From: Anastatus disparis
Taxonomy: Eukaryota; Arthropoda; Insecta; Hymenoptera; Eupelmidae
NCBI GenBank assembly: GCA_017163975.1
Contig: JAFFSR010000094.1
Location: 1 to 64,000 of the forward strand
Direction of reading: 5' to 3'
DNA: 64,000 bases
Below, one piece after another: positions 1 to 64,000 of this stretch. The position numbers were made by a program, and so were the translations under genes. The stretch's first letter is position 1. Each line of letters begins with the position of its first letter. The notes beneath the pieces were generated by a model that was not told the DNA's origin, did no database searches, and saw only the letters and a list, made by a program, of their open reading frames with translations.

Positions 1-299
1 ATTCATGATGTTTTATAAATTTAAACTTTATTTTTTTTGAATAAAAAAAAATACTCTTTTTGTATTTATTTTATTTATTTTACCCCACACCGAGAATTGT
101 GGAGCCTAACTTATTTTATTTTATTAATAAATATTACAAGAACTTTTACTTTTACTTCTTTCTTTCTTTATTAACTGAATCACTGAGAAAACTATATTAA
201 TTTTCTTCTCTTCTTCTTTTCCTTAGCAACCGATATAAAATGTTACCAATTAAAAAAATGAATATACAACAAAATAAATCGATAATCAATCGAACATTT

Positions 300-1470
300 A
301 CGATAAAAACCTATATGATCAATTTTAATTAAAATAATTTCTTATGATGCCATTTAATTCCTTATGTTCAGATTAGTATATGTTAAAAAAATCTGCTTTC
401 TAGGATCAATAGATCAAGAATTGATACATGATCCGATTATCTATTGATCTCATAAGGATATCAAGGTGATTTTTGGTACATATGTTATTTGAATAGCAAA
501 AAAATTGAATAGCATTGTGAAATATTTTATTTTCCAAAATTCGTTATTTGTGTATGAATCATCAGATTTGATAAGGATGTTCGTATGCTTTTAGTAATGT
601 GTGTATGATGACTAATACCGTAATTTCAATTTTTTTAAATCGATTAATTAATAATATAAATGATTATTAGAATGTCATTTGATTTCTTATGTTCAGATTA
701 GTATATGTTTAAAAATCAGCTTTCTAGGATCGATAGTTCATGATCGATACATGATCGATTATATATCGATCTAATCAAGATATCAAAGTTATTTTTGGTA
801 CATATGTTGTTCCGAATAGCAAAAAATTGAATGGCATCGTAAATTTTTTCATTTTTTCGAAATTTGTGAATTTAAAATTTGTAATTTATGTATGAATTAT
901 CAGATAAGATAAGCATGTTCGTATGCTTTTAGTACTGCGCATGATAACTAATACCGCAATTACATTGTTCAAAATCAATCAATTTTTAATATAAATCATT
1001 TTTATTATGCTACTTGATTTATGTTCAGATTAGTATATGTTCAAAAATCAGCTTTCTAGGATCGATAGTTCAAGAATCGATACATGATCGATTATCTATT
1101 GATCTAATAAAGATATCAAGTTTATTTTTGGTACATATGTTGTTCGAATAGCAAAAAATTGAATGGCATCGTAAATTTTTTCATTTTTCGAAATTTGTGA
1201 ATTTTAAAATTTGTAATTTGTGTATGAATCATCAGATAAGATAAGGATGTACGTGCGCTTTCACTAGCATGTATGATAACTAATACTGTTATTACAATTT
1301 TCAAAATTCATAAATTATTAATATAAATGATTTCTTATGATGCTATTCGATTTCTTATATTCAGGTTAGTATATATTCAAAAAATCAGCTTTCTAGAATG
1401 AATAGATCAAGAATCAATACATAATCGATCATTTATTGATCTAATAAATGTATCATGGTGATTTTTGGTA
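300..1470. repeat. ~330-bp tandem repeat, about 3.5-4 copies
   Basis: The phrase TTCAGATTAGTATATGTT recurs with small changes near 366, 691, 1024 and 1359, a spacing of 325-335 bp. Each copy carries the same GATCGATACATGATCGAT-like palindromic core and a GGTACATATGTT segment. The copies have point differences and small indels, so the array is not recent. No coding potential is seen; the 60-aa minus-strand reading frame here is a shadow. Confidence 0.8.
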
Positions 1471-2550
1471 CATATACCGTGTCCTTGAAGATGACACTAA
1501 AATGCGGACTTATCTTTTATCCACATGCGGATTTTAACTCCGCAATTTTTACGAGAATGTTAAATGTATTATTTCAATTTTATAAAGGTCAACCACAGCT
1601 GCATTATAACAATATTGGTGCATAATTACTGACATAGATGTTTCATAGAGTTATGACGGTCTATTGTAGCTGTGTACTCTTAATTTGATTTTAGCAGAAA
1701 ACTGCACGTGTGAAAAAAACTTTTTTTACACGTCAAATTTTAATGTAATTAGATCATTGGTATATGATTAAGATAGGAGGATGACACTAAGATGAAGACA
1801 ATGATTTTAGTGTCCAAAATGTTGCCGGACGATAAAGAGCCTCGCAAGATGGATGGGGAGGACTCTAATTCTCTTCCGCGATATAGATGGCAACTGTACC
1901 ACGGAACCGATGAGTTACGTACATCTAGTAATGATCTGACGGATGCGGATGTACCCGCAATTCAACAATTTCAACTTCTCGGGGTTTGGTGACAATACGC
2001 TGGTGATTCTTCTATTATAGGGGACCACTGGCGTTTTTATTTTTACGAACACCTGGTGCAGTGAGATTTTTGTCGTCAGCGAAGCCGCGAGCTGAGCTCA
2101 CTGGAAAGTGGCTTCCACGGCCGTATATTAACGTTGTAGTGATACCGACTTAACCTTAGACCCAGTGTATCAGGAAATATTTTTGACAGCTACACACTTG
2201 GCGAAGATGTTTTGCTCCCGATACGACTTCGCCGTCGGCGGTCGAGTATTGAATTATGTTTAAAGTACTTAAAAATTGAAAAAATTTAAAAACAGTGTTT
2301 CAAAAATAGTGATTCAAAAATAGAAATTATGTTCTAAAAATAGTTTTTAAAACTAGTGTTTAAGGAATAAAAACAATGTTTAAAAAACTAATGGAGTGGA
2401 AGTGTTGAAAAAAAATAAAACCGTGTTAAAAAACTATGGAGGTTGATCAAAAATACAAGGAAAAAATGCTAAGTACCTTTTTTTTTTTAATTTATATATT
2501 TTAAAATATGTGCGCGCGTGTGTGTGTGTGTGTTTGTGTTTTTAAAATCT
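1471..2550. other. Non-coding stretch with a hairpin
   Basis: No gene is supported. A hairpin lies at about 1705-1733: ACGTGTGAAAAAAA pairs with TTTTTTTACACGT. An open frame of 66 codons at 1792-1992 has no recognisable motif and no splice context. A short TG microsatellite sits at about 2513-2533. Confidence 0.4.
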
Positions 2551-3175
2551 AGGTATTACTATGAAGTGTCATAGCAAACTCCTTCGACCCTTCCGCACAT
2601 GACATCATAGTATATATATATACAATGTGGGCTGAAAGTACAGGAACGGCTAAATAACTCTGCGGGATTGTATTTTACGAGAAAAAGCTTAAAACAAAAG
2701 ATAGAGGATATTTTCTTGGCTATTTGGCAGTGATAATGACTTCATGACCTTGACCATAACTTTGAATGTCATTTCAAGGTCAAGTCAACGTAAATACATA
2801 TCCGGACGTAAAATTTCCCGCTCTTTGTTTTTATTTCTGAGGTGAAAATTATGGGTTCCCATTTGAAGAAATTAACTTGACCTTGAAATGACATTTAAAG
2901 TTATGGTCAAGGTCATGGTCATTATCACTGCCAAATAGCCAAGAAAATATCCTCTATCTTTTGTTTTAAGCTTTTTCTCGTAAAATACAATCCCGCAGAG
3001 TTATTTCAACGTTCCGGTACTTTTAGCCCACCCCTGTATATATATATATATATATATATACATATTACGATGTCATAGTGGGTCATCCTGCTGCTGATGT
3101 CACTCGGAGTTCATTCAACTCTGGGGAGGGTCAGCAGAGGGGGTTTGTTATGACGCTCCATAGTGGTACCTATAC
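2551..3175. mobile_element. Outer inverted-repeat element split by a MITE
   Basis: Sequence at 2551-2615 (AGGTATTACTATG, GTCATAGCAAACTCC, ATGACATCATAGTA) is matched in inverted orientation at about 3062-3175 (TACGATGTCATAG, GGTTTGTTATGACG, CATAGTGGTACCT). The two arms flank the MITE at 2623-3036, so an older palindromic element was the target. The right arm is longer than the left. Confidence 0.5.
2623..3036. mobile_element. Palindromic MITE, 414 bp, TA target
   Basis: Arms of about 165 bp (2623-2787 and 2870-3036) are near-perfect inverted copies around a ~85-bp spacer. The tips are CAATGTGGGCTG and CAGGGGTGGGCT (reverse of the right end), flanked by TA inside TA-repeats, as expected for a Tc1/mariner-type MITE. 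The arms hold four perfect TCAAGGTCA sites (2745-2753, 2774-2782, 2878-2886, 2907-2915; two on each strand). There is no ORF. Confidence 0.85.
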
Positions 3176-3179
3176 TACT

Positions 3180-4022
3180 TATACATAAGCCGGAAACAAT
3201 AACTAAAAATACTAGTAACTTTCTGACTATTTGTTTTAATCAGCTCATCTTGCATGTCTCATCCCAACTGCAAAGACCTTGTAGTTGTTGCTAATTTTGT
3301 TTTATACTAACGCTTGTTTTTTAATGATGTTAAACGTTACGCGTGACTCGTTACAGGTCTTAAAATTTTACTGTCCGACGTCAACTGAATTTGTAATCTG
3401 TGACAGAAAAAGAAATATGCATAAGGACTTATACAGCTAAAAACAGCAAGCTACAGGACAATGGCTATATGAACGCGAGAACCTGAGAAATAGCAAGGAA
3501 TAGCTGGGAACCACGAGGTCTGGTCTAATTTTCAACCAACTGTTCCTCACTGTTTCCATCTATTCCTCGCTGTTTCCAACTATTAATGGCTATTCCATAC
3601 TTTTACGCACTTCGAAAGCCGTTTGTGCCTGCAGCTGCTTAAGTCCTTATGCATGTTTTTTTTTTCTGCCACTGATCATAAATTTACTAGATGCTGGATG
3701 ATAAAATGTCAAAACATGCAACAAGTAACATGTAAGGGGTCACATAATTGAAAAACAAGTGCAAGGGTGAGATCAGATAGAGCGGAAAATAGGCAACGAA
3801 ACGTCGCAGAATGTTAACACCGTCGCTTTGTATTCTGTCTAATTTTTTCCTATATTCACACTGAGCGGAGTAAGAGTTCTGAAACATTAATTAGCAATAT
3901 AAGATCAAATTGACGACAGGCACAGAGTCTTTGCAATTGAAATGAGACATGCAAGATGAGCGGATCAAAACTTACAATTGGTAAATTACTACATTTTTAG
4001 TTATTTTTCTAAGACTTATGTC
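3180..4022. mobile_element. Inverted-repeat element with a smaller one inside
   Basis: About 140 bp at 3180-3320 (AATAACTAAAAATACTAGTAA, GCTCATCTTGCATGTCTCAT, AACTGCAAAGA) is repeated inverted at 3890-4022. A second, inner pair at 3398-3440 and 3632-3676 shares GCATAAGGACTTA and a run of A before it, so a ~280-bp element probably inserted into an ~560-bp one. The arms are diverged. No ORF was recognised. Confidence 0.65.
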
Positions 4023-5070
4023 TATTTGCATGAAGTGTACATAAGTTTTATAAATAAATGAGTTTTCGAAAAGTTCACATTTAAAAGAAAGGATTCGTAG
4101 AATTAACATAAAAAATGAAAAGTTTAGAATAGAAAGAGTAGCTGCACAAAAATCTCAAGGACAATTTGCTTAATTTACATTTACATCATCAAGCCATACA
4201 AAAACTTATATTAGCATATAAAATTAATATTTTGAATAGTTAGGTACTTCTTAGAAATTTTTAATTAATATTCATAAAATTCTTGATATTTTGTAATATT
4301 TTTTGTGTTTCAAGTTAATCGAGAATTGCAGGAGAAGTGAAATGTTTATTTTAGATCTGAATTGTTTATTGTAATAGTTATAGTAACACAAAAGTTAAAA
4401 AACTTGTATTATTAAGCTTTGTATTATTATGAACAATTTTTCAATAGATTTAAGAAAGTAATTTGAATATATTTTGCCTAGTACATCAAGAAAAAAAAGT
4501 TTATATCGTGGTGAAAGAAAAAATCTTTTCAAGACGTCATTTATTATGAAGGGTGAAATCATAGCTTATTATTACTATAAATCATTACCGATTGCAAATC
4601 ATAATATCATTCATTCAACAATGTACTTTTTGTAAAGTGTAATTTGTACTTAAAAATAGTAGATTTAGATGAGCAGAAACTTGTTTAAATAAAAAGATCA
4701 GCATCTGAAAGCTGACTTCGAATTTGATCATATTTAACTACTATAGTTATCAATAAATTAGATAGAGTTGAGAAAAATCAAGTACAGTCAATATCTCAAA
4801 AAGTAATGCCTATTTAGGAAAATGCCGAGACATCAGTCTCCTTATTTCAACCATAGAAGATCCTTAAAAGATTTTATCAAGAGCTGTGTCCCATTGCTGA
4901 AACACTCTCCTTATTAATACAAGAAACCTTGTGTCGTTAGCAATAATGAAAATAATGTATTATATTATTACCATTTTTGGTTTTTTCTTTCATTGTATTT
5001 ATAATCTTCATAATATTAAAAAGATTATCATCAAACAATAAAAAGTCTTCCCCAGTATATGAATTATGCA
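4023..5070. other. AT-rich non-coding DNA
   Basis: I see no gene, RNA or clear repeat here. A 45-bp stretch at about 5020-5065 (AAAGATTATCATCAAACAAT, TCTTCCCCAGTATAT) recurs diverged at about 6508-6556, which suggests a shared old element. Confidence 0.4.
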
Positions 5071-5278
5071 TGCAAAAAGGGCCCTAAGTCCATTCTAACA
5101 AATTTTGGAAAATAAAAAATAGTGTATTACTTCTCTTACGCTTGGTGGATTAACTTGAAATTCATTACATACGTAGTTGGTATTGTCAAAAGTAAGATAA
5201 TACATTTACTATTGCTAAAACTGGCCGATGAATTTTTTTTAATTGATAAAAAGCCAATGGACTTAGATCCCTTTTGCA
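5071..5278. mobile_element. Short MITE, TIR TGCAAAAGGG
   Basis: The left end TGCAAAAAGGGCCCTAAGTC and the right end GACTTAGATCCCTTTTGCA are inverted copies about 28 bp long, giving a 208-bp element. A third copy of the same end (AGACTTAGGTCCCTTTTGCA) stands alone at 6369-6395. The interior is AT-rich and non-coding. Confidence 0.65.
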
Positions 5279-5449
5279 GAATCTGTAAAAATTAACATTT
5301 TTATGGAAATATATTTAACTTTTATTCATCAATAATACATTTCACAATATTGTTATATTATTTCATACATATAAAACTAATAATTTATTTAGAAAAATAT
5401 TTTTCAACAATTCATTAACAAATAACTACTAAATTTCTTTCAATACTAA

Positions 5450-5455
5450 CATGAA

Positions 5456-5486
<31 letters not shown>

Positions 5487-5843
5487 ATGAATGAATAAAT
5501 AAATAAATAAATGAATGAATAAATAAATGAATGAATAAATGAATGAATGAATGAATAAATAAAATGAATGAATAAATAAATGAATGAATAAATAAATGAA
5601 TGAATAAATAAATGAATGAATAAATAAATGAATGAATAAATAAATGAATGAATAAATAAATGAATGAATAAATAAATAAATGAATGAATAAATAAATGAA
5701 TGAATAAATAAATGAATAAATAAATGAATGAATAAATAAATGAATGAATAAATAAATAAATAAATAAATGAATAAATAAATGAATGAATAAAAAAATGAA
5801 TGAATAAAAAAATAAATAAATAAGTAAATGAATAAATGAATAC
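5450..5843. repeat. TAAA/TGAA tetranucleotide microsatellite
   Basis: About 390 bp of alternating AATA and AATG units (AAATAAATGAATGAATAAAT and variants). The long minus-strand frames that read as strings of Phe, Ile, Tyr, Leu and His are products of this repeat and not genes. Confidence 0.95.
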
Positions 5844-7320
5844 AGATGAATATTATTAATCGCAAGTAGGATATTCAAGAAGAACGTTGAAAACTTTTTT
5901 ATATTGACTTGGTATGTAATTTATCAGTTTTTTTAAATCTTCAATTTTTATTTTTTTATAGAAACGTAACCATCTGAAAAAAACTTGAACTAAAACTATT
6001 AACTATTTTTTCTTTTAACGATTTTTTTTTAATTTTAACTTTTTGCAGAAACTAAAATTTTAAAAATAAGGATTTTACTATTTACTATTTACATTATGAT
6101 GTAGCATCATTTTTCATGCACAAATTTATTCGTATCTCATTTTTTCCAATAAATAGATATAAGGCCATGAACCGATTCATATACCTTGTACTACGTTCTC
6201 AAAATTAAGGGATTTTAATATATGCAAAAATATTAAATTCGGCAATTTTTTTTGCAGACTTTTTGCAGAACTCAATATTTAAAAAATGCTTTTATGTAGC
6301 ATTTGAACATTGCATTTGATGAAGATTGCAATTCTATTACGTAATATGGAGCTATCTAAATTCGACCCAAAATTAGACTTAGGTCCCTTTTGCATACACT
6401 GATTCATATTAAATCTGTGGGCGCGGTTGCAGGAGCGATTTTTTATAACTTTCTCATTAAAAGTTTTTTTCTGTAAAAGATCAAGGCTGTCAACATATAA
6501 TTATATTTAAAAGATTACTATCAGATAATAAACAAATCTTGCCCAATATATTTACTCCATGGGGCAGTTTTAAGGGCAATTTTTATAACATTCCATTTAA
6601 AAATTATTTTTTATAAGAGGTTGCCAACATATAATAAAAAAAGATTTTTTTATATTAAATTATTTTTCCAAGTGTATTCTTGTATTTCTTAACGTTTATC
6701 TTTCATTTTGTGACGTCATATCTGATGAGTGTGTTCAATATTAAAATCAATAAACTTACAATACATACTCAGTTTTTCTATCTCCCCGTCTTCGTCTTAC
6801 TGTCTTTGTATTACCGCCTTCTGTCTCTCTGTTTCTGTCCTACAATCTTCGTTTCTTCTTCTTCGTCTCTCCATCCCTGTCTCTTTGTTTCGATCTTTTT
6901 GTCTCTGTCTCTGCCCCATATATACATAATTGGTCCTTGCATGAAAAAATGTATTGTATCCGTCAGGTAGAATATGAGGAATGAAAGACCCCAATTTGTT
7001 TGTTTTTCAAAAATGATGAATGGTAAGAGTTATAGCACACGCACTCAATTATTTACATATGGTCAAAAGCATTTGCCGCTTGATGACGCTGTAGATGAAA
7101 CAAAAAATATAGAATATTTCATATCCACAGATTTATAATTTACTAAGACAATAATATACTTTTGATCTTGTCAATAACTCCAGCTATATATATGTAGGAT
7201 AATTCTTGATACTAATCTTGTTTGAAAAGTCTGAAATATTTTTGTAAAGCAAAGAATGCTGCGTGTGGCCGAGCCGATGTAAATGTGTGTATCTTTTTTA
7301 GGTGACCGAGATAGTAATAC
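5844..7320. other. AT-rich non-coding DNA
   Basis: No gene is supported. It contains the isolated MITE end at 6369-6395 and a pyrimidine-rich plus-strand stretch at 6770-6920 whose frames show only Leu, Ser and Cys low complexity. Confidence 0.4.
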
Positions 7321-7321
7321 C

Positions 7322-7405
7322 AAAGATGATGATAATGAGGATTAGGACGACGACGACAACGACGACGACAACGACGACGGCGACGACGACGACGACAATG
7401 ATGAT
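7322..7405. repeat. GAC/CGA trinucleotide microsatellite
   Basis: Imperfect GACGACGACAAC repeats. They mark the 3' breakpoint of the decayed LINE on the minus strand and produce the Arg-rich tail of its last open frame. Confidence 0.85.
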
Positions 7406-7439
7406 CATGATGATGATTCCTTTTTAAATTCGTGGAAAC

Positions 7440-9900
7440 CTTTAGTCTTCCAGCTGATGCATAGAAGTTAATCCTTGCAAATGCGGCCCTGAAAAATCCT
7501 ATCAATCTGAACCTCACACAAAGTTTAGAGAGGAAGATCGTGTTGGATGCCTTGCTTAAGTCAAAAAGAAGCAGCAATTTGACAAGCTTCATATCTAAAT
7601 CTGAGCCTATGTTGTCTGTAAGTTTGAGTAGAGCAGCCTGCGTAGTTTGGTGCTTCCTAAATCTAGTCTCGATAGGATCGAACAATTCATTGGAAGTGAT
7701 GTACTCCTGCAATTAGTCATGGGTGATTTTCTTAAGAACCTTTCGAAGAAAAAATAAGATAGCGATAGGCCTTAAATCTTTTGGCTGCTTAGATATAGCA
7801 CATTCCTTAGACCATATAATATGTGCTTGATTACAAAGACAAGAGAAGACTTTATGCAAAAGAGAAATTGAACAGACTCACAAAATGTTTGCTTATAAAT
7901 AGTAAAGCTTAAACTATCAAACTTGCGGAATGCCATCCTTACCACGAGCCTGTGAGAAAAACTGTGAGATTTCAAGAACAACATAATTAAAACTAATAAG
8001 TTTGGAGGTGAACTCACTCATTGCAATGAGTGAGAATTCTCAACCGCTCTTTACTATTCTCATGTGGCAAGACTGACATCCTAACAAAGTAAGCATCAAG
8101 CTCGAAGTGAATCCATTCAAATTCCCTTAATTCTCAATTGCAGCTGTGAGATTATTAGAGAGGCAACCAAGTGCATAATCTGTGTTAACTGTGTCAATCG
8201 TAAACGGCCATCAATCACAGCCGGCAAGTTTCTATCTCAAAAATATTAGTGAAACGTCAGAGTATGGTGTCTGGCACCATGCTAGATAAACTGTAACAAC
8301 AGCTCAGCTGGTAGCTTACTAAGGAACCGGGCATCACTGCTCTTCTTAAGGAGATCGGCATTCAAGTCCCTCATTATCATTTTATTGTAATAGTCTGAAT
8401 TCAAATCCCTTAAATCATCTAGTAAATTAGAGTTTTTGAAAACGAAACAGCAGGAGGACGATGAATAACAGAAATTATCACGGGTTCAGAGCTGTCAACT
8501 TGCACAGAACAGAAGATATATCCAGGTACCTTCAATTCACCGCTACTATTACTAGTTTGAGTCTCGAAGTAGCCAAAATAGTGCATTTTGGATTATCCAT
8601 AATATACAAAGCAATTCTTCTACCACACAAGTTTCTATCTTGTATAAACCCTTTCTACCCCTGACCCGAATGACATCATCCGATACAGACGGACCCAGCC
8701 AGGTATCAGCAACTTTGAACACGTCCTAAGGAGAATCACTACCTAGAAGCTCACGTACTCGCCCAATATGAGCTCTCAATGAGGTCACATTTAGGAAGCA
8801 CATGCTTATTCTTCCCGCCTTCCTGTTCAACTCCCTGAAGAGAACTAAGCGCAATCATTGAGAAGAGGCCTGATTTAAGGATATTGTATGATTTTTAATA
8901 GTATATAATTTTAATTATTAGTATAAACATTATACATTTGAATTTCACCGCGTTAATATTATTTTGTAGATTACATTTAAATTTATTAAATATTTTATCT
9001 AGATCATATCTACTCTCAAATCTATGTACCTTCTCCCCTTCCTCCTTCTCACCATAAATTTACTATCTCTATGCCAAACAAACTCAAAACCTTTCCTTAA
9101 GCATATTTTTTTAGAGTTTTAAAATTAATATATTTATTTTTTTTCAAGGAACTTATTTATATATATTTGATAGTGGTGCTTGGTAATCGTGATAAGTCCA
9201 GTCCAGTGGACATCACCATCCTCAGAACCACACCTTTTCACAGCATAACAGAATGCCTCTTTGCTAGATTTGTATGTATTTTTACTGTTTGTATTTCGTT
9301 CAAATTAAAAGGTACTTTAGTGTTAGTGTTAAGTAAGCTACTATCTGTATGTTTTACTGATGGTGTTCCGTTCGAAATTACAGGCGTTTCTACGTTAGTG
9401 TTGAGTGAGTGTTCATCCTGGGTATATGATCATGAATGATGTGCACCACTTTAGCCACCCTGGTCATAAGTTGAGAAAAGTTGTTGTCCACCGCATGGAA
9501 TTCATTCTTCAAAAATGTCTACATATTATTAGAATCAGTTGTTAGAGATTGAGAAAACTTTCCATGTATGCTATTTAGAGCAGACGACAACTCCTGAGTT
9601 TACGATTCTGCTCCAGCAGCCGAATCTGCCCAGTATGTAAACTCTTAATATTTCAGTTTGACTATCTATTTTAGTCACGATATCCTGCAGACCCTTGTCA
9701 ACATTGAAAATACGGCTCTAAAGAGCTGAAAGTCGCGTAAGGCCATTTTGAATTAACTCGAGCCTGCAAGATATCGTGCTCTTTTGAGCAGAAATTTTAC
9801 ATAGCAGCGCTGCCTATATGTAAAACACTGAATCAATTTTTCTGACTCTCGTTTATTATCAGCGGGAAAACCATAGATGGTGCATCAGTCCATAGTAGTA
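7440..9900 (-). pseudogene. Decayed non-LTR retrotransposon (ORF1 relic, endonuclease, RT)
   Basis: Reading the minus strand from high to low coordinates gives, in order: a coiled ORF1-like stretch (about 9,430-9,900), an APE-type endonuclease (about 8,330-8,850, with SLRAHIGRVRELL, ADTWLGPSVSDDV, ISVIHRPP and RDLNADL), and reverse transcriptase (about 7,443-8,010, with DLRPIAIL, TQAALLKLTDNI and LLLLFDLSKA). The RT part matches the same region of the LINE at 57.7-60.6 kb (TQTALLKLTEDI, LLLLFDFSKA). Stops and frameshifts are frequent, and everything after the FDxSKA motif is lost at a microsatellite. It belongs to the same CR1/Jockey-like group but is far older. Confidence 0.8.
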
Positions 9901-10690
9901 TTTTGTGATATGGTTGAAAATGTCAAGAGAAATGAGAGGATTAAGCACGAAGCTGAATGAGTAATATGAATGAGAAATAATATAAGATAGTTACAAAAGC
10001 AACGTCATGAAAAATAAAAATACTAATAAAAATAAAGATAGGCCAGCCGCAACCTGTGAAACTCTCCGCCCAAGTGTATCACATTTAAAAATAAATAAAA
10101 AGAAATGAGAAATGTAGTGAAAAAACAGCATAATAAGCTGTTTGAAATTCGCGCGTCAGATATATAAAATCGAAAGACCGCTAGAATTGTACCTTAAATA
10201 TGGTTATTACCTGTCACTTATTCATTTAATAGATCAGACAGTAGACAAGGTAATCCATAGATGGAGCCACCAGTGACGAACTTCAAGGGTTCACCGAAGA
10301 AATATTCAATTTAGCGCCAAAATGATTTTAGGTTATGTTGCAACAGATGCATATAACAATGAAGATGCAACTGCGACACACCTACAACACTATCACACAA
10401 CACCTCACAGCTAATACAGCAAGCAGCAATGCTCCAACCATTCTTTAACCAGCAACAGCAACAGAAACAAGAAATGACAATGATGAAGAGAACGATGCAC
10501 AAAATTAGAAAAACGTCCAGGGTCCGAATGATGCAGATGCACAAGTGCAAGCAAGTTCAGCAAAGCCTTGAAGACCCCAACTGGACGATTTTCTAAAAGA
10601 ATAATCACTCAGCAGAGTAAAATGAAAAATATTAGAATAAAAAAGGCAGAACTGACGCAGCGTACCAATGAATACTTACGGGTGGAAAGG
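9901..10690. other. No recognisable gene
   Basis: A Gln/Met-rich plus-strand frame at about 10,390-10,590 (Gln repeats followed by Met-Lys-Arg) resembles low-complexity capsid or nucleocapsid relics. It has no diagnostic motif, so I leave it unassigned. Confidence 0.3.
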
Positions 10691-11000
10691 GATTCCATGT
10701 ATATAAGTTTATAATTTAAAAATACTTTTTTCCATTATTTATTATTTTTTTCAAAATAAATGTTTGTATCTCACACCTATAGCGATCACTTAGCCAAAAT
10801 GTATATAAATTTATAATTTTTAATTATATTTTTTATTATTATTTATAATTTTCCGAAATAATTATTTTAATATTGCATCGGTAGCGAAATCTCAACCAAA
10901 ATGTATACAACTTTATAATTTTGTGATATACTTTATTATTATGATTTTCTTTGGAAATGAATGTTTAAATATTACATATGTGGGTGTTTTATTTGCATTA
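10690..11000. repeat. ~102-bp tandem repeat, three copies
   Basis: GTATATAAGTTTATAATTT and close variants start near 10,697, 10,799 and 10,902. Each is followed by a run of T/A and a TTTC(A/C)AAATAA segment. The copies are diverged. Confidence 0.6.
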
Positions 11001-11149
11001 TATTCGTTTTAAATTTTTCATACATTATTTTAATTAGACATTTAATTTTAAATATAATCAAACAATAATTCATAAATAAGTTTTACGTCCATTTATTGTA
11101 CATAAAACCATATGTATTAAGCTACGGAATTCGCTTCATAGGGCCCAAC

Positions 11150-11850
11150 TCGGAATAATACCATAATTTGCTGCTAATTTGTTACTCTATCCTGGATTTT
11201 GTTGCTCTAGCCGTTTCCATGAAACAATGGCTAATCCAGCTTAATATTAAGCTACATGCACTCACTACAGTAACTAAGGAACGGCTAGAGCTAGCAACTC
11301 CATTCTGGTTGCATAATTTGTCGCTTTTTTGTCGCTCTAAGATAGAATAATTGGTAAGTGCCAGAACCTGATCCAGACCCAGATATGGCCATTGGGCCCA
11401 AGTAGAAATGGAAACTTTTTTCTTAATGTATCGAATAAGTCATGTAATCTTTAATAATTTGTTACTAATTTGTCACTAACATTTGATCCTACTCTGAATT
11501 CTGTCGTTCCAGCCGTTTCCGAGAATCGATAGCTACTCTAGCTTAATATTAAATAATTTGTTGCCTATTTGTCGCTGGCATTGAACCCTACACTGGATTT
11601 TGTCGCTCCAACCGTTTCCGGTAAACAATGGCTATTCTAGCTTAATATTAAGCTACTGAATCTGCTACAGTAACTCAGGAATGGCTAGAGCTAGCAACTT
11701 CATTCTGATTGCATAGTTTTTCGCTTTTTTGCCGCTCTAGGATAGGATAGTTCGTAAGTCCCAAAACCTGACTCAGACCCAAATACGGTCATTGGGCCTG
11801 AGTGAAAATGAAAACTTTTTTACTTAATGTATCTAATAAACAGTGCGTTG
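11150..11850. repeat. Tandem repeat with ~410-bp higher-order unit
   Basis: The block containing GCTTAATATTAAGCTAC, GGAACGGCTAGAGCTAGCAA and CCATTGGGCC occurs near 11,240-11,410 and again near 11,640-11,800. A shorter element with AGCCGTTTCC and GCTTAATATTAA occurs three times (about 11,210, 11,510 and 11,610). It leads directly into the ~165-bp satellite. Confidence 0.6.
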
Positions 11851-13011
11851 TTTCTGATACTACAGTAGCTATAAAAAATTTGTCACCCCAAAAACCTTTA
11901 CATCGAAGCTAATAGAAAATGTTTTTATGTAAAATTGTTTTAGCTATAATGCATTTGGGAATGAGCCGCTCGTGATAAATAAAACAATTAAGATTTTGAG
12001 CGCAATTAAAAGATGTTTGTTATTTTACTGGGACTTAATGAATTTAGCCGCTTTAATAATCTTTCAATCTGCACTATTTAAATATTTTCTTATGTAATTT
12101 TTTTTAACTTATGTGACTCTGGAAATTTGTCGCTCATGATATTTGAACCCGTTAAGACTTTGAGCGCAATAAAAACATGATTACGATACTAGAGAAGCTT
12201 TAAGGATTTTTTCGCTCTAAAAATTCATGGATCTTAGTACGGCAAAATGATTTTTATGAAAACTTTTATAATTGTAATGCATCGGGGAATTTGTCCCTCT
12301 TGAGATTCTGAATTATTAATATTTGAAACTCATTAGAAAGATGTTTCTGATACTACAATAGCTACAAATAGTTTGTTGCTCCAAAAATCTTCAAATCCAA
12401 ACACACAAGAAATGTTTTTATGCAAGTTTTTTTAATTAAAATAAATTAGAGAGTTGGTCACTCTTGATATTTGAAGCTACTGAGACTTTAAGAGGAGGTC
12501 GAGTATATCTGTCCTTTTCTAATCAAAGCATTGATTTTATTACAAAAACTAATAATTTAACAAAAAATAAAGAGAAAGCCGCATTTCGTTTTAAAAAAAA
12601 GCAATATCTTTATTGATAAGAACGAATTAATTGTATCGCTTTGTTTCAAGAAAACCTTAAAAACCTAAAACGCAGAGATTAGGGTAAACAATTTGATTTT
12701 TCAAGGTTTTCTTGAAATCGAAGCAATAAAATTAATTTTTTTCTTATTAAAAAAATTTTGCTTTTCTTGATACGAGATGCGGCTTTCTTTATTTTTTGCT
12801 AAAGTTATTATTTTTTGTTAAAAATTGATTATTTGATTAGAAAAGGACAGAAATACGTGACCTCCTCTTAAGTGCAATTGAAAGGTGTTTGTGACCTTAC
12901 TAAGGCTTTAAGGATTTCTTCGCTCTAGTAATTCTTAAATTTGCACATTCAAAATATTTTTTTATGTCAGTTTTTTAATTTAGATGCGTCTGAGAATTTG
13001 TCACTTTTGAG
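11850..13011. repeat. ~165-bp satellite array, left segment
   Basis: The phrase GGAATTTGTCGCTC(A/T)TGA recurs near 11,960, 12,123, 12,290, 12,452 and 12,991, at 155-167-bp spacing once the MITE insert is removed. Units also share TTTTTATGCAAGTT, GATACTACAGTAGCTAC and GGCTTTAAGGATTT. The array is interrupted by the MITE at 12,488-12,871 and ends abruptly at the Polinton, continuing in the same orientation and phase at 31,711. Confidence 0.85.
12488..12871. mobile_element. TTAA-flanked palindromic MITE (copy 1)
   Basis: 384 bp including TTAA at each end. Tips are TTAAGAGGAGGTCGAG and its inverse CTCCTCTTAA, followed by TCTGTCCTTTTCTAATCAAA, and the body is a long imperfect palindrome. A satellite unit without the insert, GACTTTAAGTGCAATTAAAA at 36,140, shows the target was a single TTAA that became duplicated. 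TTAA duplication points to a piggyBac-type transposase acting in trans, although the tips do not begin CCC as many piggyBac ends do. Confidence 0.85.
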
Positions 13012-13365
13012 AGTAGTATATGGACTGGTATAGCGAGACATATCGATTTTTTTGCACCTGTCTCTCTCCCCCATTGTTTCGCTCCCCCTGTCTCGACCCC
13101 TTGTCTCTGCCCCTTTACATGTCTGGCAGGTATAAAGGGGTTGTATAATCGTGAATTGATTTGACCCACATTTCCCTCGCTTACCTGTCTGGGTGTTCTG
13201 GTGAATAAGGTGTCCTCTCTCCCGCACCTATCTGAGGGTGATATAGCTTCTATGGTGACCTTGAAACCCGAAATGATTTGCACCTTCTGTCTTTTTTCTT
13301 CACAGGCGTAAGTATATATGTATGTGTGTATGATTATATTTTTTAATGTGAGTAAAATTATAAAA
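13012..13365 (+). repeat. Polinton left terminal inverted repeat
   Basis: Matches the reverse complement of 31,376-31,710. The outer ~115 bp are almost identical, including GACTGGTATAGCGAGACATA and CCCCATTGTTTCGCTCCCCC. The inner part has several indels. Weak similarity may run on to about 13,395. The reading frames inside both TIRs are mirror images of each other and are not genes. Confidence 0.9.
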
Positions 13366-13679
13366 TTCTATGAATTAAATAAATAATTAATAAAAACATT
13401 TAACATTTAATTATAATAGATTAAATGAATGGATAGAGAAAATTAATAGTAGTTAAAAATAATTAAATTTTAAAATAAGTTCTCAAATATTATAAATATA
13501 TTTATTAAAATATATATTATTAAAAATTAAGGAAATGGGTAAAAAATAGAATAGAATAAAAGTAAATACGTTTTAATTTTTATTGATTACCTTAACATAC
13601 ATATGTAGTCGTACTTTATTTTATTGACAATAAGGCTTTTTTTTCGGTTTTTGATTTAAGTACATTTTATTGTATACCT

Positions 13680-15069
13680 TCATATACTTCTTTTGATGTT
13701 GACGGATATGGTTTTTTTTCTGTCGAGTAGAGTTTTCCTCAATCCCTTTCTATTCATTATGTTTGAATAGTCTTGTTGTGAGATGATATTCAGAAAGCCT
13801 TCTTCGCCGTATGGAAAAACGAGAAGGTCTCTATCTGATTGTATTGTACAAGGTTTTTTCCGGGCGATTTGGACCGATTTCACGCGCCAGGCGTAATTTA
13901 TCACATTCTGCCTCAGCGCCTTGCCCATCATCGGAGAGCAGTGTATTTCAGCGCTGAAAAGTAAAAAAAAAATGAAATATAATTTCAATTTAAAATTTTT
14001 ATTATTTAAAAATAAAATTTTTAAATAAAATAAAACAGGAAAAGAATTATTATTATTTTAAGAAAAACTATTTGAAAATTAATTATTTTAAAAACAAAAA
14101 TATGTTAACTGTTACATTATGATTATTGATAAAAAATTATCAAAATATTTTATTTTTTTTTAATAAAATAATTTTTAAAAAGATAATATATGAATATATA
14201 TTAAAAAGTTTTACTCACTATCCTATTATCCTCGATTCTAGTTTTGTTAATTCCAATATTTTTTCGTATAGATCTCCTTGTCCGATGTTCTCGTTGTAAT
14301 TATTATAATTCGTTGGTTTCGGCACGGGAGTCACATAGTTGAAAAATTCTTCACTTGACAATTTAAACACCGGCGTTTTCATAATTACAGCGTTTATACT
14401 GAGGATCAGTCGAGCCCAGTAAAACACGAGTATTTTATCTGTATACACTTGGTGTAAATTTGTCTTATAAGCTGCAAATTCCAAATCTCTTTCGCACTGA
14501 GATATGTTGATTCCCACTGAACCCAATTTTTGCATATTAACGAACGGGGTCATCAGCGTTATTTCTCGTTCTCTTGAAAATTTATGAAAAACCTCATCAT
14601 TGAGAGCTGCTCTTTGTTTTCTATCTTCTGATAAGAGAACGACCACTTCGTTTGGCTTGCGTTTCCTGTACGCACTCTTTCGTCCAGCTGTTGATTGAGG
14701 TATTTCATGTATTACCTCTATCTCTGCTCTCTCGTCATTTTTATTTTTTTCAGCACTGACACTAACACTTTCTGCGCATTCTCTTTGATTATTTAATGCG
14801 GCTGTATTTTCTTTTTCGATACTCATTTCTAATTGATTTTTTGCTCGTTGCACTTCTGCTTCATCCACTCTTTCTTCGATTAGTTGATCTAACCACAACA
14901 TTACACTTTTTGCGCATTCTCTTTGATTATTTAATGCGGCTGTATTTTCTTTTTCAATACTCATTTCTAATTGATTTGTTGCTCGTTGCACTTCTGCTTC
15001 ATCCACTCTTTCTTCAATTAGTTGATCTAACCACGACATATCCGCAGATATTTGTATTTCAAAATTCAT
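13680..15069 (-). CDS. Unknown Polinton protein, two exons, 46-aa internal duplication
   Basis: Exon 1 runs 15,069-14,219 and exon 2 runs 13,953-13,680, with a 265-bp intron (14,218-13,954). The donor is GTGAGT and the acceptor is TTTTTTTTACTTTTCAG. The frame stays open across the junction and gives about 374 aa. Residues 13-58 and 59-104 are nearly identical repeats beginning WLDQLIEERVDEAE, with only a few base changes. They look like heptad-containing acidic helices. A Lys/Arg stretch (AYRKRKP) follows near residue 133. No catalytic motif is visible and I do not recognise a family. It is the only gene on the minus strand and is divergently oriented from the rest, next to the left TIR. It shows no in-frame stop, unlike many neighbours. 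The start is the first ATG of the open frame. Confidence 0.65.
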
Positions 15070-15873
15070 TTTTTAAAAAAATTGTTTTTTAAACTATAAC
15101 TTTTTAATTTTTATAATACCACGGGAAAACAAAAGAAAACGTTGTGTATAACTCGGTTCTCTAAAATAAAATGAAAATATTTGAAGAAGTCAAAGCGCAG
15201 AAAGGTAGTTTTCTTCTAGTCTTGTAAGATGGACATAGAAATCGAAAAAACGTTGTGGACATTTCATCTGATATAGAAAATTTTAGAACAAAATCATCTG
15301 GTCCAAGTGAAAGGTACAAAGAAAAAATTAAAGAAAAAACATTTAATAGGTTTTACTGCAAGAGAATGCACTTAAGAAAAGATAGAAGAAAGTAATCGAC
15401 ATGTATACTCTGCAGGGGTGTTAAAGGGACAAAAAGAAGGGGACGTCCGGTGGTATAGCGATGAGTAGATTAGTAGGCATCATGTTTAGATGTTTTTTTT
15501 TTGCACTGACACTACTAACCAGATGTTTTTTTTATAGTAGTTGCCTTTCGGAAAAGATATTTTTGGAGTCGCAAGGCAACAGGTAAACATCCGTTATGTA
15601 TTTCGACCATTTCTATACGTATAATATTGTTTTCCTTTTTTGCCCGATGACCGATTTTCTTTTAAAATTTTTCTTGCAGCTTGTTCGTAGACAATATTTT
15701 TTTTAGACGCGTAATATTGTTTTTCCTTGTTCCCTAAAAATCGACCTTCCCTTTCAGGAAAAGCAGTATATAAATAAATGGCGAAACTATTATTGCCACA
15801 GATAGTATTTTGTCTTAGTGACAAATAGAAGTATAAATTTTAAGTGTTAAGTGATTTTATTGAGAGAGAAATC
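15070..15873. promoter_or_regulatory. Divergent intergenic region with TATA box
   Basis: About 800 bp separate the minus-strand gene from the first plus-strand gene. TATATAAATA at 15,767-15,776 lies about 100 bp before the ATG at 15,874 and is the best core-promoter candidate for the rightward gene. No long ORF is convincing in between. Confidence 0.4.
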
Positions 15874-17583
15874 ATGAGGAATATTGATGAAAATGAATTT
15901 CGTAAAATTATATTTCGGATTGTTGATTATTTAATTAACGCGAGATTGTCTTACGTTATACAGCGTAAATGTGATTCTGCATGGCGCCTGAAAGTACAGC
16001 GTATGTCTATTTTACAGTTGAAAAAACAATTTGGTTGTATATTATCGTGTGTGTCATTGCGCATGATTGCGCGATTGTTCAATATGATTTCTAAAGAAAA
16101 CGATCTTGCTGTAATAGCAGCAGGGGAATACGTAATATCGAAAAATCTACATGATGCCTATGTACTCCAGGGTCTGATAAACGAATATAACGAGAAACGT
16201 TGTAAGTATAAAAAAAAATGTTTAAATTACTAATTTTATTAAACTTCTTACCGAATATATATATATAATTTTTGTAGCAATTTCAAAATGAAAATTTTTT
16301 TATACATTTTTTTTTTTTTTAAAAAAAATGATAGAAATTTTTGTATATAACTTTAAATATTACTATTAAATGATTTCTTGGTCTTATATTTTATATAACA
16401 CGATTTTGAGTTGTAAATACTTAAAATATTATATTTTAAGGAATGTAAAATATCATGATTACAGTTTTCAAAAAAAGATTTTTTTCTAATCCATAAGTTT
16501 TTAAAATATCTCTTTATTACAATCTTCGATTTTAATTTATGTTGAGTCGATTATAAAGATATTTCGAGAAATTTTTGAATAAAAAGATTACAAATCTGTG
16601 AAACTGTAATGTTGGTAGCTACTTATAAATCATATATCCTATTATATCATCTTAACCACTATTATTATCAAAACCAATAGCTTACATTTTTCATATTAGA
16701 ATAATTTTGTCTAATTTTACTAATTTTTCACGCGAATAATTTTTAAAAATAAAAGCTATTTTTTAAATAATTTAAAATATCATTTAATAAACATTAAGAT
16801 GTATTAAAATTATTATTTTTATTGTATATAATAATAAATCATTGATGCTTATAAGTTGAAATTGAAAATTATGCAGCGTGTATATATATATATAATTAAT
16901 ATATGATTCATTTTACAGCTCTTGAAATATTACTAGCTAATAGTACTAGCTAGTAGTAGCGAGAGCGAGAGCGAGAGCGATGACAGCAATGCAAGCGATG
17001 TGGAAACATTATTTGAACAATCAGTCAACAATCCCGATTTGCCGAGTACATCTAGAAATAACGTTCGACGGCGTTTGTTTTACGATAACAATGAAGTAAC
17101 TCGTAACGAAGAAGAAGAAGAAAGTGTGCGAATTGTACATGATAATGAGATGATTATAGACAGCGATGCTGAAACAGTCATCAACGATCGAATCGTCCCG
17201 CAAGAACGGATACAAGAGGAATTAGGAAGAGATTTCGAATCAGGGTCCGAGGACTTCGAGTTTGATGATGAAGAGCCGAACCCAGAAATAATTAGGCAGG
17301 GTGGTCAATTGACGCGTGCGGTGATAAACAATTATCCCGAGCCATTCAGTGCTGTTATAAGAAGTCTAAACCATAATGGCCCGGAAAATGCATCAGAGTC
17401 AGCAGCAAACGCGCCAGGTCGTTCGGAAAACCATGAAGAACGGTTTGCTACTTTACACAGTTTTTATACGCAAACGGCACCATTAAGAGAGAGAGAATTT
17501 CACATAGCGAATGGCTCGCGTATGAGTTATCACTTTTTTGATGGAGGAGTACTAGATCGGCGTCTTAATGAATGTAAGTTTTC

Positions 17584-17619
<36 letters not shown>

Positions 17620-17969
17620 GGTATTGCTGTTATTATAATAGTATTGTTAATATATTTATTCTTTTATTTATTTTATTAACATTATCTTTATTATTATTTT
17701 ATTATTATTATTTTTAAAAATATTTTTTATTTTAATCTAAAGTGATTCGGAGGGAAGAAAACGGAACTGACAGCGTATCGAATTTGAATTCAACGACTCT
17801 GCAAATTTATGCCCAGAGAATTAGGCCCGTTCGACGGGCACAAGAATTGCGTTGGTTCCATACAATGTCTGAAGATCTTACATCAGCATTGTATACAGAT
17901 TCGACCAGCGATTTAACCGATCTACTAGATCGGGTACACGATAGTTTCAATGGGCCTTCGGAAGAATAA
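15874..17969 (+). CDS. Unknown acidic Polinton protein, probably three exons
   Basis: Proposed exons are 15,874-16,201, about 16,944 or 16,950-17,573, and 17,743-17,969. Donors at 16,202 and 17,574 are both GTAAGT. The last acceptor (TTTTAATCTAAAG) keeps the frame. The first acceptor is less certain, because AG at 16,942-43 or 16,948-49 both preserve the frame while the stronger-looking TTTTACAG at 16,918 would end after a dozen codons. The protein is about 392-394 aa: an N-terminal helical part rich in Ile, Leu and Arg, a Ser-Glu repeat, a long acidic region (EEEEES, DFEFDDEE), and a C-terminal part with RRAQELRWFHTM. No enzyme motif is seen. The second intron carries a TTA microsatellite. 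Exons 1 and 2 could instead belong to separate genes. Confidence 0.5.
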
Positions 17970-18187
17970 AAAATTCGAAAACATTGTCTCATTCGTAAAG
18001 TTCGATATATAATGAAAAAAATACCAATAATAATAATAATGATGTTTTTTTAATGTTAAAGTATAATAATGATAATAATAATTTTGTTAAATAAAAAATT
18101 TTTTAATAAAAATTTTAAATAAATAAAGAAAATATTTTAAAACAATTTTCGAATTATTTATATAATATCATCCTAAATTTTTCATAG

Positions 18188-21100
18188 CATCATCATCATC
18201 ATCCTTCGTAGAAGGATCAAGCGCACTGGAAAACCTTTCCACGCATCTACCTGCTACCCCTCCTCCTACTGATGCTGCTGCTGTTGCTGGTGGTGTTGAA
18301 AGCGAAGAAGAAGAAGAAGAAGAAGAAGAAGAAGAAGAAGAAGAAGAAGAAGAAGAGTGGGGAGACGAAAATGCATCGGAGGGAGAGATCGAGCCCGAGT
18401 CTATTTCCAATAGCAACGACAGTCATGAACGTAATGACGACACTGAGAGGGATTTTCATACCTACTCAAGCGGGAATTTAGACAGGTATGAGAATGCGAG
18501 TGAGAGAGAATCGAGTGTGAGTGAGGCTGGTAATATTCAAATAGGTCTCGGTAGAGGCGCTAGTACGGGAGAATTTTCGATAAGACCACCAGGCGTAAGA
18601 TTTCGTATTAATTAAAGAGGTGATCATTATATCAGAAAATTCCAATCAAATGCAACAAGATTAATTCTTAGCATGCAACCCCCTGCGGAAAATTTTAATC
18701 CAATCGTATGGTTAGAATTGATTATGCGGGATATACATGCATATTTAATATCATTAGGGGAAGAAAATGACTTAATAGGAATCAGTGTAAAAAGTATTCG
18801 CTTTAGCCATGGTCCGGCCGGAATGTCGCTAAGACCGATTATTGATTTTAATTACGACGATTTATGGGAACTTATATCTAATTTAACTCAGAGCAACGAA
18901 AATTTTGAGATAGACGAAAGTTTTGTTAAAGAGGCAACGTATGTTAATTTACCACGAGGTACCGGTCAAAAAAATAAATTAAATATAAACATACTGCATA
19001 AAAAGTCAATAGTTTTTATACAAAATAAAGACAATTTATGTTTGCCGCGAGCATTAGTAGTTGGAGAGATGTATATAAATTATAAAAATAACGATTCTAA
19101 CGATATGAAAAAGCAGTGGTCGTTCATTCGCGATGGCCGCAGAACTTTGCAAAAAGAGTACGCTTTGCAGTTGATAAAAAATGCAGAATTGAATATTCCG
19201 ACGGAAGGGTGGGGGTTTCGTGAAATAGATAAATTTCAGAAATACTATAGTAGACTTGGCATTGCTATACAAGTATATGATAAGAGTAATTTCGGAAGTG
19301 GGGAACCACCATTCTTTAACGGTCGCGCATCAATTGTTCAATCCAAAAATAATGTAAATTTACAAGGTGTCATAAATTTATATTATGATTCTGATGAACG
19401 TCATTATCATACTATTTTAAATATAACCGGAGCAGCGGGTGAAAGATTTTTTTGTGAATATTGTAATAAATGTTACAGATATATTGACCAACATAGGTGT
19501 TCAAATACATGCCCAAACTGTTTTCTATCCCCATCATGTGAAAAAGAAAATGGTATTATCTTGAAATGTAATGAATGCAATAGAACTTTTTTCAATAACG
19601 CTTGCTACAAAAATCACCAAACAAATGGAAACTATAAGGTGAAAAATAAAAAAATTTGCGAACTTATTAAAATTTGCCAAGTTTGTAATAAAGTTATTCA
19701 TGTTCATAGGGACAAGCACGAATGTGGGGTTAATTGGTGTAAGCTTTGTCGCGGAAAACATTCTGTCAACGAGTTATGTTATATGCGCCCTCCGTGAATG
19801 CCGTGAATGACGATGCAGACAATGTTCAAAAAAATACAAAGAAAACTCTGTTTGTATTTTACGATTTAGAAACACAACAAGATAGAGAGTACAGAAGTCA
19901 CACCAGCACGCGATTGCACGTTCCCAACCTCTGCGTTGTACAGCAAACATGTGATGATTGTTTGCAGAATGATGATTATTCTCAAAGATGCGATACTTGT
20001 GGTATTCGCGAGCATGTTTTTCAAACAAACCCAATCAAGCAATTTTTAGATATGTATATACGCGATAGAACAGATTTTAAGCAAATTATATGCATTGCAC
20101 ACAATGCTGGTGGTTTTGACGCACAATTTATGCTGAAAGAGTTAGTAGAAAAATATAGTCAAACATCACCCCAGGTGATTCTTAACGGACAAAATATAAT
20201 TTTGCTACAATGCGGAAGAACAAAATTCATCGATAGTTTAAATTATTTCCATATGAAATTAAGCGCATTAACGGAAACATTCGGCTTACCCGCTAGCGCG
20301 AAAAAGGGCTACTTTTCTCATCTGTTTAATAAAGTTGAGAACGAAAATTACGTAGGTCCATTGCCCAATACGCATTTTTACGCGCCTGATTCCATGTCGT
20401 GCGCGGAAAGAGATACCTTGTTTACGTGGTACGATTCCGAAACATTGAGCGGACGCGTATTCGATTTTAAAAATGAAATCGTAGAATATTGTCGTATGGA
20501 TGTTGAAATTTTAAGACGCGCATGTTTGGCCTTTAGAAAAATTTTCTTAGACGTAGGACAAATCTATCCGTTTACATCTGCAACTACTATCGCAAGTGCG
20601 TGTTCTCTCGTTTATAGAAAAAATTTCTTATTACCTAAGAGTATTGGAATTATACCTCCTGCAGGCTATCGACGCTGTGATAAACATTCTCAGAAATCAA
20701 TTGAATGGTTATTAGCATGTGAACGAGAAATCGGTCGTGAAATTATTCATGCTGGTAGGGCGAGAGAATTCAGGTTACCTGAAGGTTTTTTCGTAGATGG
20801 ATTTTTGCCACCTTCATCGGAAAATCAGAATGAAAAGGGTATAGTTTTTGAATACGAAGGTTGTTACACTCACGGTTGTCCCAAATGCTTTGATAAAAAT
20901 CGAGATACACCCATCGCTTTTGGACGTACGTTTAATGAAGTTTATGAAAATACATGGATAAAAATAAATGAAATTCGAAAATGCGGATATGAGGTTCGCT
21001 GCATATGGGAATGCGAATTCGATAAAATTAAACTTGAGAATCCGGAAATAGCTGAATACGCGCGTAATCACCCTTTAATGAGTAATATTACTTTAAATCC

Positions 21101-22538
21101 TCGAGAAGCATTTTTTGGCGGAAGAACTGAAAATATAATTCCATATTATAAAATTAAGGAAGGTGAAAAAATTAAATACACAGATATATGCTCCTTGTAT
21201 CCTTACGTTTGCAAACGTGGACGATATCCCGTTGGACATCCAAAAATTTACATTGGAAATGAGTGTCGTGAACTAACTGGAGAAAATAATAATGATTTGC
21301 AACGCGTTGAGGGACTGGTCAAGTGTAAAGTCTTACCACCGCGAAACCTGTACTTACCTTTGTTACCCGTTAAAATGCACGGTCGTTTGTTATTTGCTCT
21401 TTGTCGATCTTGTAGCGAAGAAATGCGAGGAAGCGACTGTAATCACGAAAATGCTGGTGAACGAGAATTTACGGGAACTTGGGTAGCCGACGAATTACGT
21501 AAAGCTGTCGAACTTGGCTACCGTATAACGAAAATATACGTTATATGGAAATACGAAATGACACGCTTTAACGGTATTAACAGGGGTCTTTTTGCTGGAT
21601 ACGTAAATACGTTTTTGAAAATAAAACAAGAAGCAAGCGGATGGCCCGCCTGGTGTGTAAATGACGACGATGAGAAATTGCGGTACTTGTATGAGTATGA
21701 AAAAAACGAAGGTATTCGATTAGATCACGAGAAAATAGAAAAAAATGCTGGTCTAAGAGCTGTAGCAAAACTTTGTTTAAATTCTTTTTGGGGAAAGTTT
21801 GGACAACGCAGCAACTTAAAACAAACGGAAATCGTGAAATCGCGCGAAAATCTCTAGCGATTATTAACCTCTCCTGACAAAGAAGTTCTAAGTATTTTAC
21901 CTGTAAACGACGATATTTTATACGTTCATTGGCAGCTTAGAGAAGAAGCCGTTGAAGCATCATCCAATACAAATGTGGTAATAGCAGCATTCACAACTGC
22001 GCAAGCCAGGCTAGAATTGTACAAACACATGGAAAAGCTTGATAGACGTACTCTGTACTGTGATACCGATTCGTGTATTTTTGTAAAAAAGGACGATTCA
22101 GATGAATACGAGCCAGCCTTGGGAAACTTATTGGGTGATATGACGGATGAATTAAGATCTTACGGTTCTGGTACTTACATAGATACCATGATGTCTGCAG
22201 CACCAAAGTTTTACGCTTATCGTGCTGTGACACCGTCAGGAAATACTTATGAATGTTGCAAGGTTAGGGGAATAACTCTAAATTTCAAAAATTCATTAAA
22301 AATAAATTTTGATAGTATTAAAACGCTCATAGACGAGGTATTTGCGAGAAAGCTTAGAGAAGAGAATGAGAAAGAGACGAATGAAAACGAAATACGATTG
22401 AATTTTAAATCTATACGACGCACACCTTACCACGAGGTCATAACAAGAGAAGAATTCAAAACCTGTAGCGTTGTTTTGAAAAAAAGACGATATGTTTTCT
22501 TATCGCTTTCTCTTCCTTTTAGTTACAAGAGTGAATGA
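18188..22538 (+). pseudogene. Protein-primed-type DNA polymerase B (broken)
   Basis: Replicates the Polinton. Exonuclease motifs FYDLET (~19,860), HNAGGFD (~20,100) and YCRMD (~20,490) are followed by polymerase motifs DICSLYP (~21,180), LCLNSFWG (~21,775) and YCDTDS (~22,060). Before the exonuclease lie a segment with DNLCLPRAL and HYHTIL that recalls an OTU-type Cys/His pair, and a Cys/His-rich zinc-binding stretch. The frame extends upstream of the first Met (18,673) through an acidic, Glu-repeat region to an acceptor at 18,186-18,187, with no in-frame ATG, so an upstream exon is probably needed. Lesions are an in-frame TAA (18,613-18,615), a frameshift between 19,746 and 19,797, and an in-frame TAG (21,855-21,857). 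All key motif residues survive, so decay is recent relative to its origin. It ends in TGA. Confidence 0.93.
18304..18357 (+). repeat. GAA microsatellite coding poly-Glu
   Basis: About 17-18 GAA units within the acidic N-terminal extension of the polymerase frame. It produces artefactual poly-Ser, poly-Lys and poly-Phe frames on other phases. Confidence 0.9.
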
Positions 22539-22875
22539 ACAAAATATGAATGATGAAAAAACGATAAAAAAATTCCATGAAATCTATTTTATTTTAGAAA
22601 ACAATTATCAATAATTCATAAACGCTAACAATACGCTAACACCCTGCGCGGTGATAAGCTTATACTTTTCTTATTTAGCTAATTAACGCGGAAAATAAGC
22701 TTATCCCCGCACACGTGTTGAATAAGCTAATAAAAAACACGTGTGCCCGCGCCGCCGCCGCCGCCGTCGCCCTCCCTACATCACAACTACTTAACTTGAA
22801 AAAAAAAAAAATAAAATAAAGAGGGGTTTCAACATAAAAGTATAAAACTTATGCCTCCTGTATTCAGTATTCGAA
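22539..22875. promoter_or_regulatory. Polymerase-ATPase intergenic region: hairpin, GC block, TATA/Inr promoter
   Basis: An 11-bp perfect inverted repeat, GCACACGTGTT at 22,709-22,719 and its inverse at 22,736-22,746, can form a hairpin with a 16-nt loop. Two ATAAGCTTAT palindromes lie just upstream (about 22,655 and 22,695). A GCCGCC run follows at 22,748-22,772. The ATPase promoter is textbook arthropod: TATAAAA at 22,841-22,847 and initiator TCAGT at 22,864-22,868, 25 bp apart, only ~10 bp before the start codon. Confidence 0.6.
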
Positions 22876-23538
22876 ATGGATACACGATGGAAACATCCCT
22901 TTACGTGTATAATTTCGGGGCCTACTATGTGTGGGAAAACTGTTTTTGTAAAGCGATTTCTCTGTAATTTGCCACAAATGTGCGATGTGAATTTTGATCG
23001 TATTTTCTTTTATTACGCCGAGTGGCAAGAAGCATACCGTAGCGAGTTTAAAGTAGGTGGTAATCAACGCATCGAATTTCGAGAAGGCTTACCACAAACT
23101 ACAGACTATTCCAATGACAATGATAAGAGAAAATTACTCATACTAGACGATCTGATGCGCGAATCATCGAATAATACAGTACTTGATTTATTCACAAAAG
23201 GTTGTCATCATAAAAATATCAGTGTAATTTTCATCACGCAAAATATTTTTCATAGGGGGCCAAATCAGCGCGATTTATCATTGAATTCAAATTATATTGT
23301 GTTGTTCAAAAATCCGAGAGATCGCGCGCAAATACAATTTCTCGCTCGACAAGTTTACCCTGAGGATCCAAAGTTCTTGCAAGAAGCCTACATCGATGCC
23401 TGTAGTAGGCCATTTAGCTATCTTTTATTGGATTTGAAACAAGATACTCCAGATGAGTTTCGCTTTCGCACCGACATATTTCCCGATGACAAGTTGCACT
23501 ATGCTTACGTGCCTATATTTTCATCGAGATTCAGGTGA
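22876..23538 (+). CDS. A32-like (FtsK/HerA) DNA-packaging ATPase
   Basis: A 220-aa P-loop ATPase of the type that pumps DNA into double-jelly-roll virus capsids (poxvirus A32, adenovirus-like and Polinton ATPases). The Walker A motif SGPTMCGKT is at residues 14-22, Walker B KLLILDDLM at about 84-92, and the sensor-like VIFITQN at about 115-121. The order and length fit the Polinton family. The frame is uninterrupted and ends in TGA, and the ATG lies ten bases after a consensus initiator. It sits between the polymerase and the basic core-like protein, the usual Polinton order. Along with the protease and the minor capsid protein it is one of the best-preserved genes here. Confidence 0.93.
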   Translation: MDTRWKHPFTCIISGPTMCGKTVFVKRFLCNLPQMCDVNFDRIFFYYAEWQEAYRSEFKVGGNQRIEFREGLPQTTDYSNDNDKRKLLILDDLMRESSNNTVLDLFTKGCHHKNISVIFITQNIFHRGPNQRDLSLNSNYIVLFKNPRDRAQIQFLARQVYPEDPKFLQEAYIDACSRPFSYLLLDLKQDTPDEFRFRTDIFPDDKLHYAYVPIFSSRFR

Positions 23539-23596
23539 GCATGAAGAAATAAAAAGAAAGAAGCATCCGTAGCGGAGAAGCAGTCTTCAAATAGCG

Positions 23597-24058
23597 ATGG
23601 CTGAGACAACATCAATGGCCTCATCTGAAACAAAAAGAAAACCAGGAGGAGGAGAAAAGAGAAAAAGTTCCATCAACTCTAGCACCTGCTGCATGCCTGG
23701 GAAATTATATTCAAAAAAGCACGTTGCACTTTTAAATGCTCTGAGCCATGCTGATAGTCAACAGCGCTCAGCTTTGATTCGTACAGCCGATAAAAATCTC
23801 ATAAAGTGTATTTGCGAGTGTGCACTCAATGTATTGCAAGGTGTTGTAAAATTAAAAACTCATGAACAAACCCGTTTAAAAAAACACAAAACTATATTAA
23901 GAAAATTAGTCAAAAGTGGAAGAAAAAAAGCTGGTGGTGCTGGTGCTTGGAAAGCTAAAAAACGTACTATAATTCAGAGTGGTGGTTCTTTTTTACCACT
24001 TCTATTGGCTCCACTGATAAGTACAATTTTTTCCAAATTTTTAGGAAACAAAAATTAA
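23597..24058 (+). CDS. Basic core-like protein with hydrophobic tail
   Basis: 153 aa. The N-terminus is Lys/Ser/Gly-rich, a conserved helical core follows (about residues 38-85, with ALLNALSHADSQQRSALI and KCICECALNVLQG), then a Lys/Arg-rich block (about 88-122), and finally a Gly-Gly plus hydrophobic segment (GGSFLPLLLAPLISTIFSKF, about 130-149). This layout is found in many insect Polintons and adintoviruses, where such proteins have been compared with adenovirus core proteins that condense DNA. That role is inferred from charge and context here. The following gene starts 27 bp downstream in the same frame. Confidence 0.7.
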   Translation: MAETTSMASSETKRKPGGGEKRKSSINSSTCCMPGKLYSKKHVALLNALSHADSQQRSALIRTADKNLIKCICECALNVLQGVVKLKTHEQTRLKKHKTILRKLVKSGRKKAGGAGAWKAKKRTIIQSGGSFLPLLLAPLISTIFSKFLGNKN

Positions 24059-24085
24059 TTTTCTTTCAAGGCAAAACAAAAAATT

Positions 24086-24862
24086 ATGGAACGCGCTCGA
24101 AAAATGGTCATTGTCCCCGAAAAAACTCTGGAACAAATACAAGGTTTTCCGCAGCAGCAGCAGCAGCAGGGAGGAGCTGTGCCTATAATTAATTCTTCGA
24201 CAAATAGCACAACTGAAAATATTGAAAAAACTATACAGACACCTGGTGATAATTTAACACGGCTTGATTCGGAAATGTATAAAATTATTAATTCTAAAAG
24301 TTTTAGCAGTAAGCGAGAAAAGTGTAAAAATTATTTGCAAGTTTTGAGGCGTTATTTATTTTTCAAAGATAACGAACGTATGGATAATGGTGAAATTGGT
24401 CGAGATATTGACGAAATCGAAGCTACACTGACACCTCTAACAGAAGAAAAAATACTCGATAACGTGCCTAAAATTTATGCTAGAAAAGCACGACTTTTAC
24501 TAAAACATTAGCGAACTTCTGAGCCAGATCGATTAAAATGGGATAGTACTGGAAGCGTTATCGTAGATGGAAAACTTATACCACGGTCCAACATAGCAGA
24601 ATTGCTTAACGATGTTTTGCAAAAGAAAAAGAAAAAGATCGAGGATGATGACGAAGCGCCTATTGGTAGATTTGAATTTGCAAAGTTTATCGGGAGTTCA
24701 GAAACGCCTAATGATCTGATCGGAAACACGGAAATTCTAAAAATTGCTAATAAGCTAACGTCTCCTTTAAATACTGCTAAACGAAAAATGTTATCACCAG
24801 TATTTACTCCACCCGTAACGAGACATGCTGCTAAGAAAAAGTGGCTCAAAGCGGACCTATGA
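24086..24862 (+). pseudogene. Conserved Polinton protein of unknown function, in-frame TAG
   Basis: One frame of about 258 codons interrupted by a single TAG at 24,509-24,511. It begins MERARKMVIVPEKTLEQ and contains a Gln run (CAG repeat), a motif TPGDNLTRLDSEMYKI (about residues 52-67), and after the stop a short β-hairpin-like segment (GSVIVDGKLIP) and a Lys-rich stretch. Proteins with this organisation are common between the ATPase and integrase genes of insect and cnidarian Polintons, but I know no assigned function. The final TGA overlaps the integrase ATG as ATGA (24,859-24,862). Confidence 0.65.
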
Positions 24863-25981
24863 AGAGAATGTCTTTGGAAAATCAGTATTACGACCCTTCG
24901 CACGAAGCAGGTTATGCAGGAGCGCGAAATTTAATACGTGTAAATATAAAGGGTAAATCATTGAAAAACAGAGAAAAAGAACAAAAACGAATACACGACT
25001 GGTTGAATAATCAAGATGCTTATACTCTTCACCGTCCTGTAAGAAAAAAATTTCCTAGATTACACTATAACGTAACTAACGTGGATGACGTTTGGGAAGC
25101 AGATTTGTGTCAGCTAACAAGTCTTAAAAAAGAAAATGACGGTTATTCGTATTTACTAGTAGTCATTGACGTGCTCAGTAAGTATGCATGGGTAGAACCA
25201 CTGAGGGATAAAACAGCGCATACTGTATCAGCTGCATTAGAGAAGATTCTTAAGCGAGCCAATGGTCGTACACCTGTTTACTTACAAACTGACAAAGGTA
25301 AAGAATTTGTTGGTGCAGGTTTGCAAAATACTCTTAAAAAATATGACATACAGTTTAGAGCGGCAAGAAATCCGGACATTAAGGCGGCAGTGGTAGAACG
25401 TCTTAATCGAACTCTCAAAGAACGTGTTTGGAGATATTTCACACATCGCAATACACATAGGTACATCGATGTAATACAAAAGATAGTTTATGCATACAAC
25501 AATACAGTACATCCAGGTATAAAGATGAAACCTTCAGAGGTTAATTTATATAACGCAGCTGAGGCACGAGCGAATTTACAGAGGCGCGCTCTTCAGCAAA
25601 GAAAAAATCAAAGGCAAATAAAAGACCGTAAATACGAGGTTGGTGACTACGTGAGGATCAGTCGCTCTAAGGGAACCTTTGCGAAAGGATTCGAAAAGAA
25701 TTATAGCGAGGAAGTATTTAAAGTTAAACGCTTTTCTATCAGGCAAAATCTTTATACCTACAAGTTACAAGATTTACAAGGAGGACATTGACGGTTTCTT
25801 TTATACAGAAGAATTGGCTCCTGTAGGATCACAACGACTACTGGAAGATCAAAATTTTAAAATTGAACGAGTTCTTCGGACCAAAGGAAGCGGAAATAAA
25901 AAACAGCTATTTGTAAAGTGGAAAGGATATCCAGATAAATTTAATTCTTGGATAAAAGCATCGGACGTTGAAAGAATTTAA
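24859..25981 (+). pseudogene. Retroviral-type integrase with chromodomain, one frameshift
   Basis: Inserts element DNA into the genome. The rve catalytic core shows DDE residues in WEADLCQL (Asp), LQTDKGKEF (Asp) and VVERLNRTLKE (Glu). A short C-terminal domain with VGDYVRISR follows, then a chromodomain (FKIERVLRTK, QLFVKWKGYP, NSWIKASDVERI), expected to read histone marks at the target. The main frame ends in TGA at 25,789-25,791. The chromodomain is in another frame (open from 25,679), so a one-base indel lies between about 25,740 and 25,790. Start ATG 24,859 overlaps the previous stop. Confidence 0.92.
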
Positions 25982-25986
25982 AAATA

Positions 25987-26799
25987 ATGGATAATCTAGA
26001 TGATTTTTATTTAGTACTACCGAGTAACAGTAGTATGCGCTATTTTCCCGACAATACGATTACTTGTTTTACCACTTATTTATGTCGTGAAATTAGATTA
26101 ATCGGTAACTGGCAGGTCGGTATAGCCGAAATACACATACCCTGTACTATTATGCATATTCAAGAACCTAAAGCTTATTATACTTTCAAATTAGGAAGTG
26201 CTAAGCCCAAAGTTTCGAAAAATAATGGGTTTTGTAATTTCCCTCATGGCGTATACAGTAGCATTGAACAACTTGCGGAAGAAATAAATAAAGTACACGA
26301 GGCGCGTGAACATCAGAAGCTTGAACCGACTGAATTTCAGAAAGGTTATTACACCTTAAAAAGGATTTGCATTTGCAAAGAGCCGCACTACACGACTTTC
26401 ATCGAAAAAATTCGTCGTATTCTTGGTTTTGAAGATATTGTCCACAGAGAAACAGGAACTTTTGTCACTTCCAACTCAGGAACAAGTATAAATGTGGGCA
26501 ATAGACCAGCTAGTTTAGCACGGGCCATACCCGATCAGCTCTACGTTTACACAGACATATGCGAACCTTATGCAGTTAGTGATACGGAAACGGCACTCTT
26601 ACGCATTGTAGCCCTGGAAAATTCAAAGTACAAATTCGGATCAACCGTCGTCAAACAGTTTGCACCGATTCAATACATACCTCTACTACATCATACCTTT
26701 CGAAATATTGTTATCGATATAAGAGATCAACATGGGCGTAAAATACCATTTGAGTATGGAACGCTGACGGTTATGCTTCATTTCAAGCGTAGTCGTTAA
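25987..26799 (+). CDS. Minor capsid (penton-like) protein
   Basis: 270 aa with no interruption. The start FYLVLPSNSSMRYFPDNT, the motif GNWQVGIAEIHIPCT, a central YSSIEQLAEEIN, and the tail PFEYGTLTVMLHFKRS match the single-jelly-roll minor capsid protein of Polintons as I know it. It would occupy capsid vertices. It starts 5 bp after the chromodomain stop and ends 12 bp before the next ATG, so the capsid genes are tightly packed. The TAA stop is in frame with the next gene. Confidence 0.82.
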   Translation: MDNLDDFYLVLPSNSSMRYFPDNTITCFTTYLCREIRLIGNWQVGIAEIHIPCTIMHIQEPKAYYTFKLGSAKPKVSKNNGFCNFPHGVYSSIEQLAEEINKVHEAREHQKLEPTEFQKGYYTLKRICICKEPHYTTFIEKIRRILGFEDIVHRETGTFVTSNSGTSINVGNRPASLARAIPDQLYVYTDICEPYAVSDTETALLRIVALENSKYKFGSTVVKQFAPIQYIPLLHHTFRNIVIDIRDQHGRKIPFEYGTLTVMLHFKRSR

Positions 26800-26811
26800 A
26801 TACGTAGCGAT

Positions 26812-27062
26812 ATGAGTTATTATATTCATTACTACGACGAGCAGGCTGGTGGTGGTGGAAGCGGTATTAAAAACGTTTACTCTGGTTCAACGTTTTAAAG
26901 AGGCTCTGGAATTGGTAGCTTTCTCGGAGGATTATTTAGAAAAATTGTGCCATATCTTGCCAGTGGGGCCAAGGCAGTAGGCAAAGAAGCCATCCGAACA
27001 GGCTTGAACGTGCTAGACGACGTGACGAATAAGAGAGCGAATTTTAAAGAGTCTCTCAACAC
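26812..27062 (+). pseudogene. Small minor virion protein, in-frame TAA and 3' deletion
   Basis: Starts at ATG 26,812 (MSYYIHYYDEQAGGGGSG). It meets an in-frame TAA at 26,896-26,898 and then continues open with GSGIGSFLGGLFRKIVPYL and KAVGKEAIRTGLNVLDDVTN, a Gly-rich amphipathic pattern typical of a conserved Polinton protein encoded between the two capsid genes and sometimes likened to membrane-active adenovirus proteins. The normal C-terminus is missing. At about 27,055-27,065 the sequence passes directly into major capsid coding sequence in another frame. Confidence 0.65.
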
Positions 27063-27979
27063 TTTGGTACGCGGACACAGCAGGATGTATGGATGCATCA
27101 CCAGCAATTGCTACCGGAACAGTTGGGGCCAATGTCGGTTCTCGGAATCGTCAATACTTTACAGCTGGCGGTAAAGTTGTCGATATGATTGGCCACCTCC
27201 ATTGCGATGTATTTAATCAAGGTAAATTTTTGGTAAACGGTGTTGAGATGCGAGTGAGACTCGTTCGTAGCAAGGACGCGTTTTGTTTGATGGATTTCAC
27301 CGATGACGGAAAATTTTCAGTGCGCATCAGAGAAGCGACGCTAATCGTCCGTCGAGCTAAAATAAGTCCAGCCATACTATTGGCTCATGCTAATGCTTTG
27401 AACAAAACTACGGCAAAATACCCAATAACAAGAGTGGAAGTGAAATCATTCACTTTACATAGCAGAATTTTGGGAGATACTCTTGATAATGTTATATTAG
27501 GCCAGTTGCCAAAAAGGATCATCATAGGTTTTGTGAGTAACCGAGCCTTCAACGGCAATCGTCAATTGAATCCTTTCAACTTTCAACATTATTCTATCAA
27601 TTTTCTCTCTCTTTACGTCGATGGAGTGCAAATACCAAGCAAACCCCTACAGCCAAAATACACAGGAAATAATAAACTCTATGTAGACGCTTATCACACG
27701 CTATTCTCCGGTACTGGTATACATTTTCTCAACGAGGGTATCGATGTTAGCCGAACCTCTTATCCAGAAGGTTACTGTCTCTTTGCATTCGACTTGACGC
27801 CTGATTTGTCGGCTCATTTTTCATCACATTGGAATCTCGTGCGCTCGGGTGCTCTGCGCATTGAAGTTCGCTTTGAGCAGGCTCTTAGGGAAACAATAAA
27901 TTGCATCGTTTACGCCGAATTCGATAACGTGCTAGAAATCGATTCAAACAGACAAATTATTACGGATTTTAATGCCTAA
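27060..27979 (+). pseudogene. Major capsid protein, 5'-truncated
   Basis: About 300 aa of the double-jelly-roll major capsid protein. Diagnostic stretches are LWYADTAG (just before the first Met at 27,089), GGKVVDMIGHLHCDVFNQGK, FLVNGVEMRVRLVRSKDAFC and SINFLSLYVDGVQIPSKP. In intact relatives, DTAG-type and HLHCDVF motifs lie well inside the protein, so the N-terminal jelly roll is largely gone here. The loss fits a deletion that fused the preceding minor-protein gene to this one. The C-terminal part has no lesions and ends in TAA. Confidence 0.85.
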
Positions 27980-28102
27980 GGTGGAAGGGGTGGAGAAAAT
28001 AATGGGAGAAACATTATAAGACCATTCGTTTCATTTCTCATTGCTCTAGTTGCTTCTTACACTCAGTCGTAGTAGTACACACGAGCTCGCGTTTTCACCA
28101 CG

Positions 28103-28762
28103 ATGGATTACGTAACAGATATTCAAGGCTTAAGAGATAAAGATAATAAATTTTTACCCAAAGAAGTGGCAGTAGTTTCTCTACAAGAACAAGTAATCGG
28201 TCATTGGATAATAGCACCACCCTACGAATTTGATAATTTACCAGAAGATATAAAAACTAGTAACGATTACGTGTCGTCACGTCTACACGGTTTACAGTGG
28301 TTCGATGGTGACGTTATTCTACGCAAATTACGGTATCATTTTTACAACATAGCGAGAAATGCTGTAAGAATTTACGTCAGAGGTGCTGAAAAGGCTAGAT
28401 ACATAGAATCTATTATGGCACGTAACGTTATAAATATAGAGGGTTACACCACCACAGGCTTTACCGACTTACAAAGACAGTTTCCTTCCCAGAAAGTATG
28501 CTGTTTTCACGCTTGCCAAGAAAACCTCTATAAAAAGGAGTACTGTGCCATGCAGAGATCACATCTGTTGAGAGAGTGGCTTTATTCACTACTTCCTCAA
28601 TAATCTCAACAAAATCTGCCTAAAAGAAGTTGTGAACTATTCTATGACTCTCTTCAAAAACTTGCTTACAAGAAAAATAGCATCGTAAGATTTGGATCAA
28701 GTGTGACTTTTACGGGAATCGACGAAGTAGACGATGACGACGACGACGATAAAACCATATAA
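28103..28762 (+). pseudogene. Conserved unknown Polinton protein, in-frame TAA
   Basis: The first 166 codons (MDYVTDIQGLRDKDNKF, KEVAVVSLQEQ, a Cys/His-containing end CCFHACQ) are followed by TAA (28,601-28,603). The same frame then stays open for 52 more codons, ending in a run of Asp (DEVDDDDDDDKTI). Proteins starting with an Asp-x-Gln-Gly strand and the KE(V/L)A(V/I)V motif are frequent in insect Polintons and insect genomes. I cannot name a function; an RNase H-like fold is only a guess. A TCAGT initiator-like site lies at 28,063-28,067. Confidence 0.55.
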
Positions 28763-28814
28763 TACGCGAGTGATGATGATCAGAATTGTAGTTTAACACA
28801 GGAAAATAATACAA

Positions 28815-29357
28815 ATGAACACCAGTCAGATAATGAGGGCCCTGGAAGGGCTGAAAGCCAAAACAATTGGCGTATACGCAGCAGATCGAATTCCGAATGT
28901 AATGATAACACCGGTCGCTGTTGTGTGTAATACCGATGATCATACCAAACCTGGTACGCATTGGGTGGCCATGCATATCGATAAAAATGTATACGGAACG
29001 TACTTCGATAGTTACGGTTTCCCACCAGTCTCAAAATACCATCTTGAAAGACTCAGAAGAAACTGTAAAGTTTTTCGATGGAGCACCAAGAAACTGCAAA
29101 GCATCGATTCGACGTGTTGCGGCCAGTATACTATTATGTTTCTATATTATATGTGTAGCGGTGCTAGTTTACGCGCGTTTTGTAGCTTCTTTTCAAATAA
29201 CACGAAAAAAAATGATAAAATAGCTGACAATTTTTATAAAAGAATTTTAAATAAAATTAAACGCAAAAGATGTAAGCGGGCGAGTACATTCGCCGGAGAA
29301 CGTTCTCGAGGTTCAGGCCTTTATAATCAAACATGTACTTCTAGGTTAAGATATTAA
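28815..29357 (+). CDS. Adenain-like (C5/Ulp1) capsid maturation protease
   Basis: 180-aa cysteine protease of the adenovirus/Ulp1 fold, expected to process capsid proteins. The catalytic His lies in GTHWVAMHID (about residues 55-64), the acidic residue in YFDSYG (about 71-76), and the nucleophile Cys in STCCGQYTIMFL (about residue 105). The frame is intact. The C-terminus ends with a basic stretch and a QTCTSR element that is common in Polinton homologues. An AATAAA polyadenylation signal follows at 29,459-29,464. Confidence 0.88.
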   Translation: MNTSQIMRALEGLKAKTIGVYAADRIPNVMITPVAVVCNTDDHTKPGTHWVAMHIDKNVYGTYFDSYGFPPVSKYHLERLRRNCKVFRWSTKKLQSIDSTCCGQYTIMFLYYMCSGASLRAFCSFFSNNTKKNDKIADNFYKRILNKIKRKRCKRASTFAGERSRGSGLYNQTCTSRLRY

Positions 29358-29563
29358 GATAAACATAATAATATTCATAATTTTACTTCAAAATATTGTA
29401 ATCAAACGTGTGTTTTATATTTAACTGTAATCAATGTCAATTTTGAAATTTATATGTGAATAAATCTTCTTTTGTGTGCATAAGAATTAATTTATAATTA
29501 TTTACTTACCTTTACTCAACCCTCCCATCCTACCTATAATAGTTTTTTTGTACGTAGTTTGTA

Positions 29564-29566
<3 letters not shown>

Positions 29567-29600
<34 letters not shown>

Positions 29601-29780
29601 ATTGTACACCTGGTCTACAGACTAGGTGTTATTATTCTATTATAAAATTTATCCACCCCTAATAATATTTCTTTTTATTTAATTTGTATATATATATTTA
29701 GTATTGCACACCTAATATACAGACCAGGTGTTACTACCCTATTATAAAAGTATTTACCGCCCTCTACATTCTGATTTGTC
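29567..29780. promoter_or_regulatory. Duplicated ~100-bp promoter-like unit with palindromes and TATA
   Basis: After a TA microsatellite (29,567-29,596), two units about 100 bp apart carry an ACACCTnnnnnACAGACnAGGTGT palindrome (about 29,606-29,629 and 29,708-29,731), each followed by CTATTATAAAA and a C-rich stretch. The first palindrome is 10/11 paired. The second TATA box lies ~115 bp before the ATG at 29,855. It looks like a tandem or duplicated promoter with a dimer-binding operator. Confidence 0.5.
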
Positions 29781-29854
29781 ATATGCGCAGTAAGGTAAAA
29801 TGTTCTTTTCAAATTTCAGTACAAAATCAACTTCGGATAGAGCAACACATAAAA

Positions 29855-30674
29855 ATGGCTCCTTGTGAATTACGCGATCCGGTAAAATCGGAATTGCCAA
29901 ACCTTTTATTATCTACTACCTATGCGCTCAATAAGTCGAACTCAAAGAGAATTTGTGTCGGTCTTAAATATAGCGGCGGATACTATCACGAAGTTATTAA
30001 ACTAGTTTCATCAGGTGGCTCGCACAAAAGTATCTCTCTTGATCGCCGTAGCTGGGATTTTCTCAAAGATCAATTTGACGCCATTACAGCTTATTTTCAT
30101 GATTCTTATTCTTTTTATCAAGATTTTGGAAGACCGACTAAATTGTTTCTAACCAATCATGATTTAAATTTCACCACATCATACGGCACCAAATCTATCA
30201 GCATTGACGAAAGACCTCACCCAAACGAGATACACGTCTCCGAGGAAGAAGAAGAGACTCCAGGACAATCGCTCTGCAAAAAGAGAAAGACTTTCAATCA
30301 TCCATCAGGTATAGTCATGCAACAGTCAACATTCGAAGGTCTTCGTCAACAAAGTGACTTGGTAGATCTTCTTCTCAACGATTTAAGCGAGCGTGTCGGT
30401 CAACCGTACTACTGATCACGTACTAGACTTTTTAAAAAATAAACTTGGACAAGAAGGACTGGACAACGCAAAAGTAATTCTTAACGACTAAAAATCATTT
30501 AAACAATACTATTCTATTCTCAATACCGAATTAGAAGGTTACGTCACAGAAAATATGGTAGATGATACGGATCATTATAAAAGCTTATATTTAAAATTTG
30601 TTTTATCTGAAATATCCGCATTTAGTTTACCGATGATTGTAAAAGATTTGAGGGATGTAATGATTCCTGTATAA
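29855..30674 (+). pseudogene. PC4-like ssDNA-binding protein, frameshifted
   Basis: From ATG 29,855, the sequence RICVGLKYSGGYYHEVIKLV followed by SISLDRRSWDFLKDQFDAI has the strand-strand-helix pattern of PC4/p15-type single-stranded DNA-binding domains, which suggests a role in replication or late transcription. An acidic patch (EEEEE) and a basic KKRK follow. The frame ends in TGA at 30,413-30,415, while another frame opens there (GAT at 30,414) with VLDFLKNKLGQ and continues, through an in-frame TAA at 30,489-30,491, to TAA at 30,672. The second part is probably the frameshifted C-terminus. The PC4 assignment is by pattern only. Confidence 0.55.
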
Positions 30675-30734
30675 AAATATATATTAATATTAATAAATTG
30701 CTTTAATTGTGTAAATGACTTGTTTTTTTTTAAC

Positions 30735-30770
30735 TATAAAAGCAACCACCCTTCCCAATAATCCTTCATT
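30735..30770 (+). promoter_or_regulatory. TATA box and initiator for the small myristoyl gene
   Basis: TATAAAA at 30,735-30,741 and TCATT at 30,766-30,770 are ~30 bp apart, and the ATG follows at 30,799. The same TATAAAA plus C-rich spacing is seen in the duplicated unit at 29.6-29.75 kb. Confidence 0.45.
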
Positions 30771-30798
30771 TATTTTATAACGATTGCTCGAAACAGAC

Positions 30799-30975
30799 AT
30801 GGGGCAATGCACAGGTAAGATCGCTTCATCACGTTTTACAGACAGTGCTATAAAAAGAGAAAAATATAAGGAACATTATAAAAAAGAAACAGTAAAATTT
30901 GAACGTTCTCAAAAACATAATAAAAAAAATAACACAAATGAAAATATTCATTTAAATAATAACTTTTTACAATAA
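30799..30975 (+). CDS. Small basic protein with N-myristoylation motif (1)
   Basis: 58 aa starting MGQCTGKIASS. Gly2 followed by small/polar residues fits the N-myristoyltransferase signal moderately well, and Cys4 could be palmitoylated, which would target the protein to membranes. The rest is Lys-rich (YKEHYKKETVKF) and Asn-rich. It lies near the right TIR, under its own TATA box, 45 bp before a second MGQ gene. I do not recognise a family. Confidence 0.5.
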   Translation: MGQCTGKIASSRFTDSAIKREKYKEHYKKETVKFERSQKHNKKNNTNENIHLNNNFLQ

Positions 30976-31023
30976 ATAATTTGTCTCTTATCATATCTGT
31001 ATATCACGCGTTTAACACTATGG

Positions 31024-31181
31024 GTCAAAATAGTTCCAATACCGCCAAAACACCTTTAGTACAAGGTGACGATAAGAAAAAGAAGGAAAATCAATTATCA
31101 TCAACCTGGAAACAATATTCTGATAAATTCTCAACAAACACTTATTCTATTCCTGAAAGGAAAGGATACAAAAAATTTTAA
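31024..31181 (+). CDS. Small basic protein with N-myristoylation motif (2)
   Basis: About 53 aa from the internal ATG: MGQNSSNTAKTPLVQG, with Gly2 and Ser/Thr at position 6, a classic myristoylation consensus. KKKKEN and an aromatic WKQYSDKF segment follow. The frame extends upstream without Met-Gly, but the MGQ start and the parallel with the previous gene favour this ATG. Both small proteins share the scheme MGQ, then basic residues, then an aromatic/Lys patch, so they may be diverged duplicates. Confidence 0.5.
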
Positions 31182-31375
31182 TTTAAAAAAAAAATTCATA
31201 TACTTACATACGGTCCTTTTTAGGACCAACAAAAGTTCATACGTAAGAAATAACAATCAATATATAAAAAGTACTATATAATATTCAGACCTTTAATATT
31301 ATAAAATATATTTTTTATATTAATATTTTTTAATAACAATGTTATATGATTTACTTAATTACTTATTTATTTAAT

Positions 31376-31710
31376 TTTTATAATGTTACTCACATTAAAA
31401 AATATACACATACATGTATACTATACTTACGGATGTGAAGAAAAAAGACAGAAGATGCAAATCATTAAGGGTTTCAAGGTCACCATAGAAACTATAACAC
31501 CCTCAGACAGGTGCGGGAGAAAGGACACCTTATTCACCCACACAGGTGGGGGGAAAGTGGGTCAAATCAATTCACGACTACACCACCACACCTGCCAGAC
31601 ATGTAAAGGGGAGCGAGACAAGGGGTCGAGACAGGGGGAGCGAAACAATGGGGGAGAGAGACAGGGGCAAAAAAATCGATATGTCTCGCTATACCAGTCC
31701 ATATACTACT
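31376..31710 (-). repeat. Polinton right terminal inverted repeat
   Basis: Inverted copy of 13,012-13,365. It ends CCATATACTACT, and the flank TTGAG repeats the left flank. Relative to the left copy it has several short deletions in the middle part. Confidence 0.9.
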
Positions 31711-32827
31711 TTGAGATTCTTAATCATCAATAGTTTGAAAGCAATAATATGATTGCGGACCCCACTAAGGCTTTAAGGATTTTGTCACTCTACACGTAAA
31801 GACTAAGGCACCGCTATATTTGATGTTTATATAATTTTCACAGCGTTTAGCAGTAAACGATACCATGATAGCAATGATTTTTTCTACCAACTCACCCTAT
31901 GCTATAAATATGTTGGCTATTTCGTTGAAAATACAAATTGAATAACCCAAGGGATTTTTTGTGTAGAAAAATTAAATTTTCTTGTGTACGAAAATTGAGA
32001 GAATGGAATTTTGAATATTCGCTTCATATTTTCAAGTATAAATGCACATGCATAACCTATAACTATATAATGTTTTATAAATAGCAGCAATATATAGTTC
32101 GATAAATGACAAACATATCGCATCGAATTGACATACATTACCAAACGCTGTGAAGAGCACAACGCTCAGCGATGTATTTCTTCACACATTTATGATGATA
32201 TGTGACATTACAAATACAGGTGTATCAGTTTTTCATAGTATTTCCTCAATCTGCACACTCTTTATATATTTCGCTTGTCAGTTTTTTAATTTAGATGCGT
32301 CTGGAAATTTGTCGCTCATGATATTTAAATAAATTGAAACTGTGAACGCAATAAAAAGATTATTCTGATACAACAGATGCTTCGAAGATTCTGTTTCTCT
32401 AAAAATCCTTATTTCCTAGCACGTTAAAATGATTGTCATGTAAATTTTTGTGATTGTGATGCATCTGAGAATTTGTCGCTCTTGAGATGCTTAACCATCA
32501 ATAGTTTAAGCACAATAAAATTATGTTTTTAATACTACAGTAGCTACAAAAAATTTGTTGCTCCATAATATTTTTACAAATTTAAACTTTAAACGTAATA
32601 AAAAGATGATTTTAATATAACAGAGCTTCCAAAGATTTCATCACTCTTATAATTCGTAGATCCTAGCACGCCGAAACGATTTTTATGCAAATTTTTATAT
32701 TTGTAATGCATCTGGGAATTTGTCGCTCTTCAGTTTATTTATCATCAATACTTCATACGCAATTGTGAGATGTTTTTGATACTACAGTAGCAGCAATGAA
32801 CTTGTTACTCCAAAGATCTTTAAGTCC
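31711..32827. repeat. ~165-bp satellite array, middle segment
   Basis: Continues the array at 11,850-13,011 in the same orientation. GAAATTTGTCGCTCATGA and similar phrases lie near 32,309, 32,470 and 32,715. The first partial unit completes the one cut at 13,011. Confidence 0.8.
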
Positions 32828-34018
32828 TGTGACGTCCTACTAGCTGATGGCTAGTAAGCCGCACTTGAATCGACTCCTCAGAGTCTTATTCTTGCCGTGT
32901 TTCGGCCTTGTAATTGTAAAGCCGTTAACCAGACAAGTCGCTATGCCGTCTGGTGCGGGCTCGAGTGTGTCAGTGTATAATGTGTGTACAATAGTGTTAG
33001 TAAATGATTAGTTATGTTATAGGTAATGCCCGTTAATACTGAAGACCAAGTGCCTCAGTATGTGGGGCTTTACCTTTTAGGATGGGATCAGGTATTGTGT
33101 TGCTCGCCACAACTCTTTATTGAAATTATATTAAATCAATTATACAATGTGAAGTTAATAAGCGCACGAGCATAGAAGAATCATGTAGGTGATTCCTCTG
33201 TGCTTGGCGTGAATAGCAAAAGCGAGTTAAGTTGAGCTGAGGCGAGGCAGAAGAGAGCCTTTCTCTCTGCTGGCCCGCTTTTGTAGGCGCTGGACTCCAG
33301 TCCCCTCTTCGCTGATAGATTGGCACCGCCGGCGTTCGCGTGCGTGGTCCTGCTTTTCTCTTGCGCGCTTAGCCAATATGATGCTTAAGCGCGCTCTCGA
33401 TGTGTGATGTATATGTATGTATGTCTTTGATTGTGTGTGTTTTTCAGGAGCGTATAAACTTTTCGCGCTTATGCTTTTATTTTATAGGTTCTTTTAGATT
33501 CTACTAACTTTAATCCTTAATTAGTAAACTATATTAATAGATTATTATCTAATTACGCTATTTATCGCATGTTAGTGTATTATATTTATTTAATTTAGCA
33601 ATTAAGAAGGGGCCGAACTATCTGTCTTTGTCTAATAGCGTTTTTCATCATTTATGTAAACACTATCCGGTATAACAAGAAAAAAATAGCAGCCCCCGCT
33701 AGATATTAGTATAATAAGTAAATTTTGTAATAACAACCAAATTTTTTTACTGCGTAGTTTTTGAATAATTAGAGACCTACCAAAAAAAGATAGGTTATAT
33801 TCTAGATTGATAGTAGGTCTCTAATGAGTCAAAAACTATGCGGTAAAAAATTTGATTATTATTACAAAATTTACTAATTATACTAATATCTAGCGGGGGC
33901 TGCTATTTTTTTCTTGTTATAAAGGATAGTGTTGATATAAATAATGAAAAACGCTATTAGACAGAGACAGATAGTTCGACCACTTCTTAAGAGCCTACAA
34001 TACAACTGGGCGCTCACA
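32828..34018 (-). mobile_element. Solo LTR, probably minus orientation
   Basis: Begins TGTGACGTCC and ends GGGCGCTCACA, so both ends are TGTGA...TCACA. The flanks AGTCC and AATCC are a near-perfect 5-bp duplication inside a satellite unit. AATAAA on the minus strand near 33,120 suggests that orientation. Without the inserted MITE (33,602-33,990) the LTR is about 800 bp. No internal coding region or second LTR is present. Confidence 0.6.
33602..33990. mobile_element. TTAA-flanked MITE (copy 2)
   Basis: 389 bp. Tips are TTAAGAAGGGGCCGAACTAT and its inverse, followed by CTGTCTTTGTCTAATAGCG. Long arms carry TTTTGTAATAACAA around an AT-rich centre. It is inserted in the solo LTR. It is the same subfamily as the copy at 52,459. 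Confidence 0.85.
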
Positions 34019-34029
34019 ATCCAAGCATA

Positions 34030-36060
34030 TGGGTGATTCTATTCGAACGGGTCAAATTCAAATTTTGAAATAATAGAAAATAAAGGTGTTTATTTTGAAA
34101 ATTTTACTCAGGTTTTTTTATGATTATATCTAATAGAACAATATCCCAAAGTAGCCAAGCTGTCCATAGGTTATTCCCAGAAAAACTGATGGATAAAAAA
34201 TATACTGATACAGAGGAATTACTTTTATTCCAGGGGAATCACTTTTTTGATTACCATCACATAATATATTATTTTCTAATAATATTCATGTCGAACAAAG
34301 ATTCTAAACTATCTGAAATACTTCAGAATTAGCTATTACCATATATGGATGAATTTTTAAAAATAAAAAACGACGAGTTACAGCAAAAATATGTATTTTT
34401 AAACATTATTAGGAGAAAGTTAAAGAACAAATATATCCATACTTGAGAAAGTTTGCTTTTTCAAAATATATAATAACATTATTTTTGTGTTTGGGAGTGG
34501 AGTTAAGTGTACTTGATGATAAAGGATTAGTAGGAAGTTCGCCACGTCCACGTGTAGAAACCATTTTATTACCAATAAAATGTAAAATAATATATTATCA
34601 ATTTATAGATTTTCCAATTTAGATTTTTCAAAGACTTTCATTTAAGGAGATGTAAAATGGATACTACACCTGTACTCATAAATATTTACTATCTTTTTAT
34701 TTTATTGCAAAATTTAAAAAAAATAAATGCTTTAGCTTGTAGTACGTACCATGTAGATTATTCAGTTAAATTTTTAAATCAATTCATTCATTAGTTTCTC
34801 AGAATTTTAGATTTCTTGTGCAAAATCTAAAAATTTTAATATGTAATATTGGAACCCAAATTTCCGAAAAACTAATGATGAAAAAATAGGCCAAATTCAT
34901 GAGCACAGGTGTAGTGTCCGTTTTACATCCCCTTAAATTCAAATAATTACATACTTACTTTGATATCAACGACAAACTCTTCATCAAGGCTAATGACAAA
35001 CTGATATTTTTATTTTCTGAATACTACGATGTAACCTTTGATTTCGCTTTATTTATTTGTAGTATGTAAATATGACTACAGTGATTGTTTACAAAAAGAT
35101 TTGAGAATGTGCTTACTCGGAAATTCTCCACAAATATATATATATATATATATATTCAATTTTGAATATATAAAAATTATAAGCAGTATAATATGTATTA
35201 AATTTCAAGCGTACAAATAATTTAACACTTCATGGTATGAAATTCATGAATAAAATTGTTGACTTTATTATTTAATTAGAATTTTGTGAGTGCATCTCAA
35301 AAAAGGCAGGGAAATTATATGCCAGGGGAGATTACCTGATAATTTGAATGAAATTTTTACCGAGTAAACGGTCTTCAACATTCACTGCTATACAAACTTT
35401 TTTAGTTGTACATCACTACTTTCTTAAACATCTATTATATATTTGAATATGCGCTTATAGTATCTGTGACAGTTAAATGTTTAGAGTCAGAGGAATTATC
35501 GTAGAAAAGGTAATTTAGCTTTCATAAGTGAAATGATGTTTACACGTAAACAAAAATGTATTCTATGATCAACAAAGCAATTTTTTAGTGAAATAAACAT
35601 ATAATAACAATATTCCCATGTGATAGGAATAGCTTATATTTTCATAAGATTCAAATATAACATTTTTTATTATTATTGCTTTTTATCTATGAAAAAATAT
35701 ACATTTTTTTTATAATAACAGAGGGTCAAGGAAAATATTTTTTTTCAACCATTCTGCTAAAATGTATGTACGGATGAAAAAAAATATTTTTTGATCTTTC
35801 AGAAGTATTAATTCATCTATCCTGTATCTCTACAACGTTTAAAAAAAATTTATATATGATTACAGACAGGGGAGATTACTTTTTATATTTTCTAAGGGTC
35901 CCTAAAAAAGCTACATTGAAATAAGCGATTAAAAAGTCAACGGATCATAAAGTTACAAGCTGAAAGTATATGAAAAATTTGTGGTTAATAATATTTGAAC
36001 CTCGTATTGATAGTTTATTAAACGATTACATGTGATTACCCGTTAGAATAGAATCACCCA
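34030..36060. mobile_element. ~2-kb TA-flanked DNA element without a clear transposase
   Basis: Terminal inverted repeats TGGGTGATTCTATTC...AACGGGT at 34,030 and its inverse ending at 36,060 are flanked by TA. Satellite sequence resumes on both sides (AATCCAAGCATA, TAGAAAATGTTT). A weak 70-codon frame at 34,120 is the only notable ORF; I recognise no DDE motif. It carries another MITE at 34,641-34,939. Confidence 0.65.
34641..34939. mobile_element. MITE with GGTGTAGTGTCC-type arms
   Basis: TTTAAGGAGATGTAAAATGG and ACTACACCTGT at the left are inverted at the right as GGTGTAGTGTCCGTTTTACA and CCCCTTAAA. An unpaired copy of the same end occurs at 51,737-51,768. Confidence 0.65.
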
Positions 36061-36340
36061 TATAGAAAATGTTTCCATGCAAGTTGTTCTAATTGAAATG
36101 CATGTGGAAATCATTCGCTCTTGATAATTAAAACAATTAAGACTTTAAGTGCAATTAAAAAATATCTGTCACCTTACTAAGGCTTTAAGGATTTCTTCGC
36201 TCTCGTAATTCTTAAATCTACACATCCCAAATATTTTTTATGTCAGTTTTTTAATTTAGATGTGTCTGAGAATTCGTCGCTCATGAGATTCCTAATCATC
36301 AATAGTTTGAACGCAATAACAAGATGTTTCTGATACTACA
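36061..36340. repeat. ~165-bp satellite, right segment with empty sites
   Basis: Units at about 36,104 and 36,270. The stretch 36,140-36,300 is the uninterrupted counterpart of both the MITE target (GACTTTAAGTGCAATT) and the Polinton target (GAGATTCCTAATCATC), which fixes the boundaries and target duplications of those two elements. Confidence 0.8.
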
Positions 36341-36960
36341 GAAGCTGTAAGAAAATTTTCGTTTGACTTAACGTCTAGTACGTATTACGAAAATATCGTC
36401 AAAAACAATTTTTTCTTTTAAATTTCCTTTTTTTTGTCAGTCACAAATAATTTTCCTGCAAATTTTAGGATAAATCCATCGAGTACTTTACGTAAAAAAA
36501 AAAATAAAAAAAGAACAATAGAAATTTTTTTTTAAATCTTTAAAATTATCTAAAATTGTGACTACGCTAAGAAAATTAGTTTTAAAAGCTTATTTTCTTG
36601 AGACAATAGCGAATTGATTGTATAAAAATTTTGGAGAAAATTTATCGAATGGTTTACGTAAAATAAAAGATAAATAAAAAATGAAAATTTTTAATTGCGC
36701 TGAGAAAATTAGTTTATTAAAAGTTTTTCTTCTTTTGGCAGTCAAAAAACAATTTCTATACAAATTTTCAAGCAAATTCTTCAAGTAGTATAAGTATAAT
36801 ACGAAAAAAATGAAAAATCAAAATTTTTTTTTATTTCTCAAAATGGTTATTAAATGAAAACTACGGTGAGATTACTAATTTTTGATAGCTTCCCACCTAG
36901 TTAGACAAAAAAATAAATTCTATTCAAAATTTGAAGCGAATCCATCAGAGTTGGGCATAG
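36340..36960. repeat. Degenerate ~150-bp tandem repeat
   Basis: A phrase like ATACAAATTTTnGGnnAAAT followed by CATCGAGTAnTTTACG recurs near 36,450, 36,618, 36,752 and 36,917. Divergence is high. Confidence 0.45.
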
Positions 36961-38294
36961 TTAATATAATTCTTCAATTAATTGTCAAATAACTAATAAT
37001 TAAGTAGTTATTGATTAAACTTCAATTAACTGAGAATAATTATCATCAGGGGTCAGTTAATAGATAATTAAATTTCAATTACCAATTACATGAGAGTTTA
37101 ATTGATGATTAAGATTTTAATTATCAATTAAACGACTCGTGATTGATAACTTATTTTTTAACTGATATTTAATTGAGAATTAAATTTTTATTATTAATTA
37201 AAAACGAGTTTAATTGATAATTAATATTTTAGTAATGAATTAAAAAACCTGTAATTAATAACTAATTTTAATTATCTAAAGTTTAATTCAGAATGAAATT
37301 TTAATTATAAATCATATAGGAGTTTAATTAAAAATTAAAATTCAGTTATCAATTAAATGACCCATAATCGATAACTAACTTTAATTATTTGAATTGAATT
37401 GAGAATTAAATTTTAATTATCAATTAAATAAGAGTTTGATTGAAAATTAAGATTCAGTTATCGAATAAATGACCCATAATTGAGAAATAATTTTAATTAC
37501 CTGAAGTTTAATTGAAAATTAAATTTTAATTATCAATCATATAAAAGTTTAATCGAAAGTTAAATTTGAATCATCAATTAAATAAGAGTTTAATTAAAAA
37601 TTAAAATTCAGTTATCAATGAAATGACCCATAATTGAAGCGTATAGCTGCAAAAGTAGTTATCTCCAAAAAAATTTTATTCATAAATAACATTTTCTGCT
37701 GTACTTATACTTAAAAGTCAGTGTATTTTGCAATACACCATATTTTCTTCATTTCATAAAAAAAGACTTTACCTATATTTCGGTCCCATATGATTTTTTC
37801 ATGATAAATTTTATGTTCTGTATACGAAAATGCAATAAAAATGAATTCGGAAAAAATGGAGATAGCCACCTTTGCAGCTACACACTTCAATTGAGAACTA
37901 ATTTTAATTATCTGAAGTTTAATTGAGAATTAAATTTTAATTATCAATCGTATAAGAGTTTAATTAAAAATAAAATTTAGTTATCAATTAAATGACCCAT
38001 AATTGATAACCAATTTTAATTATCTGAAGTTTAATTAAGGATTCAATTTTAATTATTAATCATATAGGAGTTTAATTGAAAATTAAATTTTAATTATCAA
38101 TTAAATAAGAGTTTGATTGAAAATTAAAATTCAGTTATCAATTAAATGACCCATAATTGAGAACTAATTTTAATTATCTGTAGTTTAATTGAGAATTAAA
38201 TTTTAATTATCAATTAAATAAGAATTCAATTGAAATTTAAAATTTTGTTATCAATTAAATGGCCCATAATTGATAACCAATTCTAATTATGTGA
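36960..38294. repeat. AT-rich tandem array (TTTAATTATCAATTAAAT family), left part
   Basis: Variable units of about 105-160 bp built from GACCCATAATTGA, AATTTTAATTATCTGAAG, TTTAATTGAGAATTAAAT and ATAAGAGTTTAATTG. It is cut by a MITE at 37,638-37,890 and ends where the LTR-like element starts. It resumes at 51,044. Confidence 0.8.
37638..37890. mobile_element. MITE with AGCTGCAAA-containing arms
   Basis: GAAGCGTATAGCTGCAAAAG and GTAGTTATCTCC at the left are inverted at the right as GGAGATAGCCACC and TTTGCAGCTACACACTTC. It sits in the AT-rich array with AATT at both flanks. No ORF. Confidence 0.65.
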
Positions 38295-38628
38295 TGTAAC
38301 GTCGAGAAATGAATTAAATTAATAACTCATTAATCGCCGCTACACACGCGTAAATTCTTTTACGCAGCGTCGCGCTTTAGTGGGTTGTTGTCGAGTTTGA
38401 CCACGTGTTACTTACGCGGGGTGAGAGTCTAATTTGGTCCTTGAAATGCGGGGACTTATATCGAGTCCTTTCCGCGTCGCGATTTTAATTTTTTATTTAA
38501 TTTGAGTATTAAATTTTTATACCCCCAGCCAAGCAAAGCAACATGTCTCTATCGCTCTGCTTGGGGTCTGATGAGGACGGTCCTCAAAGTCGGGGTCGCG
38601 TTATATTTAAAAAGAGAAATATATGAAA

Positions 38629-38633
<5 letters not shown>

Positions 38634-38685
<52 letters not shown>
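38634..38685. repeat. TA microsatellite
   Basis: An uninterrupted run of about 25 TA units inside the LTR-like element, just upstream of the gypsy insertion. Confidence 0.95.
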
Positions 38686-38688
<3 letters not shown>

Positions 38689-38771
38689 ATGAAAAATAGA
38701 TAGTTGTAAAATTATATATAAAAAATTAAATCAAAAGAAAATATTATAATAAAATAGAAATTTGTTTGTTA

Positions 38772-39090
38772 TGTAGGGGTCTACACGCTAAGCGCCTTAG
38801 TGCGCATGTCAGAAATTGTTGTAGAGGGTTTTCGGGCCTCGTTGCGAGACGCGTCAGCGTCGTTAAACAGTCGTGCTAGAGCCTCAGCACTGTTAACCAA
38901 ATAAAGATTTATAGCCGGTAGTCCCGGCGTAATATTGTAACTGTAATTAATCTTGGTTTTTCTCTTCTTCCTAGATTCCTTCCGATCCTTTACACGCGTG
39001 CTTCTATAGACGGGCACATGGTTATCTTACATAACAATTAAGTGGATAATCACACTTCCATACAATGAAGCTCTTGTACAAACGTCTATA
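38772..39090 (+). repeat. Gypsy 5' LTR
   Basis: 319 bp beginning TGTAGGGGTCTACACG and ending AAACGTCTATA. AATAAA at 38,900-38,905 is the likely polyadenylation signal. It differs from the 3' LTR at GTTAAACAG/GTTAGTCAG and CATACAATGAAG/CATATAATCAAG only. Confidence 0.95.
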
Positions 39091-39091
39091 T

Positions 39092-39103
39092 TGGTGACCC
39101 CGA
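39092..39103 (+). promoter_or_regulatory. Primer-binding site of the gypsy element
   Basis: TGGTGACCCCGA starts one base after the LTR, the position and TGG start expected for pairing with a tRNA 3' end. The tRNA identity is not determined here. Confidence 0.6.
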
Positions 39104-39772
39104 GAACTTCACGGGAGGAGGATTTTCTGCATCTTCGAGTCTGGCATATTCTGAAGGAAGAGGAGTGCTCCATCTTAAAAGAAGCGGACGAGTCCATTGC
39201 ATAACGACGGCGTCCATTTTGGCTCTTCACGATACTTGGCAGTTCCTGTTGTTGCTGCGGTTTGCTTGTCGCCTCCTTGTTACAAAGGTAAAAGGGAGAG
39301 GTTGAGACAGCAAAAAATCAATTTGCGTTGTAATTTGACGCTATACCTTCTACTCTCAAGAAAATAGTAGAGGTTTTTTGTTTCTTCTCATCAACGGTTA
39401 ATTTGACGCTGCGCCTCCTTGTTACAAGGGTAAAAGGGAGAGGTCGCACCCGGATCATTCAGCAGGATCTCGAGGCCATTGGGGCTTCTGAGTAACGTCA
39501 TCGACAACAACATCGGCAGAGTATCATCACGGTAACATCATCAGCCTGCCTGCGTGTCTTCGTTTAGCCCCGCTGCATTATTAGTAAAGGTATTTATTAA
39601 GTGCGTGCGCGTATCATTTTCGTACTAACATATAAAGCGTTTTCAGTGCGTGCGCGAAAATAAAAAAAAACAGTGTTAATTAAATTCAACATCACAAGCA
39701 AAAAAAAAAAATTCTATAAAAAGCTTGAAAGAAAGAAAAAAGCGTTTTCGGCAGCCATCTTGGCGTCGCAAC

Positions 39773-39810
<38 letters not shown>

Positions 39811-40932
39811 TATAAGTGTGCACGGGCGAACGAAGGTTCGAGAAAGAGGCGTTATGTAATAAGGTTTTTGATGACGTGTTTCCGGGACGCGCGTTCTGTA
39901 TGTAAAGATTATTCACTAACATTTGTTGAGGCGAAGAATTATTTATTTAATGCGCGGCCTAACCTTCATACAACTGGTTAATTTTTAAAAAGAAAAGAGT
40001 TTTCTGTATATATACGTCAATTTTGCATTTTCATTAAAAAAAAAAGAAAAGAAAGTTGAATACTAGTATGAAGATCGGGTAGCCATTTTGTGCTTGTAAC
40101 GTACTGCGTACATAGAAACCGACGCTTGGCCGCCATTTTGAAAATATAAAATTTTACGTAAATTAAAAATTTTTTCTTTTCTTGAATAAAATCTTTTATA
40201 GATGTAATTCTCTTTCATTTTGTGATTTCTTAAATTAAAAAAAAAAAAACAATAATAAAACAATAAAGCAAAAATTTTTTTTTTGGCGAGCGTCGAGTAT
40301 CGCAAGCAAGTGAACCGAAACGTTTTATTTATTTTAATAAAAATTTGAATGTATTTTAATAAAAAATCTTTCCATTTTAAATATTATTTTTAGTAATATA
40401 ACAAACGAAAAACTTTTCTCGTCGCTTGCTTGTAGTTACTAGTAAATTCATGTCTGGTTTGACGTAACTATTTTAAGGTAAAAAATTGATATTATCAGTT
40501 AGATTAGCTCAGTGATCGTACAGCGTCCGGGTACCGTGAATGTGTGTGCGTTGTTTTTGGAATTCTCTTAGCTGCCCAGCGGTGCGTGCGGCCGAACGAC
40601 GCGTTGGGGGCGCTCTTGCATCATACTTTTTTTCCTATGTTGATCATTGCAAACCGCCAGGACTGCGGCTGGTTTGTATTAAGACAACAGCTGCGACGAG
40701 TATCAATTTGGCGTTGCCGTGTAGATACTCCTGAGCAAAGCGCCAGTTGTCGGTTTTAGGCTTTAGAGATTGTAACGCGGTGTTAACTCGAGGGCGCCCG
40801 CGACCCTGTCCTTCGACCGCGCGTGCATCTCGGCTGCAATGTGTATAGTGTGTGTGCTGTGTGTTTTGGACAGCTATCTCTTTGTGGCAAGTGTCTTTGC
40901 CGTTGCGTTTTTGTAAGTCCAAAAGAGCGTTG
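39104..40932 (+). other. Long gypsy 5' leader
   Basis: About 1.8 kb with no supported ORF. A segment with CTCCTTGTTACAA and GGTAAAAGGGAGAGGT is duplicated (about 39,270 and 39,412). A TA microsatellite lies at 39,774-39,807. Runs of T on the minus strand and A on the plus strand are common. The length leaves room for packaging, splice donor or internal entry signals, none proven. Confidence 0.4.
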
Positions 40933-42408
40933 ATGGGCGATTCTGATAAGGAAATAACTGACCCATTCGGTGTAACGAATAGACTGGCACGTACCCCGCC
41001 ACGTGGTACGACGAGAAGTGGTAAAACCTTCCTGCCAGGTATGAATGAAAACGAGAATGAGAATGCCTCAGGGCAAGTGAGTGAGACGGATAAAGCGAAA
41101 AATAATAATAGTACAGGAACGTTACCGAAAAATAGGGTAGATAATGTAGATAATAACTAGGCGCGTAAAAACGGTACACCGCAGGTAACGGGTACAACAG
41201 AAGGAGTTATTCCAGTAAGTTTGGAAAATAATACTGCACCTAGCTTGTTAGGGGGAAATAACCCATTGAATAGTGGCAATAGTGTAGTTTATGCACCGCC
41301 AGTTAATCCAGGAAATCTTAATCTGACGGGTAATAATTTGCTTGGTGGTTTTAGTAGCGATTTAACTCCAGTCATGGAATTGCGAGAGCTGAAAAATCAA
41401 GTTGAAAGCTTGACAAGGCTAATATTGAGGCAGTCTGCAGAAAGAGCTGCCGCAGTGGTTAATACCGGAAGCACTTTACCAGGAAATTTCCCTGGTGTGC
41501 AAAATCCTACCTCTCGCAATGCTAACGAAATGCAAGCTACAAGTAACATCAATAGGCCTAAACAGCTAAAGTTTCAAAGCTTCTGGAAGCATGACTCTAC
41601 TTCATGGTTTATGCTGCTAGAAAGCCAATTTGTCAGTTCACAAATATCAACTGATGCAGACAAATTATGGAGTTTGCTATATAATTTGAAACCGGATGAG
41701 ACGTTGGTGGTGGCAACAACCATCAAGCAAGCGCCTGAAGGTACTAGATATGAAGCAGTAAAAGTTGAATTGATTAAGGAATTTGAAGAAACCCCACAGC
41801 AAAGATTGGATAAATTCGTAAACTTGCAGATGGAAGGAAACAAACCTTCAATATTTTTTAAGCAGTTGACCAACCTGGCTGGTGTACAGATTCCTCAAGA
41901 GACTGCACTTAAAATGTGGAAGGAACGGTTGCCTGCTGAGGTTGCTGTTGGCATGGGTCCTGAGCTCCCCGGGCAAACACTCGCAAGCAAATTAGAAATG
42001 GCAGATGAAGTTTACAGGTTGCAAAATAAAAGAAAAAGTAACATTGTTTCTGCGGTTCAGGTGGTCCAGGAGGAGGTCTCAAATGAATTAAATAAGCGTA
42101 TAGATGCACTGGAAAAACAAGTTGCTGCACACAAGGGAAATAGTAATGTAAATAGTAGTAAATGTAACGAGAATAACTCATTTAAAACGTCAAATAGAGG
42201 CAGCTGGCGTAGAAATAATTTTAATAGGTCAAAGCCTACCCAACAGATAGCTAAATCTCCAAACCGTAACAACAACGTCTTGTGTTACGACCATTTCACC
42301 TATCGTAATGCTGCAGTAAGATGTACACAGCCATGTAGTTTGCGAAACCGTACCATTCAACGGTTACCCAATCGAAACTCAAATAGTAGTAATGAAAAAA
42401 ATGGGTAA
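40933..42408 (+). pseudogene. gag: Gypsy gag polyprotein, one in-frame TAG
   Basis: ATG 40,933 (MGDSDKEITDPFGVTNRL) opens a frame stopped by TAG at 41,158-41,160 and then open to TAA at 42,406-42,408, about 490 codons. The capsid-like region has KFQSFWKHDSTSWFMLLESQ, ALKMWKERLPAEVAVGM and a helical C-terminal half, as in arthropod gypsy Gags. Near the end, CYDHFTYRNAAVRCTQPC is a variant zinc-binding knuckle preceded by an Asn/Arg/Ser-rich basic stretch. Gag forms the virus-like particle and binds RNA. Pol is in the -1 frame. Confidence 0.85.
42396..42402 (+). promoter_or_regulatory. Candidate -1 frameshift heptamer, gag-pol
   Basis: A-AAA-AAT in the gag frame, four bases before the gag TAA. 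The pol frame is open from just after a TGA at 42,393, so a -1 slip here gives gag-pol. It resembles the A-AAA-AAC class of retroviral slippery sites. I have not folded the downstream RNA. Confidence 0.5.
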
Positions 42409-45400
42409 GTCCTGTTTGCGAGGAGGCGGCAAACTTGGACAAAACAACTGTACGTCTCCACGTTTGGGATTATGATTCCTGCACTCTGTTTCTTGTCGAT
42501 ACAGGTGCAGAAATTTCCTTGCTGCCCAGAGGCGATAGGAATTTGGAGTTATCTGAATTGAAGTTGTACGCAGCAAACAACACAATTATTAATACATATG
42601 GTGTGGTGAGAAAAACACTAAATTTCGGCCTTAGAAGGCCTATTAGTTGGAATTTTGTGATTGCTGACGTACCATACGCTATTTTGGGAGGTGATGTACT
42701 TAAATACCACCATTTAATACCTGACCTTAAAAATAAACAGCTGATAGATGGTGAGACACTAATGACTGTTGCAGCGATTCAAAAGACTGTTGAAAAAGAA
42801 ATTAAAATTTTGTTGATAGAGCCGTCACATAAATTTGCTAGTGTGCTTGCTAAATTTCCCAAGGTTATTGGAATAGAAAGTCCAGTTTTCTCCAATGAGC
42901 AGGGAATAGCTCATTATATTAAAACAACAGGTCCACCTATAGCGCAACGTGCTAGAAGATTGTCTCCTGAGAAACTGGCAGCAGCTAAGAAAGAGTTTGC
43001 TGAATTATGCGTGCAGGGCATTTGTAGACCCTCGTCTAGCCCATGGGCAAGTCCCATACATTTAGTGCCAAAAAAAGACAGTTCTTGGAGAGTATGTGGA
43101 GATTACAGACAGCTTAATGCAGTCACCAGGCCTGATAGATATCCAGTGCCTCATCTTCACGACTTCCCAGTATTTCTAAGCAACAAGAAAGTGTTTTCAT
43201 CTCTAGATATGAGAAAGGCTTATCATCAGATTCCTGTGACTCCTGAGGACATAGAAAAGACGGCTGTTATAACACTATTCGGCCTATTCGAGTATACAGT
43301 CATGACATTCGGATTGCGTAACGCAGCTCAGTCTTTCCAGAGGTTCGTAAATAGAGCCCTGGGAGATTTAGAATTTGTGTTTGTTTATATAGACGATATC
43401 CTCATCGCCTCAGAGAATATGCAGGAACATGAACAGCACTTAGAAATAGTCCTTAACAGATTAAATCAGTGCAACTTGCATCTTAACATCGAAAAATGCT
43501 TATTTGGCGTAAGCGAACTTATATTTTTAGGACACAGCATCTCGTCCAATGGACTTAAACCTTCAGCTGATAAGGTTAAAGCCATCGCTGAGTTCCCTAA
43601 ACCAAACACCATCCAGCAGTTGCGTAGGTTTTTGGGAATGCTCAATTTCTATAGAAGATGCGTCCCTAAAGCGGCAGAGACTCAAATAGTCCTTAACGAC
43701 TACCTGAAAGATTAAAAAAAGAATGATAAGAGGGTAATTAAATGGACTTTACAGGCCGAGCAGGCTTTTCAGAAAGCAAAAGATGAGCTCTGCAGTGCTT
43801 CGTACTTAGCTTTTCCTAAAGAGGATGCTGAGTTAAGAATTGTTTCGGATGCATCGAATGTAGCAATGGGAGCAGCGTTGGAGCAGAAATGTGATGATTC
43901 TTGGCAACCAATAGCTTTCTTTTCTAGGAAGTTTTCGCCAACACAAAAAAGATACTCTGTCCATGATAGAGAATTGACGGCTATCTATGAAGCTCTACGT
44001 TACTTTTACCATTATGTGGAAGCACGTAGCTTCAAGATACTTACTGATCACAAGTCTCTGATCTATGCCTTGACGCATAACGATGAGAAGGCAAGTGCAA
44101 GAAAAATCCGTCAATTGTCATATATTTCAGAATTTAATACTGAAATATGTTATATCAAGGGCGATGAGAATAGAGTCGCTGATTCGTTGTCGCGAATCGA
44201 ATCAGTCAGCTCTGCTATAGCTATTGACTGGACTGATCCAGAATTGCGGAATCATCCACAGTTTATGAATGTTATCAATAAAATTGATACATTTAGTCTT
44301 CTAACACTATTTGAATATAAATTACTCAGCGATGAGCAGCAAAAAGATGAACAGTTAGCTGAAATTTTACAGAATCCTGAGCACCCATTGAAGTTGCAGA
44401 AGCTAGCATGGGGATCAGACAGGTTGCCTATTTATTGTGACTTGTATGGTCACGTAATTAGACCTTATTTACCTAAGACCTTAAGAAAGGCTGCATTTGA
44501 CTCGGCTCATTCTCTCGCGCATCCTGGCGCAAAAGCAACTGATCGAATTATAAGAATGACGTATATATGGCCGAAAGTTAGCAGGGACGTAGCAAGGTGG
44601 TGTAAAGCCTGCTTACCCTGCCAGAGAGCCAAGGTAACTCGGTATAATAGAATGTTGCCTGAGCATTTTGTGGCTCCAGATAGTCGATTCGACCATGTAC
44701 ATATAGATCTAGTGGGGCCACTTCCACGAAGTGATGGTTATTCATATCTATTAACTATGATAGACAGATACACAAGGTGGCCGGAAGCCATTCCCTTGTA
44801 TGATATATCAGCTGCTACCGTAGCACGAGCCTTCTACGATAATTGGATAGCCCGCTACGGTGCACCGGTGACTATTACCACTGATCAAGGGAGACAATTT
44901 GAGTCTCAGCTGTTCGCAGCCTTGTTACAGTTAATTGGATGTAAACGTATCCATACATCAGCGTACCATCCTCAATCGAACGGAATGATAGAGCGCTGGC
45001 ATAGGACACTTAAAGCTGCTCTTAAAACTCACGCAGAGAACAACAGAGACTGGGCTTTCTCCTTATCTACTGTGCTTTTGGGCCTGCGTACAAGTGTTCG
45101 TTTAGATACGAATGCTAGCCCAGCTGATTTTCTGTTTGGTTCTGGTCTTCGAGTTCCTGGCGAATTCTGCGCTTTTCAAGACACCGAACCCGACAGAGCT
45201 TACTTTTTGGAGGAGTTCAGAAATTATATGCGTGAAGTAAGACCTGTGCCGGTTAAACACAAACACGCTATCAAGCCGTTTATGTACAAAGACATCTCTC
45301 ACTGCACGCACGTGATGTACAGAACCAAGGCAATAAAACCGGCTTTGGAAAGACCATACACTGGTCCTCACAAGGTAATTGAGCGCCACGCTAACGGTAG

Positions 45401-45887
45401 AAACTTCACAATAGAAGTTAATGGCACTCATAAAATAGTCAATATAGAGCTGATTAAACCAGCCTATTTTATTCGTGAGGAACCAGAGGAAGGAATTACT
45501 GTTGAGCAGTCACAGTTGGCGGTGGAAACACCGGAAGCCGAGATTCCTGTCCGGGACGTAGATAGTGCTCACGACGAGTACAACGTCACAAGTGACAACG
45601 GTAATTGTAATGATAACGATAATGATCTGATCTATCCTCAGTTGACTCACCATGAGCCCAAAGACGAAAGTAATGGTCAGCTTGTGCCTGGAGATTCAGT
45701 TCCCGACGTCTCGATGGATGCTGAGTGGCAGGAGGCACCCAGAAAAAGGAAATTTGTGCCAAATATATTAAAGAGATCACGACGAGTGCAAACTGACGAA
45801 ACAGAGCAAGCGTCTGTGAATACTCAATTGTCTCAAAGTGCCAAGAAAGTCACGTTTCAAGCTGAAGTTTATGACATACCTCAATAG
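42396..45887 (+). pseudogene. pol: Gypsy pol polyprotein (PR-RT-RNase H-IN), one in-frame TAA
   Basis: Aspartic protease LVDTGAEISLLP (~42,500). Reverse transcriptase with WRVCGDYRQLNAVTRPDRYP, SSLDMRKAYHQIPV, MTFGLRNAAQSFQRF and catalytic FVYIDDILIAS (~43,380). RNase H with IVSDASNVAMGAAL, RELTAIYEAL and LTDHKSLIYAL. Integrase with an HHCC zinc finger (HSLAHPG ... CKACLPCQRAKV), DDE core in HVHIDLVGPL, ITTDQGRQFES and NGMIERWHRTLK, and a C-terminal PYTGPHKVIER (GPY/F-like). A TAA at 43,713-43,715 lies between RT and RNase H, and the frame is otherwise open. A ~150-residue acidic tail after the integrase is unusual in length. It ends in TAG. Confidence 0.93.
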
Positions 45888-46276
45888 AGGCAACTAAGTT
45901 TTAGCATACGGTATACTTGCAACTGCAAGCCCAAGGACACCGCACTTGAGAACGAAAGCTATAAAAAACGGTACCTGTATAAAGAGAAATTTAGACTGAT
46001 TCTTATGGAAGAAGTTTTGTTTTGTATACGTAATTAAATGTAAAAAAAATAATAAAAAAACAGCTGTAAATATATGAAAGTATAACCGACAATTTCGTCA
46101 GTAAGACGAGCGTAGGTTAACTAAATAGAGATCTCATTTTAACACCGTAATGTAAACACGTGATATAGTTAGTAGCGTAGAAAATAAGAATAATAGTTAT
46201 AGTAATTGCAGTAAATTTATCCGCTATTATCAGCATCTCTTACTCTGTTCTTGAAGGTAACCTGGCCAGTTGCACG

Positions 46277-48037
46277 ATGGAGCAGTTGGATGAGGTGTTT
46301 AAATAACTCGAGCAGATGAAAACTGCCAGTGACGATGCATACTTCCGCTCCAAATGCTTTAATGCTGAAATACATCTACAGGCTTACAAGCAGGAGATCT
46401 CACTGCTCTTCGATCACCATCATAGGCATCTTACCCGAAGTCAAGGACGCACAGTTATGCGAGAATTTAACCCAAACATCTTGCGTCATCCTGTGTTGGT
46501 TGTAAATGGTAAACCTGTGTTGAAGCTCTTCCTGTTTAATTTGTTCGACCAGGTTACTTGTGAAGACATTGATAAATTTCTAAAAGCATCTGGATGTAAG
46601 GATTTCACCGTAACTAGGATTTTTAAAGGAAAAGACCGTACGTCGGCGATAGTGCAGGCTGACCACATCAAGGCTTCGTGTTTGCTTCAGTGTAAATCCT
46701 GCCTAAAACAGCTCATTTGGAAGTATAAAGACGGATCTGAGAAGTATGTAAGGGTAAAACCTGATTTTAAGTGTAAACAGATCGTCGCGGGCAAGCAACC
46801 AAGCCTTCGGTGTTTGTCACCTGAGCTCGCCCAAGTTTTAGCATGTGGAGACGCGGTCAGCATTATTTGCTCGAACCTAGGTCCCGGTGATTTCTTTAAT
46901 TTTTATAAAGCGACGGGTTTCCACCCAGTTTTTCACAAGTTGAGCGTACATTTTGACGCGTCGATCAACAGGTATAGAGGAGCTCAAGGAGTAGAACTTA
47001 TGTATAAAGATGCTAAAACTTTTAAATTTTCTAGTGTAAGTTTTCCGTTAAATTCACGCGAAGCTTATATGGTTAATGTAAATATGTTATTTGAAAGACA
47101 ATTCGTGAATGTAAATAAATCTAGGGATAGATGTAAGGTAAAGTTGATAGATTTGACAGGCGTCGAAGCATCGAATCGAATTTTTGTTAAGTTATCCGAG
47201 CACTTCGACGTGCAAGAACTGCGTGTTGGGACTACCCGGGCGCTGTTCGATAGGGAGTTTAGGTTGTTAGGGTTAAGCAATTTATGTTTTGTTAATTGCG
47301 TTAATGCGCGTTTAAAATTTTTGTATGAACCAAACTTTAAAAGCCTGACGACTTTATCTTTAATCAATTGTAAAAAACTTCTTATAGAGGCATTATTTGA
47401 TTTTGTAAAAGAGAATCAGTCGCTTAAAGAGCTTCAGTTAATTAATTGTAGTAATATAGACATTGATAGAGTGGATTTCACTATCATTGAAGCAGTTTTT
47501 TCTGGTAAAAACGTACTGGAATCATTTCAGTACTCATTTGATCATAGAGTAGACTCACAAGTCGAATGGCTGTATCAGCCTTCATTAAAGCTGAACAAAA
47601 CAATTAAGCGCCTGAATCTCTCTAATAATGGTAAACTTGAGCATTTAGTGCGCTTTATGCTTCCATGCATTCCAAATGTGACAAGATTGAACGTGTTAGG
47701 TTTGAAGTTTCAAGAGCCATTAAATTTGTCACGACTCTCGCAACTTCAAGAGTGTTCAGTTGATTATAGCTTACAAGCGAATGAAACTTTAAACTCTATT
47801 AGCAGTGTCAAAATTAACAATATTCAAGTAGTTAATCGTTTAGGTAAAAAGAAAACTAAGGCTTTATCGCTTAATTTTTTAGTAAACACGATTGAATGGT
47901 CAAGTCAATTGCGAGTCGTTTTAGACAATTGCTATGTTCCTGGTAGTAGTTACATTTGGAGTGTACTAAAAAGAAAAAACGTAAACATAAAAAGTTTGGA
48001 AAAAAGCTTAATTATAGATTTTAAAAAGTTATCATAA
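46277..48037 (+). pseudogene. Third ORF in envelope position: LRR-like protein, not an envelope
   Basis: The frame opens at ATG 46,277, is stopped by TAA at 46,304-46,306 after nine codons, and is then open from ATG 46,316 for 573 codons, which may simply be the used start. Residues ~1-35 look coiled. LKLFLFNLF (~69-77) and KDRTSAIVQ (~106-114), about 35 residues apart, recall RNP2 and RNP1 strands of an RRM. From ~320 to ~490 leucine-rich strands recur: LTTLSLINCKKLL, LKELQLINCSNID, IKRLNLSNNGKLEHL and VTRLNVLG, of the cysteine-containing LRR type. There is no signal peptide, furin site, fusion peptide or membrane anchor, so a gypsy envelope is unlikely. A pyrimidine-rich TTACTCTGTTCTTGAAG just upstream could be a splice acceptor for a subgenomic mRNA. 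Origin and function are unknown; capture of a cellular gene is inferred. Confidence 0.7.
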
Positions 48038-48267
48038 TTTTGTAAACCAGACATGAAATATGCGTTTTTAATGTAATATGTTTTGTAAAAGCGATATGTT
48101 GATTTGTAAAGGGCATCACGGCTGACAAAATAATTAAACAGAGAAATGTAATAAAAACAAAAAAGAAAAGAAATGTAATTGCAGAGAAGTATATACATGT
48201 ATATATTTCACCGCCAAGTCTTTAATGAATTAATCATTTGCAATTAATATTTTTTTTTTCTTTTTTT

Positions 48268-48285
48268 CCTTTTGAGGAGGAGTAG
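48268..48285 (+). promoter_or_regulatory. Polypurine tract of the gypsy element
   Basis: TTTTGAGGAGGAGTAG directly precedes the 3' LTR. It is the position where plus-strand DNA synthesis is primed. A T-rich stretch lies just upstream, as often seen. Confidence 0.6.
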
Positions 48286-48604
48286 TGTAGGGGTCTACAC
48301 GCTAAGCGCCTTAGTGCGCATGTCAGAAATTGTTGTAGAGGGTTTTCGGGCCTCGTTGCGAGACGCGTCAGCGTCGTTAGTCAGTCGTGCTAGAGCCTCA
48401 GCACTGTTAACCAAATAAAGATTTATAGCCGGTAGTCCCGGCGTAATATTGTAACTGTAATTAATCTTGGTTTTTCTCTTCTTCCTAGATTCCTTCCGAT
48501 CCTTTACACGCGTGCTTCTATAGACGGGCACATGGTTATCTTACATAACAATTAAGTGGATAATCACACTTCCATATAATCAAGCTCTTGTACAAACGTC
48601 TATA
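48286..48604 (+). repeat. Gypsy 3' LTR
   Basis: 319 bp, same length as the 5' LTR, with about four substitutions. It is followed by the target duplication GTTA. Confidence 0.95.
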
Positions 48605-48608
48605 GTTA

Positions 48609-50245
48609 TTTGGATGATCAAAAATAAGAATAAAAGGTTTTGTTTTTAATTTTGAATTTAATGAAAAGAAAACGATAAATTTTACTTACTTTCAAAAAAA
48701 AGGCAGAGAAAGAAATGTATAGAGAGTTGCTGTGGACTTGTAGTGAATTGAGAATTGCTGTTGACTTGTAGTGAATTGAGAATTGCTGTTGCTTCCTTGA
48801 AGTTCCTGAAGAGAGTAGAGAGCGTGTTTATGAGACACGTTCAAAGGCGCACACTAAAGATTTTGGGCCCTAGTTGGGGATTATATACCCTGGAATTAGG
48901 GCGTTGACTAACCACCCCCGCTTGGGTAGTTTTCCAAAATTTTAAATTTCCCTATTGGTCAATTCTGTTTTCTGTCTGTCACTTAGCTGTCCTAGTGTCT
49001 ATTTTCTTCTTTCTTTCTCTTTTCTCTACCTTTCTCTCTTTCTACTTTTCTTTCTTTTGAAAGTAAGCTACATAAATTGTTTTAAATCTAATTGTTATTA
49101 AAAATATAACGAATTGCGCATATAAAAAAAGATAAACTAGAAATTAGAGTTTTAATTTATAATGTTTTTCCAACTAATATCTATATCAAAATATGCTAGT
49201 TTAAATAAATCTAATAATTAGTAACTTAAATTATTTATTTGCAAAAGTGAAAACAAAGGAATAATATGAAATAGATATTAATTAAATAAACATTATCAAT
49301 TAATATTAACTTAATATATATATAAAACGCAAAAATCAAAAGTAGAATTACGCATAAAAAAAAGACGCTAACGCAAGTTTAACAATAAAAAGGGTTTAAT
49401 AAAAGAGATAAAATTAATACTAATATTATTAACTTTTCAATAATTAAAACTGAAGTTTAAATTAATATAAGTGAAATAAATGTTAAAGAAAATAAAGAAA
49501 AAATAATGAAAAATAGAGAGATGCTTCACACAAAAAAAGACGCATGGTAATAAAAAGGACGCTTAACGTATAAAAATTATAATTAATTAAAAATTTTGGT
49601 TTTGTTGTTTTTTTTTTGTTTTGTTTTTTTTTGTTCAACGCTTTTTAAAAACTAAACTTAATTTCTAAATTTTATTTAACAAATAAATTCAAAATAATGG
49701 AAACGCAATATTCTAATTTCAAGCGTGGTGTAGGCTTGATGCATACGCAATTTTTTATTATTAAACATTGTTTTTAAATACTATTTAAAACTGTTATATG
49801 TATATATATATATATCAGTTTTTTAAGAAAAAAAAAGAATAGAAGTTTATAAAAATTTTACATAAATAAGAATTAGTTATTTTTTATATGAATAATTTCA
49901 TATCTATATACATATATCGGTTTTATTTAAAATATAACGAAAAGAAATCATATTTTTGAAACAAAGGGATACTCTTTCTAAAACTTTTTAGGTATGATCT
50001 TTAATGTTGTTTTTTTATAATAACAATTTGTTTTTATATTTATTTGTTTTTTAATGTCTATTAATTTTTAAATATTTTATTTATAGAAGAAAAGAAATTA
50101 TTTATTATAATAAAATTTGTGTGTTGATATATATAAAAAAAAGAATACATTATGAGTAAATTATTATTAACAAAATTTATTAATTTGCAAAAGAATATTA
50201 TGAGTTTCTTAGGTAATTATGAGTATATTTTCCTTGGCGCCTAAC
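48609..50245. other. Remainder of the LTR-like element
   Basis: No gene. It includes a short direct repeat (TTGTAGTGAATTGAGAATTGC, two copies near 48,735-48,790), a promoter-like TATATAA on the minus strand, and long AT-rich stretches. Confidence 0.4.
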
Positions 50246-50642
50246 TTAAGAGGCGGCCGTATAGTTCTGTCCTTGTCTAATCTAAATTTTCTTTATAATT
50301 GCTAAACTAAATATTTTTATACAAAAGTAAGGGCAGAGCCCAATAGATTTAGGGATGAACATGCGATTCTATTCTATGAAAAAATATAAAATTTTCATTA
50401 GTTTTCGAGTTAAGTCTGAAACGGAAAAAGAGTTGAACACTTCAATCAAATTTAACTCTTTTTCCGTTTCAGACTTCACTCGAAAACTAATGAAAATTTT
50501 ATATTTTTTCATAGAATAGAATCGTCTGCTCATCCTTAAATCTGTTGGGCTCTGCCCTTACTTTTGTATAAAAATATTTAATTTAGTTAGAATAACGAAA
50601 ATTTAGATTAGACAAGGACAGAACTATACGGCCTCCTCTTAA
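50246..50642. mobile_element. TTAA-flanked MITE (copy 3)
   Basis: 397 bp. TTAAGAGGCGGCCGTATAGT and its inverse end in TTAA, followed by TCTGTCCTTGTCTAATCTAA. The long palindromic body carries GTTGAACACTTCAA at the centre. It is inserted in the LTR-like element. Confidence 0.85.
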
Positions 50643-51043
50643 TGAGTTTCTGTCTCGGTGTTCTAATTGATAACGGTAAAATTTTTCAGGCAGTTTCAAT
50701 ATACACGAAAATACGTGTGAATTTCTACATAATATTTTTCAGGTACCCAAGATTAGAGTATCCCTTAACGATTGTTTACACAGCTGAAGTATTTTACTTT
50801 ATTTTATTTAAAAGGTACAATAATTACTTGTCTCAAAAGAAAATGAGTTCACACCGAAACATATACAGATCGGACAAAATAATAATGGAAAAATAATGAT
50901 TTAAAAATAATTAACAGAAAAATAAAGTGTTGGTCTTATAGCAAAATACATTGAAAGTATTTTAAAAAAAGAAATTTTTGTGAAAAGATTTTAATATGAA
51001 TTTTTTTGTTTAAAAGAAGTCGGCAAAATTGCCCGACGTTACA

Positions 51044-51170
51044 CTGAAGTTTAATTGAGGATTAATTTTTAATTATCCATCATATAAGAGTTTAATTGAA
51101 AATTAAATTCTAATTATCAATTAAATAAGAGTTTAATTTCTTGTTAAATTTAAAAATTAAATAATGATTT
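51044..51170. repeat. AT-rich tandem array, right remnant
   Basis: CTGAAGTTTAATTGAGGATT and ATAAGAGTTTAATTGAAAATT continue the array cut at 38,294, in the same orientation. This supports a single LTR-like insertion between them. Confidence 0.8.
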
Positions 51171-52458
51171 TTTTTCTTCGATTAACAAAAAAAAATATTT
51201 ACCAAAAAACGACTAGTAGTCAAAGATGTTTGTTTTTCAAGTTGAATAGTTGAAAATATACTTTCAGAATCTTTTCTAGCACCATCATTATATGTACTGC
51301 TTTTTGGATATGAAATAATTATCTCCTTTTTCAAATTGTTCAATTCCTGAAAGTAAAAACAGTAAACAGCATACAGTTGATAAAAATTAGAAAATTATAA
51401 GTAAACAATATATGTAGAATAAAAATAAAATGTATATAATATACATAGTAAAATATATTTAAAAGTAAAATGGATACGGGAGCACTTGAAGAATAAGAAT
51501 TACCATCCTCGATCATCAAATTGCTATCTCTTTTCTCTTCCTGTTTTTTTGTTCCTTTAGGAACCATATCAGCAGTATCTATTTTGTCAATAATTAAGTT
51601 ATTCTTATTATATTGAGAATTAATAATCCCTAGTTTCTTCATTATTTTATCTATGTTTATATTGGATAATGCCTCCTTGTGTTGGTCTGTATAAATATTA
51701 ACTATCTTCTGATTTTAGTGCGGAATTTCAGAAAAGTAGTGTCCGTTTTACATCACCTTAAACATTTGATATAAATTTCAAATCTTCTTTCTATTTTTTC
51801 TTTCATATATCTTCAACAACTGCAGAAGAAAGAATTCAGATAAACAATACATAATCATGTCAGATAATCAGCATGGTAAGTATAAGTATTTTTGATGAAT
51901 TTGAAAATATAAATAGTCGTAATTTGAAAAATGGTACTAATTGAATTTCAAGTAAAATTTATCTCAAATTCTTTACAACATGAAAAGTGCTAATAGTAAG
52001 ATTTTTTCTAATATAAAAATGAGTATTCATTAATAAATTTACCTTTTGACTTATGCTGAACACTAATACTATTTTTAACTTTTAATCGTCTTTCTTATCC
52101 TTACATGGGCTGAGTGAGGTTGGAAATAAAACGTAAAAAAAATATTAAACTAGTAAATTAAATTAAATTTATGACATTATTTTCGTTCAAGGAAAATTTT
52201 AAGGAGAGGAGAATGTCAAGGAGAAAATTTCAAATTTAAATTAAATTGAATGCTACTGATTTTTAAACTAATAGAAATAAAACGTTCTGAATTTTTTACA
52301 TTAAATTAATTAATTAAATCTATTAATTAAGTAAATAATTGTTATTAATATAAGTTTATCAAAATTAACTATAACATATTAAAAGTATTTAAAGTCCAAA
52401 AAAAGAACTGAATTGAAAATTTTCTAATCAATATATACATAATATATAAATTTGTATA
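51171..52458. other. Unassigned DNA with weak exon-like stretches
   Basis: A minus-strand 100-codon frame at 51,340-51,642 (MKKLGIINSQYNKN, KKQEEKRDSNLMIED) might be an exon, since TTACTTTCAG on the minus strand near 51,355 resembles an acceptor. I cannot place it in a family. A lone MITE end is at 51,737-51,768. ATG TCA GAT AAT CAG CAT followed by GTAAGTATAA at 51,855-51,882 resembles a first exon with donor but has no partner I can identify. Confidence 0.3.
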
Positions 52459-52836
52459 TTAAGAGGAGGCCGAACTATCTGTCTTTGTCTAATAGAGTTT
52501 TTCATTATTTATGTAAAAACTATCCGTTGTAGCAAGAAAAAAGTAGTAGCCCGCGCTAGATATTAGTATAATAAGTAAATTTTGTAATAACAAGAAAATG
52601 ATTTTATCTCGTAGTTTTTGAATAATATGAGACCTACTAACAAACTAGAATATAATCAATCTTTTTTGGTAGGTCTCATATTATTCAAAAACAACGCGAT
52701 GAAATAATTTGATTGTTATTACAAAATTTACTTATTATACTAATATCTAGCGGGAGTTACTACTTTTTTCTCGCTACAACGGATGGTGTTTATATAAATG
52801 ATGAAAAACGCTATTAGACAAAGACAGATAGTTCGG
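52459..52836. mobile_element. TTAA MITE (copy 4), right tip missing
   Basis: Starts TTAAGAGGAGGCCGAACTAT. The body is very similar to the copy at 33,602. It ends AGACAGATAGTTCGG without the last CCTCCTCTTAA, a few bases before the CACTGAG element. Confidence 0.8.
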
Positions 52837-52849
52837 AATAATTTTACTA

Positions 52850-53674
52850 CACTGAGAAAAATGTCTGGATAAAGTTTACTGCAAAAATATGTAAAATTAC
52901 TTTATATTATAGTAACGTTGTGACGTACTCGTTTTATGAGAAATATTACTTCATTTCGACGAATAATTCTTATGTATGTAATATTTTTTACTAGAAAACA
53001 CATGAAAAAGTAGTATTGATATTCAACAAAAATTGCTACATAATATAGTAAAAATTGTAGAAATAATTTTTACTGCATACGTTAGTAAATTTTGTCGATT
53101 AACCTATTAATTTTATCTATGAAAATACCAAAATTTACTGCCCTGATAGTAAATAATAATGTAAAATCGAAAAGCATAAAGTCCTTGGAACATATATAGT
53201 AAAAAGTTTTATTTTATGTAGTATATTCGATTCGTCTGATTTTTAATTCGAAAACTTAACCTCAAAATTTTTAACTAAATTCAAAGTATCCTTTATAACA
53301 TATGAAGACGATTCGAAGTATATTGCGTAACATGTTAGCATGGCGCAGTCGGTAACGTTCACGCTTCTCGTCCTCGTGATCGGCGGTTCGATCCCAACAA
53401 AGGTGAGATTTTTTTTCTGAGTTTTCTTTCAAATATTATTTAAATTAATTTAATAAATAAAAAAAATAATTTAAAAATTAAAAAAAATTGTTACGCATGT
53501 AATTAAAAATAATTCGAGATAAAAAATTAAACGACTAATATTATCTGCTCAATCAAATTTTACTATATAAAATAGTAATTTTTCTTACAAAGCGAGTATG
53601 TCACAGCATTACTATATTAAATAGTAATTTTATATATGTTTGTAGTAAATTTTATGCAGACATTTCTCTCAGTG
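52850..53674. mobile_element. 825-bp TIR element (CACTGAG ends) with tRNA-like core
   Basis: CACTGAGAAAAATGTCTG at the left and its inverse ending CTCAGTG at the right begin inverted repeats about 105 bp long (also sharing AAAATTACT, TAGTAA and GTGACGTACTCG). No transposase is encoded. No clear target duplication is visible (left flank TTTTACTA, right GATCTAAA). CACTG tips recall CACTA-like families, but this is not decisive. Confidence 0.75.
53331..53402 (+). tRNA. tRNA-like sequence, probably non-functional
   Basis: TGGCGCAGTCGGTAAC matches an A box with D-arm, and GGTTCGATCCC, about 35 bp further on, matches a B box. TCACG and CGTGA can pair in the anticodon-arm position but enclose an 11-nt loop. 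The T-stem and acceptor stem pair poorly. It looks like a decayed tRNA or tRNA-derived SINE promoter in the middle of the CACTGAG element. Confidence 0.35.
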
Positions 53675-54706
53675 GATCTAAAGTGTAAGCAACAAACAGT
53701 TGGTATAATTATTCAAATCAACAAAGTTTCAATATAATTATTTTTCCGAATTAGAGAGAGAATACATTTTCGTAACATGATCAAAACGAAGAAAAAATTT
53801 TCAAATACTTATAGAGTCAATGCGCGAGTTATCCGTCCCCTCCCCCTTCCCCTTACCGTGTCCGCTTGTATATTTTGTTACATTAAAATAGGATCAACCT
53901 TATCCTTTTCATCAAAGAGTCCTATCTATAATAGGCAAGCGATAAAAAAATTATCTCTCTGTAAAGTGAATCTTAGGTTGTTTATATAGCGTAATATTGT
54001 ACTATGTATGTAACCATGTATTGACTATTAAATGAACAATTATAAAGAAAAAAAAAAATTTCTTAAAATAGGTTTACGCCTTGATTAATAATTAAGAACA
54101 ATTTTTTAAATATTTTAAAAATATAATTTAACTAATAGTCAGATTAAAATTTAATCTTATTAAATTAAAATTTATTTATTTACATTGTATAAATAATGTT
54201 TGGAATTTTCGTATCGCGATTTATGTGTTTTTTTGTGCACGCGTTGTCAAAAAGCTTAAAAACTGCATGTTTAATTTAATTATTAAAAGTATTAAGAAAT
54301 ATATATTAATAATACGTGAATGCATTTTATCATAGTAAAATATTTACAGATTTCGAAAAAAAAACTTATGATTTGCGTTTCTAAAATAATTTTTTTATTT
54401 ATAAATTATAGTAACTGGAACAAATTTATGCATATAGTTGAATTAACGTGCACGATAACTAAAAAAGTTTTTCGGTGAAATCTTAGTTATCGTGCCCTCT
54501 AACATGTAAGCATCGAAGAAAACATAACCTCAAAAAAGGTGAACCTAAGAAAAATGCACGGTAATCGGCGCTCGTTATTTGGTCGGGAGCACGATCACTA
54601 ACAAACGGTATTTAGTTGGGGACCCAGAAACTGACACACAGTAAATAAAAATCTAAAAACCTAGCAATATGGTATTTTGCGTATGCATCAATTTTTATAG
54701 TTTTGA
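53675..54706. other. AT-rich non-coding DNA with a hairpin
   Basis: No gene is supported. GCACGATAACTAA near 54,451 and TTAGTTATCGTGC near 54,485 form a 13-bp inverted repeat with a ~20-nt loop. Confidence 0.45.
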
Positions 54707-55015
54707 GAGGAGGTCACCTATCTCTGTCCTTTTCTAATCAAAGAATTGAGTTTATTACAGAAACTAATAACTTTAGCAAAAAATGAAGAGAAAGCCGCAT
54801 CCCGTAATAAAAAAGCAATATTTTCTTTGATAAGAAAGAATTAATTTTAATGCTTTGTTTTCAAGAAAACCTTGAAAAACTTGAATCATAGAGGTTAAGG
54901 TGGACAATTTGGTTTTTCAAGGTTTTCTTGAGAACGAATCAATAGAATTAAATTTTTGTTATAAAAAAAAAAATGGTTTTTTTGATACACGATGCGGCTT
55001 TCTCTTCATTTTTAA
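54707..55015. mobile_element. TTAA-MITE family fragment (copy 5)
   Basis: GAGAGGAGGTCACCTATCTC and TGTCCTTTTCTAATCAAAGA, then CAAGAAAACCTTGAAAAAC and its inverse, match the copy at 12,488. The right end is lost after GATGCGGCTTTCTCTTCATT and the left TTAA reads TTTG. Confidence 0.75.
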
Positions 55016-55369
55016 TCGATTTCAAAAAGGAGGAAGTTCTCAATTCGACTGAATTTTTTTTTTTTTTTTTTTTTTTTTTATATGTCTGTTACCTCATAAC
55101 TCCGTCATTTCTTAACCGATTCGAAAAAACTTTTTCTTACCTGATAGAAAATGTCTGCAGGAAGGTCCCATACGTGTCCTATAATTATTGGGCCAATATT
55201 CGGTTTGTATGACCCAATTATGAAATTAAGAAAAAAACCGGGTGTTTTGTTTTCTCATTTACCTCCCTTATACTTTGCCTACTCTCTCTCTCTCTCTCTC
55301 TCTCTCTTGCCGTAAGTAGCGCCATACGTATTTTTTTTACGCTCCTCTTGAAACTTATTTTAAACAGCA
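55016..55369. other. Unassigned DNA with poly-T and CT runs
   Basis: A ~29-bp T run (about 55,052-55,080) and a CT microsatellite (about 55,283-55,309). No gene. It may include the 5' start of the following LINE, whose exact 5' end I cannot fix. Confidence 0.35.
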
Positions 55370-55649
55370 TTTTTTCACTTTGCGGAGTGGAATTTTTTGC
55401 AGGGAATCATCCTACTTGGAGTCCGAGAGTGTTGGCTTCATTCATTTGCATTTTTGCAATTGCATATTGGACTCTGGACGGTTTCTTACTGTGAAAGTGC
55501 AGTCTCTCAACATCAACCTGCTCTTATCTCTGACACTGCTGTGGACTCTGCTGCTGCTACCTGAGAAAGTTGCTGTGGGCCTGCTTGTGTTGTTAAGTGT
55601 TGTTTTAAGTGCATTATATTGTGCACAATTGCATTGCAATCAGTTTTAT

Positions 55650-56000
55650 TTTTAACTGTAACATAACCTCATTCTTTTTTGGCGCAATTACATACTGCAA
55701 GAGGGATTATATTTTATAACGCTGATGGCGCCATCTCTTGGATAACGTATACACTAACTTCACTGTTCTTTTGATAGAATCTAGTGGTAACAACGTGGAA
55801 TTTGCTGCATGTTTGATTTAATTGCTGTATATTACAATAGTGCAGTATATTGTATGCAGTTGTACTGCAACTGGTTTTAACTATTGTCTACAACATAACC
55901 TCAATCTTTTTGGTGCAATCATCTACCACAAGAGGTTTCTTATTTGCTTAGTGCTGGTGGCTCCATCCCTTGGATGACCTGTATATTGGCATCTTTGCCC
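55650..56000 (+). repeat. Diverged ~238-bp direct repeat in the LINE 5' region
   Basis: ACATAACCTCATTC...GGCGCCATCTCTTGGATAAC (from about 55,660) and ACATAACCTCAATC...GGCTCCATCCCTTGGATGAC (from about 55,898) align along most of their length. Confidence 0.6.
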
Positions 56001-56103
56001 GTCAATGTGATACCTGATGGTAATTTCTCCAGTTAAAGCGCTTTTCCACTATTATCTTCTGCTCTCTCTAATCACAGTCAAACGGATCTTACTCTGTACA
56101 AAT

Positions 56104-56290
56104 TAAGCCGCTTTTCCACTTACAATAACTGAAACTTGGAAGCAACTCAGAGTGCATTTGTTAAGCTGCTTTTCCACTTCCAACAACTGAAACTTAGAAA
56201 CAACTCAGAGTGCATTTATTAAGCTGCTTTTCCGCTTACAGCAACTGAAACTTAGAAGCAACTCAGAGTGCATTTATTAAGCTGCTTATC
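56104..56290 (+). repeat. 58-bp tandem repeat in the LINE 5'UTR, 3.2 copies
   Basis: TAAGCTGCTTTTCCACTTAC, CAACTGAAACTTAGAAGCAA and CTCAGAGTGCATTTATTAAG recur at exactly 58 bp from 56,104, 56,162, 56,220 and 56,278. Tandem 5'UTR monomers act as promoter modules in several LINE families; that role is inferred here. Confidence 0.8.
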
Positions 56291-56375
56291 TACTTTTAAA
56301 TATACAACTGGCACCAAATTTAAAATTAAAATTTAAGATTCGTTTAGTTAAGCTATTTCTATCTTGGAGGTCACT

Positions 56376-57610
56376 ATGTCCAATCAGTGTGATCTCTGTT
56401 TTAAAAACTTTAGTGCTGCATCCAAGCCTCAGCTTTGTGGTCGCTGTGGTAAGACCTATCACAGCTCTTGTATCAAATTGCTCTTAGTCAGAGATAATAA
56501 TGACCAACAAGTAAAGGTATGTATTTTTTGCATAGCAGCTGCAAATCCTGATTGCAGTCGATCACGTTCTAGTTCTGTGGGTTCTATGAGTGATGTCTCA
56601 GCTTCTCTGTCTCTGTCGCGTACTCCAACTCCGACACTACCAGCGCTACAAACAAATGAACTTTTGTCTTCTATATTGAAGAAGATGGAGAAATTAGATA
56701 AGCTGGATGATATGGATACCAAGATCAACAATATCGACACTCAACTATTGACACTGGATGGGAGATTTACAAGTTTGGAGACGCAAGTGGATGGTATTGC
56801 TGTGGGATGTGAGGAACTTTGTGGAGCAACTGAGGCAAGGCTTGACAAGGTTTGTCAGGATTATTGGGAGCTTAAGGCGAAGCTAGAGAAATCTCTCTCT
56901 GTTGTGCATGATCGGGCATTATCTGACCCTATGGCTGCTAAACTACAGGAATTAGACAAGATCAATAAATCCTTACGGCAACAGTGTGATGTTTTGGCGG
57001 CTGGCCAGCAGCGTCTTGAGCGTGCATCAGACTTGGTGTTTGGAGGCCTGGTTCCTAATGAATTTAACGATCTGAAGAACGGTGTCTTTGCTGTATTGGC
57101 TTCTCTTAATTCTGGTTTTGCTCTCAGTGACATTGTTTCGGTTCGACCTTCGTCGCGACCTGCTACAGCTCGTAATACTGATGATAGTACTGCTCCTTCT
57201 GCAACAACATCTCAAGGTGGTCCTCCGCTGCTTACGACGCCATTGCTCGTCACTATGAAGAGTGCCTCGTTGGCGCGATCTGTCATCGGAGCAAAGATCA
57301 GGATGGGTAGCCTTCATACCTCAAAGATCAGGAGTGACCTTTTGCAGGGAACTTTATCAGTTGAAACACTTACTCCTTCCTTGATCAACATCAATGAATA
57401 TCTGCCACACTTATTGCACCAACTGAAGTTGAGAGTGCTCAGGAAGGCCAAAGATAAGAGGTAAAACTTCCTCACATTTGTGCGTGATGGTAAGATCTTC
57501 GTCAGAAGGAAGAAGGAGGATGCAGCCATTCGTGTTGCATCGGATGACGACTTGGATGCTTTTTTAGCAAAGCTCTTATTGATATCAACCAACGACGATG
57601 TAGCCACTTA
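56376..57610 (+). pseudogene. LINE ORF1 with PHD-like zinc finger, one in-frame TAA
   Basis: From ATG 56,376 (MSNQCDLCFKNF) a C4HC3 finger spans about residues 5-50: CDLC, CGRC, YHSSC and CIFC. A Ser-rich linker follows, then heptad-like helices (about 100-215, LDDMDTKINNIDTQLLTLDG) that could trimerise, and a basic C-terminal part. TAA at 57,462-57,464 is followed by about 48 open codons (FVRDGKIFVRRKKEDAA), so it is a premature stop. ORF1 proteins bind element RNA. Confidence 0.8.
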
Positions 57611-57688
57611 ACATCCGACACTGGGGTAAGCTCATTCTCTCTTTCTTCTCACTCTAACACACTTCTTCCTTCTAACAATACTATTTCA

Positions 57689-60565
57689 TTGGTCATTCAT
57701 GATCATTTCACTACTAAGGATGGTCTCAGAGTTTGTCATTTTAATGCCAACTCTATTAGAGCGCACATTGAGATGATTAGACTCTTTTTGGCTTCTCGCC
57801 CTTATTTCCACGTAATAGCTGTTACTGAGACCAAACTGAGCCAGATAGTTTGTGATTCTTTGATTGCTCTTGATGGGTATGTGCTTTATAGACAGGATCG
57901 TAACACCAGGGGAGGTGGTGTTGCTTTATTTGTACACTGCTCTCTCACTTCTGTGCGTCTCTGTTCATCCTCTGGAAGCTGGAGTGGTAAGCCTGGTTTA
58001 CCTGAGTATCTCTTCTGTGAGGTCAACTCATCTGACTTGGCTTCACCCATTTTCGTTGGTGTTGTTTATAGACCATCTCACGCTCCATTTTTGGCCAACA
58101 CAGACTTTATTCCTGATTTGACCACTCATATGCACAATTATAGTACTAAGGTAGTTTTAGGAGATTTCAACACTAATTTGTGTTCTGAATCTGATGATTC
58201 TGTGTTCCTGAAGAGCCTTATTAAGGAAAATGCACTTTTTTCAGTGCCTTATGGACCTACGCATCATACTTATTCCTCTGATACGTGGCTCGACTTGTGC
58301 CTTGTCGATGCCAATGACTTACTGCTTGACTATTGGAAGACTGAAGTACCATTTATTGACGGACATGATTTTATTGCTGCGACTGTGAAGTCGTCTCTCT
58401 CTAGGCCTACACTTAATAATTTTACTTATCATGATTATAAAGCGGTTGATGAGGCTGCTCTTCTTGATTATTTTCGATCGCTGAATTGTGCTGTGTGTAA
58501 CGGTGACTCTTCTCTTTTGGCTCGCCTTGAATGTCTTTACACTCATCCTAATGAAGCTATCTCACGGTTTGTGCCTGTTAGGCGTGTTCGACAGAGCAAG
58601 AGTCATCGTCCGTGGTTTACCTCTGAGCATCACCGCTTAATCTCTGAGAGAGATAGGCATTACAGACGCTTCAAACGTACTAGGCTGCGTGATGATCTTA
58701 TATGTTATAGAGATGCTCGAGATCGGGCCCATTCATGCATCGAATCAGCTAAATTACTGTATTACCACGACAGACTATCTAAGATTACTGACGCAAGACA
58801 GATCTGGAAAGAACTCAAGAACCTGGGCGTATGTTCCAGCAGTAGTGACTCTCGAAATTCTTTTTCAATTAATGATTTGAATCAGTATTTTGGTGGTGTT
58901 GCGTTTGATTCTCTGGTCCCCTCCATTTCTGATTACATGAATACACTTGCTCTAGATGAACCACTTAAACCCATGTTTAAGTTTAATCCAGTTACTTTGG
59001 AGGAGGTATGGATGGCTGTTTGTCATTCAACTTCACAGGCCAGAGGGTTTGATGCTGTTCCTCAATCTTTTGTCCGTGCGGCATTTCCGGTCATTGAGCC
59101 TTTGTTATGTCGCATTTATAACGACTCATTGCGTGAATCCTTATTTCCTTCATGCTGGAAGATCTCACTGGTCACTACAATAAACAAAATCTGCTCTCCT
59201 CAAGCTTTTGGTGACATTAGGCCAATTTCTTTATTATCTTGTATGTCCAAGGTTCTTGAACGTCTAGTCCATGATCAACTCTACAATTACCTGACTATAC
59301 GACAGCTACTGGACCCTTATCAGACTGGATTTCGAACTGGACATAGTACTCAGACTGCACTACTGAAACTAACTGAGGACATTAGACGCAATATGGACAG
59401 ACACTATGTGACGTTGCTGTTGCTATTTGATTTCAGCAAGGCATTTGATACGGTATGCCATGTCTCTCTGCTCAGAAAAATGTCTTCTCTTGACATCTCG
59501 CATTCAGTTGTGCGGTGGTTTGCGTCTTATCTCTCTGAGAGACAGCAGGCTGTTATTGATGCAGATGGTAATGCATCTGACTATGTAACATTAAATACTG
59601 GTGTTCCCCAGGGCTCTGTCCTTGGTCCACTGTTGTTTTCTATATACATCAATGATGTGGCTGCTGACTTCCATGCCGATGTGCAGCATCTTATCTATGC
59701 TGATGATCTTCAGGTGTACATTCACTTCCCAATTGCTAAGTTGGCTTCTGTTACTGCTCTCATGAGTGATCAAGCTGTCAGTATTCTTAACTGGGCGACA
59801 AAAAATCATCTGAAATTAAATGTGAGCAAAACAAAGGCTATTATTATTGGATCTTATTTCTATGTCAATATGCTGCCCTCATTACACATCACTGGTGTTC
59901 CAATAAACGGTGATCTTATTAAGTTTGAATCTTCTGTTCGTAGTCTTGGTGTATGGCTTGATAGTAAGTTGAACTGGAAGGACCAAATTGCGCATGTGTG
60001 TAACAGGAGTCACTCATTGCTCTATAGATTAAATTTCTTTCGAAAAAGTACCACTATTGCACTACATAAGCATCTTATCCGTTCTTTGCTGTTTCCTTTA
60101 CTTGATTACTGTTGTTTGGTCTATATTGACCTTTCTGCTGAACTCAATCTGAGGCTTCAAAGGGTTGTAAACTCTGGTATTCGTTACATCTATGGTGTAA
60201 GTAGGCGCGAGCACATCTCTGTTTATAGGTCCTCTCTAGGCTGGTTATCCACTTTGGGTAGAAGAAACTACTTCGCTACTACCTTCTTATACAAAATGTA
60301 TTTGTCATGCTCACCTTCATATCTTTATTCTAGATATTTGTGGAGCCGGCCTGTGAGGACACTGAGGGGTGATGTGAGACCGTTAACCATTTCTTTTTCA
60401 TCTACCGAGTATCACCAAAGATCGTTCCTGGTTGTGTCATCGCAACTATGGAACGGTCTACCATCATCATTAAGAGATTCTTCATCGTTGGCATTATTCA
60501 AGGCATCAACATATTCACACTACCTTTCCCTTGAGAATGAGCCTCTGCTCCGAGCTAGGCTTTAA
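57689..60565 (+). CDS. LINE ORF2: APE endonuclease and reverse transcriptase
   Basis: About 958 aa, uninterrupted. The endonuclease part shows VCHFNANSIRAHI, VIAVTETKL, GGGVALFVHCSL, VVLGDFNTNL, DTWLDLCLVD and the terminal FIDGHDFIAATV (catalytic His). The RT part shows DIRPISLLSCMSKVLERLV, YQTGFRTGHSTQTALLKL, LLLFDFSKAFD, GVPQGSVLGPLLFSIYINDV and the catalytic LIYADDLQVYI, then a C-terminal region. No RNase H domain is apparent. It performs target-primed reverse transcription. The first codon of this stretch is TTG, and the frame is open further upstream and overlaps the end of ORF1, so the start mechanism is unclear (reinitiation or frameshift). Confidence 0.93.
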   Translation: MVIHDHFTTKDGLRVCHFNANSIRAHIEMIRLFLASRPYFHVIAVTETKLSQIVCDSLIALDGYVLYRQDRNTRGGGVALFVHCSLTSVRLCSSSGSWSGKPGLPEYLFCEVNSSDLASPIFVGVVYRPSHAPFLANTDFIPDLTTHMHNYSTKVVLGDFNTNLCSESDDSVFLKSLIKENALFSVPYGPTHHTYSSDTWLDLCLVDANDLLLDYWKTEVPFIDGHDFIAATVKSSLSRPTLNNFTYHDYKAVDEAALLDYFRSLNCAVCNGDSSLLARLECLYTHPNEAISRFVPVRRVRQSKSHRPWFTSEHHRLISERDRHYRRFKRTRLRDDLICYRDARDRAHSCIESAKLLYYHDRLSKITDARQIWKELKNLGVCSSSSDSRNSFSINDLNQYFGGVAFDSLVPSISDYMNTLALDEPLKPMFKFNPVTLEEVWMAVCHSTSQARGFDAVPQSFVRAAFPVIEPLLCRIYNDSLRESLFPSCWKISLVTTINKICSPQAFGDIRPISLLSCMSKVLERLVHDQLYNYLTIRQLLDPYQTGFRTGHSTQTALLKLTEDIRRNMDRHYVTLLLLFDFSKAFDTVCHVSLLRKMSSLDISHSVVRWFASYLSERQQAVIDADGNASDYVTLNTGVPQGSVLGPLLFSIYINDVAADFHADVQHLIYADDLQVYIHFPIAKLASVTALMSDQAVSILNWATKNHLKLNVSKTKAIIIGSYFYVNMLPSLHITGVPINGDLIKFESSVRSLGVWLDSKLNWKDQIAHVCNRSHSLLYRLNFFRKSTTIALHKHLIRSLLFPLLDYCCLVYIDLSAELNLRLQRVVNSGIRYIYGVSRREHISVYRSSLGWLSTLGRRNYFATTFLYKMYLSCSPSYLYSRYLWSRPVRTLRGDVRPLTISFSSTEYHQRSFLVVSSQLWNGLPSSLRDSSSLALFKASTYSHYLSLENEPLLRARL

Positions 60566-60719
60566 TTATTTTAATTACTGTATCATTATTTTAATTATAT
60601 TTTCACTTAGTATCTCATTTTATATATATATACTTACGAATTTGTATTATTTTTGTTGTACAACATAATGTACAGTTAATAAATTTAAATATCTATCTAT
60701 CTATCTCTCTAGTAAGGGG

Positions 60720-61326
60720 ATTCACTAGAAGATAGAAAATAAAAATTTTTTAACAAAAACAAACAATTGAAAAAATTTTTAATAAATAAAAACCGACTTT
60801 GAAAGTATCGAATAAAAACAAAATTTTTTACAAAAAATAAGTTTTTAAAAACATTGCACTAAAAAATGACAAATATAAAATTTTTAACAATAAAAAAACC
60901 GACTTAAAAAAATGCACTGAAAAGTAACAAATAATTTATTATCTTCAGAAATCATACAAATAATTGGTAAAATACAATTTTAGAAGTCGGCGTCTAATTC
61001 TAAATCTGTGGTGCGTAAGCAGAACGACTTCGTCCATTTTTTCAAAAATAACGTTCACATTCATTGTTCAAAAATAACGTTTACATTTATTGTTGAAAAA
61101 TAACGTTTACATTCATTGAGGAATTAGACGCCGACTTCTAAAATTGTATTTTACCAATTATTTGTATGATTTCTGAAGATAATAAATTATTTGTTACTTT
61201 TCAGTGCATTTTTTGAAGTCGGTTTTTTTAGTTGTTAATAATTTTTTTTTGATAAAATTATTAGTTTTTGTGAAAAAATAATTTTTTTGATTAGAAAAGG
61301 ACAGAGATACGTAACCTCCTCTTAAT
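60720..61326. mobile_element. Palindromic MITE (TTAA family, copy 6), left tip missing
   Basis: Long arms (about 60,880-61,010 and 61,120-61,250) share TTAGAAGTCGGCGTCTAATT/its inverse and ACCAATTATTTGTATGATTT. The right tip TTAGAAAAGGACAGAGATAC and CCTCCTCTTAA belongs to the TTAA family. The left tip is absent next to the LINE 3' end. The centre carries a tandem AACGTTYACATTYATTG, three copies. Confidence 0.75.
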
Positions 61327-61588
61327 AATATTTCAAACATTTTTCTATGGATAATTACTAAATTATGCCTATTTAATAATTGATATTCAAACTAATATAA
61401 CTAATATTAATATTTATTAAACAACAATAGAAAAATGTGTTTAATTTTATAAAATCTGTGAAAGGTTACGCTAAACCCTGGATAAATGGCGCATCGACTC
61501 TAGTTGTCAAGAAATTAAGTTACGTCCTATATTTGAAATTTGATATTTAACAGATGAAAATACAGCTGTGGATCTTGACTCTGCAAAA

Positions 61589-63823
61589 ATGGATGAAGAG
61601 TTCCTGAATTTATTTTAAAAATATACGTGGTTGGACGGTACATTCTTTGAAATCGACGTCAGCAAATCAGATACCAAAGGCCGCGTTAGTGCATAATGTC
61701 GAACATGCAATCAGTCTTATGTTGGAAATCTAAAAGTATCTTCAAATTTTACTTCTCATTTAAAGGTAATGGGTAAAATATAAATTTAATTAAATAACAT
61801 TTTGATTGAAATATCGTTCAAAATTTTTTCAGAGAAAGCATCCTGATAAAATAGAAGCGTATGAAAAATACAAAAAAGCTAAACGTCAACATACTGAGAC
61901 TCAGATAAATCGACGTATTATGTGTTCTTTTCACAAACGGAATTTGAAGAAAACGTTACTCTGTTCATTGTGCAAAATCATTTTTGCAAAATCATCAAGT
62001 TTCAGAAAGATGTTTAATGGTACAGTTAATGTTTTACTTTTTAACTCACATCTTCTATATCTAGAAAAGTAGAATAAAATTAATTCCTGCTAGATTTTAG
62101 AAGGATAAACAGAATGTGTGTGTGTGCGTGCGTGTGTGTATTAGGTGAGCAAATTGGATCTCGAAAACTACTCAATGAATTTGCTTTAAATTTAGTTTAG
62201 CATAGAATTTATTTTTTTTGTCCAGCTTGGGAGAAGCTATTAAGAATTGGTTTTCTTAGCATAGTTTTAATTTTAGAGTATTTGGAAATTTTTGAAAAAA
62301 ATTTTGATTTTGCATTTTTCTTTTAGTTTGCGTGAACTACTCGATAGATTTGCTCCGAAATTTGTATACAAGTTATTAGATGCTATCAGAAAAAAAACCA
62401 GAGCTCAAAAACTAATTCTCTTTGCGTAGTAAAGATTTTGAAGCATTTTAAATATTTTGAAGATAATTTTGAGTTTTCTTTCGTTTGTTTTTTTTTATTT
62501 TACGTAAAGTACTCGATGGATTTGATATAAAATTTACGTCTGCCAAAAGAAGGAAGATTTTCATCCTAAACCTTTCTTTACTTTTCCTCTTATCTTTCTT
62601 TATGACTTGAAAAGAAATTTTCATTTTCATTTTCATTCTAAATACATAAAAGATGTTGGGAAATATCGCTAATGAATCATTTTTATATTGAAATCACATT
62701 TTATAAAATAAAATCATTCTAACTCAATGAGCTTCATGATAAATCATTGCGCCAAAGCACTTAGCAGCGTTTTTTTATTGTATATAAATACGATATTCTA
62801 TTGGCTTGCAAGATGTTTATCATTTAATTTAATGCATGGTTATTTGTATTGAAGTTTATTTAATTTCAAATCTATTATAAAAACTAATTGACTCTTATCA
62901 TTTTATTCTGTTATTTTTCTATTTTTTGCAAATTTATCGATTTCAATTAATATAAATTTTAATTCCAAACATGATTTTTATTCACATCTATTGTTGGAAT
63001 AAAAAAATTATCGGTAAAAAGTTTTATAGATTTCATATGCAATTTACAGATCTTAAAATAAAAAGTGGTATTAAATCATTAAAACATTTAACTCGACGAA
63101 AAATTAAAACCAGAATAGACAATTTATACAAAGATGAAGTGACAATTATTGTCGCTTGCAAATTATGTTTGCACAACTGCAGATATTTGGAGTGGTAAAA
63201 GTCGCAGATTTTTAGGAGTTACTGCTCATTGGGTGAGTTCACTATCAAGTACATCCAGCTGAATAAACAGATGAATAACCGAGCATGATATCTATCTGGA
63301 TATTTACTTAGATTGAATTAGATTATAAATGGATGTCCATGTGAATTATCCCACTGGATATTCGGATGAATATTCGGTTTTAAAAACGGTCAAAATGAAC
63401 ACTAGATGATGACATTCATCCTAATCCAAACTAAATTTAAAGTGAAGTTTAAATGGATATCCAAATGGATATTCATTTGAATTCAGTTAAAATCGAGTCC
63501 TATCCATGTGGATATTATCCCTATGAATATCCAGCTGAATATTTTCACAGAATCGTATTTCAAGAAATTTTTTTCATTTTGTTTTAAAAATAATAAAATT
63601 TTTTAGATCGAAGAAAATACTTTTGAGAGAAAATCAGCATCTCTAGCATGTAGACGTTTCCCTGGAACGCATTCTTTTGAGAACATAGCCGAATTATTAG
63701 AAAGCATTCATCTCGAATATGGACTAACCTATGACAAAATTGTAGCAACGATCACTGATAACGGCTCTAGTTTTGTCAAAGCGTTCAAGGAATTTGGAGT
63801 AGATGCGGGTTGTTTAGAAAAAG
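61589..63823 (+). pseudogene. hAT-type transposase, multi-exon, decayed and incomplete
   Basis: Exon 1 (61,589-61,765) encodes the first half of a BED zinc finger (CRTCNQSY) and has in-frame TAA codons at 61,616 and 61,694. The intron 61,766-61,832 (GTAATG...TTTTTTCAG) joins in phase to SHLK-RKHPDKIEAYEK, completing the finger. A later exon ending at 63,232 carries TTADIWSGKSRRFLGVTAHW (first catalytic Asp, partly out of frame with its upstream part). Donor GTGAGT joins in phase to 63,607-63,823 with ESIHLEYGLTYDKI and ATITDNGSSFVKAF (second Asp). The dimerisation domain with the last Glu is not reached before the window ends. Confidence 0.75.
63233..63606 (+). other. hAT intron with GGATATTC-type repeats
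   Basis: Non-coding. ATGGATATCC, TGGATATTCGGATGAATATT and similar short phrases recur, making local hairpins. The acceptor TTTTTTAG ends it. Confidence 0.5.
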
Positions 63824-63957
63824 GTAAAAAATATTTTATTAACATATAAATATATATAGAACCAAATTTAGACCCTCAAAATACTCTAAGAGGATGCAAA
63901 TCTTGTTTTCTAATCAAAATTCAAAGAGGTTTTGCACCCCTTGGAGTAATATATTTA

Positions 63958-63963
<6 letters not shown>

Positions 63964-64000
<37 letters not shown>
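63964..64000. repeat. TA microsatellite at window end
   Basis: At least 18 TA units running to the end of the window. Confidence 0.95.

Follow-up and report, generated by a model that had tools for sequence, protein, structure and literature searches.

Structure of the element

The window, i.e., the whole 64-kb stretch of DNA analysed, contains a Ty3/Gypsy element at 38772-48604, with all its genes and signals on the plus strand. It is bounded by two paired 319 bp LTRs (5' LTR, 38772-39090; 3' LTR, 48286-48604), which are identical at 315 of 319 positions, and the sequence flanking them carries a 4-bp target-site duplication, GTTA (left 38768-38771, right 48605-48608). One base past the 5' LTR lies the primer-binding site TGGTGACCCCGA (39092-39103), of the tRNA-Trp type judging by the tRNA 3' end. 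A polypurine tract is recognisable in the sequence at 48274-48285.

gag (40933-42408) codes for a protein with a C-terminal CX2HX9CX3C motif and a match to DUF7041 (E 1.4e-12). pol (42396-45887) encodes a protease-like motif, reverse transcriptase (RVT_1, E 2.4e-30), RNase H (3.7e-31), integrase (core, 9.1e-15) and a long tail. Judging by the sequence and the frames, pol may be reached from gag by a -1 frameshift at A AAA AAT (42396-42402), which we take to be a candidate site following the heptamer rule. The window copy is broken: there are in-frame stops in gag (TAG, 41158-41160), in pol (TAA, 43713-43715) and ten codons into the third reading frame, ORF3. The first-pass annotation had described a young and structurally complete gypsy element; the LTR identity and the 4-bp duplication agree with this description, but the stops in gag and pol do not.

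AT-rich satellite arrays with 41/71/112-nt units flank the element on both sides (37057-38290 and 51003-51192). Other features of the window recognised by eye are a Maverick/Polinton-like element (16937-30415) with frames resembling DNA polymerase B, ATPase, integrase, capsid proteins and protease, and a non-LTR retrotransposon with two long frames (56352-60565). There are also three long hairpins (50246-50642, 52454-52852 and 33602-33990) whose arms, about 190 nt in length, show 87-93% complementarity; the second and third of these hairpins are related.

ORF3 and its expression

ORF3 is located between pol and the 3' LTR, and the long frame that had been noted there is real. It has 573 codons plus a stop when counted from its first ATG (46316-48037, plus strand), and the stop-to-stop frame (46307-48037) covers 576 codons. 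When the region between pol and the LTR was resampled 2,000 times (first-order Markov), the longest frame averaged 90 codons and reached 180 at most; the observed length is far above chance, and a chance frame was rejected. The start originally proposed, at 46277, is an in-frame and ancestral ATG, but in the window copy it opens a stretch (46277-46306) that ends with TAA at 46304-46306, so 46277-48037 is not one open frame here. Other fetched copies of the window family are open across the TAA position and have 618-codon frames.

A pyrimidine-rich tract ending in AG at 46237-46256 (found by eye, unscored) is a candidate 3' splice site for ORF3 mRNA. Such tracts precede the ORF3 start in all six ORF3 families described below (17 rows inspected by eye with no control), the weakest one belonging to locus L042, and candidate splice donors are listed in the element leader. 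The presence of a splice-acceptor-like tract before the ORF3 start of each family suggests that ORF3 is made from an env-like spliced mRNA.

Both the slot and the splice-acceptor-like site are as for env, and two elements of the CsRn1 clade, Boudicca and Saci-3, are described as having an ENV-like third ORF in the accessible text of PMC2582038. However, the highest 19-residue hydropathy does not leave the range of 1.03-1.50 in any of the 27 ORF3 sequences, so that a hydropathy scan finds no membrane-spanning segment in 27 of 27, as the first-pass annotation had claimed for the window copy; a leucine-rich repeat (LRR) fold is predicted instead. We have therefore rejected an errantivirus-type glycoprotein on the basis of hydropathy, and a diverged envelope glycoprotein seems to us barely conceivable.

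Predicted architecture of the ORF3 protein

The AlphaFold model of ORF3 (pLDDT 81.5) consists of a long N-terminal helix (residues 8-42, 46337-46441), an RRM-like domain with the strand-helix-strand-strand-helix-strand order (residues 57-150, 46484-46765), an F-box-like segment of three helices seen in the model only (residues 169-207, 46820-46936) and an LRR domain (residues 208-573, 46937-48034), which reaches the C-terminus. Single-sequence modelling gave a pLDDT of 36.7 and was of no use. The LRR is the sole domain predicted with significance from the sequence: a profile search against solved LRR proteins gave a best E of 1e-4, which, together with the model, bears out the LRR-like strands seen earlier. 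In the Pfam search with whole ORF3 proteins, LRR_R13L1-DRL21 was found in four of 13 members (best E 0.00087), LRR_NXF1-5 in three (best E 0.05) and Zn_ribbon_15 in four (0.16). The RRM-like and F-box-like folds are predictions of the model.

Foldseek aligns the RRM-like domain to single-RRM chains (UPF3B, Mip6) with E of 0.02-0.1 and TM (target) of 0.42-0.61, while the profile of this segment has found no RRM chain among solved structures. Pfam RRM_occluded matches the segment in two of 13 members, with a best E of 0.023. Better scores were obtained by DUF7632 (2/13, 0.0034) and bpX4 (1/13, 0.0024), which are unrelated families, so these weak Pfam matches carry no weight. The RNP1 consensus of RRM domains includes aromatic residues. 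Of the two strands initially likened to RNP2 and RNP1, the former (LFLFNLF) is indeed present in the RRM-like fold, with LFLFNL conserved among the families, but the RNP1-like strand is devoid of the usual aromatic residues in most of them.

The solved structures closest to the model are F-box/LRR ubiquitin-ligase receptors (FBXL2, FBXL17, SKP2), which likewise have a helical segment followed by an LRR arc. FBXL2 ranks high and covers ORF3 residues 169-562. FBXL2 and the F-box chain 6wcq_B both align from residue 169 onward, and three helices are modelled at 169-199; yet some LRR proteins lacking an F-box also align from residues 160-172. Unlike these receptors, ORF3 has an additional helix and an RRM-like module, is borne by a retrotransposon, and its F-box is not significant by sequence: the profile of the segment matched no F-box chain among solved structures, Pfam F-box_4 was found in one of 13 members (E 0.028), and a further search with five segments found no F-box.

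An RRM-like domain followed by LRR is also characteristic of the export factor NXF1/TAP, and ORF3 may be an RNA-export or RNA-handling factor, whose RRM-like and LRR domains would bind the element's unspliced RNA and export it from the nucleus. NXF1 matches the model in Foldseek (E 0.008) and the LRR profile (best E 0.19). A conserved basic motif, KKKTK (KKxK; residues 511-515, 47846-47860), fits a nuclear signal, and the net charge of ORF3 is positive in all 27 sequences (from +1 to +29). On the other hand, ORF3 differs from NXF1 by its F-box-like insert, which export leaves unexplained, by a longer LRR and by the lack of NTF2-like and UBA domains (none of the 13 members matched a Pfam family of either kind at E <= 1), and the missing RNP1-like aromatics do not favour RNA binding of this kind. 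The earlier proposal of an env-less lineage with a captured cellular gene, perhaps for RNA export or host-protein targeting, stands in part.

ORF3 copies and families in the host genome

Searching the host genome (939 Mb, 399 contigs) with the window ORF3 has found at least 78 matches, a lower bound since 76 of 942 candidates were scored. Of the listed matches, 35 are 84-100% identical, 42 are 28-35% identical and a single one lies between them at 60%; about 50 of the 78 are free of stops (counted by eye). Queries from two other ORF3 families gave at least 79 and at least 78 matches. Other copies of the element carrying ORF3 thus exist, as the first-pass annotation required. Eight matches to host NXF-type LRR exons were found in the genome; these and the listed ORF3 matches have no locus in common.

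The fetched copies were grouped into six families, from A (window) to F. In the 27-row ORF3 alignment, the other 26 rows are 23-99% identical to the window ORF3. Among the 49 fetched loci, a non-random set which includes the window copy (L001), many loci picked for open frames and two duplicates (L029 and L040, the same places as L022 and L023), the ORF3 frame reaches at least 576 codons in 45. With the window's own locus set aside, 45 of the other 48 have a match to the RNase H-integrase part of pol close to ORF3; no pol match was found near ORF3 in L009 and L041. ORF3 is therefore conserved in six divergent families and is no single-copy oddity. In one family A locus (L028, G000:C44:253200-260700), pol and ORF3 are fused in one open frame of 1,477 codons, and the pol match, which extends to residue 420 of the RNase H-integrase part, breaks off a short way ahead of ORF3.

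Conservation of ORF3 beside gag and pol would be expected of a structural or assembly partner of Gag, one that works in the particle, in genome packaging or in transport within the cell and has no target in the host. Locus L012 (G000:C339:72300-79700), which retains gag and reverse transcriptase matches and an intact ORF3 and where no integrase match was found, also speaks for such a partner. ORF3 matches on three contigs (C313, C369 and C362) score like that of L012 and may be its kin.

An ORF3-less subfamily

Family F is represented by 25 pol copies at 99-100% identity among the matches listed (one of them, on C342, is in two pieces, the second at 97%). Thirteen have both ORF3 ends downstream and an LTR 2.28-2.59 kb after pol; their ORF3 is full-length and stop-free in ten and disrupted in three. 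The other 12 lack both ORF3 ends, and their matched pol is stop-free in every case. The family LTR follows pol by 0.90-0.92 kb in nine of these 12, and no LTR is listed in the remaining three. ORF3 absence was judged from about the best 40 matches listed in each search, which is strong for near-identical copies though not absolute. The LTR pairs of the family are of two sizes among the matches listed, 9.14-9.17 kb (five pairs) and 7.72-7.78 kb (four pairs), and two of the short pairs enclose a listed ORF3-less pol. In one long pair the LTRs are listed as 100% identical over 301 bases.

A recent ORF3-less subfamily has therefore multiplied, which means that ORF3 is not needed in cis. Such spread fits a trans-acting factor, whether host-directed or involved in export or transmission, but it also fits an ORF3 of little use for copying as such. 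Export would need to be supplied in trans. For a Gag partner the 12 listed short-form copies, all with open pol and no ORF3, are a difficulty, and we consider this explanation unlikely.

Selection on ORF3

Nei-Gojobori dN/dS of ORF3 was 0.10-0.25 in all 15 pairs with unsaturated dS; eight of the 23 pairs were saturated. Each of the 15 pairs was drawn from a single family (A, B, D, E or F; C consists of one member), and the value for the family E pair is based on just four changes. When ORF3 was divided into domains in five pairs, dN/dS was 0.05-0.24 in 19 of 20 comparisons, and one was not computable. Compared in five pairs, pol gave 0.05-0.17 and ORF3 0.12-0.19, ORF3 being the looser one in four of them. 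As stop-free copies alone were used, these values are biased toward constraint. Within families, ORF3 is under purifying selection, so the neutral evolution that would have spoken against a functional gene was not observed.

Purifying selection could also be expected if ORF3 were a gene taken up from the host and since domesticated, being maintained by the host instead of the element. This is contradicted by the many copies, by the pol matches near ORF3 in nearly all loci and by the family F LTR pairs, one of which is listed as fully identical. No single-copy, expressed, LTR-free orthologue stood out among the genome matches listed. Domestication was rejected on the grounds of the pol-linked copies and LTR pairs, and we see it as very improbable.

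Relationship to known elements

In the accessible text of PMC2582038, the CsRn1 clade is characterised by a Gag CX2HX9CX3C motif, a tRNA-Trp primer and a 4-bp target duplication. The element shares these traits: its gag has CYDHFTYRNAAVRCTQPC, corresponding to CX2HX9CX3C (window copy only), its primer site is TGGTGACCCCGA, and GTTA is duplicated. PwRn1 and AgCRs are reported there without an ENV-like protein, and that text does not mention an RRM/F-box/LRR-like protein for the clade (CsRn1, PwRn1, AgCR).

The pol tree was built from 43 rows, nine ORF3-bearing and 34 hand-picked of 120 listed database proteins, with no named CsRn1-clade element. The nine ORF3-bearing rows form one 17-row set with eight database rows (100% SH-aLRT), three of which are named Trichogramma. 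The ORF3-bearing label needs two changes on this tree. In the ORF3 tree, which carries a long-branch warning, families A, D, E and F are single groups, and family B encloses the lone family C row. The simplest reading would be that ORF3 arose once and was then inherited vertically.

Neither the window ORF3 nor 13 aligned ORF3 members found a relative in the protein database at E <= 0.01, each search having scored 7,998 candidates that passed a word filter, which is weak evidence of absence, and no relative was found in viral contigs by ORF3, the RNase H-integrase part of pol or alignment A2. Non-envelope ORF3s as such are already known: bdelloid LTR retrotransposons have acquired proteins in the same slot, although those described in the accessible part of PMC5408684 are GDSL esterases and DEDDy exonucleases. 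No report of a retrotransposon F-box/LRR or RRM/LRR protein was found in the literature searched, whose coverage was partial, and an RRM/F-box/LRR-like ORF3 was not met there.

CERV of Cer1, a Caenorhabditis elegans Gypsy element, is a direct precedent for export: it occupies the same slot without being an envelope protein, is made from spliced RNA and is required for unspliced-RNA export, according to the accessible text of PMC10309623. ORF3 resembles it in the slot, in candidate splicing and in a helical domain, which in CERV has a leucine zipper. However, CERV is described there with other folds, an M domain and a G-protein-like G domain; the two were compared by description only. F-box-like motifs in accessory proteins of parasites are known from the silencing suppressors polerovirus P0 and crinivirus p22, insofar as these are covered by the sources available; they belong to plant viruses and are likened to ORF3 by description only.

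Possible role of ORF3

We tentatively regard ORF3 as a protein that is produced from a spliced mRNA, acts in trans and targets a host factor in the manner of an SCF receptor, with a confidence somewhat below even. The high rank of FBXL2 over residues 169-562 and a trans role that fits the ORF3-less subfamily favour this reading; the LRR proteins without an F-box that align from the same region lower our confidence in it. RNA export is its main rival, which we hold to be possible but doubtful.

As we infer it, including splicing, SKP1 binding, target and effect, a CsRn1-type Ty3/Gypsy lineage would encode, in its envelope slot, a soluble accessory protein translated from spliced RNA. Its long N-terminal helix would perhaps serve dimerisation, the F-box-like helices would bind host SKP1, and the LRR, either alone or together with the RRM-like module, would bind a host factor restraining the element; that factor would then be ubiquitinated or kept away. 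The protein would act in trans, so copies without ORF3 would still spread.

A more specific version, in which a lineage-borne SCF receptor is aimed at small-RNA defence (Piwi or its partner) and the RRM-like module steers it to element RNA, is speculative and quite improbable. The host genome has 25 near-complete Piwi-domain exons arranged in tandem on contigs C263, C216, C325 and C135 (counted by eye among rows scoring 279 bits or more; three of the 25 hold stops), and an arms race with an element bearing an SCF receptor would predict such an expansion. Since these exons match the Piwi expansion reported for Anastatus along with LTR bursts in the accessible text of PMC9613689, the small-RNA pathway is a sensible first target, and no more. 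A short C-terminal Piwi fragment interrupted by stops (profile positions of about 223-297, often with one TAG and three TAA) also recurs in similar form at dozens of dispersed loci, as if a repeat had acquired part of a Piwi gene.

Few animal LTR retrotransposons have a non-envelope accessory gene of known function, CERV being one. The occurrence of ORF3 in six families, set against a young sister subfamily without it, offers a direct test of counter-defence genes in animal retrotransposons, and likewise of whether such elements may exploit the ubiquitin machinery in the manner of some plant viruses.
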